NCBI RefSeq assembly: GCF_009932555.1
Contig: NZ_BLJO01000009.1
Coordinates: forward strand, 178,575 to 242,574
Direction of reading: 5' to 3'
DNA: 64,000 nt
Source: Steroidobacter agaridevorans
GTDB lineage: Bacteria > Pseudomonadota > Gammaproteobacteria > Steroidobacterales > Steroidobacteraceae
Below the pieces are notes generated by a model. That model made no database searches. It had not been told where the DNA came from and was given only the letters and a program-made list of their open reading frames with translations. Both the position numbers and the translations under genes were made by a program. This document shows, piece by piece, positions 1 to 64,000 of this stretch. Position 1 is the first letter of the stretch. Each line of letters opens with the position of its first letter.

Positions 1-2519
1 CAGACTTTGCCGTTCGGATCGGCCACGACATAGGCGCCTTCGCCGGTGGTCGTCACATACGTTCCGTCTTCGTTATCGACCAGCGTCTCGCCCTTGTGAT
101 CGATCATCTCCATGCTGCTGACGTAGCTCACAGCGCCGGTGATGGACAGATCGCCGTAATCCCAGGTGAGTTGCAGACGACCGCGATCCGCGGGGGTGCC
201 GCCGGCCGCGCTCAACACATAAGGTCCGTGCGTGCCGACGTATTCGAGTGTGCGACCGCCGGCATCGCGCTCGTAGTTCAGCACATGCGTCCACACGAGC
301 GCTGCCGTCAGTGCGCCGGCGCCGCCAAGCTCGAACCGCTGGCGCAAGTCGAAGTCGAGGCCGTCGGTGACGGTTTCGTTGGCGTTGACGTACGGCGCCG
401 AGATCGTGGCGAGATCGCCGAACTCGTCGTAATAGAGGGCCGAGTTCGGCAACAGACCCGGCCGCTGTGAGTTCGGCTCGCCGTTGGTGGGCAGATCGCC
501 CACGACCAGCGCCTGATCCGCCGAGACGATTTCATTTTCGCGATCGATCCGATAGTAGTCGACGGACACACTCGTCCCGTCGAGCGGCTCGTACACGACG
601 CCCAGTGTGTACGCCTTCGCTTCCTCGGGCTGCAGATCCGGATTGCCGATGGTGAGGATGCCGATGTTCGTGAAGCCGAACGATGCGCTGTTGCCGCTCT
701 CGGCCGGACCTGGCGCGCGAAAGGCTTCTTGATACGTGCCGCGCAGGAGCAGTTGTGAGATCGGCTTCAAAGTCACGCCCAGCTTGGGCGTGGTCGAGGA
801 ACCGTAGTCATCGTAATGATCGTAGCGCAGGGCCGCGTTGAGCCCGAGCCAGGATGTCACCGGCGCATCGACTTCGGTATAACCCGCGTAGACCTTGCGC
901 TCCTTCGAATATGCCGAGTAGCCGAGTCCGATGATGTCTCCGAGATCGGTGAAGGGCAGCGGCGGCGTATCGACTTCCTCGCGGCGCCACTCGCTGCCAA
1001 ACGCCACGCCGAGCGCGCCACCCGGCAAGTCGAGCAGCGAGCCTGAAATGCGCGCGTCCATCATCATTACCGAGCTCGTCGCCTCGCGCTCGAGCGTGGG
1101 TGATATCGCGCCGAGCAGCGCCTTCGAGTTGAGCGATGGATCGATACGGAATTCGCCGGAGTCGATCGCCGCCTGCAGCACCGAATGACGCACGTAACCG
1201 GTGCGCGTGTCGGTCAGTTTGCTGTCGATGTAACCGGCGCCGACGTCCCACTCCCACGCCTCGTTCAACTCGCCCCTGAGTCCCGCGATGCCGCGGAACA
1301 CTTCGGATTCGGTCTCGCCATTGCGTCCGCCGAGAGCCGTCGTCAGAAGACTCAGCGTGCGATTCACGCCCGTCGGATTGTCGGGATGGTCCGCCGGCAG
1401 CACCGTGGTGTGGACGACCGGGCTGGCCGGATCCGCGGGGTTGTACACGCCGCCGTCGCTGACGGTGCCGGGGGTGCCGATGGCCGTCACGTGCGAGGTG
1501 AAATATCCAAGCTCGGCGTAGCCTTCGAGCGAATCGGTGAAGCTCAGGCTGCCTCGCGCGAGCGCATTCAGGCGCTCGACTTCCGGTGCGATCTGGACGT
1601 AGTCGATGGTATCGAACACGCACATGCCGGTCGCGCTCGAGGTCTCGGGGCACGGCAGCAGATTGATACGTTGCTCGAGGGTGCCGCCGGGAACGCGGAC
1701 CGAGCCGTACGGCGTGCTGGCGGCGAACGACGGGATGCCGGGCGAGAAGTTGCCGCGGCCGGCCGCCGGAGCGCCGAGGCGATTGTCGAAAAAGCCGAAG
1801 CTGCGCAGATCGTGCGTGCCGAGGAAGCCGCCACGATCGCCTTGCGCGATCTCGCCTTCCCGCAGTCCCTCGACCGCCGCGTACGTGCTGTAACGATCGC
1901 CGGTGGAGCCGCCCATGACGGATAGCCGATAGCTTTCGCCGTCGCCTCGTTGCGTGATGCCGCTCTCGGCCGAGACGGCGACGCCGTCGAACTTCTCGCG
2001 CAGGATGATGTTCACGACGCCCGCCACGGCGTCAGACCCGTAAATCGCCGAGCCGCCGTCCTTCAGCACTTCGACGCGTTCGACGGCGTCGAACGGAATC
2101 GAGTTCAGGTCGACGAACGTGCGGACGCCGTCATCGGCGAGTCCATAGGTCGCCATGCGCCGGCCATTGACGAGCACCAGCGTTGAATTTACGCCCAGCC
2201 CGCGCAGGGAGATTGCGGCGGAGCCCGCGGCGAAGCCGCCCGTCGCCGCCGTTGGAATCGAGCCCTGGTTGTCCGCCTGAATCACGGTGCGGATCACATC
2301 GGCGATATTCGTCGCGCCGGTGCGCTCGATGTCCGCGCGATCTACGACCTGGACTGGCGAAGCCGTTTCGTCATTGACGCGCCGGATGCGCGAGCCGGTG
2401 ACGACGATCTCCTGAATCGATGGGTCCTGCGCCTGTGCAGGTGTCGTGGTCGCAAAGCCTGCGCCGGCTAGCAACGCGCACTGAATAGCGAGTTTCAGCG
2501 AACGTGATGTTGTATCCAT
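1..2519 (-). CDS. TonB-dependent outer membrane receptor (3' end outside window)
   Basis: An open frame runs from the ATG at 2519 to the window edge, giving 839 codons without a stop. It starts with a signal peptide (about residues 1-31, ending near PAQAQ), followed at once by a TonB-box-like stretch (SIQEIVVTGSRIRR) and a plug domain with typical phrases (AAISLRGLG, TLVLVNGRR, RVEVLKDGGSAIYGSDAVAG). The rest alternates in the way of a 22-strand beta barrel. There is no N-terminal STN domain, so this is a plain importer rather than a signalling receptor. A strong Shine-Dalgarno (AGGGGAG) sits before the start. The substrate cannot be read from sequence. The C-terminal barrel strands, probably 100 or more residues, lie outside the window. 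It is divergent from the sigma factor/kinase pair, which may regulate it. Confidence 0.93.
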   Translation of the reverse strand, partial: MDTTSRSLKLAIQCALLAGAGFATTTPAQAQDPSIQEIVVTGSRIRRVNDETASPVQVVDRADIERTGATNIADVIRTVIQADNQGSIPTAATGGFAAGSAAISLRGLGVNSTLVLVNGRRMATYGLADDGVRTFVDLNSIPFDAVERVEVLKDGGSAIYGSDAVAGVVNIILREKFDGVAVSAESGITQRGDGESYRLSVMGGSTGDRYSTYAAVEGLREGEIAQGDRGGFLGTHDLRSFGFFDNRLGAPAAGRGNFSPGIPSFAASTPYGSVRVPGGTLEQRINLLPCPETSSATGMCVFDTIDYVQIAPEVERLNALARGSLSFTDSLEGYAELGYFTSHVTAIGTPGTVSDGGVYNPADPASPVVHTTVLPADHPDNPTGVNRTLSLLTTALGGRNGETESEVFRGIAGLRGELNEAWEWDVGAGYIDSKLTDTRTGYVRHSVLQAAIDSGEFRIDPSLNSKALLGAISPTLEREATSSVMMMDARISGSLLDLPGGALGVAFGSEWRREEVDTPPLPFTDLGDIIGLGYSAYSKERKVYAGYTEVDAPVTSWLGLNAALRYDHYDDYGSSTTPKLGVTLKPISQLLLRGTYQEAFRAPGPAESGNSASFGFTNIGILTIGNPDLQPEEAKAYTLGVVYEPLDGTSVSVDYYRIDRENEIVSADQALVVGDLPTNGEPNSQRPGLLPNSALYYDEFGDLATISAPYVNANETVTDGLDFDLRQRFELGGAGALTAALVWTHVLNYERDAGGRTLEYVGTHGPYVLSAAGGTPADRGRLQLTWDYGDLSITGAVSYVSSMEMIDHKGETLVDNEDGTYVTTTGEGAYVVADPNGKV

Positions 2520-2539
2520 GCTGCTCCCCTTTTTTTGCG

Positions 2540-2616
2540 TGACCGATATCTAGGTCAGCGCAAACGGGGTGCGAATCGGCTCATACATTTTTCTGCCGCC
2601 GCGTGAGCCGATTTGC
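2540..2616. promoter_or_regulatory. Divergent intergenic region with two inverted repeats
   Basis: The 196 bases between the receptor start (2519) and the sigma factor start (2716) hold two palindromes. A short one, TGACC-8-GGTCA, is at 2540-2557. A long one has 13-base arms at 2571-2583 and 2604-2616, with 12 of 13 positions pairing (core AATCGGCTCA/TGAGCCGATT) and a 20-base spacer. They lie where promoters for both divergent genes are expected, so operators or a leader hairpin are the natural readings. No regulator is identified. Confidence 0.5.
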
Positions 2617-2715
2617 CGATGGTTTACGCTTACGCCCCTTGGACGAGGAGCCGCCGCGCCCCGTGCGCGCGTCCATGGCATAATTTCAATCGCTCGCTCC
2701 TGGCTGGATGCCCCG

Positions 2716-3351
2716 ATGCCCAATTCCGCACTTGGCGTGACCCAATTGCTCGCGCATTGGCGCGGCGGCGACGCCGCCGCCCTCCCGCAGTTGATGACGC
2801 TGCTTTATCAGGAACTTCGCTCCATGGCGCATGACCACGTACGCCGTGAGCGACGCGATCACACGTTGCAGGGGACTGCGCTCGTGAACGAAGCATTCGT
2901 GCGACTGATCAACCTGGAATCGGTGAGCGTGAAAGACCGCGCACACTTCTTCGCCGTCGCATCCACGGTCATGCGCCGGATTCTGGTGGACTACGCACGC
3001 GCGCGTCTGAGCGCAAAGCGCGGCGGCGAAGCGCAACGGATTTCGAGCGATGCACTCGAAGACGCAAACGCCCACCGCCCGCACGAGGATGCGCAGCCTT
3101 CCTCAGTTGACGATGACGTGCCGCTCATCGACATGCGTGCAAGCGAGGAAATCAGTGCGCTGGACAATCTGCTGTCACGGCTGGCGACGCTCGATCAACG
3201 GCAGGCACAAGTTGTGGAAATGCGTTACTTCGGCGGGCTCACGGTAGAACAGACCGCGCAAGCGCTTGCCATCTCCGAAGCCACAGTCAAACGCGAGTGG
3301 GTAGCGGCGCGCGCGTGGCTGCGGCGCGAACTGGCGCGGACAGAACAATGA
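2716..3351 (+). CDS. ECF sigma factor, Sig-70_X6 type
   Basis: A 211-residue sigma-70 family protein. Region 2 is visible as LLYQELRSMAHDHV and ALVNEAFVRLI near the N-terminus, and region 4 as LDQRQAQVVEMRYFGGLT followed by a helix-turn-helix (VEQTAQALAISEATVKREW). The wording matches the Sigma70_ECF/TIGR02999 family, which typically sits beside Ser/Thr kinases instead of classical anti-sigma factors. I chose the ATG at 2716, because the longer frame starting at 2569 adds about 49 residues with no family resemblance. Its stop overlaps the kinase start as ATGA, so the two are translationally coupled. The divergent receptor is a plausible target. No promoter consensus for it was recognised. Confidence 0.9.
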   Translation: MPNSALGVTQLLAHWRGGDAAALPQLMTLLYQELRSMAHDHVRRERRDHTLQGTALVNEAFVRLINLESVSVKDRAHFFAVASTVMRRILVDYARARLSAKRGGEAQRISSDALEDANAHRPHEDAQPSSVDDDVPLIDMRASEEISALDNLLSRLATLDQRQAQVVEMRYFGGLTVEQTAQALAISEATVKREWVAARAWLRRELARTEQ

Positions 3352-5885
3352 CACCCGATCACTGGCGCCGAGTGAAAGCACTCCTGTGCGATGCGCTCGA
3401 GCAGGAGCCCCATTCGCGCGAAGCATGGCTTGAACAGGCCTGCGGCGATGATGAGGAGTTACGTTGTGAGGTGCGCTCGCTGATCGCCGCGCACGACGGA
3501 CCGCCGAGCTTCATCGACTCACCCGCGATCGAACACGCCCCACTGGCGCCGCTGGTGCGACCGCAGTGGATCGGACGAACGGTCGGGCGCTATCGCATCC
3601 TCGAAGAAATTGGCCGCGGTGGTATGAGCGTGGTCTTCCGCGCGGCGCGTAGCGAAGAACAGTTCGAACATGAAGTCGCTATCAAGCTGCTCCATCCGAG
3701 CCACGATAACGACATTCTCATGCGTCGCTTTCGCGCGGAGCGCCAGATGCTCGCGCGCCTGAGTCACCCGAACATCGCGCATCTTCTCGACGGTGGGACA
3801 ACCGAAGACGGCGTGCCATACCTCGTCATGGAGTACATCCGAGGCGAGCCTGTCGATGTGTATTGCAATCGCCGCCAACTCGATCTCACCGCGCGACTGC
3901 GGCTGTTTCACACGCTGTGCGACGCCGTGCATTACGTGCATCGCCATCTGATGGTTCACGGCGATCTGAAGTGCAGTAATGTACTGGTGAACGAGGACGG
4001 CGTCGTCAAGCTGCTCGACTTCGGCATCGCGCGCTTACTCGATCCCACCGACGGCTACGCGCACGCGCATACCACGCGTACGGTGGCGCTCACACCGGAA
4101 TCCGCGAGTCCCGAGCAGATTCGCGGTGAACCGCTGACCACCGCAAGCGACGTTTATGCGCTCGGCGTGCTGCTGTATCGGTTGTTGACCGGCCAGCCCG
4201 TGTATCGACCGCTCTCCGACGCCTACTACGATGTGGCGCGCCTGATCTGCGAACGGGAGCCGCGCCGTCCGAGCATCGTCGTGCAGGACGTCGCAAATGC
4301 GCCCGCCACGACTGCACAGTTGCGCGGCGATCTCGACACCATCATTCTGAAGGCGCTGAACAAGGATCCCGAGCGTCGTTACGCCTCGGTGGAACAGCTG
4401 TCGCAGGATATCGCCTGGCATCTGGGCGGCTTTCCGGTCCTGGCCGCACCCGATAGCGTCCGCTACCGAGTGCGCAAATTCGTCGGGCGCAATCGCACGC
4501 TCGTAGCCGCCGCGGTCATGCTCGCTCTCTCCCTGATCGCAGGCATCGTCGCGACCGGCTGGCAGGCGCATCGCGCCGAGCGCGAGCGTCAGCGCGCCGA
4601 GCGTCACTTCGATGACGTACGCAGCCTGGCGCAGACATTCATGGTGGACGTGCACGATTCAATCACGTCGCTTCCCGGAACATTGCCCGCGCGTGAACGA
4701 ATCATCGGTCATTCGCTGCGCTATCTCGACGCGCTCGCGCAGGAAAACACCAGCGATCCGCAAGTGCAACGAGATCTGGCGCGGGCCTACGAGCGCGTCG
4801 GCGACTTGCAGAGCGATTTCCTCGCCTCGAATCTACAGAACAACGAGACTGCGATCGCGAGCTATCGCAAGGCATGGGAGCTGCGCGCTGCTCTGTGGGA
4901 GCAGGGAGCGCGCGACCAAACGATGCTGCGCGAACGGCTGGTGGTGAGTCTCAAGCTCGCGCAGTACAGTCAGTCCAATCGGTTGATGGACGAGGCCGCA
5001 CGCTATGCGTCCGAGGCGCTCGAGCTCGCCAGTGCGCTCACGCAGCGGGCCGACGCAACCGCAGATGATTCTCGCCTGCTAGGGACCGTACATGTCGTGC
5101 AAGGCGCGTTGCGCGCGATGAACGGTGAGCTCGATGAAGGCGTCGGCCAGATCAATCGTGGCGCGAGCATCCTCGAGCAGATTATTCGAGACGGCGATAC
5201 CGGCATCAAAGTTCGCCGCAATCTCGCGGGCGCCTACAGCCGCAGCGCTGACCTGTTGACGCACATCGGCGGCCGGCATGAGCCCGCCTATGCACTGCAC
5301 ATGCGCTCGCTGGACATTTACGAATCGCTGGTACGCGACCATCCACTTGACGCCGAGTTACGCAAGGAAGCAGCGTACGTGCTGATGGATGCCGGCGAAG
5401 CGGCGGCGCATACAGGGCGCGCGGCGGAAGGTTTGCGCAGACGGCAAGAGGCCGTCGATCGTCTGCGAGCGCTGTCGGATGCGGATCCCGAGCGTGAAGA
5501 ACTGCGCTTCACGCTGGGGTGGGCGCTGGGGGATCTCGCCGATTCGTTGAAGGATCACCGCCGCACCGCCGATGCGACCCGAAGTCTGGAGGAAGCGCAG
5601 TCGTTGCTCGGCGCTCTTTCGGGTGCGCGCGCCGATCGCCTCAACAACACCCAGTTCCTCATCGGTATGAACGACATGAAACTGGGCCAGCTGCTGATAT
5701 CACAAGCCGATGGCGCGAGCGGCGCTTCGCGGAAAAAATTGCTGCTGGAGGCGTGTACGTTATTGCACAAAGCGGAGCAGGTGTTCATCGCTGCGAACAG
5801 CGATGCAGTACTCGCCGCCGAGGCCGCTCAACACCTGCGCTCGGTGCAAACGGCGGTGCCCAAATGCGCGAGCACGTCGAGCTAG
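3348..5885 (+). CDS. Membrane Ser/Thr protein kinase with C-terminal helical repeats
   Basis: An 845-residue Hanks-type kinase. The glycine loop is GRGGMS (about residue 89), the ATP lysine lies in VAIKLL (about 113), the catalytic Asp in HGDLKCSN (about 203) and the metal Asp in LLDFG (about 224). The usual HRD motif reads HGD, so it belongs to the non-RD kinases, which often do not depend on activation-loop phosphorylation. A single membrane helix (about residues 385-403) is followed by about 430 residues of TPR-like helices, probably periplasmic. It overlaps the upstream sigma gene by four bases. This architecture is common for kinases paired with Sig-70_X6 sigma factors and suggests phosphorylation control of that sigma. 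The stop codon lies in a GCTAGC palindrome shared with the stop of the convergent MFS gene. Confidence 0.93.
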   Translation: MTPDHWRRVKALLCDALEQEPHSREAWLEQACGDDEELRCEVRSLIAAHDGPPSFIDSPAIEHAPLAPLVRPQWIGRTVGRYRILEEIGRGGMSVVFRAARSEEQFEHEVAIKLLHPSHDNDILMRRFRAERQMLARLSHPNIAHLLDGGTTEDGVPYLVMEYIRGEPVDVYCNRRQLDLTARLRLFHTLCDAVHYVHRHLMVHGDLKCSNVLVNEDGVVKLLDFGIARLLDPTDGYAHAHTTRTVALTPESASPEQIRGEPLTTASDVYALGVLLYRLLTGQPVYRPLSDAYYDVARLICEREPRRPSIVVQDVANAPATTAQLRGDLDTIILKALNKDPERRYASVEQLSQDIAWHLGGFPVLAAPDSVRYRVRKFVGRNRTLVAAAVMLALSLIAGIVATGWQAHRAERERQRAERHFDDVRSLAQTFMVDVHDSITSLPGTLPARERIIGHSLRYLDALAQENTSDPQVQRDLARAYERVGDLQSDFLASNLQNNETAIASYRKAWELRAALWEQGARDQTMLRERLVVSLKLAQYSQSNRLMDEAARYASEALELASALTQRADATADDSRLLGTVHVVQGALRAMNGELDEGVGQINRGASILEQIIRDGDTGIKVRRNLAGAYSRSADLLTHIGGRHEPAYALHMRSLDIYESLVRDHPLDAELRKEAAYVLMDAGEAAAHTGRAAEGLRRRQEAVDRLRALSDADPEREELRFTLGWALGDLADSLKDHRRTADATRSLEEAQSLLGALSGARADRLNNTQFLIGMNDMKLGQLLISQADGASGASRKKLLLEACTLLHKAEQVFIAANSDAVLAAEAAQHLRSVQTAVPKCASTSS

Positions 5886-7159
5886 CCGGGTGCCGCCTCG
5901 CTCTGTGCGGCCACGTCGAGCACGATGGTCTGACTGGCGCGCCACAGATGCCATGCAGCCCACAGGTGGCCAGGACAGAAGATAATCAGTGCATAGCGCA
6001 GCGATTCCTCGCCGGCCCAGGGCCGTAATGCATCGCTCAACGCGCCTGCAGCCAGCGGCCCCAAGCCCATCCCGACCAGATTCCCGATGAAATAGAGAAG
6101 CGCAAGCGACATTGCGCGCATGTGCGAGGGAACCAGTGTTTGAATGGTCGCGAGTATCGGCCCCTGGCACATGTTGCCGACGATCGTGCCGATCGCGAGC
6201 AACGCGAACGCGACATAGTGACTGGCGACGAGGTAGGCCGCTCCCACGAAAACGGTGTAGGCCGAGAACATGACGACGACGCCGATCAGCTGCAACTGTT
6301 CGTTGTTGGCGGCATAGCGGGCGCCCCACTCGCCGCCCAGCCAGGTACCCAGCAGCGCCCCAGCGCCGAAGACCAGCGCCAGCCAGGCGCCCGCTGCTCC
6401 GCTGTCGAGGCCGTGAATGCGGATAAAGAAGATTGCCTGCCAATGGAACAGCGCATAAGAACAGAAATACCAGACACAGATGAACAGGCACAGCTGTCGG
6501 AACGTGGAGTTGCCGAACAATGTTACAAACGCAGTCCGAAGGCTGGGCGCGGCTGCTTGTGACATCGGCGTCACCGATTGATCGCGACGTGAGCGCGGCT
6601 CCTGCAACGTCAGTGCGGCGAGCAAAGCGAGCGCAAGCCCGGGAACACCGATGAGAACCAGCGTCATGCGCCAGCCATAGGCCTCGTTCAACCATCCTGC
6701 CGCAAAGTAGCCCACCAACAGCGCGATGGGCAGACCGAGCATATAGATGGCGGAGGCGCGTGGCCGTTCGACTCGCGAAAAGGTGTCACCGAGCAGCGAA
6801 TACGCCGGCGGCATGCAGCCGCCCTCCGCCGCCGCGACAGCGATGCGGATCAGGAGCAACTCTGTGTAGTTCCGCGCCATGCCGCTCAAGGCCACCGCCG
6901 CGCTCCAGATGGCCGCCGTCACCGAAATGATCAGCACCCGATTGCCTCGGTCGGCCCAGCGAGCGACGGGAATCCCCATGATCGAGTAGAACAGTGCGAA
7001 CCCCAGGCCGCTGAGCAGACCGACCTGGGTATCGTTGAGATCGAGGCTCGACTGGACGTCCTGCATCACCACGCCGAGCACGACCCGATCGAGATAGTGC
7101 GAGGCCATGATGGCCATCAGCACGAACAGCAGATAACGCTTGTAGGCCGCCTGTTGCAC
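5882..7159 (-). CDS. MFS transporter at the end of the NRPS operon
   Basis: A 425-residue protein with about 12 hydrophobic segments and the MFS motif PVARWADRGNR after the second helix. The family resembles spinster-like/sugar-phosphate-type MFS carriers. It begins with a GTG at 7159, 25 bases after the E1 beta stop, and ends inside the palindrome that also holds the kinase stop. As the last gene of the NRPS operon it is the best candidate exporter for the product, though import cannot be excluded. It is clearly related to the MFS protein encoded at 19224-20570: both start MQQ..YK.YLL and share the run LNDTQ.G, the motif above and an AERPRA/VERPRA stretch. The two probably arose by duplication and may handle similar molecules. 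Confidence 0.9.
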   Translation of the reverse strand: MQQAAYKRYLLFVLMAIMASHYLDRVVLGVVMQDVQSSLDLNDTQVGLLSGLGFALFYSIMGIPVARWADRGNRVLIISVTAAIWSAAVALSGMARNYTELLLIRIAVAAAEGGCMPPAYSLLGDTFSRVERPRASAIYMLGLPIALLVGYFAAGWLNEAYGWRMTLVLIGVPGLALALLAALTLQEPRSRRDQSVTPMSQAAAPSLRTAFVTLFGNSTFRQLCLFICVWYFCSYALFHWQAIFFIRIHGLDSGAAGAWLALVFGAGALLGTWLGGEWGARYAANNEQLQLIGVVVMFSAYTVFVGAAYLVASHYVAFALLAIGTIVGNMCQGPILATIQTLVPSHMRAMSLALLYFIGNLVGMGLGPLAAGALSDALRPWAGEESLRYALIIFCPGHLWAAWHLWRASQTIVLDVAAQSEAAPG

Positions 7160-7184
7160 GATGATTGCCCGCCGGTCGCCGCAG

Positions 7185-8177
7185 CTACAGCAGCGGCATC
7201 GCCGTCTTGATCTTGTGACTCCGGCACAGCGTTCGGGCAGCAGCGGCGATGCCCTCCGCCGTTGGATACATCAGACGCTCGAGATCCGGGCTGAAAGGCA
7301 CCGGCACATCGGGCGCAGTCAGGCGCACGATGGGTCCTTTCAGAAATTCAAACGCGCTCTGTGCAACCGTAGCCGCCACTTCCGAAGCGACACTGCAAGT
7401 TCCCGGAGCAGGATCGACGACCAGCAGGCGGCCGGTTTTGGCCACCGATGCAATGACCGTCTGTCGATCCATCGGGACGACCGTGCGCAGGTCCACCACA
7501 TCTGCGGAAATGCCCTCTTTGGCAAGCATCTCCGCGGCCTCCAACGATCGATGCACGGCCGCTGCCAGGGCGACAATGGTCAGGTCCGTGCCGCTGCGCT
7601 TCACTTCAGCCACGCCGAGCGGCACCGTGTAGTCGCCCTCGGGAACCTCGCCTGCCGTTCCAAGCAGCGACCAGTCATCGAAACACAAGACGGGATTGCG
7701 ATCTCGAATCGCCGACTTCAACAAGCCTTTGGCGTCGAACGGCGTGGAGGGAATGATGATCTTCAGTCCCGGAATCTGCGCAAAGATGGCCCATGGACGG
7801 TCCGAGTGATGTGCGGCCGTCGCGATCCCATAAGAGACGGTCGCTCGCATCACCAACGGCACGCTCGCCTGACCGCCGAACATGTAGCGGCTCTTCGCCG
7901 CCTGGTTCGCGATCTGATCCATCGCCGAATATAGAAATGTCGAGAACGCGCCTTCGATCACCGGGCGCATCCCGGTCAAAGCCGCGCCGATGCCGGCCCC
8001 GAAGAAACCGGCTTCGGAGATCGGCGTGCTGCGAATCCGCTCCCGACCCAACTCCTCGACCACATCTTCATAAGGATAGCGCTGCACGTCTTCGCCCATC
8101 ACGAAGACCCGAGGGTCGCTCCTGATCTCTTCGAGAATGGCCTGCCTGGCGGCTTCGGCGTATGTGATTCTGGGCAC
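7185..8177 (-). CDS. 2-oxoacid dehydrogenase E1 component, beta subunit (NRPS operon)
   Basis: A 330-residue transketolase-type beta subunit of the pyruvate/acetoin/branched-chain 2-oxoacid dehydrogenase family. Typical phrases are VFVMGEDVQRYP, RIRSTPISEAGFFGAGIGAA, SDRPWAIFAQIPGLKII and the C-terminal transketolase domain ending VPFSPDLERLMYP. With the alpha subunit directly upstream (23-base gap) it should form an alpha2beta2 thiamine-diphosphate enzyme. No E2 acyltransferase or E3 gene is present in the operon. Sitting between NRPS genes and an exporter, it more likely supplies an acyl building block than feeds central metabolism. The precedent is the NapB/NapD and QncN/QncL proteins of tetrahydroisoquinoline antibiotics, which make a two-carbon starter. 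A second, related pair lies at 27410-29429. Confidence 0.9.
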   Translation of the reverse strand: MPRITYAEAARQAILEEIRSDPRVFVMGEDVQRYPYEDVVEELGRERIRSTPISEAGFFGAGIGAALTGMRPVIEGAFSTFLYSAMDQIANQAAKSRYMFGGQASVPLVMRATVSYGIATAAHHSDRPWAIFAQIPGLKIIIPSTPFDAKGLLKSAIRDRNPVLCFDDWSLLGTAGEVPEGDYTVPLGVAEVKRSGTDLTIVALAAAVHRSLEAAEMLAKEGISADVVDLRTVVPMDRQTVIASVAKTGRLLVVDPAPGTCSVASEVAATVAQSAFEFLKGPIVRLTAPDVPVPFSPDLERLMYPTAEGIAAAARTLCRSHKIKTAMPLL

Positions 8178-8200
8178 GCGTCGTTACTCCATTGAGCGTT

Positions 8201-9190
8201 TCAAGCGAAGACATCCTCGTACAGCGCTTCCGGCTGCGGCGGCGGACTTTCCAGCGCGAACTGCAACGCTGCGCTCACTTCTGTGCGCACTTCAGACTGC
8301 AAGCGCTCGAAGTCCGCCTCTGTCAGTTTTCCGTCCCGGCGCAGGCGCGCAGCGAAGATGTCGATCGGATCCCTCGCCCGCCACTGAGCGATCTCCGCTT
8401 CGCTCCGATAAGTTGGCGCCTTGAAAGCGTTCCCGAACTCTTGATGCTCGCAGTAGCGATAGGTTTTCGCTTCGACGAGCGTTGGACCCTCGCCCGCCCG
8501 CGCGCGAGCCACGGCAGTCGCCACGCAATCGTGAACCTGCCACGCGTCTTGTCCGTCGACCGTCACGCCGGGGATGTTGTAGGCGACAGCGCGTTGCGCG
8601 ATATCGACGATGGGAGTCGTTTCATCCTGAGCCGTGAACAACGCATACGCATTGTTCTCACAAAGGAAAATCACCGGCAGCTTCCAGATCGCCGCCAGGT
8701 TCAATGCTTCGTGGAACGGCCCGCAGTTGGCGGCGCCATCGCCGAAGAAACAGAGGCAAACCTGATCGGTTCGTCGCAAGCGCGCACTCAACCCGGCGCC
8801 GACAGCAACAGGCATCAGCGAGCCGACGATTCCCGACTCGCCGAGACTGCCTGCGGAGAAGTCGGCCAGGTGCATCGAGCCGCCTTTGCCACGACACACA
8901 CCCGTGCGCTTGCCGAAGAGCTCAGCCATCAGTGGCGCGAGCTGCACGCCTTTTCCTATCGGATGGCCATGCGAGCGGTGGTTGCCCGTCATGTAGTCGT
9001 CGTTACGCAGAGCCATGCAGGCGCCGACGATCTCGCCTTCCTGGCCGATGCAATTGTGCAACGGTCCGACCAGATTGCTTCTCTGCAGAGCGGCGCACTC
9101 TTCGAAGTGACGAATGCGAAGCATCCGACGCAGCATCTCTCGGAGCTGCACCTCGTCCAGTGGCTGTGCGGATCCAACTTTGCCTGTCAT
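8201..9190 (-). CDS. 2-oxoacid dehydrogenase E1 component, alpha subunit (NRPS operon)
   Basis: A 329-residue alpha subunit. The thiamine-diphosphate motif is visible as FFGDGAAN followed by EALNLAAIWKLPVIFLCENN, and GNHRSHGHPIGKG and GKGGSMHLAD are further family signatures. The start codon overlaps the stop of the reductase-terminated NRPS by four bases, which ties it to peptide synthesis by translational coupling. The loop after KTYRYC reads EHQEFGN instead of the GHS-type loop usual in pyruvate and acetoin dehydrogenases. The second alpha subunit in the window has a comparable EHQVGLF, so the two belong to one divergent subgroup whose substrate I cannot name. Expected reaction: decarboxylation of a 2-oxoacid and transfer of the acyl or hydroxyacyl group to a lipoyl carrier. 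Confidence 0.9.
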   Translation of the reverse strand: MTGKVGSAQPLDEVQLREMLRRMLRIRHFEECAALQRSNLVGPLHNCIGQEGEIVGACMALRNDDYMTGNHRSHGHPIGKGVQLAPLMAELFGKRTGVCRGKGGSMHLADFSAGSLGESGIVGSLMPVAVGAGLSARLRRTDQVCLCFFGDGAANCGPFHEALNLAAIWKLPVIFLCENNAYALFTAQDETTPIVDIAQRAVAYNIPGVTVDGQDAWQVHDCVATAVARARAGEGPTLVEAKTYRYCEHQEFGNAFKAPTYRSEAEIAQWRARDPIDIFAARLRRDGKLTEADFERLQSEVRTEVSAALQFALESPPPQPEALYEDVFA

Positions 9191-12100
9191 GCCCGTCTCC
9201 TGCTCGGCGGCAGCACGTCACCGCACTCCGCGATCTCGCTCAAGTCGCCGTCCCTCGTGAGCATGCTCTGCACACAGGTTCGAATCAGGTCACGGTCGAG
9301 TCGAGGCAGTTCGATGCCTGCCGTGCGCAGCTCTTGCAGCGTGCTCGAGCAATCCATCTGCACGCTCGCATGCTGTAAGCCCAACTGATATCGATCGAAG
9401 GCCGTCCTGTCCATGGAGAACGCAAATTCCACCAGCGGCACGACGGGCAGCGACCTCCCCTGGTGATGCAGCCGCTTGACTTCGCAGATCCAGTCGTAGA
9501 GCGGCAGCAGTTGCAACGACCTGTCGGCCAGGTCGCCGATGGCTTCATAGACTCCATCGGCCATCTCGCCGGACGGACAGATGTGAAATGTGCCGCTGTC
9601 ATGGCGATGGCGAGTTGCCAGGAACACGATCGCCCGAGACACGAAGTCCACCGGGGTCGGCGACATCTCATATCGGTAGTCCGCGATGCCGCACCCCGCG
9701 AGCAGACTGCTCTTGAGCATTCGGTACTCTCGCTGCAGCTCATCGTAGCGACCGTGCTGCGCATCGCCCCAGACGAGCCCGAGCCGAAAGATATTGCACG
9801 GAACGCCGCGCTCACGCGCAGTCATGAATATCTTCTCGCTGACCCATTTGCTCGCCACATAGCCTTCCGAAGCGAGATGGTGCTCGTGATCGATCGGGCT
9901 CTGCTCATTCACACTGCGACCGGGTTCGTAGCCGCGGGGACTGAAGATGCTGATCGACGAGATGTAGTGAATAGGCTTGGTCTTGGCGCCGGTTGCCAGC
10001 CTGACGAGCTCCACTGCTGCGCCGACGCTGGCGGATTTCGCCATCTCATAGGTCTCGAGATGATTCATGCTCGTCGCGCAGTGATAGATCTCATCGACTG
10101 CGTCTTGCAGCATCAGGAATGTCTGCTCATCCATGCCGAGTCGCGACAGCCGCGCATCCCCGGCAATGACGACGACGCGCCGCTCGAAATCATCCCTCCA
10201 CAGATCCCATCGGCTCAGCGTGGCTTTGAGCCGTGTTGCAGCGTCCTGTTGACTCGCCGCCCTCACCAGACAGTACAACGTTGCATCCGTGTCTCTCAGC
10301 AGCTGAGACAACAGGAATCGGCCGACGAAACCCGTCGCCCCGGTCAGCAAGATCGCATTCGTACGGGCTGAAACAGGAGCCGGCCCTGCGAGCAGCTGGG
10401 GCGGCAGCACGGCTTCGCGCGCAAGATCCACATACTCGACTGCGCTAGCAACACCCGCAATTCTCGCTGCGAGCTGGCGAATCGTGGGGCTCTGATAAAC
10501 ATCGGCCACTTTCAGCGTGGCGCCGAGCGCCTGGTTCATTTCAAACAAGGCTCTGAGCACCTGTAGCGAATGGCCGCCCAGATCGAAAAAGCTGTCATCG
10601 CGTCCGACTTGCTCGACCTGTAACAGTTGTCGCCAGATCGCTGCAAGCTGCTGCTCCGCCTCACCCTCGGGCGCCTCGTAGGGCCGCCTCGTGTATGCCG
10701 TCAGATCCGGTGCCGGCAAGACCTTCCTGTTCACCTTGCCACTGAGCGTCAATTGAAAGGCACCCATGCGAACGAATGCCATCGGCACCATGTAATCGGG
10801 CAGCTTCTGCCTCAGGTGTGTGCGCAGCTCCTCGACGCTGGGACCGGGCGAGAGCTTCGTCGCGAAGTAGGCAACCAGCCGCTTGTCACCCGGCACATCT
10901 TCGCGAACCACGACCACCCCCTCTTGCACTTGCGGGTGGAGCAGCAGCTGCGCTTCGATTTCCCCGAGCTCGATTCGATAACCGCGAATCTTCACCTGAT
11001 CGTCGTTGCGGCCCAGATATTCGATGGTTCCATCCGCTCGCCACCGGCCGACATCGCCCGACTTGTACAGACGCATGCGCGGATCGCTTGCGAACGGATC
11101 GCGAATGAAGCGCGCCTGCGTCATTTCGGGTTTGTTGAGATACCCGCGAGCGACCCCCAGGCCGCCGACATAGAGCTCGCCTTTGACGCCGATGGGCACC
11201 GGGTGCCGGTGTTCATCGAGGATGTACACGCAGCGGTTGTCCATCGGACGCCCTATATGGGGCGCGGTGGTATCGCCATTCAGCCGCGCGACGATGCAAT
11301 CGACGGTGCACTCCGTTGGCCCATACATGTTGTAGAACGTGATGTTGGCGCAGCGGGACAACTTGCCCCACAACTCGGTATCGATCGCCTCACCACCCAC
11401 CAGCACCAGCTTGAGCGGACCCGCGTTGCCATCGAGCAGCCCCGCGGCAATCCACGATTTGAGCTGCGAGGGCGTGCAGTCGATCGCATCGATGCGGTGT
11501 TCCCGCAGATAGCTCAGCAGAATGGAGCCATCCATCCGGACGTCTTGCGGCACGACGTGCAGCGTCCGACCCGAGAGCAACTGCACGAGCTGCTGGACTG
11601 ACGCGTCGAAGTTCAGCGATGCATTCAGACCCACGCGCTGGATGCCAGGACACGAGTCGTACAGACGTTCCAGACCGTGCCACAGGTTCACTACGCCGCT
11701 GTGCTCGATCGCCACGCCCTTGGGCTTGCCAGTGGACCCGGAGGTATAAATCACATACGCAAGGCCGTCGGCTCGAGGGCCGCCAATCGTGCCCGTGAGG
11801 TTTTCAACAGCCTGACGTTCGATCGCATTCGAAGCGTCGTCCAGTGCAATCAGCCGCGCGCCGGTCTGCGGCAGAATCGATTGCAGACTCCTTTGTGTCA
11901 GAACGACGCGAGGCGCGGCATCCTCGAGCATGGACGCGAGCCGCTCGGCCGGACTATGAGGGTCGAGCGGCACATACGCGCCCCCTGCCTTCAGAATGGC
12001 CAACAAGCCTACGATGATGTCCAGGCTCCGCTCGACGCACAGACCCACCACCTGCTCCGCATCGATACCCGCCTGATGTAAGAGTCGCGCGACCTGATTC

Positions 12101-13722
12101 GCCCTGCCGTTCAATTCCTCATATGTGAGCGCACGTCCCTCATAGACGACCGCGGGTATGTCGGGCCCACGCTCCACCTGCGCTTCGAACAGCTCATGAA
12201 TCAGCTTGCCAGGCGCCTGCGGCCGTAGCGGCTCGTTGAAGCGCCGCAGGACCGTCTGTCGCTCCCGCTCATCGAGAATCGGAAGATCGCCAACACGGCT
12301 GTTCTCGCCCTCCGTCATTCCACGCAGCAACGTCCTGAAGCAGCCGAGCCACCGGAGCAATGTTTCTTTGTCGAACAGATCCGCATCGTATTGCACGCTG
12401 CCGGCGACATCCTTGCCACGCTCCTCCAGCGACAACAGCAAATCGAACTTGGCTGCTTCGTTGTCGATCTCGTGCAGCGTCGCGGCCAAACCCGGCCAGG
12501 TCCACTCCCGGGTCTGCACGCTGCGTACAGCGACCATCGTCTGGAAGATCGGATGCCGGTTCGCACTGCGCTCGGGTCGAATTGCTTCGACGAGTTGTTC
12601 GAACGGCATATCCTGATGATCGAAGGCGCCGACGGTTACGTCTTTGACGTGCCCGAGGAACTCGCTGAGTCGCGCATTGCCGCTCACGCCGAACCGCAGC
12701 ACCAGGGTATTGACGAACAACCCCACCAGGCTTTCGAGCTCATCGCGCCGCCGATTTGCCGCCGGCGTGCCGATCAACAAATCGTCCTGACCGCTGAATC
12801 TGGACAACAGAATCGCCCATCCCGCAGACAAGATCATGAAAAGCGTCACGCCTTGGCGGCGCGCGAGCGCTTTGAGCTGAGCCGTCAGCGCTTCATCCAG
12901 CACCAGGTCGACACTCTGGCCACGGAAGCGACGAACGGCGGGCCGCGGCCGGTCGGTGGGAAGATCGAGCGAGAATGTGGCGCCCTCCAGCCGTGCCCGC
13001 CAATACTTCAATTGCCCGGCCGACACCTCGCTCGCATGCCATCTGCGCTGCCACCGGGCATAGTCGGCGTACTGGATGCGCAATGACGGCAACTGATTGC
13101 CGTGCCGGTATGCTCCATACAGCTGCGCGAATTCGCGCATCAGGATCTCTATCGACCATCCATCGGACACGATGTGATGCATCGTTATGAGCAGCACATG
13201 CTCCTGTGGCTGGACACGAAGCAGTCGGCCGCGAATCACAGGCCCATGACGCAGGTCGAAACGAGCTTGTGCTTCGTCGGACTTATGGCGCTCGATCTCG
13301 ACCAGCCGCTGCTGCTCGCGGCGCTCACTCAGGTCGACAACCGAGAGCGCGAACTTCGCATGCGCGTGGATTTCCTGCGTCGGCTGCCCATCGACGTCGC
13401 GAAACACCGTGCGCAGCGGCTCATGCCGCTGCACCAGCTCATCCAGCGCCCACTGCAGTGCTGCGCGGTCCAGAGCGCCTCGAAACTCCATCGCTATCGC
13501 AATGTTGTAAGCCGAGCCGCCGCCTTCGAATTGATCGATGAACCAAAGGCTCTGCTGCGCCGACGACGCCGGAAAGCGGCTGGCTTCTCCGGACTCGCGC
13601 GGGGACGGTTCTATCGGCCGTTCGCTTCGCGCCTGCTTCGCCAGCAGCAACTGCAGAAGCTGCGCCTTGCTCGCCGACAACGATCCAGTTCGATCCTTCC
13701 GTAGATCAACGCTTCCTACCAC
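9187..13722 (-). CDS. NRPS termination module C-A-T-R (thioester reductase)
   Basis: A 1511-residue, single-module synthetase. The condensation domain (about 50-490) has an intact MHHIVSDGWS. The adenylation domain (about 505-1000) has YVIYTSGSTGKPKG, FDASVQQ, YNMYGPTE, YKSGDVGRW and LSGKVNRK. The carrier domain has FFDLGGHSLQ (Ser near 1045). The C-terminal reductase (about 1120-1500) has the NAD(P)H motif LTGATGFVG, then HYISSISIF and GYVASKWVSE. A hand-aligned specificity code is roughly D-A-Q-S-L-G-M-V-D-K, close to Gln/Glu-type codes as I remember them, so glutamine or similar is a weak guess. The reductase replaces a thioesterase and should release an aldehyde or alcohol. The start overlaps the upstream NRPS by seven bases, so it acts second. 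Confidence 0.95.
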   Translation of the reverse strand: MVGSVDLRKDRTGSLSASKAQLLQLLLAKQARSERPIEPSPRESGEASRFPASSAQQSLWFIDQFEGGGSAYNIAIAMEFRGALDRAALQWALDELVQRHEPLRTVFRDVDGQPTQEIHAHAKFALSVVDLSERREQQRLVEIERHKSDEAQARFDLRHGPVIRGRLLRVQPQEHVLLITMHHIVSDGWSIEILMREFAQLYGAYRHGNQLPSLRIQYADYARWQRRWHASEVSAGQLKYWRARLEGATFSLDLPTDRPRPAVRRFRGQSVDLVLDEALTAQLKALARRQGVTLFMILSAGWAILLSRFSGQDDLLIGTPAANRRRDELESLVGLFVNTLVLRFGVSGNARLSEFLGHVKDVTVGAFDHQDMPFEQLVEAIRPERSANRHPIFQTMVAVRSVQTREWTWPGLAATLHEIDNEAAKFDLLLSLEERGKDVAGSVQYDADLFDKETLLRWLGCFRTLLRGMTEGENSRVGDLPILDERERQTVLRRFNEPLRPQAPGKLIHELFEAQVERGPDIPAVVYEGRALTYEELNGRANQVARLLHQAGIDAEQVVGLCVERSLDIIVGLLAILKAGGAYVPLDPHSPAERLASMLEDAAPRVVLTQRSLQSILPQTGARLIALDDASNAIERQAVENLTGTIGGPRADGLAYVIYTSGSTGKPKGVAIEHSGVVNLWHGLERLYDSCPGIQRVGLNASLNFDASVQQLVQLLSGRTLHVVPQDVRMDGSILLSYLREHRIDAIDCTPSQLKSWIAAGLLDGNAGPLKLVLVGGEAIDTELWGKLSRCANITFYNMYGPTECTVDCIVARLNGDTTAPHIGRPMDNRCVYILDEHRHPVPIGVKGELYVGGLGVARGYLNKPEMTQARFIRDPFASDPRMRLYKSGDVGRWRADGTIEYLGRNDDQVKIRGYRIELGEIEAQLLLHPQVQEGVVVVREDVPGDKRLVAYFATKLSPGPSVEELRTHLRQKLPDYMVPMAFVRMGAFQLTLSGKVNRKVLPAPDLTAYTRRPYEAPEGEAEQQLAAIWRQLLQVEQVGRDDSFFDLGGHSLQVLRALFEMNQALGATLKVADVYQSPTIRQLAARIAGVASAVEYVDLAREAVLPPQLLAGPAPVSARTNAILLTGATGFVGRFLLSQLLRDTDATLYCLVRAASQQDAATRLKATLSRWDLWRDDFERRVVVIAGDARLSRLGMDEQTFLMLQDAVDEIYHCATSMNHLETYEMAKSASVGAAVELVRLATGAKTKPIHYISSISIFSPRGYEPGRSVNEQSPIDHEHHLASEGYVASKWVSEKIFMTARERGVPCNIFRLGLVWGDAQHGRYDELQREYRMLKSSLLAGCGIADYRYEMSPTPVDFVSRAIVFLATRHRHDSGTFHICPSGEMADGVYEAIGDLADRSLQLLPLYDWICEVKRLHHQGRSLPVVPLVEFAFSMDRTAFDRYQLGLQHASVQMDCSSTLQELRTAGIELPRLDRDLIRTCVQSMLTRDGDLSEIAECGDVLPPSRRRA

Positions 13723-16700
13723 GACGTGCCCTCCATGCGCAGTTCCTGCAACAGCTCCGCGACCCGACTCTCGGGCAGCGACGCGACGGTCTGCGCCAAC
13801 CGATCCATGTCGGCGCCGTCCACAGCCAACCGATCCAGAGACTGCTGCTCGATCATCTCTTCCAGACGGGCCGACAGCTGCTGCAGGATTGGGTAGTCGA
13901 AAATCAGCTTGATAGGAATGTCGATCGACAGGCGCGAGCGAATGCGCGTCACGGCCTGCATCGCCAGAATCGAGTGCCCGCCCAGATCGAAGAAATTGTC
14001 GTGGCGACCGACGCGGCTCACACGCAGCAGATCCTTCCAGATTTCCGCCAGGGTCTGCTCCGATCCGCCGCTCGGAGGCTCGTACTGCTCATGCGCATCC
14101 GCCGAAATCTCCGGCGCCGGCAGATTGCGTCGATCCAATTTGCCGCTGGGCGTCAGCGGGAAGCGTTCCAGAACGACGAACGCACTTGGCACCATGTACG
14201 TGGGCAGCACGCCGTCGAGATGTGCCCGCAAGGTGTCGACTGTAGGAACGTCGCGATCGCGGGGCGTGACATAGGCGACCAGTTTCTTTGCACCCGTGAC
14301 GTCTTCCCGCACGCAAACCGCCGCCTCCCTGACCTTCTCATGCAACGTGAGCTGCGCTTCGATCTCCCGCAGCTCGATGCGATAGCCGCGAATCTTCACT
14401 TGCTCATCGTTGCGGCCCAGATACTCGATCTGGCCATCGCCCAGCCATCGTCCCAAGTCGCCGGTTCGGTACATCCGTGCGCACGGTTCGTCATCGAATG
14501 GATCGGCCACGAAGCGCTCGCAAGAAAGCTTCTGGCGATTCAGATAGCCGCGCGCGAGATTCGCTCCAGCGATATAAATCTCGCCGATCGCGCCGAACGG
14601 CACCGGACGCCGACGGGCATCCAGAATGTATATCCGGGTATTGGCGATCGGCTTGCCGATGGACGGCAATGCCGGCCACGCCTGAGGCGAGCCCGACAGA
14701 GTGGCGCTGGTGACGACGTGCGTCTCGGTCGGCCCATAATGATTGTGCAAGCGGCAGCCTGAGATGCGCTCGAAGAAACCGACGATCTCCGGACTCACCC
14801 GCAGGCGCTCGCCAGCGGCAATCACATCCCGCAATTCTGCTGGCGCCACGCCGGTCGTCATCGCGTGATCGGCCAATGCCTGCAGCATCATCGGCGGCAC
14901 GAACAGGCGCTCGATGCGCCGAGCTTGCAACAGTTCGATCATCGAACGTGGATCCTTGCGAACCGCTTCGTCGACCAGCACCAGCGTGCCTCCGCAGCAG
15001 AGTGTGGAGAACACTTCCTGAAACGCCACGTCGAAGCTCAGCGCCGCAAACTGCAGCACGCACGCACCCTCGCGCAGCGGCAACTCGTGTCGATGCCATT
15101 CGATGAGGTTGACCATCGACCGATGCGGCATTGCTGTGCCCTTCGGCCGGCCGGTCGAACCGGAGGTGTAGATCACATACAAAAGATTGGCCGACGACGA
15201 CGCAACGTCCGAGAGACTCGTTTCCGAGGCTGCCAACTCCTCCAGCGGTTTCTCATCCAGCACCATGACGCGACTCGACGTCTCGGGCAGCTGAGATCGG
15301 AGTGCCTGCTGGGTCAGCACCAGGACGGGCCTGGCGTCCTCGAGCATGTATCTCACCCGGTCCGGCGGATAGCTCGGGTCGACCGGCAGGTAGGCTCCGC
15401 CGGCTTTGAGCACTCCCATCAATCCCACGATCATGTCGAGGCTGCGCTCGACGAACAGGCCGACCAGCCTGTCGGGCCCGACGCCCTGACTTTGCAAATA
15501 TTTCGCGAGCAGATCGGATTTTCGATCGAGCTCTGCATACGTCAGCGACCGATCTCCATGCGCAACGGCCACCTGCGTCGGTGTTCTCGCCGCCTGCTCT
15601 ACGTAAAGGCCATGAATCAGCTTCTGCTGCGGATACGGCGCCGCCGTTGCGTTGAGCGAGTGGATGACCTGATCGAGCTCAGTGTCTGGAACGATGTTCA
15701 GCGCCAGCGCCGGCACATGCGGCGAATCATCCAGCGCATCCATCATCGCCCGCAGCGATTGCTGCAGATACCCGATGAAGCGCTGAGCCGATGTGCGCTG
15801 GTCGGTGTACGCAGTGAGCACGAACGCCGGATCCAGATCGTCCACAGTCATCGTGATCGGGTAGTTGGTCCACGCGTCGGTCCTGGCGAGAATGCTGACA
15901 CCGCGCGCATTGAACGCTTGAGTCACTTGACCGCGCGGATTGCGGCGATAGTTCAACAAGGCCGAGAAGAGCGGCCCCTGACCGTTCGTCCCGGCGCACC
16001 GCTGCACATCCGCGAGCGATGCCTGTGCATGCTGTAGCAACTCCGAAAGCTCTCGTTGCGTTTGCTCCAGGAAATCCTTGAGCGTCTCACCCTCCAATCG
16101 CAGTCTCAGTGGCAACGTATTGACCGACATCCCGACGCTGTGCTGGGATCGATCGCGCAGCGCTCGGTTTGCCAGCAGCACCGTCCCGAACACCACGTCG
16201 CTGCGCCCGCTGGTGTGCGCGACGACCAGCCCCCATGCCGCATGAAACAATCGAGCCGGAGTCAGCCCCAGACGCCTGGCCCACGAGCGAATCCGACTCG
16301 CCAGCCCGGCGTCGAGCACCTCGCAGGCTTCTTCGATCGTTGCTGCCTCGCCATGAGTATCCAGCAGTCCGAACGGCGCGGTTGGCTCATCGATGTCGGC
16401 CAGCTTACGGCGGAAGAAGGCATCCACGTCCTGTATTGAAACATCCCGCAATGATTGTTTTGCCGGATCGTCGAGAGCCATTGCCGCGGGCAGCTCATGA
16501 TCGCGTCCTTCGAGGAAGAACCTGACTTCCTCCAGTATGGTGTTCAATGATTCGTGATCGCAGATCACATGATGGACGTGCAGGAGCGCGTACCACTTTT
16601 CGCTGCGCGGGTCGGCGACAGTCTGCAAGCTCATCGGCGGCGCGCTGCGGAGATCCAGCCGCTGAGCACCGGGCCTCATCTGCTCCTTCACCTGCTCCAG

Positions 16701-17054
16701 GACGCTGCGCGCAGGATCGACCCAGAGCGGCTCGACGTGCAGGCTGGCATGGCGGTGAACGACCTGGACGGGTTGCGGAACGTTCTCCCAGAGGATGGCC
16801 GTGCGCAGAATGTCGTGCCGGTCGATGACCTTCTGCAGCGCGCCGATCAACAGCTCGATCTGCTCGCGGGCACGCACCTCGAACAGGACCGAGAGCACGT
16901 AGGTGTCGCGAGTCTCGTCGAGCAGACGGTGAAACAGCATTCCCACCTGCAAGGACGAGAGCGGATAAACACCCTGTACGTTCTCTGCAGGAAACATTGC
17001 TGCGTCTTCTGGAAACGAGTCATGCGGATCCCCGGCTCGAATCTCATCGACCAT
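13716..17054 (-). CDS. NRPS initiation module C-A-T, predicted proline-activating
   Basis: A 1112-residue synthetase, first in the operon. The condensation domain (about 30-450) carries HHVICDH, so the usual glycine of HHxxxDG is His while the catalytic second His is kept. The adenylation domain (about 480-975) has YVIYTSGSTGRPKG, SFDVAFQE, NHYGPTET, YRTGDLGRW and TPSGKLDRR. The carrier domain has FFDLGGHSILAMQ (Ser near 1027). The hand-read specificity code is D-V-Q-P-I-A-H-V-V-K, which matches the known proline code (DVQ-x-IAHVVK) except for the variable fourth place. Because the first module begins with a C domain, the Pro is probably acylated, perhaps with a group made by the E1 pair encoded downstream. 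A good Shine-Dalgarno (AGAGGTGA) precedes the ATG. No MbtH protein or phosphopantetheinyl transferase gene is in the window. Confidence 0.95.
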   Translation of the reverse strand: MVDEIRAGDPHDSFPEDAAMFPAENVQGVYPLSSLQVGMLFHRLLDETRDTYVLSVLFEVRAREQIELLIGALQKVIDRHDILRTAILWENVPQPVQVVHRHASLHVEPLWVDPARSVLEQVKEQMRPGAQRLDLRSAPPMSLQTVADPRSEKWYALLHVHHVICDHESLNTILEEVRFFLEGRDHELPAAMALDDPAKQSLRDVSIQDVDAFFRRKLADIDEPTAPFGLLDTHGEAATIEEACEVLDAGLASRIRSWARRLGLTPARLFHAAWGLVVAHTSGRSDVVFGTVLLANRALRDRSQHSVGMSVNTLPLRLRLEGETLKDFLEQTQRELSELLQHAQASLADVQRCAGTNGQGPLFSALLNYRRNPRGQVTQAFNARGVSILARTDAWTNYPITMTVDDLDPAFVLTAYTDQRTSAQRFIGYLQQSLRAMMDALDDSPHVPALALNIVPDTELDQVIHSLNATAAPYPQQKLIHGLYVEQAARTPTQVAVAHGDRSLTYAELDRKSDLLAKYLQSQGVGPDRLVGLFVERSLDMIVGLMGVLKAGGAYLPVDPSYPPDRVRYMLEDARPVLVLTQQALRSQLPETSSRVMVLDEKPLEELAASETSLSDVASSSANLLYVIYTSGSTGRPKGTAMPHRSMVNLIEWHRHELPLREGACVLQFAALSFDVAFQEVFSTLCCGGTLVLVDEAVRKDPRSMIELLQARRIERLFVPPMMLQALADHAMTTGVAPAELRDVIAAGERLRVSPEIVGFFERISGCRLHNHYGPTETHVVTSATLSGSPQAWPALPSIGKPIANTRIYILDARRRPVPFGAIGEIYIAGANLARGYLNRQKLSCERFVADPFDDEPCARMYRTGDLGRWLGDGQIEYLGRNDEQVKIRGYRIELREIEAQLTLHEKVREAAVCVREDVTGAKKLVAYVTPRDRDVPTVDTLRAHLDGVLPTYMVPSAFVVLERFPLTPSGKLDRRNLPAPEISADAHEQYEPPSGGSEQTLAEIWKDLLRVSRVGRHDNFFDLGGHSILAMQAVTRIRSRLSIDIPIKLIFDYPILQQLSARLEEMIEQQSLDRLAVDGADMDRLAQTVASLPESRVAELLQELRMEGTSW

Positions 17055-17415
17055 CGCTCACCTCTCGCAAAAGCAATTCCGTTGTCAAAGCGCGGCGCGT
17101 CTGTTCTTAGTATTGAAGACTTCGATTACGGAGCAATCGCGCAACACGCGATCCCGCGTTCCCATCGCGTCTGGAAAGGCCGACGGATACCAAAATGAAA
17201 CAACGGCAGACCGTGGACGCTCCGTGCTGGAGCATCCGGCAATCAAAGACCTACGACCGAAAGTGATGAGGGATTCGGGCAACTCGACGCTGCGCCGCGA
17301 GATCGATTTAGGGTCAAGCGTGCACGAATATGGCCCGTGCACAGATTTGGAGTTTTCGTTTACGGCCGGCCGACCCTGCCGGAATTACGCACTGAAATAT
17401 TTCTGACTCAATCGA
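17055..17415. promoter_or_regulatory. Intergenic region upstream of the NRPS operon with a palindrome
   Basis: These 361 bases separate the NRPS start from the aminopeptidase stop and must hold the NRPS promoter. The clearest structure is a perfect inverted repeat, GTGCACG-9-CGTGCAC, at 17320-17342, about 270 bases before the start codon, a plausible operator. I found no convincing -35/-10 pair. A TTGACA at about 17085-17090 (minus strand) is too close to the ribosome binding site. The ECF motif found at the neighbouring promoters is absent. Two short open frames here (85 and 97 codons) have no recognisable features. Confidence 0.4.
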
Positions 17416-19227
17416 TCACTGTCGCCGTTCGGCGGCACTGATATAAGTATCGACCCAAGTACGCAGCCATGCGAGCGAAGAAACATCGATCAACGGCTCG
17501 AGATCATTTTGTACGACGCGATGATAATCCGCCAGCCACTGGCGCTCGGCGCTGGACAGACGCCCGAAATCGACGAGCCGCGGATCGATGGGCAACCGCG
17601 AAATCGTTTCGAACTCGAGGAAATTCTCGAGGTGCGAAGGCACGACGATCAGATGACTCTCGATGCGAATGCCGAAATCTCCGGTCGCATAGTAGGCGGG
17701 CTCGTTGGTGACGATCATGCCGGGCTCGAGGGCGATCGCACTCGTTGGACCGGCTTCGCTGCCGAGCAGTGGGCCTTCATGGATGTTCAGGCAATTACCC
17801 ACGCCGTGACCTGTGCTGTGACCGTAATCCATCCCCTCCCGCCATAGCGCTTCGCGCGTAATTGTGTCCAATCGATAAGCCAATGTACCCCGCGGTGCGC
17901 GCGTGGTCGCCAGTGCAATGTAACCTTTCAGCACCAGCGTATGGGCCAGCACATGTTTTGGCTCGGGCGGACCGAACGACAGCGTGATGGTGTTATCTGT
18001 CGTGCCGCCGGGATAGTGACCACCCGAGTCCATCCAGTAGACGGGATGATCGTTCAGCCTGCGGCTCGCTTCCCGACGGGGGACGTAGTGGGGTTGAGCG
18101 CCGCTCGGGCCGGAAGCCGACATCAACGGCATCGATGCACCCTTGTAGCTCGGATGCTCTTCGCGAAGTTTCTCCAGCATCTCCGCCGCCTCGAATTCCG
18201 TAACAGCGCGCTCGGGAACGGTGCGCGCCATCCACGCCATGAACCGTACGACGGCGGCGGAGTCCACGAGGTGAGCCCGGCGTGCGCCATCGAGCTCGAC
18301 CTCATGCTTCACCCAACGACGACGCGAGACGGACGTTTCGTCCACTGGCGCTCTGCTCTCTTCGATGATGGTGACGAGTGCCGCTGGCGTACGGCGCAGA
18401 TCCGCTCCAATCGTTCCCTCGCGCGCCGCGGCCTGCAGCTCTTCAGCCAACTTCTGCGGAGCGACGGTTGTGACACCGCTTCTTTCCTCGCCCATGACGC
18501 CGCCATCGAGCAACTCTTCGTTCACAAACCAGCGCACTGTACCGTCGTCGCTCAGCAGCGCCCTGCTGGGACACACAGGCACAATGTGCCATTCGCCCAC
18601 GCCCGTCTTCACCGATTCATCCGACGCTCGGACATTGAGCAGCCAGGAAACATCTTCCGGATCCGCCACCAGCAATGTCTTCAGGCCAGACTGCCGTAAG
18701 CATTCAGCGAGCTCGAGGCGCTTCGCCCGGCAGCTGTCGCCGGCAAATGAGATGGGATAGTCGACGACGCGCGGTTCATGCGGCGCCGGACGGCCCTGCG
18801 TCCACAGCTCATCGATGGGATTCCTGCTCAGCATCTGCAACTCGAAGCCGACCTCGGCAGCCAGCTTCTGCCACTGCGTCAGCTCCGTCCATGAATGCAG
18901 AAAGGGGTCCAGACCGAGCCGCGCACCCGCCGGCAACGATTTCTCCAGCCAGGCCCGCATGGACGCCGGCTTCGAGGATTCGATCGCGATCGCCTCCTCC
19001 TTGGTATCCGACACCGCCTGCAATTGATAGCGACCGTCGAGAAACAACGCCGCTGTCTCCTGCAAGACGATGGCCGTCCCGGTCGATCCCCGAAAGCCCG
19101 TGAGCCACCGCAAACGCCGGTTGGCCGGTGGCGAGAACTCGCTGAGAAATTCGTCTGCGGTCGACGCCACCAATCCGGTAAGGGACGCGTCGCGCAGCCA
19201 GGCTTGCAATTTGCGAACGTTGCTCAC
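17416..19227 (-). CDS. Xaa-Pro aminopeptidase (M24B, three-domain type)
   Basis: A 603-residue protein matching the long, three-domain form of aminopeptidase P. Two creatinase-like N-terminal domains precede a pita-bread catalytic domain from about residue 310. The metal ligands are in place: Asp in YWMDSGG (about 398), Asp in TTDNT (about 409), His in STGHGVGN (about 473), Glu in TNEPAYY (about 507) and Glu in RIESHL (about 522). No signal peptide is visible, so it acts in the cytoplasm, hydrolysing the bond before a penultimate proline. It is the last gene of the receptor-ALDH-MFS operon and overlaps the MFS gene by four bases. Proximity to a proline-activating NRPS makes a role in processing or inactivating a proline-containing peptide attractive, but general peptide catabolism is equally possible from sequence. 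Confidence 0.93.
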   Translation of the reverse strand: MSNVRKLQAWLRDASLTGLVASTADEFLSEFSPPANRRLRWLTGFRGSTGTAIVLQETAALFLDGRYQLQAVSDTKEEAIAIESSKPASMRAWLEKSLPAGARLGLDPFLHSWTELTQWQKLAAEVGFELQMLSRNPIDELWTQGRPAPHEPRVVDYPISFAGDSCRAKRLELAECLRQSGLKTLLVADPEDVSWLLNVRASDESVKTGVGEWHIVPVCPSRALLSDDGTVRWFVNEELLDGGVMGEERSGVTTVAPQKLAEELQAAAREGTIGADLRRTPAALVTIIEESRAPVDETSVSRRRWVKHEVELDGARRAHLVDSAAVVRFMAWMARTVPERAVTEFEAAEMLEKLREEHPSYKGASMPLMSASGPSGAQPHYVPRREASRRLNDHPVYWMDSGGHYPGGTTDNTITLSFGPPEPKHVLAHTLVLKGYIALATTRAPRGTLAYRLDTITREALWREGMDYGHSTGHGVGNCLNIHEGPLLGSEAGPTSAIALEPGMIVTNEPAYYATGDFGIRIESHLIVVPSHLENFLEFETISRLPIDPRLVDFGRLSSAERQWLADYHRVVQNDLEPLIDVSSLAWLRTWVDTYISAAERRQ

Positions 19228-20570
19228 GGTACCGTCCTCATTCCCTTGGACATGGGCATGTCAATCGCCGGCGCGCTATGAGAGACGTCTTCGACTTGCA
19301 CGGCCGCGACATCATCCGCGACAGTCTTGCTCGCCATCCACAAATGCCAGGCACACCAGAAATATCCCGGGCAGAAGACCACGAGCGCGTACCTCAGCGA
19401 ATCCGCGCCGAAAATCGGCTGGAACGCGTCGCTCAGAGCGCCGGCGGCCAGCGGCCCCAAGCCCATGCCGATGAGATTGCAAAAGAACAGCACGACCGCG
19501 ATCGACACGGCTCGCATGCGTGGCGGCATCAGCGTCTGGGTCGCCGCGAAGATCGGACCGTTGGTCGCGGCGCCGCCGATGGCTGAAATGCCCAGGGCTG
19601 CAAACGCCAGGTACTTATCCGGCGAAAGATAGACCACTGCAGTCAGCACACCGAACAGCGCATACAACAGTGCGATGGCCACCATCTGCAGGCGCTCATT
19701 GTTCGCGGCATATCTCCAGGCGAGCTCCCCGCCCAGAAAGGTGCCGAGCAGCCCGCCGCCGCCGTAGACGATGGCCAGCCAGGTTCCCAGCTCACCGGTG
19801 CCCAGACCATGACTGCGGACGAAGAACGCCGGTTGCCATTGCATGATGCCGTAAGTGAAGAAATGCGACAGCGACAAGCACAGCAGGACATGCCGGAACG
19901 CAGCGTTTCCACGCATGGTGACAAATACTTCCCGCAAGCTCGGCTGGGTGTTCTTAGATCGTCGGCTCTCCGGGTTGATCGCGGCCGCCGCCAGCTTGTC
20001 TCGCCGCGGCTCTCGCAACGTCAGCACGGCCAGCAGCGCGAGCGCCAGCCCGGGCAAACCAACGATGACGAACGTGGTGCGCCACCCATACCACTCGTTC
20101 AGCCAGCCGCCGGCGAAATAGCCGGTCACCAATGCGACGGGCCAACCGAGGTTATATAAAGAGATGGCCCGCGGCCGCTCGGCCCGGGAAAAGTAATCGG
20201 AGATCAAGGAAAGCGCAGGCGGCTGGCATCCGGCCTCGCCGACTGCAACGCCGATGCGGATCAACATCAGTTGAATGAAGCTGCTGGCCGCTCCGCACAT
20301 TGCAACGGCGACGCTCCATAGCGCGGCCGTGAAGGAAATGATCGTCACGCGATTGCCACGGTCGGCCCAACGGGCGATGGGCACACCCATCACGGCATAG
20401 AAGATCGCAAATGCAATGCCTGTGAAGAAACCCAGCTGGGTGTCGTTCAGCGCCAGGTCGACCTTGATGTCCTGGAGCACCACGCCCAGCACCAGCCGGT
20501 CCATGAAATTGAAGGCGAGAATGAGCAGCAGCAACGTCAGCAAATAGTTCTTGTAGCCGCTCTGTTGCAT
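19224..20570 (-). CDS. MFS transporter in the receptor/aminopeptidase operon
   Basis: A 448-residue, roughly 12-helix MFS protein starting MQQSGYKNYLL. The frame extends further upstream, but that part is antisense to the aldehyde dehydrogenase, and the ATG at 20570 matches the start of the paralogue encoded at 5882-7159. The family motif VPIARWADRGNR follows helix 2, and GMGLGPLAAGALSDA marks the C-terminal half. It lies 32 bases after the aldehyde dehydrogenase gene and overlaps the aminopeptidase start as ATGA. In an operon with a TonB receptor it most likely moves the imported compound across the inner membrane, while its paralogue would serve export. Direction is inferred from context only. 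Confidence 0.9.
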   Translation of the reverse strand: MQQSGYKNYLLTLLLLILAFNFMDRLVLGVVLQDIKVDLALNDTQLGFFTGIAFAIFYAVMGVPIARWADRGNRVTIISFTAALWSVAVAMCGAASSFIQLMLIRIGVAVGEAGCQPPALSLISDYFSRAERPRAISLYNLGWPVALVTGYFAGGWLNEWYGWRTTFVIVGLPGLALALLAVLTLREPRRDKLAAAAINPESRRSKNTQPSLREVFVTMRGNAAFRHVLLCLSLSHFFTYGIMQWQPAFFVRSHGLGTGELGTWLAIVYGGGGLLGTFLGGELAWRYAANNERLQMVAIALLYALFGVLTAVVYLSPDKYLAFAALGISAIGGAATNGPIFAATQTLMPPRMRAVSIAVVLFFCNLIGMGLGPLAAGALSDAFQPIFGADSLRYALVVFCPGYFWCAWHLWMASKTVADDVAAVQVEDVSHSAPAIDMPMSKGMRTVP

Positions 20571-20602
20571 CGGATGTCCACTCACAAAGGGGGCGGCGGG
20601 AT

Positions 20603-22081
20603 TCAGGAATGATTGATCCACACGAGCTGGCGGCGCAGGTAGCTCTCCATGCCTGCCAACCCGCCCTCGGTGCCGATGCCCGACTGAAACGCCGGCTCGT
20701 AGGAGGCCGCGTGTCCCGCGCCTTCGCCGCTGGGCGCGGCCGCGTTGACCCAGATCGAGGAGTGAATGGCCTTGGTCACTCGCATCGCCCGGGACAGGTC
20801 CGCCGTCCAGACGTAAGCGGCGAGGCCGTAGATCGTGGCGTTGGCGATTCGAATCGCTTCGGCCTCGTTCTCGAACTTGATGACACTGAGCACGGGCCCG
20901 AAGATCTCTTCTTGCGCGATCCGCGCAGTCGGCGGCACATTGCGAAACAAGGTCGGCTCGACGAAGTAGCCGCCCGTTTCCGGCAACGCACGCTTGCCGC
21001 CGGCGACCAATTCCACTCCTTCGTCCTTCGCGCTCTGAATGTATTTCATGACGCGAGCACACTGTTGGGAGGAAGCCAGCGGCCCGAACGTCGTGTGCGG
21101 ATCCAATGCATTGCCGATCGAAATGTTTTCGAGCTGCGCGAGTATCTTTTCCAGCAGGACCGGCTCGATCGAACGCTGCACCAGCAAGCGTGTACCGGCA
21201 CTGCAGACCTGGCCCTGATTCGTCAGGATCGCCTGGGCGACGGATTTCGCGGCGGCATCGAGATCCACGCCGTCGCCGAACACGATTTGCGGCGACTTGC
21301 CGCCACACTCGGTCATGACCACCTTCAGATTCGACTGGCCGGCGTAGCACATCATTTGCTTGCCGATCTCGGTCGAGCCGGTGAAGGTCAGCATGTTCAC
21401 ATCCATGTGCATGCCGAGCGCGCGCCCCACGGTCTCGCCACGACCCGGCACGACATTCAACACTCCGGGAGGCAATCCGGCTTCTACTGCCAGAATCGCC
21501 AGCCGCATGGCGGAGCGAGATGAGAGCTCCGATGGTTTCAGAACCACGCAATTGCCGGCTGCCAGCGCGGGCGCCACTTTGCTCATGGCGTTGACGGTCG
21601 GAAAGTTCCACGGCGTCACCGCTGCCACGATGCCACGCGGCACACGGCGCTGAGCGACGAACGTAGTCTTGTCGCTGTTGTATGTATCGCCGCAGACCTT
21701 GTCGACGGCTTCCGCGTAGAACCTCGTCAATCCGGCTGCCGACGCTGCGTTGGCGCAGCGTTCCCGTATTGGCTTGCCCATCTCGCCCGCATCTAGCGCG
21801 TCGAGCGCACCGGAGTTCGCAGCGATCAAGTCGGCCAGGCGGTGCAGTGTTTTCTTCCGAATCGACGGCGGCGCCTCGCTCCAGCGCCCGTCTGCATAGG
21901 CCCTGCGGGCCGATGCAACGGCAGTAGCGACATCCTTGTCGCAACCGGCGGGAATGCTCAGAGCGCGCTTCCCATTGGACGGATTCATTACTTCGATCGT
22001 GTCGCCGCTCGCCGAGGTGATGAGCACCCCATCGACGAACGGCGCCACTTCCTGATCGACGCGCTTGATATCGAAACTCAT
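20603..22081 (-). CDS. NAD(P)-dependent aldehyde dehydrogenase
   Basis: A 492-residue enzyme of the aldehyde dehydrogenase superfamily, of normal length. Visible motifs are TPWNFPTVNAMSKVAPALAAGN, FTGSTEIGKQM, the general-base Glu in MTECGGKSP (about 257) and the catalytic Cys in NQGQVCSAGTR (about 292). EEIFGPVLSVIKF occurs near the C-terminus. It resembles the PuuC/betaine-aldehyde group most. It follows the TonB receptor gene by 13 bases. Since the nearby NRPS ends in a reductase domain, an aldehyde of the peptide product is a logical substrate, oxidised to the acid. The sequence alone does not fix specificity. Confidence 0.93.
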   Translation of the reverse strand: MSFDIKRVDQEVAPFVDGVLITSASGDTIEVMNPSNGKRALSIPAGCDKDVATAVASARRAYADGRWSEAPPSIRKKTLHRLADLIAANSGALDALDAGEMGKPIRERCANAASAAGLTRFYAEAVDKVCGDTYNSDKTTFVAQRRVPRGIVAAVTPWNFPTVNAMSKVAPALAAGNCVVLKPSELSSRSAMRLAILAVEAGLPPGVLNVVPGRGETVGRALGMHMDVNMLTFTGSTEIGKQMMCYAGQSNLKVVMTECGGKSPQIVFGDGVDLDAAAKSVAQAILTNQGQVCSAGTRLLVQRSIEPVLLEKILAQLENISIGNALDPHTTFGPLASSQQCARVMKYIQSAKDEGVELVAGGKRALPETGGYFVEPTLFRNVPPTARIAQEEIFGPVLSVIKFENEAEAIRIANATIYGLAAYVWTADLSRAMRVTKAIHSSIWVNAAAPSGEGAGHAASYEPAFQSGIGTEGGLAGMESYLRRQLVWINHS

Positions 22082-22094
22082 GGCCGGCGCTGCG

Positions 22095-24629
22095 TTACTT
22101 GCCGAAGCTGTAGCCGAACTGCACGCCGTACGTTCTGGGCATGCCCCAGGTCACGCGCAGCACGTTGCCCGTGCCTTTCTGTTTGGTGACGAAATAATCC
22201 TTGTCCGTCAGATTGTCGCCCCACAGGAAGACTTCCCAGCTGTTCGAGGTCGCGAGGCCGACCCTCGCGCCGATGGTGCTGCGGCTGTCCACCTCCAGGT
22301 CGGGATCGTTGGCCGCGTCCGTGAAGAACGAGTCCTTGAAGGAATGATCGATGGATGCGGTCAGCGTCATGTCCTCGCCGATCGGCCGCTCGTAGGTCAG
22401 CATCAGCGACGAATTCCATTTCGGCGCATGCGGCAGCCGGTTGTCGTCATAGTCGATCGCCACGCCGTTCACTTCGGACGCGCCTTTGAACGACTCGTAC
22501 ACCGCATCGGTGTAGCCGACACCGCCCCGCAACGAGAAGCTGTCGGTGAACTGCACCAGGCCTTCGACTTCGATGCCCTGAATCGTCGAGGTCGCCGCGT
22601 TGTTGAATTCGTACAGATACAGATTGGTCGTGGTGTCGAAGACTCGCGACTGAACCTGCAGATCCTCGTAGTCGGTGTAGAACGCCGCGATGTTCATCGT
22701 CACGCGGCGATCGAGCAGCGAGCTCTTGAAGCCGATTTCGTAGGTGGTCGCATACTCCGGGTCGAAATCCAGGGCGCTCGCCGGCGGCGGTGTTCCATCC
22801 GGCCCGCCCACGACGTAGTCGGTGTTCCAGCCGCCGCTCTTGAAGCCGCGCGCCGCTTTGATGTAGCCCGTGGCGTCCTCGCTGAAGGCATAGCTCAGAC
22901 TGACCATCGGCGATACGTCGGAGTCCTCGCGCTTGTCACGGAAACTCGAGAAGTCGAACAGACCGTCGAAGGGACCGAACGCCGTGGCGTGATAGTCATT
23001 CACTTTCTTGCGATCGAGCGTGTAGCGCAGACCCGCGGTGAGTGTCAGCTGGTCGGTGACGTGATAGTTGGTATGCGCAAACAGCGCGCCACCCGTCGAC
23101 TCGATATCCGAGTAGACCACGGCGAGACCGGCGCCACCGAAGGGATACGCCGGGCCGGTCCGGAAAGGAACATCGCTGACGACGCTTTGCCAGAAGAAGT
23201 ACGCACCGACCAGATAATCGAACTTGCCGGTGGTGGGCGAAGCCAGGCGGAATTCCTGGCTCGCGAACTTCGACAACTCGTGCCAGCCATCGACCAGCAG
23301 CGAATCCAGCGGCGAGTCGTCATTGTCCTCGGAGTGGGTGAACTCGCTGCTGTTGTAAGCGCTGATGCTGGTGAACGTGAGCGCCTCCATGTCGTAGTCG
23401 ACCGTCAGAGCCATGCCGTAGACTTCGCGCTGTTCGTTCGGAATACCGTCGATGTTGACGGTGCGGATGCCGGGCGAATAGACGATGCCGTCGCCCATCG
23501 TGCTGGTGCCGTCGAACGGCTCGGGATAGAGGAACAGGTTGTCGTCCTTGAGATAGTCGGCGCGGAAGTTGACCTCCACGGAGTCGCTCGCCAGATATCT
23601 CAGTTTCAGATTGCCGCCGTAATTGTTTTCGTCGCCCAGATCGTCGCCGCCGTAGAAGTTCTCGACGTAGCCGTCGCGATTGTTGCTGTACACGGAGCCG
23701 CCCATGTACAGCTTCTGGTCGATCAGCGGCCCACTCAGGTTGCCGCTGAGGCTCACCTTGTTGTAATTGCCGATGTTGGCGACGACCTTGCCTTCCACCT
23801 CGTCGCCCGGTTTCTTGGTAACGACGTTGATCACGCCGGCGATGGTGTTCTTGCCGAACAGCGTGCCCTGAGGTCCGCGCAGCACCTCCACTCGCTCGAT
23901 GTCCATCAGGTTCAGGTTTTGCGCCGAGGGGCGGCCGGCGTACACACCGTCTACGTAGACGCTCACTCCCGATTCGAAGCCTGCATTACGTACGTTGCCG
24001 GTGATGCCGCGAATGGTCAGCCGATTGTCCATCGACGAGCCGTAAGCGGACTCGAACGCCATGTTGGGCACCAGCTTGCTCATGTCGTTGACGCGCGTTA
24101 CCGAGGCCTTCTCGACAACGTCGCCGTCGAGCACGGCAATCGAAATCGGCACGTCCTGCAGGCGTTCCGAACGCTTCTGCGCGGTGACGACCACTTCTTC
24201 CACATCGCGTTGCCGATCGGCCGACGCCGCTGCCCTTCTCGGAGTCGTCGCCTGCGCAATCCGGGTCGGCTCTGGCTTGGCTTCCGAATACTCCGTCGAG
24301 ATCTTTTGCATCTTCGAGTTGTCGCGAATCACGACGATGCGCTCGTTCAACAGCTCATAGGTGAGCGAGGTGCCTTCGAGCAGCCTGGCAAGCGCCGCGC
24401 TGGGCGTCAGGTTGCCGGTAACCGTGGGAGCAATGAGCCGGTTCGCGGCTTCGGAGCTCGGGATGATCAGCTGAAATCCGGTCTGTCGAGCCCAGTCGTT
24501 CAACGCATCTCGCAGGATCTGGCTCTTGATCGCCAGCGCGACGGGTTGTTGCGAACTGACTTGCGCATCTGCGGTGACGACGGCCAGAGCCAGGCTGGCC
24601 CCAATCACCATTGGACGTATCGTTCTCAT
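22095..24629 (-). CDS. TonB-dependent receptor with N-terminal STN signalling domain
   Basis: An 844-residue FecA-like receptor. After a signal peptide (about 1-22, VVTADAQ) comes an STN/secretin domain (about 30-100, ALNDWARQTGFQLI to YELLNERIVVI). A TonB box (VEEVVVTAQKR), a plug (LTIRGITG, VSVYVDGVYAGR, RVEVLRGPQGTLFGKNTIAG) and a barrel ending in TYGVQFGYSFGK follow. The terminal aromatic-rich strand is as expected. I prefer the ATG at 24629 over the one at 24692, because it begins the signal peptide and has AGGGG upstream. STN domains contact FecR-type anti-sigma factors, and a FecI/FecR pair lies at 29659-31277. This gene heads the operon with the aldehyde dehydrogenase, MFS and aminopeptidase genes, and its promoter carries the shared ECF-like motif. 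Confidence 0.94.
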   Translation of the reverse strand: MRTIRPMVIGASLALAVVTADAQVSSQQPVALAIKSQILRDALNDWARQTGFQLIIPSSEAANRLIAPTVTGNLTPSAALARLLEGTSLTYELLNERIVVIRDNSKMQKISTEYSEAKPEPTRIAQATTPRRAAASADRQRDVEEVVVTAQKRSERLQDVPISIAVLDGDVVEKASVTRVNDMSKLVPNMAFESAYGSSMDNRLTIRGITGNVRNAGFESGVSVYVDGVYAGRPSAQNLNLMDIERVEVLRGPQGTLFGKNTIAGVINVVTKKPGDEVEGKVVANIGNYNKVSLSGNLSGPLIDQKLYMGGSVYSNNRDGYVENFYGGDDLGDENNYGGNLKLRYLASDSVEVNFRADYLKDDNLFLYPEPFDGTSTMGDGIVYSPGIRTVNIDGIPNEQREVYGMALTVDYDMEALTFTSISAYNSSEFTHSEDNDDSPLDSLLVDGWHELSKFASQEFRLASPTTGKFDYLVGAYFFWQSVVSDVPFRTGPAYPFGGAGLAVVYSDIESTGGALFAHTNYHVTDQLTLTAGLRYTLDRKKVNDYHATAFGPFDGLFDFSSFRDKREDSDVSPMVSLSYAFSEDATGYIKAARGFKSGGWNTDYVVGGPDGTPPPASALDFDPEYATTYEIGFKSSLLDRRVTMNIAAFYTDYEDLQVQSRVFDTTTNLYLYEFNNAATSTIQGIEVEGLVQFTDSFSLRGGVGYTDAVYESFKGASEVNGVAIDYDDNRLPHAPKWNSSLMLTYERPIGEDMTLTASIDHSFKDSFFTDAANDPDLEVDSRSTIGARVGLATSNSWEVFLWGDNLTDKDYFVTKQKGTGNVLRVTWGMPRTYGVQFGYSFGK

Positions 24630-24715
24630 GTTGCGTCCCCTACTGATTCTTCGCCCAGTGACGGCGTGCATGAATGAGCCAAGCCCATCCACCCTCTCGC
24701 ACTACCTGTCCGTAC

Positions 24716-24746
24716 TGACTAATGTGGACGCGAAAATCAGGACAAA
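24716..24746 (-). promoter_or_regulatory. Predicted ECF (FecI-type) promoter of the receptor operon
   Basis: On the minus strand this reads TTTGTCCTG, 18 bases, GTCAG. The same layout occurs before fecI and before the second E1 alpha gene. The GTCA lies about 87 bases before the receptor start. It is part of a 378-base divergent region (24630-25007) in which I see no other feature except the weaker plus-strand copy at 24936-24965. Confidence 0.6.
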
Positions 24747-24935
24747 TATATCCGTTGTTTCAACCCGTGCCGCCGGCGGCTCGAGGGAGAGCGCCGCAAC
24801 CTGAATTCCCGGGGATGGATTCAGCGAATGAGCCGGTCTTACTTTCGTTACGAGCAGGCTTTCTCGCATTACGTTACATCTCGCGCCGCCTGCTCCGAGG
24901 CCGCCAACGCCAACTAGAAACGCGTCCTCTTCAAG

Positions 24936-24965
24936 TTGTCTGCACTTTCCCGTGGGCGGCCGTCA
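24936..24965 (+). promoter_or_regulatory. Weak copy of the ECF-like promoter motif before the SDR genes
   Basis: The plus strand reads TTGTCTGC, 18 bases, GTCATTAC, ending 42 bases before the first SDR start. The spacing matches the three stronger copies exactly. The upstream half differs at two of six core positions, so this call is tentative. Confidence 0.35.
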
Positions 24966-25007
24966 TTACTCGCAGGCGCCCTGAATGCCTATTTCCAGTA
25001 GCGAGAC

Positions 25008-25793
25008 ATGAACCAGCTTCAGGAGAGAGTCGCGATCGTCACGGGAGGAGCCATGGGGCTCGGGTCCGCCATCGTGAGACGTCTTGCCGCCGAAGGCGCC
25101 AGGACTGTAATCACCGACATCCAAGTCGCAGCCGGAGAACAGCTGGCCAGTGAATTGGGCGGCTGCTTCATCGAGCACGATGTTACGGACGAGAATCGCT
25201 GGGACACCGTCGTGCGGGCCGTTGAAGATCGGTTCGGACGCGTCGACTTCCTGATAAACAACGCCGGCGTGGAAGGCCCTCCTCCCGAGCGCGCCAATCC
25301 CGAGAACACCCGTTTATCGGATTGGCAGGCAGTTCACCGAGTCAACGTCGAAGGCGTATTCCTGGGATGCCGTGCAACCCTCCCTGCACTTCGTCGCGCC
25401 GGCGGCGGCGCAATCATCAACATGTCCTCCACGGCCGGCCTGTGCGGCACGCCGGACTACATCGCCTACGGCGCCAGCAAAGCGGCCGTTTGGCACCTGA
25501 CCAAATCGGTTGCACTACATTGCGCGAGAAACGGCTCGAAGATCCGCTGTAACTCGGTGCACCCCGCGCTCGTGCTGACACCCATGGTCGAGCGAATCAT
25601 TGCCGACACGGCTGCAGCGCGAGGCACGTCCACGGAGGATGTCACAAAAGAATTCACCTCGCTGATCCCTCAGCGCGAGTTCCAGACCCTCGATGACATT
25701 GCCGCTGCGGTGCTGTTTCTAACCTCCGATGAAGCCCGGCACATCACGGGGCTCGCGATGACGGTCGATGGTGGCTGCTCGGCGGCTCTCTGA
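25008..25793 (+). CDS. Short-chain dehydrogenase/reductase
   Basis: A 261-residue classical SDR with the cofactor loop TGGAMGLG near the N-terminus and an Asp (VITDIQ) after the second strand that favours NAD. It also has NNAGVEG, the catalytic Ser in INMSSTAG and YGASK. The overall look is that of the 3-alpha/20-beta-hydroxysteroid dehydrogenase and FabG-like group, but substrates of SDRs cannot be assigned from such similarity. It stands divergent from the TonB receptor operon, and a second SDR gene begins one base after its stop. It may reduce or oxidise the compound handled by the neighbouring operons. Confidence 0.9.
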   Translation: MNQLQERVAIVTGGAMGLGSAIVRRLAAEGARTVITDIQVAAGEQLASELGGCFIEHDVTDENRWDTVVRAVEDRFGRVDFLINNAGVEGPPPERANPENTRLSDWQAVHRVNVEGVFLGCRATLPALRRAGGGAIINMSSTAGLCGTPDYIAYGASKAAVWHLTKSVALHCARNGSKIRCNSVHPALVLTPMVERIIADTAAARGTSTEDVTKEFTSLIPQREFQTLDDIAAAVLFLTSDEARHITGLAMTVDGGCSAAL

Positions 25794-25794
25794 T

Positions 25795-26649
25795 ATGGAT
25801 CTCTCGCTGTTCGAGCTTCGAGGAAAAAGTGCGCTGGTCACCGGCGCCTCGATGGGACTCGGCCGCGCATGCGCTACTGCGCTAGCCATGGCCGGAGCGA
25901 ACGTCGCCGTTCTGGATATCGAGGAGTCCTCGGCTGTGAAGACCGTGGAGAAACTACGATCCCGAGGCGTGGATTCGTTCTTCGTCCACTGCGATGTTTC
26001 GAATAAGGCTCAGGTACGGGCGGCTGTCGCTGCCGTTGTCGCCCGGTTCGGGCGCCTGGATATCGCAATCAACAACGCCGGATTCGGCATCCCTGTCGGC
26101 GGCAGCGAAAACCTCGCGCAGGAAGAGTGGAATCGAGTCATCGGAATCAATCTGACCGGGGTTTTCCTGTGCGCGCAGGCCGAGGCGGAGCAGATGATCA
26201 ATCAAGAGCCGACGCAAGGCAAAATCATCAACATCGCATCGATGTACGGCTCCGTTGCTGGAGGAAACTGCGCGTACAACGCAGCGAAGGCAGGAGTGAT
26301 CCATCTGACGAAGACGCTGGCCGCCGAATGGGGGCGCTTCAATATCAATGTGAACTGCATCAGCCCCAGCTGGGTCATGACCCGTCGAATGATGCACTTA
26401 TCGGAGGAGGTCCGTAGTCGCATGCGCGCCGTCACGCCGATGGGGCACATTCAGCGACCGGAAGATATGTTCGGGCCGGTGATCTTCCTGGCATCGCAGG
26501 CATCGAATTTCGTGACCGGTCACGACTTGCTCGTCGACGGCGGACATACCGTCAACACCTGGCTCAGCCCGCTGGAACGAACCCTTGCCCCGCGAGTGAC
26601 GCCCGAGGAAGAGATCTTCGATACGGCACAGGATGCCGACGATCCTTGA
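25795..26649 (+). CDS. Short-chain dehydrogenase/reductase, second of a pair
   Basis: A 284-residue SDR with TGASMGLG, the NAD-type Asp in VAVLDIE, INNAGFG, the Ser in INIASMYG and YNAAK. About 30 extra residues at the C-terminus, after the usual VTGHDLLVDGG end, are unlike the standard family. I take the ATG at 25795, one base past the upstream stop. An ATG 27 bases earlier would overlap the first SDR. The two SDRs are only moderately similar and may act on different positions of one substrate. It converges on the VOC gene with only six bases between stops. Confidence 0.9.
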   Translation: MDLSLFELRGKSALVTGASMGLGRACATALAMAGANVAVLDIEESSAVKTVEKLRSRGVDSFFVHCDVSNKAQVRAAVAAVVARFGRLDIAINNAGFGIPVGGSENLAQEEWNRVIGINLTGVFLCAQAEAEQMINQEPTQGKIINIASMYGSVAGGNCAYNAAKAGVIHLTKTLAAEWGRFNINVNCISPSWVMTRRMMHLSEEVRSRMRAVTPMGHIQRPEDMFGPVIFLASQASNFVTGHDLLVDGGHTVNTWLSPLERTLAPRVTPEEEIFDTAQDADDP

Positions 26650-26655
26650 TCAGCC

Positions 26656-27144
26656 CTAGTCAGCTTCGACAGCCGCAATCTTCTCGTACAGCTCGATGAC
26701 ATTTCCCTCGGGGTCGCGCAGGTAGGTCGCTTTGGAGCGCCCGAAGAACACCAGCGGCGAGCAATGAAACGTTGCCCCGGCGGCCTGCAAGCGCGCGCAA
26801 TGCATCTCTATGTCCGAGACCTCGATACAGAAATGACTGATGCCATGATCTGAGACCGGACGGCTCGGATCGGCGCGCTTCGGCGCCGGATGCGAGAACT
26901 CGAACAGCTCGACCTGCATGCTCCCGACCCGGAGCAACACAGCACGCCCCCTTGCGCCCTTGATGCCCAGAATCTGCTCGTAGCGGCCGTTCTCGGTGGT
27001 CTCGTCGAAGGCAATCTCCGCGACCGTCTGCATCTCGAAGGCATCGCGATAGAACCCGAGCGTCGCGTCGAGATCCGAAACCGAGATGCCTACGTGACTG
27101 GTGCCCTTCACCATGGCGAGACCGCAGTCATCGCTGACTGTCAT
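26656..27144 (-). CDS. VOC (glyoxalase/dioxygenase superfamily) protein
   Basis: A 162-residue vicinal-oxygen-chelate protein with two beta-alpha-beta-beta-beta units. Probable metal ligands are His in TSHVGIS, Glu in VELFEF, His in GISHFCIEV and Glu in NVIELYE. Size and motif order resemble methylmalonyl-CoA epimerase and glyoxalase I relatives. It is the last gene of the E1/lipoyl operon. The frame overlaps the lipoyl gene by 17 bases, and an alternative ATG at 27114 would avoid the overlap. Possible jobs are epimerisation, isomerisation or detoxification of a 2-oxo intermediate. I cannot choose among them. Confidence 0.85.
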   Translation of the reverse strand: MTVSDDCGLAMVKGTSHVGISVSDLDATLGFYRDAFEMQTVAEIAFDETTENGRYEQILGIKGARGRAVLLRVGSMQVELFEFSHPAPKRADPSRPVSDHGISHFCIEVSDIEMHCARLQAAGATFHCSPLVFFGRSKATYLRDPEGNVIELYEKIAAVEAD

Positions 27145-27373
27145 CTATTTCCGCGATTTCCGAATTCACCGGCGCCGTCTCGCCCTCGGCCAACAGGATT
27201 CGGGTGAGCACACCGCTGGCGGGCGATTCCACTTCCTGAATCGCCTTGGCGGTTTCTATTTCTACGATGGGCTCGCCCTGCTCGACACGGTCGCCGATGG
27301 CCTTCAGCCAGCGACTCACCGTGCCTTCCTCGATGCCCATGCCCCACTTGGGAAGAATCAATTTGGTACTCAT
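27128..27373 (-). CDS. Stand-alone lipoyl (biotinyl-lipoyl) carrier domain
   Basis: An 81-residue protein that consists of a single lipoyl domain: KLILPKWGMGIEEGTV at the start, then IVEIETAKAIQEVESPASG with the lysine of ETAKA as lipoylation site. It lacks the subunit-binding and catalytic domains of a normal E2 acyltransferase, and no E2 or E3 gene is nearby. It sits after the E1 beta gene (36 bases) and overlaps the VOC gene. A free carrier would accept the acyl group made by the E1 enzyme and pass it to another protein. It could serve both E1 pairs in the window, since the NRPS operon pair has no carrier of its own. That sharing is inference. Confidence 0.9.
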   Translation of the reverse strand: MSTKLILPKWGMGIEEGTVSRWLKAIGDRVEQGEPIVEIETAKAIQEVESPASGVLTRILLAEGETAPVNSEIAEIDDSQR

Positions 27374-27409
27374 GCTGGCAACTTCCGCCGCTCCTTGCTC
27401 AACAGACGA

Positions 27410-28405
27410 TCACATCAACCCTTTCACGGCGGCGACGATCTGCGCCTTGCCGGGAAACACGTGTTGTTCCAATGCGGGACTGAACGGGACATGCACGTCC
27501 GGCGCACACAGGCGGCGGATCGGCTTTTTCAAACTCTCGAATCCTTCCTCGGCGATGAGCGCTGCAATCTCCGAGCTGAGATTGGCGACCCGATGCGCGT
27601 TTTCGACCAGCACCAGACGGCCGGTCTTCGCCACCGACGCCATGATCGTGTCCATGTCGAGCGGCTTGAGCGTCCTGGGATCGATCAGCTCGATCGATAT
27701 GCCCTCTTCCGCCAGATCCTTGGCGGCGTCCATCGCGAGTCGCATCGCGCCGCCGATCGCCACGACGGTCACGTCACTGCCGGCTCGCTTGATCTCGGCC
27801 TTGCCGATCGGCACCAGATGATCCGGATCGGTCGGCACCTCGCCTTTCACGGGCCACAGCTTGGTGTCTTCGAAGATCAGCACCGGGTCATCGTCGCGGA
27901 CCGCGGATTTCAACAGGCCTTTGATATCGGCCGGACTGGTCGGGCTGATGATCTTCAGGCCCGGCACATTCAGGAACTGCGGATATGGACGATCCGAGTG
28001 CTGGGCGGCGAGCGAGGAGCCGTAATACATACAACAACGAAACACGACCGGCACTTTGACCTGGCCGCCGGTCATGTATCGCAGCTTGGACGCCTGATTG
28101 ATGATGGGATCGGACGCCAGGTACATGAAACTGGCAATGCTCAGGTCCACGATCGGTCGCAGCCCGGTCATCGCGGCGCCGATGCCGACGCCGGTGAAAC
28201 TGGTCTCCGAGATCGGCATGCTCCAGATCCGTCGCTCGTCGAAGCGGGACACGAGCTTGCCGCCGCCGTACACGGCGATGTCCTCGCCCATCACGATGAC
28301 TCGCTCGTCGCGCTCCAGCTCTTCTATCTGAGCCTGCACCAGCGCATCGAGGAAGGTCATTTGCACCATCGTGTCTGGACGCGGCTTGTTGATCGCTAGG
28401 GACAT
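27410..28405 (-). CDS. 2-oxoacid dehydrogenase E1 component, beta subunit (second pair)
   Basis: A 331-residue beta subunit, related to the one at 7185-8177. It has VIVMGEDIAVYGG, RRIWSMPISETSFTGVGIGAA, SDRPYPQFLNVPGLKII and the C-terminal VPFSPALEQHVFPG. The frame continues 86 codons upstream of the start I chose, but that part is antisense-like text inside the alpha gene. The ATG at 28405 has a good Shine-Dalgarno (GAGGA) and lies 13 bases after the alpha stop. It pairs with the alpha subunit upstream to decarboxylate a 2-oxoacid, with the lipoyl protein downstream as likely acceptor. Confidence 0.92.
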   Translation of the reverse strand: MSLAINKPRPDTMVQMTFLDALVQAQIEELERDERVIVMGEDIAVYGGGKLVSRFDERRIWSMPISETSFTGVGIGAAMTGLRPIVDLSIASFMYLASDPIINQASKLRYMTGGQVKVPVVFRCCMYYGSSLAAQHSDRPYPQFLNVPGLKIISPTSPADIKGLLKSAVRDDDPVLIFEDTKLWPVKGEVPTDPDHLVPIGKAEIKRAGSDVTVVAIGGAMRLAMDAAKDLAEEGISIELIDPRTLKPLDMDTIMASVAKTGRLVLVENAHRVANLSSEIAALIAEEGFESLKKPIRRLCAPDVHVPFSPALEQHVFPGKAQIVAAVKGLM

Positions 28406-28418
28406 ACGCGGGTGATCC

Positions 28419-29429
28419 TCAGACGGCCGAAGTGGCGCCTTGCGGCGGATAGAGAATGGGATTGCTGTACATGTAGTCGTACAGAGCGGAGGCCGGCGGG
28501 AACGGGCTCGCTTCGGCGAACTGAATTGCGTCCCGCACTTCCGCGACCACGCTCGACTCGATCTCATGCAACTCGGCCTCGCTGAAGCTCGTATCGAGCA
28601 AAGCCCGCCTGAACAGCAGCAGCGGATCACGCAGCTTCTTGTTCGTCTCGACTTCCTCGGCATGACGATAGGGTGTGCCCGGGATGAACAACCCGACTTG
28701 ATGCTCGTCGAATCGATAGGTCTTGGCCTCGATCAACGTCGGTCCATCGCCGCGCCGCGCACGAGCCACCGCTTCGGAAGTCGCCTTATAAACTTCGCGC
28801 ACGTCCTGACCGTCGACCGCGATCCCGGGCATGCCATACGCCTCCGCGCGCTTTGCGATGTTGGGCTGTCCATGGCTGCGGGCAATCGAGGTGGTGATGG
28901 CGTAGCCGTTGTTCTCGCACAGGTAGATCACGGGGAGCTTCCACAGCGAAGCCATGTTCAGCGACTCGTGAAAGGTCCCCTGATTGACCGCGCCGTCGCC
29001 GAAGAAACAAAGGCACACTTGATCCGTCTGGCGCACCTTGGCGCTCAGGCCGCATCCGGTGGCGAGCGGAATGCCGCCGCCGACGATGGCCGACTCGCCG
29101 ATGATTCCAACGCTGTTGTCCGCGAGGTGCATGGAGCCGCCGCGGCCTTTGCAGATGCCGGTGGCCTTGCCCATCAACTCCGCCATCAGCGCCTTCAGCT
29201 CGGCGCCTTTGCCGATCGGGTGGCCATGGGAACGATGCGTGCCCGTCATCGCATCGCTGTCACACAGCGCGATGCAGGCGCCGACGATGGTGCCTTCCTG
29301 ACCGATGCTGGCGTGAAAGGCGCCCGGGATCTTGCCGGCCTTGTAGAGCCGCGTCCCCTCTTCCTCGAACTTGCGAATCCGCAACATGCGCCGGTAGGTC
29401 TCGCTGTCGCGCCCCTTCGTCAAAGACAT
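28419..29429 (-). CDS. 2-oxoacid dehydrogenase E1 component, alpha subunit (second pair)
   Basis: A 336-residue alpha subunit with MTGTHRSHGHPIGKG, GRGGSMHLAD and the thiamine-diphosphate motif FFGDGAVN followed by ESLNMASLWKLPVIYLCENN. As in its paralogue at 8201-9190, the loop after KTYRF reads EHQVGLF rather than the usual GHS type, so both may use an uncommon 2-oxoacid. It is the first gene of the operon E1 alpha, E1 beta, lipoyl domain, VOC. Its promoter region is shared with the divergent fecI gene and holds the strong ECF-like motif on both strands. Confidence 0.92.
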   Translation of the reverse strand: MSLTKGRDSETYRRMLRIRKFEEEGTRLYKAGKIPGAFHASIGQEGTIVGACIALCDSDAMTGTHRSHGHPIGKGAELKALMAELMGKATGICKGRGGSMHLADNSVGIIGESAIVGGGIPLATGCGLSAKVRQTDQVCLCFFGDGAVNQGTFHESLNMASLWKLPVIYLCENNGYAITTSIARSHGQPNIAKRAEAYGMPGIAVDGQDVREVYKATSEAVARARRGDGPTLIEAKTYRFDEHQVGLFIPGTPYRHAEEVETNKKLRDPLLLFRRALLDTSFSEAELHEIESSVVAEVRDAIQFAEASPFPPASALYDYMYSNPILYPPQGATSAV

Positions 29430-29481
29430 TTATTGTTCCCTCGCCTGGTGCTTGTGATCGCCAGCTCTGCCTGCTATGCAT

Positions 29482-29513
29482 TGACAGCAGTGGCGCGAAC
29501 TTTCCGGACACCC
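29482..29513 (-). promoter_or_regulatory. Predicted ECF (FecI-type) promoter of the E1/lipoyl operon
   Basis: The minus strand reads GGGTGTCCGG, 18 bases, GTCAATG, ending about 52 bases before the E1 alpha start. The upstream half is identical over ten bases to the fecI promoter copy at 29587-29618, and the spacing is the same. Confidence 0.62.
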
Positions 29514-29586
29514 GGGTCGGTTCGGGATCAGGGAGTTATGTCTTCATGAACCGGACGGTGCAGGGAATGCCCTGTCATCGGCTTGG

Positions 29587-29618
29587 GGGTGTCCGGACTT
29601 TGCCGCAAAAACCGGTCA
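29587..29618 (+). promoter_or_regulatory. Predicted ECF-type autoregulatory promoter of fecI
   Basis: The plus strand reads GGGTGTCCGG, 18 bases, GTCATCC, with the GTCA ending 40 bases before the fecI start. It is divergent from the copy at 29482-29513, and the two half-motifs face each other across about 73 bases. Autoregulation by the FecI sigma is the simplest reading. Confidence 0.62.
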
Positions 29619-29658
29619 TCCATACAGGATCTGCTGTTCCCGAAAATCACAAGGTCCA

Positions 29659-30183
29659 ATGAAGGCGACACTTCCGCAACGCGCATGGACGCTGGGGGTC
29701 CACTACCGCCGCGAACTGCACAGGTATCTGCTGCGCCGGCTGCGGCGGCCTCAGGACCTCGATGACTTGAAGCAGGAGGTCTACATGCGCCTGTTGCGCA
29801 TGGACCGCATGGATGGCATCCGGGAACCGCTCGCTTATCTCTATAGCATCGCCGCCAATGTCGTCTCCGACTTCACCCTGGCGGAACGACGCCGCCACGA
29901 TCGCGTCACCCCCGACAGCGACGCCGTCGAGAACTGGGCCGACGATCCGTCGCAGTCCCTGCCGGACGACATCGCCGAGCGCACCAGCCTCGAACGGCAG
30001 CTCGAAGACGCGTTGAAACAGCTGCCGCCCCTGCAGGCCGCTGCCTTGGTATTGCACTATCAGGAAGGGATGTCCTGTGACGAAATCGCAAAACAGCTTG
30101 GCCTGAGCCCGAAGAGCGTCGACAAGTACCTGACGCGAGCCAAGGCACGCATGCGCATTCTCTTATGGAACGAGGGGAGCTGA
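29659..30183 (+). CDS. FecI-type ECF sigma factor
   Basis: A 174-residue sigma factor. Region 2 covers about residues 16-75 (DLDDLKQEVYMRLLRM, then YLYSIAANVVSDF). Region 4 covers about 110-165 (LKQLPPLQAAALVLHYQEGMSCDEIAKQLGLSPKSVDKYL). It is followed after two bases by a FecR gene, the classic pairing for cell-surface signalling. In known systems the sigma is released when an STN-containing TonB receptor binds its ligand. The STN receptor at 22095-24629 is the obvious partner, although the two are separated by the SDR and E1 genes. The shared promoter motif suggests it controls that receptor operon, the E1 operon and itself. Confidence 0.93.
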   Translation: MKATLPQRAWTLGVHYRRELHRYLLRRLRRPQDLDDLKQEVYMRLLRMDRMDGIREPLAYLYSIAANVVSDFTLAERRRHDRVTPDSDAVENWADDPSQSLPDDIAERTSLERQLEDALKQLPPLQAAALVLHYQEGMSCDEIAKQLGLSPKSVDKYLTRAKARMRILLWNEGS

Positions 30184-30185
30184 AC

Positions 30186-31277
30186 ATGGACCGTCGCCCG
30201 GACAATCGTGACGAAGAAACACTCGCGGCGGAGCACGCCGTCGAATGGCTGCACCGGCTCGACACCGCCAACGCCAGCGACAAAGCCGCGTTCCGTAAAT
30301 GGCTCATCCGTTCGCCGCAGAATGGCGGCGAGGTGCTGGCCGCGACGGCGACCGATGTCGTCGTCCGTGAGCTGTTGCGCGACAAGCGCGTCGACGTCAA
30401 TCAATTCCTGTCGGCCGCAACGAACGTGCACTCGATCGGCGATGAGTTTCGCTCTCGTGAGCAGCCTGCACGGCCGAAGCGACTGCGCCGCTGGATCGGG
30501 ATGGGCCTGGCCGCGGCGCTGGCAGTGGTCGCGCTCGCGCCGATAGTGGAGCGCAACTTGTTTCGTCCCGACGAGTACAGCACCTCGACCGGCGAACAAC
30601 GCGCGATCGAATTGCCCGACGGCTCGGCGATCGCCATCAACGCGGAATCGACGGTGCGCGTCGCCTTCTCGAATTCTTCCCGGGATGTTTATTTGGATCG
30701 AGGCCAGGCGATGTTCACGGTCGCGAAGGATCCGGCGCGGCCGTTCCGCGTGCACATGGTCGGCAGCGCCGGTCCCGAGGAAAAAATCAGCAAGGACACG
30801 ACGGTCAAAGCGATCGGCACGAAGTTCGATGTGCGACGTCATTCCGAGCGCATCAACGTCGCCGTGATCGAAGGCATCGTGCAGGTCAGGTCCGACGCGA
30901 ACCACACCGCAAAGAGCGGCTCCGCCAGCGTGGTCGCCGGGCAGGCCGTGAGTGTCGAAGGCAGCGGCGAAATCACGCCGCCGCAGCGAGTCAATCCCTC
31001 CGACGTGAGCGCATGGCAGCAACGCCGCCTGGTATTCACCGACAGCACGCTCGAAGAGATCGCCGAAGAATTCCGGCGTTACAACCGCACGCCGCGCATC
31101 CGCATCGTCGATGAAGATCTGCGCATGCAACGAATCAGCGGCGTCTTCGACGCGGACTATCCGGAAGCGCTATTGCTGTATCTGGAATCCGACAGCTCGG
31201 TGCTCCTCGAGCGCAAAGACGAAGAAGTCGTCATCCGGCGGCGTCCCACGATCGTGCAGTCCGCGCCCACCGGTTAG
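30186..31277 (+). CDS. FecR-type anti-sigma factor / signal transducer
   Basis: A 363-residue protein. The cytoplasmic N-terminal DUF4880-type domain (about 10-75) includes HAVEWLHRLDTA and FRKWLIRSP. A membrane helix lies near residues 103-121 (IGMGLAAALAVVALAPIV). The periplasmic FecR domain contains RAIELPDGSAIAINAESTVRV and RGQAMFTVAKDPARPFRV. A C-terminal secretin/STN-like part has LEEIAEEFRRYNRTPRIRI. I took the ATG at 30186, which has GAGGGGAG before it and lies two bases after the fecI stop. In such systems the cytoplasmic part binds the sigma and the periplasmic part reads the receptor STN domain. Confidence 0.92.
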   Translation: MDRRPDNRDEETLAAEHAVEWLHRLDTANASDKAAFRKWLIRSPQNGGEVLAATATDVVVRELLRDKRVDVNQFLSAATNVHSIGDEFRSREQPARPKRLRRWIGMGLAAALAVVALAPIVERNLFRPDEYSTSTGEQRAIELPDGSAIAINAESTVRVAFSNSSRDVYLDRGQAMFTVAKDPARPFRVHMVGSAGPEEKISKDTTVKAIGTKFDVRRHSERINVAVIEGIVQVRSDANHTAKSGSASVVAGQAVSVEGSGEITPPQRVNPSDVSAWQQRRLVFTDSTLEEIAEEFRRYNRTPRIRIVDEDLRMQRISGVFDADYPEALLLYLESDSSVLLERKDEEVVIRRRPTIVQSAPTG

Positions 31278-31474
31278 ATATAACCCCGCATGCATTGTTT
31301 AACGCATTCGCAATGAGTGCGTCGTACTGTGCCTGCTGAATACAATCTGGCGGCAAAATTGCGCGAGCGAGTCTTGACTGTTCTTGTTAGTGCCGTCATA
31401 GCGTTTATGTAGCTGCGGTATCGAGGACGATCCGTGGCGCGAGTGACTGGTCAACAGCTCACAGGAGGACCGCT

Positions 31475-31816
31475 ATGGGCATGGACATGGAAACGTTGCA
31501 AGCCGCCGAACGCGCGGCGGATTGGTTGGTGCGTCTCGAGACCGCGACACCTCAGCAGCTCGCGGAATTCTGGCAATGGCTGACTGAATCCCCGTTGCAC
31601 GTTCAAGAGATGCTCGCTGCCCAGGCATGTCATGTCGAACTCACCAAGTTACTCAAGAACGGCCGGATCTCTCCGAGCAAGCTGATGTTGTCGGACGAAC
31701 TGTCGACTGAGGCCGGGAGTGAAGAAGAAGAACCGCCCCACGTGCTGAGGAACGCGTTGCTGGAAGCATTGCAGATCCTGGCAGCGTCGCCTCGACCGGC
31801 GCCGGCGGTAGATTGA
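31475..31816 (+). CDS. Stand-alone FecR N-terminal (sigma-binding) domain protein
   Basis: A 113-residue protein whose residues 10-60 (AADWLVRLETA, FWQWLTESP, QEMLAAQA, LTKLLKNGR) align with the first 70 residues of the FecR at 30186. The rest is a short acidic linker and a proline-rich tail, with no membrane helix and no periplasmic domain. A strong AGGAGG precedes the ATG. It may be a soluble anti-sigma decoy or a regulator of FecI, or a decayed FecR copy. The intact frame and ribosome binding site favour a functional gene. The 197-base gap before it contains a GTCTTG-18-GTCA pattern (31371-31398) that resembles the ECF motif but also fits a sigma-70 -35 (TTGACT). Confidence 0.75.
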   Translation: MGMDMETLQAAERAADWLVRLETATPQQLAEFWQWLTESPLHVQEMLAAQACHVELTKLLKNGRISPSKLMLSDELSTEAGSEEEEPPHVLRNALLEALQILAASPRPAPAVD

Positions 31817-31896
31817 TGGCCTGAGGCCGCGCCGCTCTTTTCACTTGCGGATCCCGTGTACACTCCGGCAGTGCATGGCTCAAGGGAGATCGAGAA

Positions 31897-32565
31897 GTGC
31901 GCAAGAACATACTTGCAGCGACCGTGATTGGCGTCCTCGCCACGCTCGTCGGATTCATCCCGATAGCGAACGCGACTCTTATCACCACGGGTGAGGTCGT
32001 TGTCACAACGCCGAACACCGGCGGCGGAGATTTCTCCTTTTTGATTGGCGCCCTGGCGGTCAATGGGCATCACGATGAAGGCCCGCGGTTCTTGCCGGGC
32101 TACGAAGGCAGCCTGTTCGACGGCAGTCATCGCCTGACCGTCGGCGCCATCGAGTTCTTCTACGGCGCCATCGGAGACCAGGCAGTCTTCTGGAATACCC
32201 ACCTCGGCGTCGAGAACCCGTACGCCACGAATTGGACGATCATTTCCCCGGGCGTGCTGCTGACCCAAGGTCAAACGGTTTATCAATCGTCCTTCGACTT
32301 CCAGGGGGGACTGTGCGCAAATTTCAGGTACAACACGCCTTGTGACGTGATATTCCCAAGTCTCACCGGGCAGGGGATCGCCGAATTTTTCTTCAACGAA
32401 GCGATCCTGGATGACGGGCGCAGTTACTTCACGCCGGTCCGAGCGACTTACACCTTCATGCCGATTCCCGAGCCCGCGACGCTCGCGCTCTTCGGCGTGG
32501 GGCTCGCTGGATTGGCGCTGTCGCGGCGACGAAAACACAAAAGCCCTCTGGCGAGGGCGTTTTGA
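31897..32565 (+). CDS. PEP-CTERM sorting domain protein
   Basis: A 222-residue secreted protein starting with GTG after AGGGAG. It has a signal peptide (about 1-27, IGVLATLVGFIPIANA), a beta-rich middle with no recognised domain, and the C-terminal exosortase signal IPEPATLALFGVGLAGLALSRRR. Such proteins are processed by an exosortase and exported, often with exopolysaccharide. No exosortase gene is in the window. The last ten residues after the arginine cluster (KHKSPLARAF) are unusual for this signal and are encoded by the hairpin that terminates the convergent tRNA gene. Confidence 0.88.
   Translation: MRKNILAATVIGVLATLVGFIPIANATLITTGEVVVTTPNTGGGDFSFLIGALAVNGHHDEGPRFLPGYEGSLFDGSHRLTVGAIEFFYGAIGDQAVFWNTHLGVENPYATNWTIISPGVLLTQGQTVYQSSFDFQGGLCANFRYNTPCDVIFPSLTGQGIAEFFFNEAILDDGRSYFTPVRATYTFMPIPEPATLALFGVGLAGLALSRRRKHKSPLARAF
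32532..32563 (-). terminator. Rho-independent terminator of tRNA-Ser, inside the PEP-CTERM reading frame
   Basis: On the minus strand a GCCCTC-GCCA-GAGGGC hairpin (32543-32558) is followed by TTTTGTGTTTT, six to ten bases after the tRNA 3' end. The flanking AAAA makes it partly bidirectional. It overlaps the last codons of the convergent PEP-CTERM gene. Confidence 0.8.
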
Positions 32566-32568
32566 AGG

Positions 32569-32661
32569 TGGCGGAGAGGGAGGGATTCGAACCCTCGTAG
32601 GGACGTAATGCCCTCAACCGATTTCGAATCGGTGCCGTTGTGACCGCTTCGGTACCTCTCC
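32569..32661 (-). tRNA. tRNA-Ser, anticodon CGA
   Basis: A 93-base type II tRNA with encoded CCA. The acceptor stem GGAGAGG/CCTCTCC is perfect, the T arm contains GAGGGTTCGAATCCCTC, and the anticodon arm is ACCGA-TTCGAAA-TCGGT with anticodon CGA at 32626-32624. A long variable arm is present. It reads UCG codons. The 5' end is only 17 bases after the S8 peptidase stop, so its promoter must lie within that gene or it is co-transcribed. Confidence 0.95.
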
Positions 32662-32678
32662 GTGCGGGGCCGCGCATT

Positions 32679-35600
32679 CTAATTGAGTCTTCTCCGCCTA
32701 GGAAGAGGCAAGTGGGCCGGCCGGCCGGTCGGCGCCCGCCGACATCCCAGCAGTCCCGCCAGCAGAACTAGCAGAATCCAGTCGACCGAGCCGCCGCCGC
32801 CGCTCTTGCCACCGCCCTGAGTGCCTCCGCCTGCGCCACCGCTGTCGCCGCCGCTGGGTGTGGCGAGGCGAAACGCTGCGGTCACGCTTTGGGCGCGATC
32901 CATGGTCACACTGCATGAATTGCCGAGCCCGGTACAGGCGCCAGACCAGCCCTCGAAGACCGACTGCGCATCTGCGGCTGCGGATAACGTCACCAGGCTG
33001 CCCGGATCGAAGCTCGCGCTACACGTGGGGCCGCAGCTGATTCCAGCGGGACTCGATGAGACCGTGCCCTGGCCCGCGCCCGCCTTGGTGATTGTGAGCG
33101 TGACGGGCGGCTGAGTTGGGAAAGTCACAGCGACGTTCCTCGCTTCGCTCATGATGACGGTGCAGGTCGTGGCCGTGCCACTGCATGCGCCGCTCCAACT
33201 GACGGTGCGATCGCCGTCCGGCGTGGCTTGCAACTGCACGACGGCATTCGGCTCGAAATACTGCGAACAGGTGGCGCCGCAGTCGATGCCGGCCGGCGTC
33301 GAGGACACCGTGCCGCCGCCGCCCGGGATCTGGATCTGCAACAACGGCTTCAGAACAAACAACGCGGACACCGATCGAGCGCTGCTCATGGTGACAGAGC
33401 AAACCAGCGCGGCGCCGCTGCACGCCCCCGACCATCCGCTGAACACGGCGTTGGGACCGGGTTGAGCGGTCAGTGTCACCACATCGTTCTCATCGAAAGC
33501 TTCACTGCAATCGGCCGGACACGAGATTCCCGCGACGTTCGAAGTGACCGAGCCAGGGCCCGTCACGCTCAACGCCAAACCATAGCCACCGAACACTGCA
33601 CGCGTAGCGGTGTACCCGGCGACAGTCAGCGTGCACGGGTTGCCCTGCCCTTCGCAGGCACCGATCCAGCCCTGGAATCCCGCGTCGACCGTGGACGTAG
33701 CGGTCAGCTGCACGTGGCTGCCATTCGCGAACAGACCAAGACAGTCGTCGCCGCAATCGATGCCGGATGAATTGGAGCTCACCCGCCCCTCGCCGTCGAT
33801 CGCGACCGCCACGAAAGAATGACCCGGAAGATTCTTGCCCGACTGGTAATAGCCGCGATGTTGCGGACCTTCCAGCTCCTGGCCCCACTCGACAGGTCCC
33901 GAGCTTGCAGCCCCGCCCAGGTCGTACGCCGCGACCTTCGGCAAGTAACCGTTGCGACCGTCCCATAGATTGGCGGTCACCACGATGTCGTTGCGACCGT
34001 CGGCGTCGAGGTCCGCGATCGCCGGCGTGATGGTCTGCTGGTTGTAGTACACGAAGCCCTGCGCCAACGTCTTTGGCGTGCCCGCGGCCGGCGTGCCGCC
34101 ACGATTCAGCACATGAAGCGTGCCCTTGGCAGTCGCGACGATCTCCGGAAGGCCGTCACCATCGACATCGCCCACCACGGGTGCGGAGATGGCGGTGCTG
34201 TTACCCGAAGCCCCCGTCAACTCGACGGGCCATCCTGGCAAGGTGGCGCCATCGCCCGCATACGCGCCCACGTAGTAATAAGAGCGCCCCCAGTACGAGT
34301 CGAAGTACGAATAGGACAACACTATTTCCGGGATGCCGTCCTGAGTCAGATCCGCGAGCGCGCCACCACGAAGGCCGTAAGCGCCCTGCGCGACTTCGAT
34401 GGTGCGTTCCAATTCGCCACGTGGCGAGTAGATTTGGATCACGCTCCGCGCGCCGCCGGAACTCGTTACGTCGCCAGTGGCGCAGGCCAGTTCGATGACG
34501 CCGTCGGCGTCGACGTCACCCAAGCCGATCGGCTGGCACGGCTGCGGCGTCGACACTGGAAACCCGGGGGCGATACTGCCGTCGCTGCGCAGGGCGATCA
34601 GCGCATGCCAGGTGCTGGAGCTGCGCATCAGCACCAGTTCAGGGCGGCCATCGAAGTCGAGATCGGCTGCGAGCGGCGACATCACCCCTTGCGGGCCTAT
34701 TTCTCCGACCGGGTCCGGGCGCAGGGGGAAGCCCGGCACCAGCGAGCCATCGCTGCGATAAGCGCTCAGCTCATAATCCTGTTCGCCGTGGAAGAGCTCG
34801 TCCAGGCCGTCTCCGTCGACGTCCACCAACGTCGGCGCGCTGGTCATGAAGTTGCCGGACATGCGCGGCCAGCCCGGCATCAACTGTCCGGAGCCGAAGT
34901 AAGCCTCGACGAGATGCGGCAGGATCGGATCGTAGACGGACGAGGTGCCGTCATCGGTGAACCCGCCGGCCACTTCGAACTGGTCGGCGCCCGCCGCCAG
35001 GTTGCCAGCCGACAAGGTGCTCATGACGAAGGGTCGGCCCGCGCGGGCCAGCGGCCAGCCGCTCAGGGGCTCACCGGTGGCTTTCCAGGCGTAGGTGGGT
35101 CCGTGCGCCACGCTGGTGGTGACGATTTCCAGATCGGGGCTCGCATCCAGATTGGCGACCAGCGTGGTCAGGTTGGCGTTGTACGTGCCCGCCTGGTGCA
35201 GCGTCTTGACCGGAAACCCCGGCTTCAAATGCGCATCGACCGTGACCGCCAACGTATCGGCGACGATGCTCCCTTGCCGGAAGATCTGGCCGGGAAAGCT
35301 CAAGATGTAGTCGCCGGCTGCGGTGGGCGTCCAGGCACTCGAATAGATGCCGTCGCCAGCCGCGAGATCCGCACCGACGCCGTCATCCGCCAGCGCGATG
35401 GAAACATTGCCCGGATTGACGGTCACCGACACGGCGCCGCGTGGGTTTTCGCAATCGATGTTGAGCACCGCGAGGGTCAACGGCACGCCGAGCCAATAAC
35501 GGTCGATGATCACCGGCGCGCGCGGCAGCAGACGCCTGGTCGCGACCGACGAGTTACACGTCAACGCGCCATATGCATTCACCCGCCGCCGGCTCGCGAC

Positions 35601-37052
35601 GGGCCAACCGAAGTCCGCCCAGCCAGCCTGATGATCGGAATAGTCTCCGCCGGCCAGCACGCGATTCTTCACGCCGCGCCAATCGAGCGCCGGCATCGCG
35701 GACTTCACCAGCGCAATCACTCCGGAAACATGCGGCGTCGCCATCGATGTACCGGTCTGCACGCCATACAGATTGCCGGGCAACGTGCTCAGCACATCCT
35801 CGCCGGGAGCTACGATGTGAATGGTGTGATCGCCGACATACGACACCCTCGCCATGATGTCCCGATCGTCGCTCGCGCCGACGCAGATCACGTTCGGCAA
35901 AGGGTACGCGCAAGGAAACATCGAGCCCGCTTCGAATAGATGGGAGTCGTCGATGCTCTGCGGAGCGGTGCTGGTCGAATTGCCCGCGGCGGCCACGAAC
36001 AGGATGCCACGTTGCTGCTGACGGGCGATCGCGTCATACAGCGCGCGCGAGTAGATGCCCTCGCCCCAGGAATTGTTGGTCGCGACGATGTTCACGCCGC
36101 GATCGTGAAACGACGCGATGTAGTCCAGACAGGCAATGGCGTCGCCCACGCTGCCCGAACCATTGGCGTCGAGGAACTTGCAGGGAAGCACTCGCGCATG
36201 CCACGCGACGCCGGTGACTCCGATGTTGTTGTCGCCGACGGCGGCGATCAGCCCGGCCACATGCGTGCCGTGGCCATTGTCGTCCATGGGATTGGAATCG
36301 CCGTTCACGGTGTCGATGCCATGGCAGTCATCGACGTAACCGTTGGCATCGTCGTCGATGCCATTCGTATTGCAGTCCGCGGTGTTGCTGAAGATGTTCG
36401 CCGCCAGATCCTGGTGCGTGTAGTCGACGCCCGAATCGAGCACGGCGATCACCACGCTGCTGTCGCTGGTGGTGATGTCCCACGCTTCGGTCGCATCGAT
36501 GTCCGCATCGGCGACGCCACCGCTTTGCCCGATATTGTGCAGCGGCCACTGCGCCGTGAAGCTTGGGTCGTTCGGCGAGCGCTGCGCACGCACGATGTAG
36601 TTGGGCTCGACGAATTCAACGTCCGGATCTTCGCGCAGGGCAGCGATGGTCGCGGCGGCGGAAACGCCAGGCGCCACTTTCACCCGCTGCAGGCCGGGCA
36701 GCGACTTGAATGATCGCTGCGATTGGACGGCGGCACCGAACTTGGCGCGCGCGCTGCTGTAGGCCGCACTCGATTTGAACTTGACCAGCAACTCGCCCGC
36801 GGCCACCGCCGGTTCATGGGCTTGCGCCGATGGCGCGTCGACTTCGAGCGTGAGATTGCCGTCTTGCCCGCGGACGACGAATGGGTTGTCTGCGGCGGCG
36901 GCGTTCAGCACGGGCACCTGGCCTCGAGCGCCGCTCGACCTTGCCTGGGCGCCGGCGCCCGATGACGATTCAGAGCCGCCCGGCGAACACCCAGCCATCA
37001 TCCCTACCACCGCGAGCGCGCACAGTGGCTGAGCAAACCTTAACCAAGGCAT
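32679..37052 (-). CDS. Large secreted S8 (subtilisin) peptidase lipoprotein with FG-GAP and Cys-rich repeats
   Basis: A 1457-residue protein. The N-terminus is a lipoprotein signal (VVGMMAGC). It is followed by an inhibitor-type prodomain (AGELLVKFKS to FVEPNYIVRA) and a catalytic domain with Asp in VIAVLDSGVDYTH (about 206), His in NGHGTHVAG (about 261) and Ser in GTSMATPH (about 435). A beta-propeller of FG-GAP/VCBS-like repeats (DVDGDGLDELFHG, DLDFDGRPELVL, DLDADGRNDIVV) precedes four Cys-rich InlB-like repeats and a Gly-rich linker. The C-terminus is a GlyGly-CTERM-like tail (GGGGSVDWILLVLLAGLL, then RR). The frame extends 105 codons upstream, but the ATG at 37052 begins the signal peptide and follows AGGAACGG. 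It carries both an N-terminal lipid anchor and a C-terminal sorting signal. Confidence 0.93.
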   Translation of the reverse strand: MPWLRFAQPLCALAVVGMMAGCSPGGSESSSGAGAQARSSGARGQVPVLNAAAADNPFVVRGQDGNLTLEVDAPSAQAHEPAVAAGELLVKFKSSAAYSSARAKFGAAVQSQRSFKSLPGLQRVKVAPGVSAAATIAALREDPDVEFVEPNYIVRAQRSPNDPSFTAQWPLHNIGQSGGVADADIDATEAWDITTSDSSVVIAVLDSGVDYTHQDLAANIFSNTADCNTNGIDDDANGYVDDCHGIDTVNGDSNPMDDNGHGTHVAGLIAAVGDNNIGVTGVAWHARVLPCKFLDANGSGSVGDAIACLDYIASFHDRGVNIVATNNSWGEGIYSRALYDAIARQQQRGILFVAAAGNSTSTAPQSIDDSHLFEAGSMFPCAYPLPNVICVGASDDRDIMARVSYVGDHTIHIVAPGEDVLSTLPGNLYGVQTGTSMATPHVSGVIALVKSAMPALDWRGVKNRVLAGGDYSDHQAGWADFGWPVASRRRVNAYGALTCNSSVATRRLLPRAPVIIDRYWLGVPLTLAVLNIDCENPRGAVSVTVNPGNVSIALADDGVGADLAAGDGIYSSAWTPTAAGDYILSFPGQIFRQGSIVADTLAVTVDAHLKPGFPVKTLHQAGTYNANLTTLVANLDASPDLEIVTTSVAHGPTYAWKATGEPLSGWPLARAGRPFVMSTLSAGNLAAGADQFEVAGGFTDDGTSSVYDPILPHLVEAYFGSGQLMPGWPRMSGNFMTSAPTLVDVDGDGLDELFHGEQDYELSAYRSDGSLVPGFPLRPDPVGEIGPQGVMSPLAADLDFDGRPELVLMRSSSTWHALIALRSDGSIAPGFPVSTPQPCQPIGLGDVDADGVIELACATGDVTSSGGARSVIQIYSPRGELERTIEVAQGAYGLRGGALADLTQDGIPEIVLSYSYFDSYWGRSYYYVGAYAGDGATLPGWPVELTGASGNSTAISAPVVGDVDGDGLPEIVATAKGTLHVLNRGGTPAAGTPKTLAQGFVYYNQQTITPAIADLDADGRNDIVVTANLWDGRNGYLPKVAAYDLGGAASSGPVEWGQELEGPQHRGYYQSGKNLPGHSFVAVAIDGEGRVSSNSSGIDCGDDCLGLFANGSHVQLTATSTVDAGFQGWIGACEGQGNPCTLTVAGYTATRAVFGGYGLALSVTGPGSVTSNVAGISCPADCSEAFDENDVVTLTAQPGPNAVFSGWSGACSGAALVCSVTMSSARSVSALFVLKPLLQIQIPGGGGTVSSTPAGIDCGATCSQYFEPNAVVQLQATPDGDRTVSWSGACSGTATTCTVIMSEARNVAVTFPTQPPVTLTITKAGAGQGTVSSSPAGISCGPTCSASFDPGSLVTLSAAADAQSVFEGWSGACTGLGNSCSVTMDRAQSVTAAFRLATPSGGDSGGAGGGTQGGGKSGGGGSVDWILLVLLAGLLGCRRAPTGRPAHLPLPRRRRLN
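32869..33825 (-). repeat. Four tandem Cys-containing InlB-like repeats within the S8 peptidase
   Basis: Four units of about 75-80 residues share the pattern GxVSS..GIxC...C...F....V.LTA, then F.GWSGAC......C.VTM..A..V.A.F. Each has four cysteines in the same places, suggesting two disulfides per unit. The last two units are closest to each other. Such repeats are usually extracellular spacers or adhesive modules. Confidence 0.8.
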
Positions 37053-37088
37053 GACGGTCCGTTCCTTTTTGTTCCCTGATGGCCGCAC

Positions 37089-37133
37089 TGCAAGCATGCC
37101 AGCAGGCGTAGGCAATTCAACCTCCTGCTTGCA
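37089..37133 (-). promoter_or_regulatory. Inverted repeat in the S8 peptidase upstream region
   Basis: TGCAAGCA (37089-37096) and TGCTTGCA (37126-37133) form perfect 8-base arms around a 29-base loop, 37 bases before the S8 start, within the 250-base region divergent to the M48 gene. It could be an operator or a leader hairpin. No known riboswitch was recognised. Confidence 0.35.
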
Positions 37134-37302
37134 TAACCTGGCGGGTCGAGGGAATCCGCTTGGCGGCGGGGCTGCGAATATCCCGCCGTGCGAACCGCAG
37201 CCCTCGTCGCGACCCGCGCTCCTGGCGGTGAACGCAAGGCGTTCAGGAAGGTCCAACCCCTGACGCTTTACAGCCTCCCCGGCCCGCACCACACTGCTTG
37301 CT

Positions 37303-38814
37303 GTGAAAATCCCCTCCTTCTCGACGTTCAAGGCACTGCTGTGCGCCACCGTGGCGTCCCTGGTCATGGTCGGGGGCGTGAGTCATGCCGATCCGGAGGA
37401 TTTGCCCGACATCGGCAACCCGGCGTCGACCATGCTGACCCTGGAGGACGAGTACCAGATCGGCCGCATGATCGTGCGGGGTCTGCGGGACCAGGACCAG
37501 ATCCTGGAAGACCCGGAAGTCACCGAGTACATCCGCGCGCTGGGCCTCAAGCTGTCCAGCCAGGCGCACGATGGCTCGCAGCGCTTCAACTTCTTCATGG
37601 TCCGGGACAACACCATCAACGCCTTCGCCTTGCCGGGCGGGTTCATCGGTGTGAATTCCGGCCTGATGCTGAAGACCGAGGACGAGAGCGAGCTGGCCGG
37701 CGTGCTGGCGCACGAAATTGCACACGTCACCCAGCGGCACATTGCTCGCAGCATTGCCGCTCAGAGCCGATCGAGCCTCGTGTCCACCGCGGCCATGCTG
37801 GCGGCGATTCTGGTCGGTGCAGCGGCAGGCGGTGGGGATGCCGCGATGGCGGGCGTGGCGGCGGCGCAGAGCCTGGCCATCCAACAACAGATCAGTTTCA
37901 CGCGCTCGAACGAGACCGAAGCCGACCGTGTCGGCCTGGGATTTCTGGCGCGCTCGGGCTTCGACCCGAATGGCATGCCCAGGTTTTTCGAGACCATGAG
38001 CCGACTCGGTGGCAGCAGCGAGTTGAACATTCCCGAAATGCTACGCACGCATCCGGTGAGCCACACTCGAATTGCCGAGACGAAGGAACGCGCCGCGCAG
38101 CTCGACGTGGCGCCGGCTCCGGAGAGCGTGAGCTATGCGCTGACGCGCGAACGTCTGCGCGTGCTCTCGACGCCGGCGGGCGAAGATCCGCGTGCGTATT
38201 ACGCCGCCACCATCAACAACGAGCCCGATGCGACGCCGGCGCAGGTGTATGGGCAAGGGTTGGCATTGATGATGGCCGGGCAACCTGCCAAGGCCGTGCC
38301 GGTCTTCGAGCGGCTGCGTTCGGCCGATCCGACCATTCTTCAGTACCACACGGCGTTGGGTCAGGCGCAGTTGCAGGCCGGCGATGGCAAAGCCTCCCTG
38401 CAAACATTGAAGCGCGCGACGGAGCTGTTCCCGCGCAATGTCGCCGTCACGATTCGCTACGCCGAAACGTTGATGCAAACGGGCGATTCCAAGAAGGCCC
38501 ACGAGATCCTGCTCGATCTGTTCAACACCGTGCCGCCGACACCGGAGCAGGCGAAGCTCACGGCGCAGGCGGCGAATGCCGCGGGCGACGTGGCCGATTC
38601 GTACTACTACATGTCGGAGTACCACATCCTGAGCGGCGATCTGTTGCTGGCCGTCAATCAGCTGCAGCTCGCTCTCGCCGTGCCGAAGATCTCCGAAGTG
38701 CAGCGCGCGCGCTTCGAAGCCCGTCTCGACGAAATTCAGCAAGCATTGCCCAAGCGGGCCGCCCGCCGGCCCATCGAAGCCAGCAACGGCGACGGCCGTC
38801 GACGCGCAAATTGA
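37303..38814 (+). CDS. bepA: BepA-like M48 metallopeptidase with TPR domain
   Basis: A 503-residue periplasmic protein starting at GTG. It has a signal peptide (about 1-29, VGGVSHA), the M48 zinc motif HEIAHVTQRH (about 136-145) with the third ligand in ETEADRVGLGF, and a C-terminal half of TPR repeats from about residue 290. Order and length match BepA (YfgC), which degrades or helps assemble LptD and BAM components at the outer membrane. The lipoprotein gene mlaA follows, so this stretch concerns outer membrane quality. It is divergent from the S8 peptidase. The arginine-rich C-terminus (KRAARRP, GRRRAN) looks unordered. Confidence 0.92.
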   Translation: MKIPSFSTFKALLCATVASLVMVGGVSHADPEDLPDIGNPASTMLTLEDEYQIGRMIVRGLRDQDQILEDPEVTEYIRALGLKLSSQAHDGSQRFNFFMVRDNTINAFALPGGFIGVNSGLMLKTEDESELAGVLAHEIAHVTQRHIARSIAAQSRSSLVSTAAMLAAILVGAAAGGGDAAMAGVAAAQSLAIQQQISFTRSNETEADRVGLGFLARSGFDPNGMPRFFETMSRLGGSSELNIPEMLRTHPVSHTRIAETKERAAQLDVAPAPESVSYALTRERLRVLSTPAGEDPRAYYAATINNEPDATPAQVYGQGLALMMAGQPAKAVPVFERLRSADPTILQYHTALGQAQLQAGDGKASLQTLKRATELFPRNVAVTIRYAETLMQTGDSKKAHEILLDLFNTVPPTPEQAKLTAQAANAAGDVADSYYYMSEYHILSGDLLLAVNQLQLALAVPKISEVQRARFEARLDEIQQALPKRAARRPIEASNGDGRRRAN

Positions 38815-38938
38815 TACAATCCCCGCACCCACCGGGTGTGTTCTGGTATTGCCACTGGCCGAGCGCAGCCCGCTCGCGATTGATTTCGCCGGCTCGCGGC
38901 GTCCACCTGATTTTGTTTGTTTGAAGGATTCACGACGC

Positions 38939-39706
38939 ATGTCCACGTTACTGCGCGCTGCGCCCCTGTTGCTCGCCCTCGCTGTCGCCGGATGCGCCAG
39001 CGCTCCAGGCCGCACTACCAACAAGGAGAGCTTCGAAGGATTCAATCGCGGGGTGTATAAGTTCAACGACACCGTCGACAAGGCGGCGTTGAAGCCGGTC
39101 GCCAAGGGTTACCGCAAGGTCACCCCGGGATTCGTTCGCGCCGGCATCGGCAATGTGCTGAGCAACCTCGAGTACCCCAGCACCTTCGTCAATCAGTTCC
39201 TGCAAGGCAAAGTGCTGCTGGGCTTGAAGGACACGGGCCGTTTCCTGCTCAACAGCACACTCGGCGTCGCCGGCATCTTCGACGTGGCCACGCCGCTCGG
39301 CCTGGAAAAGAACGACGAAGACTTCGGCCAGACGATGGCCGTCTGGGGCGTGCCCTCCGGCCCATTCGTGAATCTGCCCTTGTTCGGACCTTCCTCCATG
39401 CGTGACGCCCCCTCTCGCGTCGTCGACTGGTTCAGCAACCCGCTGCAATACACCGACCTTCCTTGGGAAGCCGAGTGGAGCGTGCGCCTCATCAACCCCA
39501 TTCACACCCGTTCGGAGCTGCTGCCGCTGGACGAAACCCTCCAGCGCACCTACGACCCGTACGCCTTCATCCGCGACGCCTGGGTCCAGCAACGCGAATT
39601 CAACATCTTCGACGGCAACCCACCGCCGGAAACGCTGGAAGATGTGCTCGGCGAAGAGCCGGAAGAAGGCGAAGCGGAAGAGACGCCTGAAGCTCCGCCG
39701 CAATAA
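38939..39706 (+). CDS. mlaA: MlaA (VacJ) phospholipid-removing outer membrane lipoprotein
   Basis: A 255-residue lipoprotein with lipobox AVAGC (about residue 20), FEGFNRGVYKFNDTVDKAALKPVAKGYRKVTP, LGLKDTGRFLLNSTLG and the family phrase GLEKNDEDFGQTMAVWGV. MlaA extracts misplaced phospholipids from the outer leaflet and passes them to MlaC. The start at 38939 follows GAAGGA. Earlier in-frame starts would push the lipobox inward. An acidic Pro/Glu tail (EEPEEGEAEE) ends the protein. The rest of the Mla system (mlaFEDCB) is on the opposite strand at 41680-44856, separated by a toxin-antitoxin pair and an aminotransferase gene. A hairpin terminator follows. Confidence 0.94.
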   Translation: MSTLLRAAPLLLALAVAGCASAPGRTTNKESFEGFNRGVYKFNDTVDKAALKPVAKGYRKVTPGFVRAGIGNVLSNLEYPSTFVNQFLQGKVLLGLKDTGRFLLNSTLGVAGIFDVATPLGLEKNDEDFGQTMAVWGVPSGPFVNLPLFGPSSMRDAPSRVVDWFSNPLQYTDLPWEAEWSVRLINPIHTRSELLPLDETLQRTYDPYAFIRDAWVQQREFNIFDGNPPPETLEDVLGEEPEEGEAEETPEAPPQ

Positions 39707-39730
39707 GCAACGATTGCTGCTGTACTGACG

Positions 39731-39756
39731 AAAATCCCGGCCTTGGCCGGGATTTT
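39731..39756. terminator. Bidirectional rho-independent terminator
   Basis: A perfect 12-base stem, AAAATCCCGGCC/GGCCGGGATTTT with a two-base loop, lies between the mlaA stop and the higA stop. The A and T ends allow it to act on both converging transcripts. Confidence 0.9.
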
Positions 39757-39783
39757 CATTTGGGGGAGATCGTCGACCTCAGG

Positions 39784-40071
39784 TCACGCCGCGCGCTTTG
39801 GGCTGACGACAACCCGTGTGCGCAAGCCGATCCGATCTGCGATATCCACCAGCGAATCCAGCGAAAAAAGATTCAAGCGGCCGCGCATCAAGTCGGAAAC
39901 GCGAGGCTGCGTCACCCCGATCAACTCCGCCGCCTTGGCTTGGGTCAACTTGCGAGCGCGCATCCTTTCGATGATCTCGTTCGCCAGCTCCGCCCGCAGC
40001 TTCATGCTCGCAGCTTCGGCCCCGGAGTCCTCGATGGCGTCCCAAACAGACGCAAAACGCTTCTTGGTCAT
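39784..40071 (-). CDS. HigA-like XRE antitoxin
   Basis: A 95-residue protein with an XRE helix-turn-helix (TQAKAAELIGVTQPRVSDLMRG) followed by LFSLDSLVDIADRIGL, typical of short HigA/phage-type antitoxins. It follows the toxin gene with a four-base ATGA overlap, the toxin-first order usual for HigBA. It should neutralise the toxin and repress the operon through the palindrome at 40407-40426. Both genes are intact and uninterrupted. Confidence 0.9.
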   Translation of the reverse strand: MTKKRFASVWDAIEDSGAEAASMKLRAELANEIIERMRARKLTQAKAAELIGVTQPRVSDLMRGRLNLFSLDSLVDIADRIGLRTRVVVSPKRAA

Positions 40072-40394
40072 TGCCGCTCCTTCAATAACTCGCGGTAGCG
40101 CTGTTCCGCCAGATGGAGATCACGCCGCGACGTGGCCTGCGTCTTCTTTTGGAAACAATGCAGGACGTAGACCGCGTCCTCGAACTTCGCCACATACAGC
40201 ACTCGAAACGCGCCCGAATCGTCCCGAATTCGAATCTCGCGGACGCCCGAACCCACTGTCGACATTGGCTTCCAATCGAACGGCTCCAGGCCCCGCTGCA
40301 CTCGATCAAGCTGGAATCCAGCCGCGCGGCGCGTGTCCCTGGGAAACTCTCGCAGACAGTCCAGCGAATCACCGCAGAACTCGATGGGCTTCAT
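40068..40394 (-). CDS. HigB/RelE-superfamily toxin (phage Gp49-like)
   Basis: A 108-residue protein matching the phage-derived Gp49-like (PF05973) toxin family: LDCLREFPRDTRRAAGFQLDRVQRG, then GVREIRIRDDSGAFRVLYVAKFEDAVYVLHCFQKKTQ. Members are ribosome-dependent mRNA interferases. It is translated ahead of and coupled to the antitoxin. A palindrome with an embedded -10-like TATAGT lies 13 bases before the start, which fits conditional, autoregulated transcription. Confidence 0.9.
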   Translation of the reverse strand: MKPIEFCGDSLDCLREFPRDTRRAAGFQLDRVQRGLEPFDWKPMSTVGSGVREIRIRDDSGAFRVLYVAKFEDAVYVLHCFQKKTQATSRRDLHLAEQRYRELLKERQ

Positions 40395-40406
40395 GCAACG
40401 CCCTCA

Positions 40407-40426
40407 CTATACAAATTCTTGTATAG
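40407..40426 (-). promoter_or_regulatory. Operator palindrome of the toxin-antitoxin operon
   Basis: CTATACAA-ATTC-TTGTATAG is a perfect inverted repeat with 8-base arms, centred about 22 bases before the toxin start. It contains a -10-like element on the minus strand. An XRE antitoxin dimer is the expected binder. Confidence 0.75.
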
Positions 40427-40488
40427 ACCGGCAAGGCGATCAGCATCGCCCCCAGCGGATCAGGTACACGGAAATGAAGGGGCGCTTA

Positions 40489-41655
40489 CTAGACGCGCGC
40501 GCGACGAGCAAACCAGGGCGTGATTCGAGCGATGGCATCTTCGACTTCCGCGGTCGAGACGGCGAAGCTGAAGCGCATGTAGTGGTGGCCTTCGACGGGA
40601 TCGAAGTCGACGCCGGGGGCGGTGGCGACGCCGGTGTCGCGGAGCAGGGATTGGCAGAAAGCGAGGCTGTCGTCGGTGAGGTGGGCGATGTTCGCGTAGA
40701 TATAGAACGCGCCATCGGGCGGCGCGATGTTATTCAAGCCGAGCTTGGGTAGCGCCTCCAGCAGCAACTGGCGATTGCGCGCATAGGTCGCGAGATATCC
40801 TTCCAGTTCGTCACGGCAATCCATTGCCACGAGTGCGGCGTGCTGGCTCAGGGACGGAGCCGTTAGAAACAAATTGCTCATGAAGGCGCGGGCGCGAGGC
40901 AGATGTTCCATGGGGACGAGCAGCCACCCGAGCCGCCAGCCGACCATGCTGAAATATTTCGAGAAGCTGTTGACGATGCGCGCGTTCGGCTCGAACTCCA
41001 GCATGGAGCGAGCCGGGCCGACGTAGCTCAGGCCGTGATAGATCTCGTCCGAAATGATCGTGATATTGCGCTCACGACACACGCGTGCGATCGCCTCCAG
41101 CTCGGCGGGCGCGATGATGGTGCCGGTGGGATTGGCGGGGCTCGCGACGATCACACCTTGGGGCGCGGGATCGAGCGCGGCCAGACCGGCCGCAGTCAGC
41201 TGGAAGCGCGACTCGGGCCCGCAAGGAATCTCCACCGGCGTGAGATGCAACGCGCGCAGCGTGTTGCGATAGGCGACATAGCCCGGCCGAGCCAGTGCAA
41301 TCCGGTCGCCGACATGAAATGTCGCGTTCAACGCGAGTGTGAGCGCCGGGGACGCGCCGCACATCAGAATGAATTGCTCAGGCTCGATCTTGACGCCGTA
41401 GCTGTCGAGATAATGCCTGGCCAGACGCGCCTTGAGCGCGGTGCTTTCCCAATAGCCGCCCGGATCGCTGTCGAGCACCTGATGAGCTCGCTCGATCGCG
41501 GCCCGAGGCGCGCCGGTCGACGGCTGCCCGAACTCCATGTGAATGACCGAGCGGCCCTGAGCCTGCAGCTCGTGTGCGAGGCGGCTGATGACGAGGGCGT
41601 TGAACGTGTCGACTTGGGAGAGCATGCGGGCACCGGCCTGCTGGCGGAGCCCCAT
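40489..41655 (-). CDS. PLP-dependent aminotransferase, class I/II
   Basis: A 388-residue fold-type I aminotransferase. It has YWESTALKARLARHY, the substrate loop ASPANPTGT, the PLP-binding Asp/Tyr in IISDEIYHGLSY, the Schiff-base Lys in NSFSKYFSMVGWRLGW and the C-terminal Arg in HHYMRFSFA. It belongs to the AspB/AspC-like group, so its amino donor and acceptor cannot be fixed. It lies 24 bases after the mlaB stop on the same strand and may be read with the mla operon, without a clear functional link. An internal Met 10 codons in is an alternative start. Confidence 0.9.
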   Translation of the reverse strand: MGLRQQAGARMLSQVDTFNALVISRLAHELQAQGRSVIHMEFGQPSTGAPRAAIERAHQVLDSDPGGYWESTALKARLARHYLDSYGVKIEPEQFILMCGASPALTLALNATFHVGDRIALARPGYVAYRNTLRALHLTPVEIPCGPESRFQLTAAGLAALDPAPQGVIVASPANPTGTIIAPAELEAIARVCRERNITIISDEIYHGLSYVGPARSMLEFEPNARIVNSFSKYFSMVGWRLGWLLVPMEHLPRARAFMSNLFLTAPSLSQHAALVAMDCRDELEGYLATYARNRQLLLEALPKLGLNNIAPPDGAFYIYANIAHLTDDSLAFCQSLLRDTGVATAPGVDFDPVEGHHYMRFSFAVSTAEVEDAIARITPWFARRARV

Positions 41656-41679
41656 TATGAACCAATCGGGATGAACCGA

Positions 41680-42021
41680 TCAGGCGCGGGCAGCGCCGTT
41701 GCCGTTCAGCAGATTGTCGACTTCGCTGATACGAGCCAGCGCCGCGATCTGGGGCGGTACATTCTTGAAGTGAATGGTTTGCTGACGCTGTTTCGCCAGC
41801 CGCAGCCATTCGATCAGCAACGCCAGGCCGGCGCTGTCGCCTTCGGGCACATTCGCCAGATCGATCTCGAGCGATGCGCCCGCCTCTTTGAAGGCCGCCT
41901 CGCTGCGCTTGAGCAGGTCGGTCGCGGTGTCGGCGTCGAGCGCGCCGTAAACCTTGAAGCGCCCGTTGCCGAGCGCTTCAAGTCTGGCGGGACCAGGCGT
42001 TTGAGCCGGCTTCGCGTTCAT
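41680..42021 (-). CDS. mlaB: MlaB-like STAS domain protein
   Basis: A 113-residue STAS protein (GNGRFKVYGALDADTATDLL, then EIDLANVPEGDSAGLALLIEWLRLAKQR). The conserved DSAG is where STAS domains contact their partner. MlaB binds the ATPase MlaF and is needed for activity of the MlaFEDB complex. It is the last mla gene here. Its ATG shares one base with the mlaC stop (TAATG), so translation is coupled. Confidence 0.88.
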   Translation of the reverse strand: MNAKPAQTPGPARLEALGNGRFKVYGALDADTATDLLKRSEAAFKEAGASLEIDLANVPEGDSAGLALLIEWLRLAKQRQQTIHFKNVPPQIAALARISEVDNLLNGNGAARA

Positions 42022-42701
42022 TACGCTGGATTGGCCTTTTCAGTCGGCTTTTTGACCGTGCCGCTCGCGACCTGCTGCTCCAGACGCTGGATCACGGCCT
42101 CCAGGCCCTTCTGGTCGATCTCGGCGCCGAAGTCGGTGCGGAACGATTTCACATACGACACGCCTTCGATCTGCACGTCGTACGCCTTCCAGCCGCTGTC
42201 GGTCTGACGCAGCGAGTAGTTCACCGGCACGCGGCTGCCATTGTCACGACGGATCTCGGTACGCACCGTCGCCACCTTGTCGGCCGGGTTGCCCTGGAAC
42301 GGCAGGATCTTCAGACGATCCGGCGTGAACTCCAGCAGCGCCTCACCGTAGTTCTGCAGCAGCGACTGATAGAACGCCTCGACGAAGCGCTTGCGCTGTT
42401 CCGGCGTCGCCGTGCGCCAGTGTTTCGCCAGCACCAGCTGCGCGGAATACGCAGTATCGAAGTACGGCAGCATGTTCTTATCGACCAGCTCCCGCACCTT
42501 GCCCTTGTTCTTGGCGTACTCGGCGCGGTTGGCGTCCAGATCCTTGAGCGTGTCGTTCGCGACCTTGGAGACCAGCTCCTGCGGCCCGAGCTTGGCTGCG
42601 TCCTGTGCCTGCGCGGAGCCTGCGAACAGACCCAGCGTGGCGACCAGCGACAACCCTGCCGCGAGAATGTTTCTACGACTCTGCTTCACGAAGATACTCA
42701 T
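42021..42701 (-). CDS. mlaC: MlaC periplasmic phospholipid carrier
   Basis: A 226-residue protein of the toluene-tolerance Ttg2/MlaC family with a signal peptide (about 1-32, FAGSAQAQDA). Family phrases include MLPYFDTAYSAQLVLAKHWRTATPEQRKRFVEAFYQSLL, split by normal spacing, and VKSFRTDFGAEIDQKGLEAVIQRL near the end. It shuttles phospholipid between MlaA in the outer membrane and MlaFEDB in the inner membrane. It overlaps mlaD by four bases and mlaB by one. Confidence 0.93.
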   Translation of the reverse strand: MSIFVKQSRRNILAAGLSLVATLGLFAGSAQAQDAAKLGPQELVSKVANDTLKDLDANRAEYAKNKGKVRELVDKNMLPYFDTAYSAQLVLAKHWRTATPEQRKRFVEAFYQSLLQNYGEALLEFTPDRLKILPFQGNPADKVATVRTEIRRDNGSRVPVNYSLRQTDSGWKAYDVQIEGVSYVKSFRTDFGAEIDQKGLEAVIQRLEQQVASGTVKKPTEKANPA

Positions 42702-43225
42702 TGCTTCGCTTCCTCCGTCTTGTTCTGTCCGCCCTCGGCGCCCTGCTGGGCCTCGTCCGAGTTGTCGCGCTTCATGAAGCTCGCGACCAGCTGATTGATC
42801 AGGTTCTCCAGCACCAGCGCGTCCTGCACCAGCGTGATGCGGTCGCCGCTCTTCAGGTACTCCTCGGAGCCGCCGGCCGTGATGCCGACGTACTGCCCGC
42901 CGAGCAGGCCCGAAGTCATGATGGCCGCATCGCTGTCATTCGGAATGCGGTTGTAGTTGGAGGCAATCCGCATCTTCACAACGGCTTTGTAAACATTCTG
43001 GTCGAAGCCGATGGAATCGACCCGGCCCACCGTGACGCCGGCCATCGAGACCGCGGCGCCCGGCTTCAGGCTGCCGATGTTCTCGAACTGGGCGGTTACG
43101 TCGTAACTCGCGCCATCGACCGAGAGTTCACGGTTGGTAATCTGGGTAACCATGAAGAACAGTGCCGCAAAGCCCAGCAGCACGAATAATCCGGTCGAGA
43201 TCTCTACAGCGCGTGTCGAACGCAT
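42698..43225 (-). CDS. mlaD: MlaD, MCE-domain lipid-binding subunit
   Basis: A 175-residue protein with one N-terminal membrane helix (VEISTGLFVLLGFAALFFMV) and one MCE domain (TAQFENIGSLKPGAAVSMAGVTVGRVDSI, then LLGGQYVGITAGG). Six copies form the periplasmic lipid channel of the complex. It is followed by mlaC with an ATGA overlap and preceded by mlaE with a 15-base gap. The C-terminal tail is charged and Gln-rich. Confidence 0.94.
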   Translation of the reverse strand: MRSTRAVEISTGLFVLLGFAALFFMVTQITNRELSVDGASYDVTAQFENIGSLKPGAAVSMAGVTVGRVDSIGFDQNVYKAVVKMRIASNYNRIPNDSDAAIMTSGLLGGQYVGITAGGSEEYLKSGDRITLVQDALVLENLINQLVASFMKRDNSDEAQQGAEGGQNKTEEAKQ

Positions 43226-43240
43226 AATCGCTCCGCAAGG

Positions 43241-44008
43241 TCACAGCATTACAGCTGTGATCATGTAATCCAACATCAGGGTCAGCACCGCCGAAATCAC
43301 CACGGTGCGGGTAGTGGCGCGGCCCACGCCTTCGGCGGTGGGAATCGCGTTGTAACCTTCGTACACCGCAATCAGGTTGCACGCGAGACCGAATACGCAA
43401 CCCTTGATCACACCCTCGGCGATGTCGTTCAACTCCACGCTGGCGCGCATTTGCGACCAGAACGAGGCCGAATCCACGCCGAAGTTCTGCACACCGACCA
43501 GCTGCACCCCGAAGATGCCGATGGCGATGAAGACGACGGTCAGCAGCGGCATCGCGATGACGCCGCCGATGAAGCGAGGCGCGACCACACGGCGCATCGG
43601 GTCGACCGCCATCATTTCAATCGCGGTGAGCTGATCGGTCGCACGCATCAGGCCCAGTTCGGAAGCGAGCGCCGTGCCCGCACGACCGGCATACAACAAG
43701 GCGGTCACGACGGGGCCAAGCTCCTTCACCAAGCCAAGCGCGCCCACGGTGCCAAGCGCATCCTCGGACCCGAACCGCAGCAGCGTGTCGTAGCCCAGCA
43801 AGCCGAGCACGGCGCCGACGAACAAGGCGCAGGTCATGATGATGACGAGCGACAAAGCGCCGGTGTTATGGACTTGCGCGACGATCAGGGACGGGCGCAG
43901 CAGCGCGGCCGGAATCTGCCCGAGCAGCCGGCCCAGAAACAAGGTTACGCCGCCGACCGCCGCGGTAAAGTCGCCCGCACTGTCCGCCAGCTCTCGCACG
44001 ATTTTCAT
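43241..44008 (-). CDS. mlaE: MlaE permease subunit
   Basis: A 255-residue MlaE-family (DUF140) permease with five to six hydrophobic segments. It has LGLVKELGPVVTALLYAGRAGTALASELGLM, the ALGLMRATDQLTAIEMM-type coupling region and IAVYEGYNAIPTAEGVG near the C-terminus. It is the membrane core of the phospholipid ABC transporter. The start overlaps the mlaF stop by four bases. Confidence 0.94.
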   Translation of the reverse strand: MKIVRELADSAGDFTAAVGGVTLFLGRLLGQIPAALLRPSLIVAQVHNTGALSLVIIMTCALFVGAVLGLLGYDTLLRFGSEDALGTVGALGLVKELGPVVTALLYAGRAGTALASELGLMRATDQLTAIEMMAVDPMRRVVAPRFIGGVIAMPLLTVVFIAIGIFGVQLVGVQNFGVDSASFWSQMRASVELNDIAEGVIKGCVFGLACNLIAVYEGYNAIPTAEGVGRATTRTVVISAVLTLMLDYMITAVML

Positions 44009-44856
44009 TCGGAGTCCGCCAGCAGCTGCTGCTGATAGTCAGCCGCCGGATAATGAAACGGCACCGGCCCGTCGGGCAGTCCGTTGAGGAATTGGTTGAC
44101 GATTTCGGACTGGTGACCTTTCAATTCGTTCAACTTGCCGGCCGCGGCAACCTTGCCGCCGGCGATGATATAGCTGGTGTCGGAGAGGCCCGAAAGCTCA
44201 TGCACGTCGTGCGACACGACGATGCTGGTGATGCCGAGCGCGGCGTTCATGTGACGCACGAGGCGCACGATCATGCCCATGGAAATCGGATCCAGACCGG
44301 TGAACGGCTCGTCATAGATCAACACTTCGGGATCGGTCGCCATGGTGCGCGCGAGCGCGACGCGGCGATTCATGCCACCCGACAACTCCGCCGGCATCAA
44401 TTGCGCGGCGCCTCGCAGGCCGACGGCCTGCAACTTGGTGAGCACGATGTTTCTAATCAAACATTCCGGCAGATCGGTGTGCTCGCGCAACGGGAACGCG
44501 ACGTTCTCGAACACGCTCATGTCGGTCAGCAGCGCGCCGTTCTGAAACAGCATGCCCATGCGCCGGCGCAGCGCGTACAGCTCTCGCGTCTTGAGCGTCG
44601 AAACATTGATTCCGTCGAACAGAATCTCGCCGCGCGTCGGCTTGATCTGGCCGGTCACCAGGCGCAGCAGTGTGGTTTTGCCAGTGCCGCTCGGTCCCAT
44701 GAGCGCGGTAATTCGGCCGCGCGGAATCGACAGATTCAGGCCGGAGAAGATGCTCCTGCCGCCGACCGAATAGTGCACATCTCGAATCTCGATGAGCGAT
44801 TCGGAAGCGGCGGCAGGTTGGGCGGAAGACACATCGGTGCTAACAGCAGAGACCAT
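44005..44856 (-). CDS. mlaF: MlaF ATP-binding subunit
   Basis: A 283-residue ABC ATPase with Walker A GPSGTGKTT, Q-loop MLFQNGALL, signature LSGGMNRRVALAR, Walker B VLIYDEPFTGLD and switch His in VVSHDVHEL. It is the first gene of mlaFEDCB and powers lipid transport. About 20 residues of low-complexity sequence precede the usual family start, so the true start could be later than the ATG at 44856. Confidence 0.94.
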   Translation of the reverse strand: MVSAVSTDVSSAQPAAASESLIEIRDVHYSVGGRSIFSGLNLSIPRGRITALMGPSGTGKTTLLRLVTGQIKPTRGEILFDGINVSTLKTRELYALRRRMGMLFQNGALLTDMSVFENVAFPLREHTDLPECLIRNIVLTKLQAVGLRGAAQLMPAELSGGMNRRVALARTMATDPEVLIYDEPFTGLDPISMGMIVRLVRHMNAALGITSIVVSHDVHELSGLSDTSYIIAGGKVAAAGKLNELKGHQSEIVNQFLNGLPDGPVPFHYPAADYQQQLLADSE

Positions 44857-44912
44857 TCACGACCCCGATATGAACACGCGATGCATTGTCTCCGCCCATA
44901 CTTACGGCAGGC

Positions 44913-45932
44913 TTAAGCAGCCTGCTCCGAAGCGGCGGTGTAGCTGCCGTTGCGCGCATCGCCATTCAACTTGGCGCGGCGAGCGAAGGCCTTCTGGCCA
45001 GCAGCGAACTGATCCGGCTTGCCACCCCAGGCCTTCAGCGCTTCGTCCTGCAGAGCACGGCCGTACGAGAAGGTGAGCTCCCAAGGCAGGTTGCCGATCT
45101 TGTTCATCAGGCTCAGGTGCTCGGTGGCTTCGGCGGCGCTCTGGCCGCCGGACAGGAACGCGATGCCCGGCACCGCGCTCGGCACGAAACGCTTCAACGT
45201 GCGCACCGTGGCTTCCGCAACCTGCTGGCGGCCGGCGCGCGCGGTGTTCTTCTTGCCCGAGATGACCATGTTGGGCTTCAGGATCATGCCTTCGAGATGA
45301 ATGCGGTGTGAATCCAGCTGCTCGAACACCGACTTGAGCACGGCGCTCGTCACTTCCTCACAACGCTCGATGGAATGATCGCCGTCCATCAGCACTTCCG
45401 GCTCGATGATCGGAACGATGTTTGCTTCCTGACAGAGCGCGCCGTAACGGGCCAGCGCATGCGCGTTCGCGTCGATGGCGAACTGGGTCGGAATGTCCTT
45501 GGCGATGTCGATCACGGCGCGCCACTTGGCGAAGCGGGCGCCCAGCTTGTGATATTCGGCCAGACGCTCGCGCAGACCGTCGAGGCCTTCGGTGATCGTT
45601 TCATTGGGGAAACCGGCCAGCGGCTTCGCGCCCATGTCGACCTTGATGCCCGGCACGACGCCGAGCTTGGTCAGGTACTGCGAGAACGGCGTGCCGTCCT
45701 TGGTCTTCTGGCGCAGCGTTTCGTCATAAAGAATGACGCCGCTGATGTACTTCGCCGCATCGGGCGTCGTGAACAACATCTCGCGGTAGGTACGGCGCGC
45801 TTCCTCGGTCGATTCGAGCTGGATGCTGTCAAAGCGCTTCTTGATCGTGCCGCTGGATTCGTCAGCCGCCAGGATGCCTTTGCCTTTTGCAACCATTGCG
45901 CGCGCAATCGATTCGAGCTCAGTGCGATTCAT
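44913..45932 (-). CDS. Class I fructose-bisphosphate aldolase
   Basis: A 339-residue aldolase of the metal-independent, Schiff-base class. It has the N-terminal GKGILAADESSGTIKKRF, GARFAKWRAV, the Schiff-base Lys in EGMILKPNMVISGKK and LSGGQSAAEATEHLSLMN near the phosphate site. The frame continues far upstream, but the ATG at 45932 has a strong GGAGGA and matches the family start. It cleaves fructose-1,6-bisphosphate in glycolysis. It is divergent from the suf regulator across 291 bases and has no evident partner genes. Confidence 0.95.
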   Translation of the reverse strand: MNRTELESIARAMVAKGKGILAADESSGTIKKRFDSIQLESTEEARRTYREMLFTTPDAAKYISGVILYDETLRQKTKDGTPFSQYLTKLGVVPGIKVDMGAKPLAGFPNETITEGLDGLRERLAEYHKLGARFAKWRAVIDIAKDIPTQFAIDANAHALARYGALCQEANIVPIIEPEVLMDGDHSIERCEEVTSAVLKSVFEQLDSHRIHLEGMILKPNMVISGKKNTARAGRQQVAEATVRTLKRFVPSAVPGIAFLSGGQSAAEATEHLSLMNKIGNLPWELTFSYGRALQDEALKAWGGKPDQFAAGQKAFARRAKLNGDARNGSYTAASEQAA

Positions 45933-46166
45933 ACAGTCCTCCGCCTTCAGGGGTGAGCTTGCGCGCGACTCGACGCCCGCGACAGCGTCGGCCCAAACGG
46001 CAAGCCTCAAGTTTTGGGGGGCGTAGGATAGCAAATCGCCTTCAGCTCCGGCCGGTACAAGTGTTGTAGCGGAACGACAACGTTGGACTGCGAGGCCGCT
46101 GGCGGGGTTCCTGCCGGTAAAATTGACGCAATCCGAGCTCAACCCTGTCTCGGGGTTCTCACGGGC

Positions 46167-46195
46167 TTGCATTGGGACTAGAATGGTCCCATATC
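46167..46195 (+). promoter_or_regulatory. suf operon promoter with Rrf2-type operator
   Basis: A -35-like TTGCAT (46167-46172) and a -10-like CATATC (46190-46195) are 17 bases apart. The spacer holds a perfect inverted repeat, TGGGAC-7-GTCCCA (46173-46191), laid out like IscR type 1 sites. It is 28 bases before the regulator start, so autorepression by the Rrf2 protein is likely. Confidence 0.6.
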
Positions 46196-46223
46196 CTCCA
46201 CCGAACCTCTCGATGGAATTCCC

Positions 46224-46685
46224 ATGCTTCGCATTAGCAAGCTGACCGATTACGGCACGGTGATTCTTGCCCGGCTCGCCGGGCAGCCGGACCGCTTGTG
46301 GACGGCGACGGAAGTCGCCGAGGCCACCCATATCGGGCTGCCCACCGTGAGCAAGCTGCTGAAAAAGCTGCAACGGAGCGGTCTGGTCATCTCGACGCGC
46401 GGCAGTCATGGCGGTTATCAACTGGCGCAGCCGCCGGGTGAAATCACCGCCGCCCGCATCCTGGATGCGCTCGAAGGGCCCTTCGCCATCACCGAATGCA
46501 GCGGCTCGCACAGCACCTGCGGCCTCGAGTCGAAATGCGCTGTCGGCCATACCTGGCAGAAGGTCAATGCCGCCATCCGGCGCGCGCTCACCGACATTTC
46601 GCTGGCCGAGCTCGCCGGCACGACTCACGGCGTCACGACGACCACCGTCCCGCTGACCCGGCTGCTGCGCGCCTCGCACGATTAA
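46224..46685 (+). CDS. Rrf2-family SUF system regulator
   Basis: A 153-residue Rrf2/IscR relative with an N-terminal winged helix ([53 protein letters not shown]). A cysteine cluster is visible in [17 protein letters not shown], where an Fe-S cluster would bind. It matches the gammaproteobacterial SUF regulator type. It is the first gene of the suf operon, 20 bases before sufB, and probably senses Fe-S status and controls the operon through the palindrome before its own start. Confidence 0.92.
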
Positions 46686-46705
46686 TTTTTGGGTTGAAGT
46701 TAGCA

Positions 46706-48163
<1,458 letters not shown>

Positions 48164-48176
48164 GCGCGGATGCCTT

Positions 48177-48233
48177 TTCGAGGACACTTAACGTGTCCTC
48201 GAACCGCGCGAACGACAGTACACGGATGTACTG
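48177..48233 (+). repeat. Two hairpins between sufB and sufC
   Basis: The first is a perfect 11-base stem, TTCGAGGACAC/GTGTCCTCGAA with a TTAAC loop (48177-48203). The second is CAGTACA-CGGA-TGTACTG (48216-48233). Neither is followed by a T run, so they are not ordinary terminators. They may stabilise or cleave the messenger, or be a dispersed intergenic repeat. Confidence 0.6.
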
Positions 48234-48288
48234 GCTGGCTGAGGCTCCAGGGACGGCTGCTTGAGATGAGTTACTAAGGTATCAATGC

Positions 48289-49037
<749 letters not shown>

Positions 49038-49041
<4 letters not shown>

Positions 49042-50360
49042 GTGCTGTAGGCGCCAAGAGCACTGCATCGCCCATCGAGCGGTACAAAGCCGCGTTCGAT
49101 GCGCGATGGCAAGGCAATGACGAGCTGACAGCGCTGCGTCGTGCCGCGCTCGATCAGTTCCTGTCCACCGGCTTTCCGACGCAGCGAGACGAGGCTTGGA
49201 AGTACACGAACCTGCGTCGACTCGAAACACGCTCGTTCACGCCTGCGGATGCGTCGGCGCTCGATGCCCATCAGCCCGACTGGCTGACGACGGCGGGCAC
49301 CCGCATCGTGTTGGTCAACGGCCACTGGCTCCCCGCCCTCTCCTCGCAGACGGCACAGCCGCCGGGCGTGACCGTGCTGACGCTCAAACAATGGTTTCAG
49401 CGTGAGCCTGCAGCCGTCGCCGCCTATTTGAAGGAACACGATCAACTCACCGGCAATGCGCTGGAGCAGTTGAATCTGGCGTTCTTCGAAGACGGTGTCG
49501 TGGTGAACCTCGCGGATAACGCAGTTCTCGACGCACCGATCTACATCGTGCACCAGTCGACCACTGGAGCCGCAGGCTGCATGAGCCATCCGCGCGTCAT
49601 GGTTCGCGCTGGCCGGAATAGTCGCGCGACCATCATCGAGCACTACCTCGGTGCGAACGAGGCGGAGTACTTCACCAACGCTGTGACTCGTTTCGAAATC
49701 GCCGCCGGTGGCGCCATCACGCACTATCGAGGGCAGCGGGAAGCGCCTCGCGCCTTCCACATCGGTCACATTCAAACGAAGCTCGCGAAGGACGCGCGCT
49801 ATTCCATCCATGACATCCAGCTCGGCGCGAGCCTGGGCCGCACCGGCATCACCGCGGTGCTCGAAGGCAGTGGCGCTGACGCGGCGCTGTTTGGTTTGCT
49901 TACGCCCATGGGCACTCAGCACCTCGACGCGCACACGCGCATCGACCACATCGCCCCCCACACGACGAGCGAAGAAGACTATCGCGGCATCGCCGGCGGC
50001 AAAGGCCGTGGCGTGTTCAATGGCAAGATCATCGTGCGTCCGGACGCACAGAAGATCGACTCGCGCCAGTCGAGCCGCAACCTGCTGCTCTCACCGACCG
50101 CCGAGATCGATACCAAGCCTGAGCTGGAGATCTACGCCAACGACGTGAAATGCAGTCACGGCGCGACAACCGGCCAGCTCGATGCAACTGCCCTCTTCTA
50201 CCTGCGCTCGCGTGGCTTGTCGGAGTCCGACGCTCGCGCGTTGCTCATCCGGGCGTTTGCCGAATCCATTCTTTCGACCATCGGTCTCGAACCCGTGCGC
50301 GCGGCGCTGGAGAAGCAGATCGATGAGCGGTTCAAGCTAGCTAACGAGACCAAGGCATGA
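49038..50360 (+). CDS. sufD: SufD, Fe-S cluster scaffold subunit
   Basis: A 440-residue SufD, GTG start overlapping the sufC stop. It has PTQRDEAWKYTNLRRLETRSF near the N-terminus, a beta-helix core and the family C-terminal stretch IYANDVKCSHGATTGQLD followed by YLRSRGLSESDARALLIRAF. It pairs with SufB. The middle region is more variable, as usual for SufD. It overlaps sufS by four bases. Confidence 0.95.
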
Positions 50361-51610
50361 ACGCAGCTGTTACAGCTACGCGGAGCGCGACTGCGCTCGA
50401 TGTCGCCGCCATCCGGCGCGACTTTCCGATCCTGCATCAGACGGTGAACGGCAAACCGCTGGTGTACCTGGACAACGCGGCGTCGAGTCAGCGGCCGAAG
50501 TCGGTCATCGAAGCGATCTCTCGCTATTACGAGCACGATCATGCCAACGTGCATCGTGGCGTTCACACCCTGAGCCAACGCGCGACCGATGCTTACGAAG
50601 GCGCGCGTGAGACGATTCGTCGCTTCATCAATGCCCGCGACACGAAAGAGATCGTGTTCGTTCGCGGCACCACCGAAGCGGTGAACCTTGTCGCCCAAAG
50701 CTTCTTGCGGCCCGGCTTCGAGCCAGGCGACGAGATCCTGATCAGCGCCCTCGAACATCACGCGAACATCGTTCCGTGGCAGCTGCTGCGAGAGCAAGTC
50801 GGCGCAGTGCTGAAGGTCATTCCGATCAACGAACAGGGCGTCGTCGACTTCGATGAGTTCCAGAAGCTCATCGGGCCGCGCACCAAGTTGCTCGCGCTGG
50901 CGCACGTTTCCAATGCGCTGGGCACCATCGTGCCGGTCGAGAAATTCATCAAGGTCGCCAAACAGCATGGCGTGCCGGTGCTGCTCGATGGCGCGCAGGC
51001 CATTCCGCACACGGCGGTCGACGTGCAGGCGCTGGGTTGCGACTTCTACTGCTTCTCCAGCCACAAGATGCTCGGCCCGACCGGCATGGGCGTGCTGTAC
51101 GGCAAGCGCGAACTGCTGGAAGCCATGCCGCCGTGGCAAGGCGGCGGCGACATGATTCTGTCGGTGTCGTTCGAGAAGACGACGTTCAATCAGCTGCCCT
51201 GGAAGTTCGAAGCCGGCACGCCGCACATCGCCGGCGCGATCGGTCTCGCGACCGCCATCGATTATCTGGAAAAGATCGGCATGGACCGTATCGCCGCCTA
51301 CGAGAACGAGTTGCTCGAATATGCGACCGAGCGCCTGAGTGCTCTGCCGGGCCTGCGCATCGTCGGCACCGCGCCGGACAAGGCGGCGGTCGTGTCGTTC
51401 ACGCTCGACGGCATTCATCCGCACGACATCGGCACCATCCTCGACACCGAAGGGGTCGCGATCCGTACCGGCCATCACTGCGCCATGCCGGTGATGGACT
51501 TCTTCAAGATCCCGGCGACGGCACGCGCATCGATGTCGTTCTACAATACGCGCGAGGAAATCGACCGGCTGGTGACCGCCCTCGAACATACTCGTCAGGT
51601 GTTGGGCTGA
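50357..51610 (+). CDS. sufS: SufS cysteine desulfurase
   Basis: A 417-residue class II cysteine desulfurase. It has YLDNAASSQRPKSVIEAI, the PLP Lys in CFSSHKMLGPTG (about 236) and the catalytic Cys in RTGHHCAMP (about 374). It releases sulfur from cysteine as a persulfide for the scaffold. No sufE gene is present, and the SufU protein encoded next probably accepts the sulfur. Confidence 0.96.
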   Translation: MNAAVTATRSATALDVAAIRRDFPILHQTVNGKPLVYLDNAASSQRPKSVIEAISRYYEHDHANVHRGVHTLSQRATDAYEGARETIRRFINARDTKEIVFVRGTTEAVNLVAQSFLRPGFEPGDEILISALEHHANIVPWQLLREQVGAVLKVIPINEQGVVDFDEFQKLIGPRTKLLALAHVSNALGTIVPVEKFIKVAKQHGVPVLLDGAQAIPHTAVDVQALGCDFYCFSSHKMLGPTGMGVLYGKRELLEAMPPWQGGGDMILSVSFEKTTFNQLPWKFEAGTPHIAGAIGLATAIDYLEKIGMDRIAAYENELLEYATERLSALPGLRIVGTAPDKAAVVSFTLDGIHPHDIGTILDTEGVAIRTGHHCAMPVMDFFKIPATARASMSFYNTREEIDRLVTALEHTRQVLG

Positions 51611-51625
51611 GCCTCGGACGACGAC

Positions 51626-52072
51626 ATGGACCTGAAAGATCTTTATCGCGACGTCATCGTCGATCACAACCGCCATCCGCGGAACTTCGGCAAGCTGCAG
51701 CCTGCCGACGTGCACGCCGACGGTCACAATCCGCTGTGCGGCGATCGCCTCACGATGTATGCCAACCTCAAGGGCGAGCACATCACCGATGTGAAGTTCG
51801 AAGGCAGCGGCTGCGCGATTTCGGTCGCATCCGCCTCGTTGCTGACCGAAGCCGTCAAAGGCAAGACCAAGTCGGAAGTCAAAGAGCTGTTCGATGACGT
51901 GCACGCGCTGCTGACCCAGCACGACGCCGCCGTCGATCCCGCCAGGCTCGGCAAGCTCGCGGCGCTCTCGGGCGTGCGCGAATTTCCGGCTCGCGTGAAA
52001 TGCGCGAGCTTGTGCTGGCACACGTTGAACGCCGCCCTCGAGCGCGCCGCCGAACCGGTGACTACAGAGTAG
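51626..52072 (+). CDS. sufU: SufU-type scaffold/sulfurtransferase
   Basis: A 148-residue IscU/SufU-like protein with MDLKDLYRDVIVDHNRHPRNFG, the three conserved cysteines in NPLCGDR, GSGCAIS and CASLCWH, and the SUF-type insertion between them. In SUF systems without SufE it takes sulfur from SufS, with zinc bound by these residues. It follows sufS by 15 bases. Confidence 0.92.
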   Translation: MDLKDLYRDVIVDHNRHPRNFGKLQPADVHADGHNPLCGDRLTMYANLKGEHITDVKFEGSGCAISVASASLLTEAVKGKTKSEVKELFDDVHALLTQHDAAVDPARLGKLAALSGVREFPARVKCASLCWHTLNAALERAAEPVTTE

Positions 52073-52084
52073 TTATTTCTTTTC

Positions 52085-52636
52085 ATGCACAGCCACGACA
52101 ACGAACCTGTCACCCTACAGCGCGACGTCGAAGCCATCATGGTTCCCGCCGGCATCCCGGTGACCCTGCGCGAAGGCAAGACAGGCTTCATCACTCAGGC
52201 CCTCGGCGGCAGCTTCACGGTTTACGTGGAGGGCAACCTGTTTCGCATCGCCGGCAAGGATGCGGATGCGCTCGGCAAAGAGCCGAGCCTCGCGCCCGAG
52301 CTGCCGCCCAACGCCACCGACGAGGACGTGAAGCAGCTGGTGTGGGATCAGATGCGCACCTGCTACGACCCGGAGATTCCGATCAACATCGTCGAGCTGG
52401 GCCTGGTGTACACCTGTGACATCACGCATACGCCCGAAGGCGGTCGCGTGGCCGACATCAAGATGACTTTGACCGCGCCGGGCTGCGGCATGGGCGAAGT
52501 GCTGGTGCAGGACGTCAAAGACAAAGTCGAGCTCGTGCCCACCGTGACGCGCGCCGATGTCGAGCTGGTGTTCGACCCGCCCTGGAACCAGAGCATGATG
52601 TCGGAAGCGGCGCGGCTGCAGACGGGAATGATGTAA
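52085..52636 (+). CDS. sufT: SufT (DUF59/MIP18 family) Fe-S maturation factor
   Basis: A 183-residue protein. The C-terminal 100 residues are a DUF59 domain (VWDQMRTCYDPEIPINIVELGLVY, TLTAPGCGMGEVLVQDVK, VELVFDPPWNQSMMSE). The N-terminal 75 residues are the SufT-specific extension with the TVYVEGNLFRI stretch. It assists Fe-S protein maturation in many suf operons. Its stop overlaps the Rieske gene start (TAATG). Confidence 0.92.
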   Translation: MHSHDNEPVTLQRDVEAIMVPAGIPVTLREGKTGFITQALGGSFTVYVEGNLFRIAGKDADALGKEPSLAPELPPNATDEDVKQLVWDQMRTCYDPEIPINIVELGLVYTCDITHTPEGGRVADIKMTLTAPGCGMGEVLVQDVKDKVELVPTVTRADVELVFDPPWNQSMMSEAARLQTGMM

Positions 52637-52947
52637 TGACCTGGCATCCCGTGGCTCCCGCGGTCTCGATCGCGCCGGGCGACTACGCGCAGACCGAGAT
52701 CGACGCTCAACTGATCGCCGTGTTCAATATCGCCGGCACGTTCTACGCGATCGACGATCTTTGCACCCACGACGGCGGCGAGCTGGCCGGCGGTGCGGTC
52801 GACGGCGACGTCGTCATCTGCCCGCGTCACGGCGCCCGCTTTTGCTTGCGCACCGGCGCGGCGTTGACGCCGCCCGCTTACGAACCTGTGCGGACCTATC
52901 CAACCCGCGTCAATGACGACGGTGTGGTCGAGATCGAAACCGACTAA
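52636..52947 (+). CDS. Rieske-type [2Fe-2S] ferredoxin
   Basis: A 103-residue small Rieske protein with the cluster ligands in LCTHDGGEL and CPRHGARF, spaced as in dioxygenase-type ferredoxins. Its place at the end of the suf operon, coupled to sufT, suggests an electron carrier for cluster assembly or repair rather than for a dioxygenase, since no oxygenase gene is nearby. Confidence 0.9.
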   Translation: MTWHPVAPAVSIAPGDYAQTEIDAQLIAVFNIAGTFYAIDDLCTHDGGELAGGAVDGDVVICPRHGARFCLRTGAALTPPAYEPVRTYPTRVNDDGVVEIETD

Positions 52948-52955
52948 GGAATCCC

Positions 52956-53456
52956 ATGCGCCTCACTCTGCTTCGCCACGCCAAGACCGAAGCTCAGCAT
53001 TCCGGCCAGGAAGATTGGGATCGCATGCTCGAACCTCGCGGGCAGAAAGATGCGCCGGAGATGGCGCGTCGGCTGCGTGAGCGCAAACTCAAGCCCGATC
53101 TGGTGATTACCAGCCCCGCCGTGCGGGCGCTGACGACGGCGCAGATCTTCATGCGCGAGCTGCATCTGGCGCCTTCGAAAATGCAGCAGGACGAGCGCTT
53201 GTATCTGGCCTCGCCGAAAGTGCTGAAGGAAGTCATTCGGGAGCTGGGCGGCACGGCGCAGCACCTGATGATCGTCGGTCACAATCCGGGGCTGACGGAG
53301 TTTGCCGATCGAGTTTCGGCCGAGCGGGAGATCGACAATATGCCGACGTGCGCGATCTATACGCTGGAGTTCGACATCGAGGACTGGAGCGAGCTGGAGT
53401 GGGATAGCGGCGTGAATGCCGAGCTGGACTATCCGAAGAACTGTAGTAGCTGCTAG
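52956..53456 (+). CDS. SixA-like histidine phosphatase
   Basis: A 166-residue phosphohistidine phosphatase of the SixA group. The catalytic motif LTLLRHAKTEA opens the protein, and SPAVRALTTAQIF and MIVGHNPGLTEF hold the other Arg/His residues. Known SixA proteins act on phosphohistidine domains of phosphotransfer systems. It is nine bases after the Rieske gene and may be co-transcribed, with no evident link to Fe-S assembly. The C-terminus ends in an unusual CSSC. Confidence 0.88.
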   Translation: MRLTLLRHAKTEAQHSGQEDWDRMLEPRGQKDAPEMARRLRERKLKPDLVITSPAVRALTTAQIFMRELHLAPSKMQQDERLYLASPKVLKEVIRELGGTAQHLMIVGHNPGLTEFADRVSAEREIDNMPTCAIYTLEFDIEDWSELEWDSGVNAELDYPKNCSSC

Positions 53457-53495
53457 GTCGCAGCCTCGCCTCCACCTCTCTCGACGATCACTCTC

Positions 53496-54209
53496 ATGGA
53501 GATTTCTCTCGACGTTCCTTTCGTACTTGGCGTTCTCGCCGAGGAGCACTCGCGTGCGCAGGATGAAATTCGCGATGCCGGCGTCGTCCGCGCGTATGAA
53601 AACTCTCGCCAGCGCCACGACGCCCGGATCGCATCAGCGCCCGATCTGAGCACGCTCGCTTGTCGGGCTGGTTGTACGTGGTGCTGTCACTTCAGCGTCG
53701 ACGTTCGCGCGGTTGAGGTCTTCAGCATTCTGGATTTCGTTGAGCGTTCTCTGCCCGCTGAAGAACAGGCCCGCATTTACGCCGAAGTGCGCGCAAACAG
53801 CGTAGCGCTGCAGGGCATGGACGACATGGAGCGCATGCGACGCAACGTCAAATGTCCCTTCCTCAGCGCCGGCCGCTGCTCCATCTACGAAGCCCGCCCC
53901 CAAACGTGCCGCAACTATCACGCGACGGACGTGGCTGGCTGTCAGCAGTCTTATGAAGACCCGGACAACCTGGACATCGACCCCGAATTCGCGCCGATGG
54001 TGTACCAATCCGGCGGCGCGCACGTCGACGCATTCACCCGCGCGATGCGGGAAGCCGGTTACGACACCAATGTGTATGAAATGAACTGCGCGCTCGATAC
54101 CGCGTTATCTGAGCCGGATGCACGCAAACGATTCGAACAGAAGCGCGCGCCGTTCAAGAAACTCGCCGGCGACGATGTGCCCGGCGAGTTTGAAGACCTG
54201 GCTGACTAG
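53496..54209 (+). CDS. YkgJ-family cysteine cluster protein
   Basis: A 237-residue protein with the CxxxCxxCC pattern (CRAGCTWCCHF) near residue 57 and a second group, CPFLSAGRCSIYEARPQTCRNY, near 128, plus a C-terminal Cys. Such proteins are thought to bind zinc or an Fe-S cluster, and their role is unknown. It follows the SixA gene by 39 bases. Its place near the suf operon is suggestive but not proof of an Fe-S role. Confidence 0.85.
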   Translation: MEISLDVPFVLGVLAEEHSRAQDEIRDAGVVRAYENSRQRHDARIASAPDLSTLACRAGCTWCCHFSVDVRAVEVFSILDFVERSLPAEEQARIYAEVRANSVALQGMDDMERMRRNVKCPFLSAGRCSIYEARPQTCRNYHATDVAGCQQSYEDPDNLDIDPEFAPMVYQSGGAHVDAFTRAMREAGYDTNVYEMNCALDTALSEPDARKRFEQKRAPFKKLAGDDVPGEFEDLAD

Positions 54210-54214
54210 CGCAC

Positions 54215-54571
54215 TTAGTCCAGCACCCTGATCCATCGCATCTTGCAATTCCCGCCGGTGTCCACAAACGTGTCATCGAGACTGATTTGAACCTGGCGGC
54301 CGGCCATGTGTGCCGCTAGCGCAGCGGCATACGCCTCGGCGTCCGGCAGTTTTATTATCACCTTATTGGTGTTGGGATCCACGTAACAAGCGCCCGCGGT
54401 AGTTACGCCGTTCAGGAGGACATAACGAAACTTGCCCCACAAGGTTTCGTCCGAAGTCCCGACCGCGTAGATCGACGCTGTAAATTCGTGATAGGCAGCG
54501 TGAGCAGCGGGTCCCGCGAGGGTGGCGGCGAGAGCACTAAGCACCAGGAGGCCTGACTTGTTTTTCTTCAT
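54215..54571 (-). CDS. Small secreted protein of unknown function
   Basis: A 118-residue protein with a clear signal peptide (about 1-26, ALAATLAGPAAHA). The mature part of about 92 residues has two cysteines (GACYVD and GNCKMRW), which may form a disulfide. The end CKMRWIRVLD and the phrase VQISLDDTF resemble small proteins that report on permitted substitutions of a short periplasmic fold, but I recognise no family. It is convergent with the YkgJ-type gene and transcribed in the same direction as putA, 169 bases downstream of it. Confidence 0.7.
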   Translation of the reverse strand: MKKNKSGLLVLSALAATLAGPAAHAAYHEFTASIYAVGTSDETLWGKFRYVLLNGVTTAGACYVDPNTNKVIIKLPDAEAYAAALAAHMAGRQVQISLDDTFVDTGGNCKMRWIRVLD

Positions 54572-54740
54572 AAGTTCCTATGAATCCCCAGAACCACGCC
54601 AATTCCGTTTCGCGTTGGCGCACATTAATGCTTGCGATAACTTACATTCCAGAACAGAAACTGTGAATAAAAAATGCCGCGATGCGCGCCAAATCAGGGT
54701 TTCTCCTAACCCGTCGGGTGCCGAGCGATAGCCGACGCTC

Positions 54741-57700
54741 TCACTCGCCCGCCATCGTCAACAAGCTCGCATTCCCACCGACCGCGGCGGTATTGATCGT
54801 CACCGTCTGCTCGGTCGCAAACCGATGCAAATAGTACGGGCCGCCCGCCTTCGGGCCCGTACCAGACAGGCCTCGACCGCCGAACGGCTGCACGCCGACG
54901 ACCGCCCCGATCATGTTCCGATTCACATAAACATTCCCCGCGCGAACGCGCGAGGCAATGTAGCGAGCCGTCGCGTCGACACGGGTATGCACGCCGAGGG
55001 TCAATCCGAAGCCCGTTGCGTTCACCGCGTCGATGACTTTGTCGAGCTTGTGCGCCTGATACCGAATCAAGTGAACGATCGGCCCGAACACCTCTCCCGT
55101 CAGCTGCGAAAGCGCCTCGATCTCCACCGCCGCCGGGGCAAAGAACGTTCCCTGTTCATGCTCGGGCTTCAGCTTATAAGCATGACTCCAGCGCGCCTTG
55201 CGCGTGATCTTCTCTGTGTGAGTCCGAAGCATCTCGCACGATGGGGGATCGATCACCGGGCCGACGTCCGTCGTCAGCAGCATCGGATCGCCGAGGGTCA
55301 GCTCCTCCATGTACCCCGCGAGCAACTCGGCAACACGATCGGCAATCTCCTCCTGCACATACAGCGCCCGCAGCGCCGAGCATCGCTGGCCCGCGCTGTT
55401 GAAGCTGGATTGCACGACATCGAACACGACCTGCTCGGGCAGCGCCGAGCTGTCGACGATCATGGCGTTCTGACCGCCGGTCTCCGCGATCAGCACCGGA
55501 ATCACGCCCTCTCGATTCGCCAGCGAGCGATCAATCAACTTCGCCGTCTCGGTCGAGCCCGTAAAGGCCACGCCGGCCACACGTGGATCCGCGACGATGC
55601 GTGAACCGACGGTAGCGCCATCGCCCGGCAACAGATGCAAGACGTCCGGCGGCACGCCTGCCTCCAACAATATCTGCACCGCTCGGGTCGCGATCAGCGG
55701 CGTTTGTTCTGCGGGCTTCGCGAGCACGGAATTCCCGGCCGCGAGCGCAGCCGCGATCTGCCCCGTGAAAATCGCGAGTGGAAAATTCCACGGGCTGATA
55801 CAACAGAACACGCCGCGCCCGCGCAGCTTCAACTCATTGCTCTCGCCCGTCGGCCCCGGCAAGCGCACGCCAGCGCCAAATTCATTCCTCGCCCGGTCCG
55901 CGTAGTAGCGCAAGAAATCGACCGCCTCGCGCACTTCCGAAATACTGTCCGGAATCGTGCGCCCGCCTTCTCGCACGCAATATGCGATCAACTCCGGCAT
56001 GCGCTCTTCGTAAAGATCCGCAGCATGCTCCAAGATTTCAGCGCGCTCGCTCGCGGATACCCCATCCCACTCCACCTGCGCAGGGACCGCGGCCGCGAGC
56101 GCTTTATCGACTAGCGCTATGTCCGCCTCCCGCACGGTACCGATGACTTCGGTGCGATTCGAAGGATTCCGCACCTCAGTGCCGCGCGCCTCATGCAACT
56201 CACCTTTGACGATCGGCCCACCGACCCAGCGCTGCTGAGCCGCTTGTTTGATCTTCGCGAGCAGCGGCTCTCGCTCCGCCGGATCGGCCAGATTGACGCC
56301 CAGGGAATTCAATCGCGACGAGCCATACAACATCCGCGGCAGCGGAATCCGCGGATGCGAGATCTGCTTCAAAGCGTCCACGTCGACCACGGGATCGCGA
56401 ACGATATCCGCAACCTCATGCTCCTCATCGACGATGCGATTGACGAACGAAGTGTTGGCGCCATTCTCGAGCAGCCGCCGCACCAGGTACGGCAGCAGGT
56501 CTTCGTGCGAACCGACCGGCGCATACACTCGACAGGGAATCCCAAGCTTGTGCTCCCCGACGATCTGCTCGTAGAGCTCCTCGCCCATGCCATGCAGACG
56601 CTGGAACTCGAACTTCCGCCCCGCCTCCCCCGCCAGCTCGATGATGGTCGCGACCGTCTGCGCATTGTGGGTGGCGAACTGCGGATAGATCTCCGCCCCC
56701 GACGCAATCAACTCCCGGGCGCAGGCGATGTATGAAACATCCGTATTCATCTTCCGAGTGAACACCGGGTAACCCGACAACCCTCGCTCCTGAGCGCGTT
56801 TGACTTCGCTATCCCAATACGCGCCCTTCACCAGACGGACGTTCAAACGCCGCCCGCTCGACTGCGCGAACTCCTTCAGCCAGCGAATCACGTCGATCGC
56901 ACGCTTTTGATACGCCTGCACGGCCAGCCCGAATCCATCCCAGCCCTGCAGCTCCTTCGAGCGAGCGACGTACTCGATGAGCTCCAGCGACAGCTCGAGC
57001 CGCTCCGCCTCCTCCGCATCCACCGTCAACGGAATGTTGACTGCCTTCGCCGCAACCGCCAGCTCATGCAACCGGGGCGCGAGCTCCTTGAGCACCCGCT
57101 CTCGTTGCGAGAACTCGTAGCGCGGAAACAGCGCCGACAATTTCACCGAAATGCTCGGCGACGCTTCGATGGCGGCAACCTTGCTCGAATGTGCGCCGAT
57201 CTGCTGAATCGCCTCGTGATACGCCTTCAGATAGCGCATGGCGTCCCAGGTGGTCAGCGCCGACTCACCCAGCATGTCGAACGAATGGCGGTACAGCTTG
57301 CTTTCGGCACTGACGGAGCGGTCCAGCGCCTCTTCGATGGTGCGTCCCATGACGAATTGATGCCCCATGATGCGCATGGCCTGGCGGAACGCGCCTCGTA
57401 ACACGGGCTCACCGATGCGGCCTGCAATACGCGCAAGTACGCCGCGAGGATCGTGCATGTCGGCATCGCTCGGCCGCACGATGCGGCCGGTGAGCATCAA
57501 GCCCCAGGTGGACGCGTTGACGAACAGCGATTCGGCGTCGCTCAAGTGCGAAGCCCAATCGCCCGCCGCGATCTTGTCCGCGATCAAACGATCGGCGGTC
57601 GCATCGTCGGGGATGCGCAGCAGTGCTTCGGCGAGGCACATCAGGATAACGCCCTCCTGCGACGACAAGTCGTACTTGCGCAGGAAAGCATCGAGCCCGG

Positions 57701-57896
57701 TGCGGCGAGCTTGATAATTGCGCACGCCCTCCACCAGAGCTTGCGCGCGGCTCGCAATCTTGGCGCGCTGTCCGTCCGACACCCTTGCAGCTTCCGCCAG
57801 CCTGCGGACGATCTGTTCTTCATCGCCGAGATAGTTCCGGTTGATGGCGTCGGCGATGGGCCGCCGAGCATCGGTGCGCTGCTGGGACGACATCAT
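54741..57896 (-). CDS. putA: Bifunctional proline dehydrogenase / P5C dehydrogenase (PutA)
   Basis: A 1051-residue PutA. The proline dehydrogenase barrel spans roughly 130-430 (SISVKLSALFPRYEF, VRLVKGAYWDSEVKRAQ, YPQFATHNAQTV). The aldehyde dehydrogenase part spans about 520-1000, with SPWNFPLAIFTGQIAAALAAGN (about 702), general-base Glu in AETGGQN (about 805) and catalytic Cys in GQRCSALR (about 836). It oxidises proline to glutamate, channelling the intermediate. It lacks the N-terminal ribbon-helix-helix DNA-binding domain and the extra C-terminal domain of long PutAs, so it is probably not a repressor. It is divergent from the CnoX-like gene across 164 bases. Confidence 0.95.
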   Translation of the reverse strand: MMSSQQRTDARRPIADAINRNYLGDEEQIVRRLAEAARVSDGQRAKIASRAQALVEGVRNYQARRTGLDAFLRKYDLSSQEGVILMCLAEALLRIPDDATADRLIADKIAAGDWASHLSDAESLFVNASTWGLMLTGRIVRPSDADMHDPRGVLARIAGRIGEPVLRGAFRQAMRIMGHQFVMGRTIEEALDRSVSAESKLYRHSFDMLGESALTTWDAMRYLKAYHEAIQQIGAHSSKVAAIEASPSISVKLSALFPRYEFSQRERVLKELAPRLHELAVAAKAVNIPLTVDAEEAERLELSLELIEYVARSKELQGWDGFGLAVQAYQKRAIDVIRWLKEFAQSSGRRLNVRLVKGAYWDSEVKRAQERGLSGYPVFTRKMNTDVSYIACARELIASGAEIYPQFATHNAQTVATIIELAGEAGRKFEFQRLHGMGEELYEQIVGEHKLGIPCRVYAPVGSHEDLLPYLVRRLLENGANTSFVNRIVDEEHEVADIVRDPVVDVDALKQISHPRIPLPRMLYGSSRLNSLGVNLADPAEREPLLAKIKQAAQQRWVGGPIVKGELHEARGTEVRNPSNRTEVIGTVREADIALVDKALAAAVPAQVEWDGVSASERAEILEHAADLYEERMPELIAYCVREGGRTIPDSISEVREAVDFLRYYADRARNEFGAGVRLPGPTGESNELKLRGRGVFCCISPWNFPLAIFTGQIAAALAAGNSVLAKPAEQTPLIATRAVQILLEAGVPPDVLHLLPGDGATVGSRIVADPRVAGVAFTGSTETAKLIDRSLANREGVIPVLIAETGGQNAMIVDSSALPEQVVFDVVQSSFNSAGQRCSALRALYVQEEIADRVAELLAGYMEELTLGDPMLLTTDVGPVIDPPSCEMLRTHTEKITRKARWSHAYKLKPEHEQGTFFAPAAVEIEALSQLTGEVFGPIVHLIRYQAHKLDKVIDAVNATGFGLTLGVHTRVDATARYIASRVRAGNVYVNRNMIGAVVGVQPFGGRGLSGTGPKAGGPYYLHRFATEQTVTINTAAVGGNASLLTMAGE

Positions 57897-58060
57897 GGTT
57901 TATTTCTTTCCGTGGGAAAGCAGGGTATACACAAGGCAATGCGGCGCAGGCTGTACGTAGATGGCGACAGCTGACAGACTACTATGCGCTTGAATTCGCG
58001 CACGGGAACTCAATTCTCCACGGACGATTGCACTTGTAGGAAGCCTGACGGGAGAGTTGC

Positions 58061-58918
58061 GTGAGCCAGGAAACAACCGTCGTCACCGCGGATACGTTCA
58101 TGACCGAAGTGGTCGAGACATCGGCGCGCGTGCCGGTGCTGGTCGACTTCTGGGCGCCGTGGTGCGGGCCGTGTAAACAGCTCATGCCCATCCTCGACCG
58201 CCTGGTCGAGGAATACGGCGGGCGGTTCCGCCTCGCCAAGGTCAACACCGACGAGCAACAGGATCTGGCGCAGCAGCTCGGCATCCGCAGCCTGCCGACC
58301 GTCGTGCTGTTCAAGGACCGTAACTCGGTGGATCACTTCGTCGGCGTCGTGCCGGAGGCGCAAATCCGGCGCTTGCTCGACAAGCATTTGCCGACCAGCT
58401 CCGATGCACCGTTGGAGCGCGCCCAGGCGCTCAAGGCCAAGGGTGACTTCTCTGGCGCGCGCGCCCTCATCGAAAGCGCCCTGGCGACCGATCGCGAGAA
58501 CATTACTTATCTGACCGAGCTGGCCGAGCTGCGGGCGTTGGACGGCGATCTCGAAGGCGCACGCACCGAACTGGAGCGCTTGAAAGGCATTGAGCCGAAT
58601 CACTCGGCGGTGAAGCGCCTGGCCGCGTTACTCAGTTTCAGCGATATCGTCGCCGCCTATCCCGATGTCCGCTCGTTGCGTGAGCGAGCGGCGACCCATA
58701 CCGGCGATCTCGACTTGCGTCATGCACTGGCTGTGCATCAGCTCTTGGGCGGCGATGTCGAGCCGGCCCTGCAAACCTGGCTCGAGATGATGCGCAACCA
58801 TCGCACCCATAAAGACGACCTGGCACGGCGCAGCCTGCTGCAGGCATTCGAACTGATCGGCGACGCAGATCCCATCGTCTCGCGCACCCGCAAAGAAATG
58901 GCGCGCTTGTTGTTCTAG
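58061..58918 (+). CDS. CnoX/YbbN-like thioredoxin-fold chaperone
   Basis: A 285-residue protein, GTG start after GGGAGAG. The thioredoxin domain (1-110) has an intact DFWAPWCGPCKQLMP and the cis-Pro in RSLPTVVLF. The rest is TPR-like helices (ALKAKGDFSGARALIESAL, LEGARTELERLKGI) and a DUF-type C-terminus. E. coli CnoX has this layout but lost the active-site WCGPC, whereas here the redox pair is present, so it may also work as a reductase. Confidence 0.9.
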   Translation: MSQETTVVTADTFMTEVVETSARVPVLVDFWAPWCGPCKQLMPILDRLVEEYGGRFRLAKVNTDEQQDLAQQLGIRSLPTVVLFKDRNSVDHFVGVVPEAQIRRLLDKHLPTSSDAPLERAQALKAKGDFSGARALIESALATDRENITYLTELAELRALDGDLEGARTELERLKGIEPNHSAVKRLAALLSFSDIVAAYPDVRSLRERAATHTGDLDLRHALAVHQLLGGDVEPALQTWLEMMRNHRTHKDDLARRSLLQAFELIGDADPIVSRTRKEMARLLF

Positions 58919-58923
58919 AAATC

Positions 58924-59778
58924 TCAGCCTGAAACGCGCGCCGTCTCCTGCAATTGCTCCGAGGTTGCGGTTCCCAGATACGCCCGGATCAACAGGCGCG
59001 TCACATAGATCAATGGGATGAGCAGGAACGCCATCAGCAGCTTATAGGCGTAGTTCACGCTGGCCACCGCCAGGAACAGCGACATCGGCCACTTCTGCGG
59101 GCCGATCACGAAAGCGATGTAGAGCACGACGAAGCTGTCGACCAGCTGTGACACCGCCGTCGAGCCGGTGGCGCGCAACCAGATCCAACGCTCGCCGGTC
59201 AGCATGCGAATGCGATGAAACACCGCCACGTCGATCAACTGTCCCACCAGGAACGCCGTGACCGAGCCCGCGATCGTCCACATGCCCTGCCCGAAGATAT
59301 TGCTGAAGGCCGCCTGCATATCCGGCACGCCGCGCTCGCTGTTGACCGCGACCCAGAAGCCCGCGGGCGTCAACGAGATGGCCATGTACGCCGCGAGAAA
59401 GCCGTAGACGATCAGTACGACCGTCAACCAGGAAATGAAACGCACGCCGCGCGTGCCGAAATATTCGTTGATGATGTCGGTCATCAGAAACACGAACGGC
59501 CACAACAGCACGCCGCTGGTGAACGACAGCGAGCCGCTCTGCCCGAACAGATTCCAGTTCAACGGCTCCAGCCCGAGCGTCGGCTCCAGCGCGAAGATTT
59601 TCACGCCGACGAACTCGGCGATCACCGCGTTACAGACCAGGAAGGCCGCGAGCACGATGAACAGCTTGGCGGCCCGGTTTTCGATGGGATGTCCGATCGC
59701 GGCCGTTGCGGCCAGGCCGAGTGCTTGCGAGCCCGGGCCAACTGCCGGCAGCCGGGCAGAGTCTGGAGATGAAACCAA
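58924..59778 (-). CDS. YhhQ/VUT-family queuosine precursor transporter
   Basis: A 284-residue membrane protein with about six to seven helices. Family phrases are FIVLAAFLVCNAVIAEFVGVKIF, GVLLWPFVFLMTDIINEYFGTRGVRFI and FLVGQLIDVAVFHRIR. Members import queuosine precursors such as preQ0 or preQ1. It converges with the CnoX-like gene at five bases and is divergent from the MOSC gene. No queuosine synthesis gene is next to it. Confidence 0.9.
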   Translation of the reverse strand: MVSSPDSARLPAVGPGSQALGLAATAAIGHPIENRAAKLFIVLAAFLVCNAVIAEFVGVKIFALEPTLGLEPLNWNLFGQSGSLSFTSGVLLWPFVFLMTDIINEYFGTRGVRFISWLTVVLIVYGFLAAYMAISLTPAGFWVAVNSERGVPDMQAAFSNIFGQGMWTIAGSVTAFLVGQLIDVAVFHRIRMLTGERWIWLRATGSTAVSQLVDSFVVLYIAFVIGPQKWPMSLFLAVASVNYAYKLLMAFLLIPLIYVTRLLIRAYLGTATSEQLQETARVSG

Positions 59779-59904
59779 GGTTCACCAGGTGCGATTACAG
59801 TTTCGGATCTGTACGAGTATGCACCACTCCGCGGGCCGCCTGGGCATGCTGCTCCCGCGTGAACCGGTTATGCTTCAGTTCTTTCCGTACAGTTCTACAA
59901 AGTC

Positions 59905-60738
59905 ATGGTCCAGATCACGGGGCTCAATATCTATCCGGTCAAATCGTGTCGCGGTATTGCGCTCTCACAGGCGCGCCTGACGGAGACCGGGTTCGAGCAT
60001 GACCGCGAGTGGCTGGTCATCACGCCCGAAGGCCGCTTTCTTACCCAGCGCGAACGGCCGCAACTGGCGCAGATCGAGACCGCGCTCAGCGACGGTCAAT
60101 TGGTCCTGCGCAAGCCGAACGGCGCCGATCTGAGCCTGCCGCTGAACCTGACCGGGCCCGAGCTGGAAGTCACGATCTGGCGCGACAAGGCTGCTGCCTT
60201 CGATGCCGGCGATGCGGCCGCGACCTGGCTCACCGAGCATCTCGGCAAGCCGGCGCGACTCGTGCGCTTCGATAAGCGCCACAAGCGGGCGAGCAACATG
60301 CAGTGGACCGGGGGCGTCGAGGCGCTCACTCAATTCGCCGACGGCTATCCCTGGCTGTTGATCTCGCAGGGTTCGCTGGAGGAATTGAACCGCCGCATGA
60401 CGACGCCGCTGCCGATGAATCGCTTCCGTCCCAACATCGTGGTCGACGGCCTGCCGCCGTTCGGCGAAGACAGCGTCGATGAGTTCGTCGCGGGCGACGT
60501 GCGGCTGAAAGTGGTCAAGCCCTGCGATCGCTGCGTGATCACGACCACCGATCAGATCACCGGCGAGCGCAACAGCGACGAGCCGCTCAAGGCACTGAAG
60601 GAATTCCGCTTCGATCGCAATCTGCGCGGCGTGCTGTTCGGTCAGAACATGATCCTGACCGGCGGCGTGGGCAAGGAATTGAAGGTGGGTCAGCAGTTCG
60701 AAGTGACTGCCGGCACGAGCAAAGCCAGTATCGGCTGA
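59905..60738 (+). CDS. MOSC-domain protein (YcbX-like)
   Basis: A 277-residue protein with an N-terminal MOSC_N beta-barrel (ITGLNIYPVKSCRGIAL, EHDREWLVITPEGRFLTQRE) and a C-terminal MOSC domain with the conserved Cys in KPCDRCVITTTDQ and the phrase GVLFGQNMI. It lacks the C-terminal ferredoxin domain of E. coli YcbX. Such proteins bind molybdenum cofactor and reduce N-hydroxylated compounds in known cases. It stands alone between divergent and convergent genes. Confidence 0.9.
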   Translation: MVQITGLNIYPVKSCRGIALSQARLTETGFEHDREWLVITPEGRFLTQRERPQLAQIETALSDGQLVLRKPNGADLSLPLNLTGPELEVTIWRDKAAAFDAGDAAATWLTEHLGKPARLVRFDKRHKRASNMQWTGGVEALTQFADGYPWLLISQGSLEELNRRMTTPLPMNRFRPNIVVDGLPPFGEDSVDEFVAGDVRLKVVKPCDRCVITTTDQITGERNSDEPLKALKEFRFDRNLRGVLFGQNMILTGGVGKELKVGQQFEVTAGTSKASIG

Positions 60739-60739
60739 A

Positions 60740-61006
60740 CTACTCGCCGTACTCGCGAGTCACTGCGCGCGACAGCAGGCGCAGTGTCTGGGTTTCCCAG
60801 CCGAAGCGGGCCTCGGCAGCGGAATCTTCGCCGACCGCGCTCTGTACGGCGGCGACGTGGGGAGCGACGCGACGGATCACCGTGCTCTCCCAATCTTCAC
60901 GCACCAGCGTCTTCTCGGGATCCTCGTCTTCCAACTCGGGGTCGATCAGCACCGGACGAGGAATCTCGACGGTGGCTTCGGGATCGTGGTCGCGCTCGGT
61001 TGTCAT
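60740..61006 (-). CDS. Hypothetical small acidic protein
   Basis: An 88-residue protein. The frame is open to 61084, but the ATG at 61006 starts a compositionally uniform acidic protein (EIPRPVLIDPELEDEDPE). The second half (STVIRRVAPHVAAVQSA and TLRLLSRAVTREYGE) may form helices. No domain is recognised. It converges with the MOSC gene one base from its stop. A DNA- or protein-binding role cannot be argued from sequence. The 217 bases upstream (61007-61223) show no other feature. Confidence 0.55.
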   Translation of the reverse strand: MTTERDHDPEATVEIPRPVLIDPELEDEDPEKTLVREDWESTVIRRVAPHVAAVQSAVGEDSAAEARFGWETQTLRLLSRAVTREYGE

Positions 61007-61223
61007 AATCTTCGACACTCTTCGGCTCGGACGACCCCGGCACCCTATCCACTTCCGCCAATGCGGTCGTGAGCGGCGGATCACAAGGTCGTCATCTCAG
61101 TGAAACTCGCGTGCGAAGTCGCGGGACCGCGCACGCTTTGTAGCTAATGCGCGGCGCCGAGGCCAGGTTCCGCTGTACGGGTTACAGTCGGGTGACAACC
61201 ATGCGAATTGCCTGCCAACGACC

Positions 61224-62354
61224 TTAATAGCCAGACAATTGAGCGAATCGATCGGTGTGGTAGTACTGATCGCCGAAAGTCTCCGCGGCGGCGCGCGCGC
61301 GCTTCATGAAGAAACCGATGTCGAATTCGTCGGTCATACCAATGCCGCCGTGCATCTGCACAGCTTCGTTGGTGGCGATGCGCGCCACATCGCTGGCCTT
61401 CGCCTTCGCCAGGCACACCAGCGATGAAGCTGTCGGCTCCTGCGCATCCAGCGCCTGCAGAGTTCGCAGCACCACCGAACGCACCAACTCGATCTCGCAG
61501 AACAAGTGCGCTGCGCGATGTTGGAGCGATTGGAACGTGCCGATCTTGACGCCGAACTGCTCACGCTCGCGCAAGTAGGTCAACGTGCGCTCGAAGGCTT
61601 CCTCCGCGACGCCCAACAACTCCGCCGACAATACAGCGCGACCGGCATCGAACACGGCGTCCAGGACAATTGCGCCTTTGTCGAATGTGCCGATCACATC
61701 GGCATCGGTGACCGGCACATCGCGCAAATCGATAGTCGCGCTATTGCGACTGTCGACCATCGACGAGCGCGTGATGGTGACGCCGTTCGCCTTCGGATCG
61801 ACCAGGAATAGCGTGATGCCATCGCGTGCGCCGATATCGCCCGAGGTGCGCGCGCTGACAATCAAGCGATCGGCGATGTGGCCATCGAGCACGTGCAGCT
61901 TGCGACCGCTCAGCTTGTACTTGCCGGTGCAGCGAGTGGCGACGTGATAGGGCGTGTGACGCACGCATTCGTCGCTGGCAAATGCAAGCAACAGGTCGCC
62001 GCCGGCAATGGCAGGCAGCAATGTTTCTTTCTGCGCCTGCGTGCCGCCTCGAAGCAACGCGGTTACCGCCAGCACTGCGCTCGACAGCAGCGGCGTCGAG
62101 CTGAGATTGCGTCCGATCTCGGCTGCGATCAAGCCGGCGCCCACAAAGCCGAATCCGACGCCGCTAAATTCCTCGGGCACGAGCACGCCGGCCCAACCCA
62201 TCTCGGCCATTTCCTTCCACACATCGCGACTGAAGCCGACCGGGTCGACATCGTCGCGCAGCTTGCGCAGTTGCGAGACGGGCGCACGCTCGGCGGCGAA
62301 CCGCTTCGCGGCGTCACGAAACATCAGTTGATCGTCGGTGAGTACCAGAGTCAT
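61224..62354 (-). CDS. Acyl-CoA dehydrogenase (shorter subunit-like)
   Basis: A 376-residue flavin acyl-CoA dehydrogenase. It has the N-terminal helical domain (LTDDQLMFRDAAKRF), LLAFASDE, a beta-domain and the C-terminal QMHGGIGMTDEFDIGFFMKRA. It follows the second dehydrogenase gene by 13 bases. Such adjacent pairs of unequal ACADs often form alpha2beta2 enzymes acting on bulky acyl-CoAs, as in actinobacterial steroid side-chain degradation. That pairing here is inference. The catalytic base was not assigned. Confidence 0.9.
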   Translation of the reverse strand: MTLVLTDDQLMFRDAAKRFAAERAPVSQLRKLRDDVDPVGFSRDVWKEMAEMGWAGVLVPEEFSGVGFGFVGAGLIAAEIGRNLSSTPLLSSAVLAVTALLRGGTQAQKETLLPAIAGGDLLLAFASDECVRHTPYHVATRCTGKYKLSGRKLHVLDGHIADRLIVSARTSGDIGARDGITLFLVDPKANGVTITRSSMVDSRNSATIDLRDVPVTDADVIGTFDKGAIVLDAVFDAGRAVLSAELLGVAEEAFERTLTYLREREQFGVKIGTFQSLQHRAAHLFCEIELVRSVVLRTLQALDAQEPTASSLVCLAKAKASDVARIATNEAVQMHGGIGMTDEFDIGFFMKRARAAAETFGDQYYHTDRFAQLSGY

Positions 62355-62367
62355 GAGCTGCTCCTGA

Positions 62368-63564
62368 TCACGCGCCCGGCAGGCGCAGCACGTTCTTGGC
62401 GATGATGTTGAGCTGGATTTCGGACGTGCCGCCCTCGATGGAGTTGGCCTTGGTCCGGAGCCACATCGCCGCCAGCTGTTCTTCGCTATGAGAGTCGCCG
62501 AACTTCAAGCCTTCGCTGCCGGTCACGGACATGGTCAGCTCGGCGCGCCGCTTGTTGAGCTCGGTGCCGTAGTACTTGAGCATCGATGACATCGCGCCGG
62601 TCTCGTTGCCCGCCTTCGCTTCGTCGGTGACGCGATTCATGGTGAGTGCGAATGCGAGCGCATCCATCTCGAAGCGAGCGATATCGGTACGCAACGCGGT
62701 CTCGGCGAGACGGCCTGCGGCGAGACCGATGTTCTTGATCGCAAGCTGACTGAGCGGCGTGACCCGCTGCGTGCCCATGCCGCCGATCATGTTGCGCTCG
62801 TGCGTGAGCAGATACTTCGCGATGGTCCAGCCTTTGTTCAATTCGCCGAGCAGGTTTTCCTTCGGCACTTTGACGTTGTCGAAGAAGGTCTGCGTGAACG
62901 GCGAGTAGCCGGAGATCAGGCGGATCGGGCTGGTGGTCACACCCGGCGATTCCATGTCGAACAGCACGAAGCTGATGCCTTCCTGTTTCTTGCCGGTGAA
63001 GCCGGTGCGGACCAGGCAGAAGATCCAGTCCGCCTTGTCGCCATAGCTGGTCCAGATCTTCGAACCGTTGACGACGAAGTGATCGCCGTGATCGTCGGCG
63101 CGCGTTTTCAACGACGCAAGATCGGAACCGGCGCCGGGCTCCGAATAACCCTGGCACCAGCGAATCTCGCCGCGCACGATCTTCGGGATGTGCTCGCTCT
63201 TCTGTTTCTCGTTGCCGTACTTCAGCAACGCGGGGCCGAGCATGGAGATACCGAAAGACGTGAGCGGCGGACGGCACTTCAACGCAGCCATTTCCTCACG
63301 CAGCACGCGTGCTTCGTCTTTGCTCAGCCCGCCACCGCCGTACTGCTTCGGCCATTCCGGCACCGTCCAGCCACGCTCCGCCATCTTCTGCAGCCACACG
63401 CGCTGCGCGTCGTTCTTGAACTTGGCGCGCCGGCCGCCCCAGCAAATATCGTATTCGTCGACGACGGGCTGACGCATTTCGGGCGGGCAATTGGCTTCCA
63501 GCCACGCGCGGGTGTCGCGGCGGAATGCCTCCAGCGTCTGATCTGAATTCAGTTGTGCGGACAC
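62368..63564 (-). CDS. Acyl-CoA dehydrogenase (longer subunit-like)
   Basis: A 398-residue acyl-CoA dehydrogenase. It has WLQKMAERGWTVPEWPKQYGG, RWCQGYSEPGAGSDLASLKT for flavin binding, GSKIWTSYGDKADWIFCLVRT and the C-terminal SIEGGTSEIQLNIIAKNVL. It belongs to the group of long-chain/steroid-type ACADs. It starts one base after the upstream kinase-like gene's stop and is probably co-transcribed with it and with the second ACAD downstream. The expected reaction is alpha-beta dehydrogenation of an acyl-CoA, passing electrons to ETF. Confidence 0.92.
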   Translation of the reverse strand: MSAQLNSDQTLEAFRRDTRAWLEANCPPEMRQPVVDEYDICWGGRRAKFKNDAQRVWLQKMAERGWTVPEWPKQYGGGGLSKDEARVLREEMAALKCRPPLTSFGISMLGPALLKYGNEKQKSEHIPKIVRGEIRWCQGYSEPGAGSDLASLKTRADDHGDHFVVNGSKIWTSYGDKADWIFCLVRTGFTGKKQEGISFVLFDMESPGVTTSPIRLISGYSPFTQTFFDNVKVPKENLLGELNKGWTIAKYLLTHERNMIGGMGTQRVTPLSQLAIKNIGLAAGRLAETALRTDIARFEMDALAFALTMNRVTDEAKAGNETGAMSSMLKYYGTELNKRRAELTMSVTGSEGLKFGDSHSEEQLAAMWLRTKANSIEGGTSEIQLNIIAKNVLRLPGA

Positions 63565-63565
63565 G

Positions 63566-64000
63566 TTAGTCTCCCTGGCGCGTCATTGCGCGACCGGCGG
63601 CAGCGAAGCCCTTGGCATGCTCACCATACTTGATGGCGCGTTGATCGGCGGCATTGCCCTGCAATGCGCGCGCGTACACGCCCTGAGTGATCGCAGCCAT
63701 GCGGAAATATGCAAACGACAAAAAGAACGGCCAGTCGGCGATGCGCTCGCGGCCGGAGAACTTGCAATACCAGCTCAAGAATTCCTGCTCGTCCGGAATG
63801 CCGAGCGCGGCGATGTCGACGCCGGCGAGCCCGCCGCTGCCCGTATCGCTCGGCGGAATGCGATAGAACATGCAGGCGTAGGCCAGGTCGCTCAGCGGGT
63901 GGCCGAGCGTCGCCAGCTCCCAATCCAACACCGCGATGATGCGCGGCTCGGTGGGATGCAGAATCGTATTGCCGATCCGATAGTCGCCATGAACGATCGC
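63566..64000 (-). CDS. APH/choline kinase-like phosphotransferase (5' end outside window)
   Basis: The C-terminal 144 codons of an aminoglycoside-phosphotransferase-like protein. Translation from the window edge reads [15 protein letters not shown] and [19 protein letters not shown], holding the catalytic HGD and the metal Asp of the kinase fold. Members encoded next to acyl-CoA dehydrogenases include LvaA and the ACAD10/11 kinase domains, which phosphorylate 4-hydroxyacyl-CoAs before dehydration. The tight linkage to two ACAD genes fits such a role but does not prove it. The N-terminal lobe lies outside the window. Confidence 0.88.

Follow-up and report, generated by a model that had tools for sequence, protein, structure and literature searches.

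A bipartite motif repeated at this locus is very probably an on-switch read by the adjoining FecI-type sigma factor, a reading that draws on promoter sequence in the window (the whole stretch of DNA analysed, 64,000 nt) and in related loci. Three exact 29-mers occur in the window, each consisting of TGTCC-N-G, 18 bases and GTCA. All three had been reported in a preliminary description, which placed them 40 to 87 bases before the genes that they face; the distances that we find, given in Table 1, lie within that range. The same description saw ten identical upstream bases in two of the sites, and an 11-base stretch, GGGTGTCCGGA, is indeed common to the fecI and E1 sites.

The motif and the genes of the locus

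Dinucleotide shuffling of the window (100 shuffles) gave a mean of 0.10 matches and a maximum of 1, so that none reached the three observed. Because the pattern had been picked after the sequence was seen, 75 similar gapped 10-base shapes were also tested; at least one of these was common to three or more of the five local upstream regions here, and this was true of none of 300 first-order Markov surrogates. When the window was scored with a model built from the three training sites, only those sites themselves and the fecI site read in reverse complement ranked, among 127,944 positions, above the site before the two short-chain dehydrogenase (SDR) genes. The preliminary description had rightly given this copy the same spacing but had rated it too low. 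The SDR site fits the four-site consensus by construction, since it helped to draw it. A site before the FecR-N gene, previously called doubtful, stays so, with a leave-one-out rank of 11 of 127,944 and one mismatch to the four-site consensus.

Table 1. Predicted promoters and genes of the locus, in window positions
Feature	Sequence	Position	Strand	Remarks
Predicted promoter of fecI-fecR	TGTCCGGACTTTGCCGCAAAAACCGGTCA	29590..29618	+	40 nt before fecI ATG; divergent TGTCC pair fits helix class
Predicted promoter of E1 alpha/beta/lipoyl genes	TGTCCGGAAAGTTCGCGCCACTGCTGTCA	29482..29510	-	52 bases before E1 alpha start codon; divergent from fecI promoter
Predicted promoter of STN receptor gene	TGTCCTGATTTTCGCGTCCACATTAGTCA	24716..24744	-	86 bases before start codon
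Predicted promoter of SDR pair	TGTCTGCACTTTCCCGTGGGCGGCCGTCA	24937..24965	+	Same 29-base frame; 42 bases before ATG
Doubtful promoter of FecR-N gene	AGTCTTGACTGTTCTTGTTAGTGCCGTCA	31370..31398	+	Scores non-coding
FecI-type ECF sigma factor		29659..30183	+	Recognition helix LSPKSVDKYLT, residues 149-159
FecR-type sigma regulator		30165..31277	+	Pfam FecR 1.2e-20
Orphan FecR-N protein, DUF4880-only, 113 aa		31475..31816	+	Pfam DUF4880 27.4 bits, cut-off 25
STN-domain TonB-dependent receptor		22095..24629	-	Pfam STN, Plug, beta-barrel
Two short-chain dehydrogenases		25008..26649 (25008-25793, 25768-26649)	+	Pfam
E1 alpha, E1 beta, lipoyl genes		27128..29429	-	Pfam and reading frame
E1 alpha		29429-28419	-	
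E1 beta		about 28405 to 27410	-	Start by reading
Lipoyl protein		27373-27128	-	

The sigma factor has 174 residues and, as in ECF (sigma70 group IV) proteins of about 170 aa, only regions 2 and 4 (Pfam Sigma70_r2 at 15-78, r4_2 at 113-165); it scores 92.9 bits against the NCBIfam sigma70-ECF model (cut-off 42.9). It is FecI-like but is not the ferric citrate FecI, because its scores fall far under the cut-offs of the NCBIfam FecI equivalog and subfamily models (53.3 against 260 and 54.2 against 185). The gene beside it encodes a regulator with a FecR domain (Pfam FecR 74.2 bits, cut-off 24; DUF4880 under its cut-off) that stays below the NCBIfam FecR equivalog cut-off (72.6 against 385). The TonB-dependent receptor carries an STN domain (30.3 bits against 28.4) with Plug (68.9 against 23.9) and barrel (137.3 against 27); its start ATG was picked by reading, within an open frame that begins at 24692. 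An ECF sigma gene with an adjacent FecR-domain regulator and an STN-bearing receptor is the composition of a cell-surface signalling system.

A genome-wide search, proposed in the preliminary description, did not find the pattern enriched: the 8.0-Mb genome holds 10 exact matches, against 11 for the reversed control, and a genome-wide regulon was rejected on this count. Seven of the exact matches lie outside the locus: five in sequence that scores as coding, though weakly in one case, and two in sequence that scores as non-coding, one of which, by reading of the sequence, precedes a recombinase-like gene. Elsewhere in the genome the four-site consensus is nowhere matched perfectly; when up to two mismatches were allowed it gave 126 matches and its reversed control 89. 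The motif thus looks like a private address of the local FecI rather than a genome-wide motif. The promoter set first proposed is amended to that extent and by the admission of the SDR pair, while its reading as a set of FecI promoters is supported.

Divergent promoter pairs in relatives

Of 396 genomes from the order, 41 contain the clade of the window FecI at E <= 1e-30; among 369 drawn from the class, only the window's own does. A search of 148 genomes, the window's own being one of them, gave no ortholog of the whole locus. Up to 23 FecI and 6 receptor candidates were scored in each; apart from the window's own proteins, the best FecI among them has 55% identity and the best-scoring receptor 37%. 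A scan of genome contigs gave a single distant match. The relatives compared are 81 loci in which fecI and an STN receptor gene are divergently arranged, all from the window's own family and mostly from three genomes (G023, G008 and G002). One duplicate (L342_2048, of L100_527) was left out of the pairing, helix and tree tests, and alignment A1 omits L077.

In many of these divergent regions one -35 recurs on the two strands, its core varying from locus to locus, together with a CTCT/GTCA-like -10 at similar spacing. A gapped element matching at 15 or more of 17 positions is present in 18 of 38 divergent regions (window fecI/E1 included), as against 9 of 514 cross-locus pairs. Pairs exceeded the 95% cross-locus null in 43 of 82 loci, where about 4 were expected, and failed to do so in 39. 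The window's own pair scores 7.9, under the null median of 9.5, and that of L298, a locus with a P-type helix, 12.3 against a threshold of 13.5. An earlier pairing method had been swamped by hairpins and was replaced. At the variable -35 core, agreement within a locus was 3.87 of 7 positions against 2.38 in the 23 of 38 loci where both sites could be called, and none of 20,000 permutations did as well. Of 120 validation regions, 75 showed no divergent STN receptor. At positions kept out of scoring, 11 of 45 loci of a later set averaged 3.45 of 4, against 1.38 (0 of 20,000), with a mononucleotide shuffle as null. This later test still held L342_2048 as well as the near-identical L154 and L322; with the training duplicate and the near-duplicate removed, the values were 3.56 and 1.28 in 9 loci (0 of 20,000). 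The family motif model was seeded with TACC...TTT and CTCTA after the sequences had been read and has no null of its own, the later tests serving as its checks; under it, the E1 site is not the top site on its strand. At L043, whose FecI (helix HTVEKY) is the nearest on the tree, both sides carry TACCGACTTT and a CGTCAA -10.

The FecI recognition helix and the -35 word

Across loci the -35 word is associated with the FecI recognition helix. Helices of the P[EQK][ST] type, a class defined, like the others, after the data were seen, had a divergent TGTCC pair in 4 of 4 cases (window included) against 2 of 78 others (Fisher 8.6e-6), or 3 of 3 without the window (Fisher 1.2e-4). In a wider set of 211 upstream regions the figures were 4 of 4 and 11 of 207 (Fisher 1.7e-5; 2.4e-4 without the window), and the 211 distinct FecIs included no new P[EQK][ST] member. 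Similarly, HT helices went with TACC pairs in 27 of 32 loci against 10 of 50 others (Fisher 1.1e-8). This link was not seen in the 130 of the 211 FecIs outside the first 82, for many of which no facing STN receptor is known: TACC went with 4 of 10 helices of the HT type and with 32 of 120 others (Fisher 0.46).

Within the HT class, residue 155 goes with the base after TAC: K with C (29 of 32), E with G (10 of 10), R with T (4 of 4, from two near-identical loci) and Q with A (2 of 2, from one locus). These promoters come from 25 of the 32 HT-type loci, the seven scoring below 7 being left out. Inspected by eye, L047, L082 and L086 among the seven fit the code on both strands and L076 on one, L074 and L090 do not fit, and L087 has N at residue 155. 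A tree test with independent pairs found too few supported contrasts, and the residue-155 code is not phylogenetically proven because only one K-E contrast on supported branches was usable; independence of the helix/-35 link from phylogeny is only partly shown.

The divergent pairs and the helix link together give strong and independent support to the proposal, made earlier from position alone, that the motif is the promoter of the local FecI. Other explanations must be set against it. The motif could be an operator in which a dimeric regulator binds the inverted repeat GGGTGTCCGGA...TCCGGACACCC, as the inverted arrangement of both the fecI/E1 and the receptor/SDR pairs would allow. However, the arm-to-arm distance differs between the two pairs whereas the distance from arm to GTCA is equal at all sites, the upstream half changes with the FecI helix from locus to locus, and relatives with a called pair have a -10-like element for each arm (an element that the pairing score counts); we regard an operator as unlikely. 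Slightly less probable again is that the promoters are real but are read by another ECF sigma factor of the genome, or by several. The genome does encode many FecI paralogs (77 candidates were initially found, and all 23 that were scored gave a match), but the consensus is matched perfectly in this locus only, and TGTCC goes with P-type helices. Least probable, and very improbable in our view, is a chance similarity picked by eye. The surrogates tested with 75 shapes, the prediction of the SDR site from three training sites, and the pair sharing and helix link in relatives all speak against it; the genome-wide parity of the exact pattern with its reversed control is the point in its favour.

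A proposed model for private FecI promoters and its relation to known systems

The model that we favour, with good though not complete confidence, is that FecI reads its own motif as a private address, with fecIR, the receptor, the SDR pair and the E1/lipoyl genes as targets; whether FecR-N belongs to this predicted regulon is unsure. The STN receptor would sense an outside ligand, FecR would relay the signal, and FecI, reading the TGTCC-centred -35 through the SPKSVDKY helix of region 4 and the GTCA -10 through region 2, would transcribe four units: fecIR, the receptor gene with what lies downstream of it, the two SDR genes and the E1/lipoyl genes. One outside signal is thus predicted to control the receptor, two dehydrogenases and an E1/lipoyl module. 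Transcription of fecIR by FecI would amount to positive autoregulation, which is predicted here and in relatives because fecI carries the motif and the -35 pairs of relatives follow the FecI helix. For related FecIs the architecture would be the same but the -35 core would differ, each helix setting its own, and we infer that such private addresses should keep many parallel FecI channels apart.

In a broader reading, which we hold somewhat more probable than its opposite, STN-facing FecIs of the family, very many of which are carried by some of its genomes, would be autoregulated through a -35 address shared with their own receptor and readable from a few helix residues (P[EQK][ST] for TGTCC, HT for TACC, residue 155 for the next base). 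The evidence for it is entirely in silico and comes from one bacterial family. If each FecI has a private promoter, motif searches across a whole group would miss it, while setting the two divergent promoters of a locus side by side brings it out. Targets could then be predicted for many uncharacterised FecIs; the reading would also suggest how a hundred FecIs can operate in one genome, and would offer a natural collection of parallel, insulated signalling channels and of sigma-promoter pairs that may be orthogonal.

The -35 read by E. coli FecI is GGAAAT, and that of the pyoverdine and ornibactin sigma factors likewise differs from the window's. Those factors (PvdS and FpvI, with FpvR and FpvA, and OrbS) are FecI-group sigmas tied to receptor and siderophore-synthesis genes (PMC4256889, PMC9023288); in the window, by comparison, the receptor gene has two NRPS-type genes downstream on its own strand. 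The locus resembles E. coli Fec in combining an ECF sigma, FecR and a TonB receptor with a signalling domain, and E. coli FecI drives the receptor promoter; however, FecI there controls one promoter and fecIR is transcribed by sigma70 and not autoregulated (PMC9249621), whereas the window motif stands at four promoters, that of fecI included. HemI-HemR-HemAD of Stenotrophomonas maltophilia, likewise a FecI-like sigma with FecR and a TonB receptor, is described as a single operon of three genes, tested and not autoregulated (PMC12772443). Rhodius 2013 left out the FecI-like groups ECF05-10 "as they do not autoregulate" (PMC3817407). Unlike these published FecI-like systems, the window and its relatives have sequences that predict fecI autoregulation. 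In having a predicted promoter upstream of the sigma gene itself they resemble the autoregulated ECF groups described in that study, but where those have group-wide motifs, the -35 core varies from locus to locus among the FecIs of one family.

Promoter-like sites around the fecI locus

The preliminary description had reported three copies of TGTCC-N-G, 18 bases, GTCA before the STN receptor gene (rec site), E1 alpha (E1 site) and fecI (fecI site), and all three proved exact, at 24744-24716 (-), 29510-29482 (-) and 29590-29618 (+). Shuffled versions of the window held on average 0.10 copies of this pattern, and three copies were reached in 0 of 100 shuffles. Because the pattern had been picked after the sequence was seen, the five upstream regions of the locus were replaced by first-order Markov surrogates and 75 gapped shapes were set competing in them; none of 300 surrogates yielded a word common to three regions. 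In a matrix of the three sites, the site before the SDR pair (24937-24965, plus strand) scored highest of all remaining positions, the reverse complement of the fecI site excepted. When all five local sites were used and each was left out in turn, the rec, E1, fecI and SDR sites ranked 5-7 of 127,944, and the FecR-N site, a doubtful copy at 31370-31398 (+), ranked 11. All five were non-coding by codon-usage score.

Genes of the locus
Feature	Position	Strand	Remarks
fecI	29659-30183	+	right side of locus
fecR	30165-31277	+	right side of locus
Orphan DUF4880 protein	31475-31816	+	right side of locus; Pfam: DUF4880 (FecR N-terminal) domain only
E1 alpha, E1 beta, lipoyl protein, then glyoxalase		-	
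Two SDR genes		+	
STN receptor		-	
Two NRPS-type proteins	17054-9187	-	C-A-T, then C-A-T-reductase

Across the 8.0-Mb genome, the consensus TGTCYKSAHWKT-N13-GTCA, which was built from the rec, E1, fecI and SDR sites and fits those four by construction, had no further perfect match. With one mismatch it matched nine more places, the FecR-N site among them, and with up to two mismatches there were 126 matches versus 89 for the reversed control. The original pattern showed no genome-wide enrichment (10 matches versus 11 for the reversed control).

Regulation of TGTCC-type promoters by the receptor, FecR and FecI is the best reading of the sequence and of the comparison with relatives, from which we infer it. 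A signal would pass from the receptor to FecR and on to FecI, which with RNA polymerase would transcribe fecIR, the receptor gene and the genes after it, the SDR pair and the E1/lipoyl genes, starting from TGTCC-type promoters. The genes that follow the receptor downstream, all on its strand, encode an aldehyde dehydrogenase, an MFS transporter, an M24 peptidase, the two NRPS-type proteins, a second E1 alpha/beta pair and another MFS protein. The product of the NRPS-type pair may be an acylated peptide aldehyde or alcohol. A 361-base gap precedes the NRPS genes, so a single operon from receptor to NRPS is only a possibility. Orphan DUF4880-only proteins occur in two genomes (here and at L042:9568-9858, in a relative), each with a FecI gene nearby. 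Such proteins are possibly soluble FecI modulators, and our guess is that the one in the window, perhaps under the same promoter, could act in this way. Adjoining the locus is a subtilase of 1562 aa that carries FG-GAP and InlB-like repeats (32679-37367, minus strand). The window also holds a PEP-CTERM protein (31897-32565, plus strand) beside a tRNA-Ser(CGA) gene (32569-32661, minus strand).

Divergent promoters in related loci

Among the candidates scored in 148 genomes, one of them that of the window itself, no ortholog of the whole locus was found; the best other FecI had 55% identity and the best-scoring other receptor 37%. Within the clade, however distant the loci, fecI often lies back to back with an STN receptor gene (37 divergent pairs in a first set of 51 fetched loci). 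In the window, the SDR, glyoxalase, lipoyl and E1 genes lie between the two, leaving fecI divergent from E1 alpha. FecI matches to one query at E <= 1e-8 were extraordinarily numerous in three genomes of the family: 124 in G023 (listed at ~4.0 Mb; 150 candidates scored), 112 in G008 and 68 in G002.

For each divergent region, the best gapped element occurring on both strands was sought. A score of at least 15 of 17 was found in 18 of 38 regions (the 37 and the window's fecI/E1 region) versus 9 of 514 cross-locus pairs. A seeded two-block model gave a common frame, STACCnnnTTT, ~13 bases, CTCTA, with one spacing in most. Its variable core agreed at 3.87 of 7 positions within loci versus 2.38 between them, which 0 of 20,000 permutations reached, in the 23 of 38 loci (the window not included) where both sites exceeded 6.5. 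A second set of 120 regions yielded 45 divergent pairs, and 34 of 90 strands, where 4.5 were expected, lay above the 95% shuffle null. Both strands did so in 11 loci, where core positions outside the scoring agreed at 3.45 of 4 within versus 1.38 between loci (0/20,000); after removal of a training-locus duplicate and one of two near-identical loci, the values were 3.56 versus 1.28 in 9 loci (0/20,000). A pairing score combining the -10 model with strand agreement, and using no -35 model, exceeded the 95% cross-locus null in 43 of 82 loci; the window's own pair failed it, its score of 7.9 lying below the null median of 9.5.

The FecI helix and the -35 element

FecI residues 149-159 fall inside the region-4 match (113-165), and what is generally known of sigma region 4.2 makes them the -35 recognition helix. 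A profile of the clade extends to two solved chains, 2h27 of sigma E and 6jhe of SigW, both presumably sigma4 complexes with -35 DNA. P[EQK][ST] at residues 151-153 (P-type) occurred in 4 of 82 loci: the window (SPKSVDKY), L298, L299 and L324. Divergent TGTCC pairs were present in 4/4 P-type loci versus 0/32 with the HT helix class and 2/46 others (Fisher 8.6e-6; 1.2e-4 without the window), the P class having been spotted in the same data used to count it. TACC pairs were found in 27/32 HT-type, 10/46 other and 0/4 P-type loci. Within 25 of the 32 HT-type loci, at two promoters per locus, the base after TACn followed residue 155. It was C for K in 29 of 32 promoters, G for E in 10/10, T for R in 4/4 and A for Q in 2/2; D had G once and A once.

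When the helix columns are left out, the tree joins the window FecI to that of L043 (SH-aLRT 96), a relative's locus with helix HTVEKY and promoter TACCGACTTT; L299 and L324 cluster (support 100) away from the window FecI. P-type takes three changes on the tree and K versus E/D eight, and too few independent contrasts have branch support to allow a test. Mantel correlation with the -35 was 0.26 for region 4 (5/5000) and 0.19 for region 2 (77/5000). A search of 211 distinct FecIs found no new P-type members; TGTCC pairs stood upstream in 4/4 P-type versus 11/207 others. Among the 130 FecIs outside the first 82, many of which are not known to oppose an STN receptor, TACC pairs occurred in 4/10 HT-type versus 32/120 others, and the HT rule was not supported there. 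Possible further private -35 classes are GTAATCA with RVH helices, TTAAGGTTT with EGSVMVY, CTAAA with KATVYTY and GCTGGTCAC with VRNH (for example in L300/L309, L099/L304, L096/L098 and L305).

Comparison with known FecI systems

We came across no description of locus-private FecI promoters in the parts of the open-licence literature covered here. In S. meliloti, the regions before fecR and the receptor gene yielded no motif (PMC6180224). E. coli fecIR does not autoregulate, and FecI acts there at just one promoter (PMC9249621); autoregulation of HemI was tested and absent (PMC12772443), and the PUMA3 system does not regulate its own expression (PMC4971064). FecI-like groups were excluded in Rhodius 2013 for lack of autoregulation (PMC3817407), and a 2021 review treats FecI-like ECFs as an exception to autoregulation (PMC8103513).
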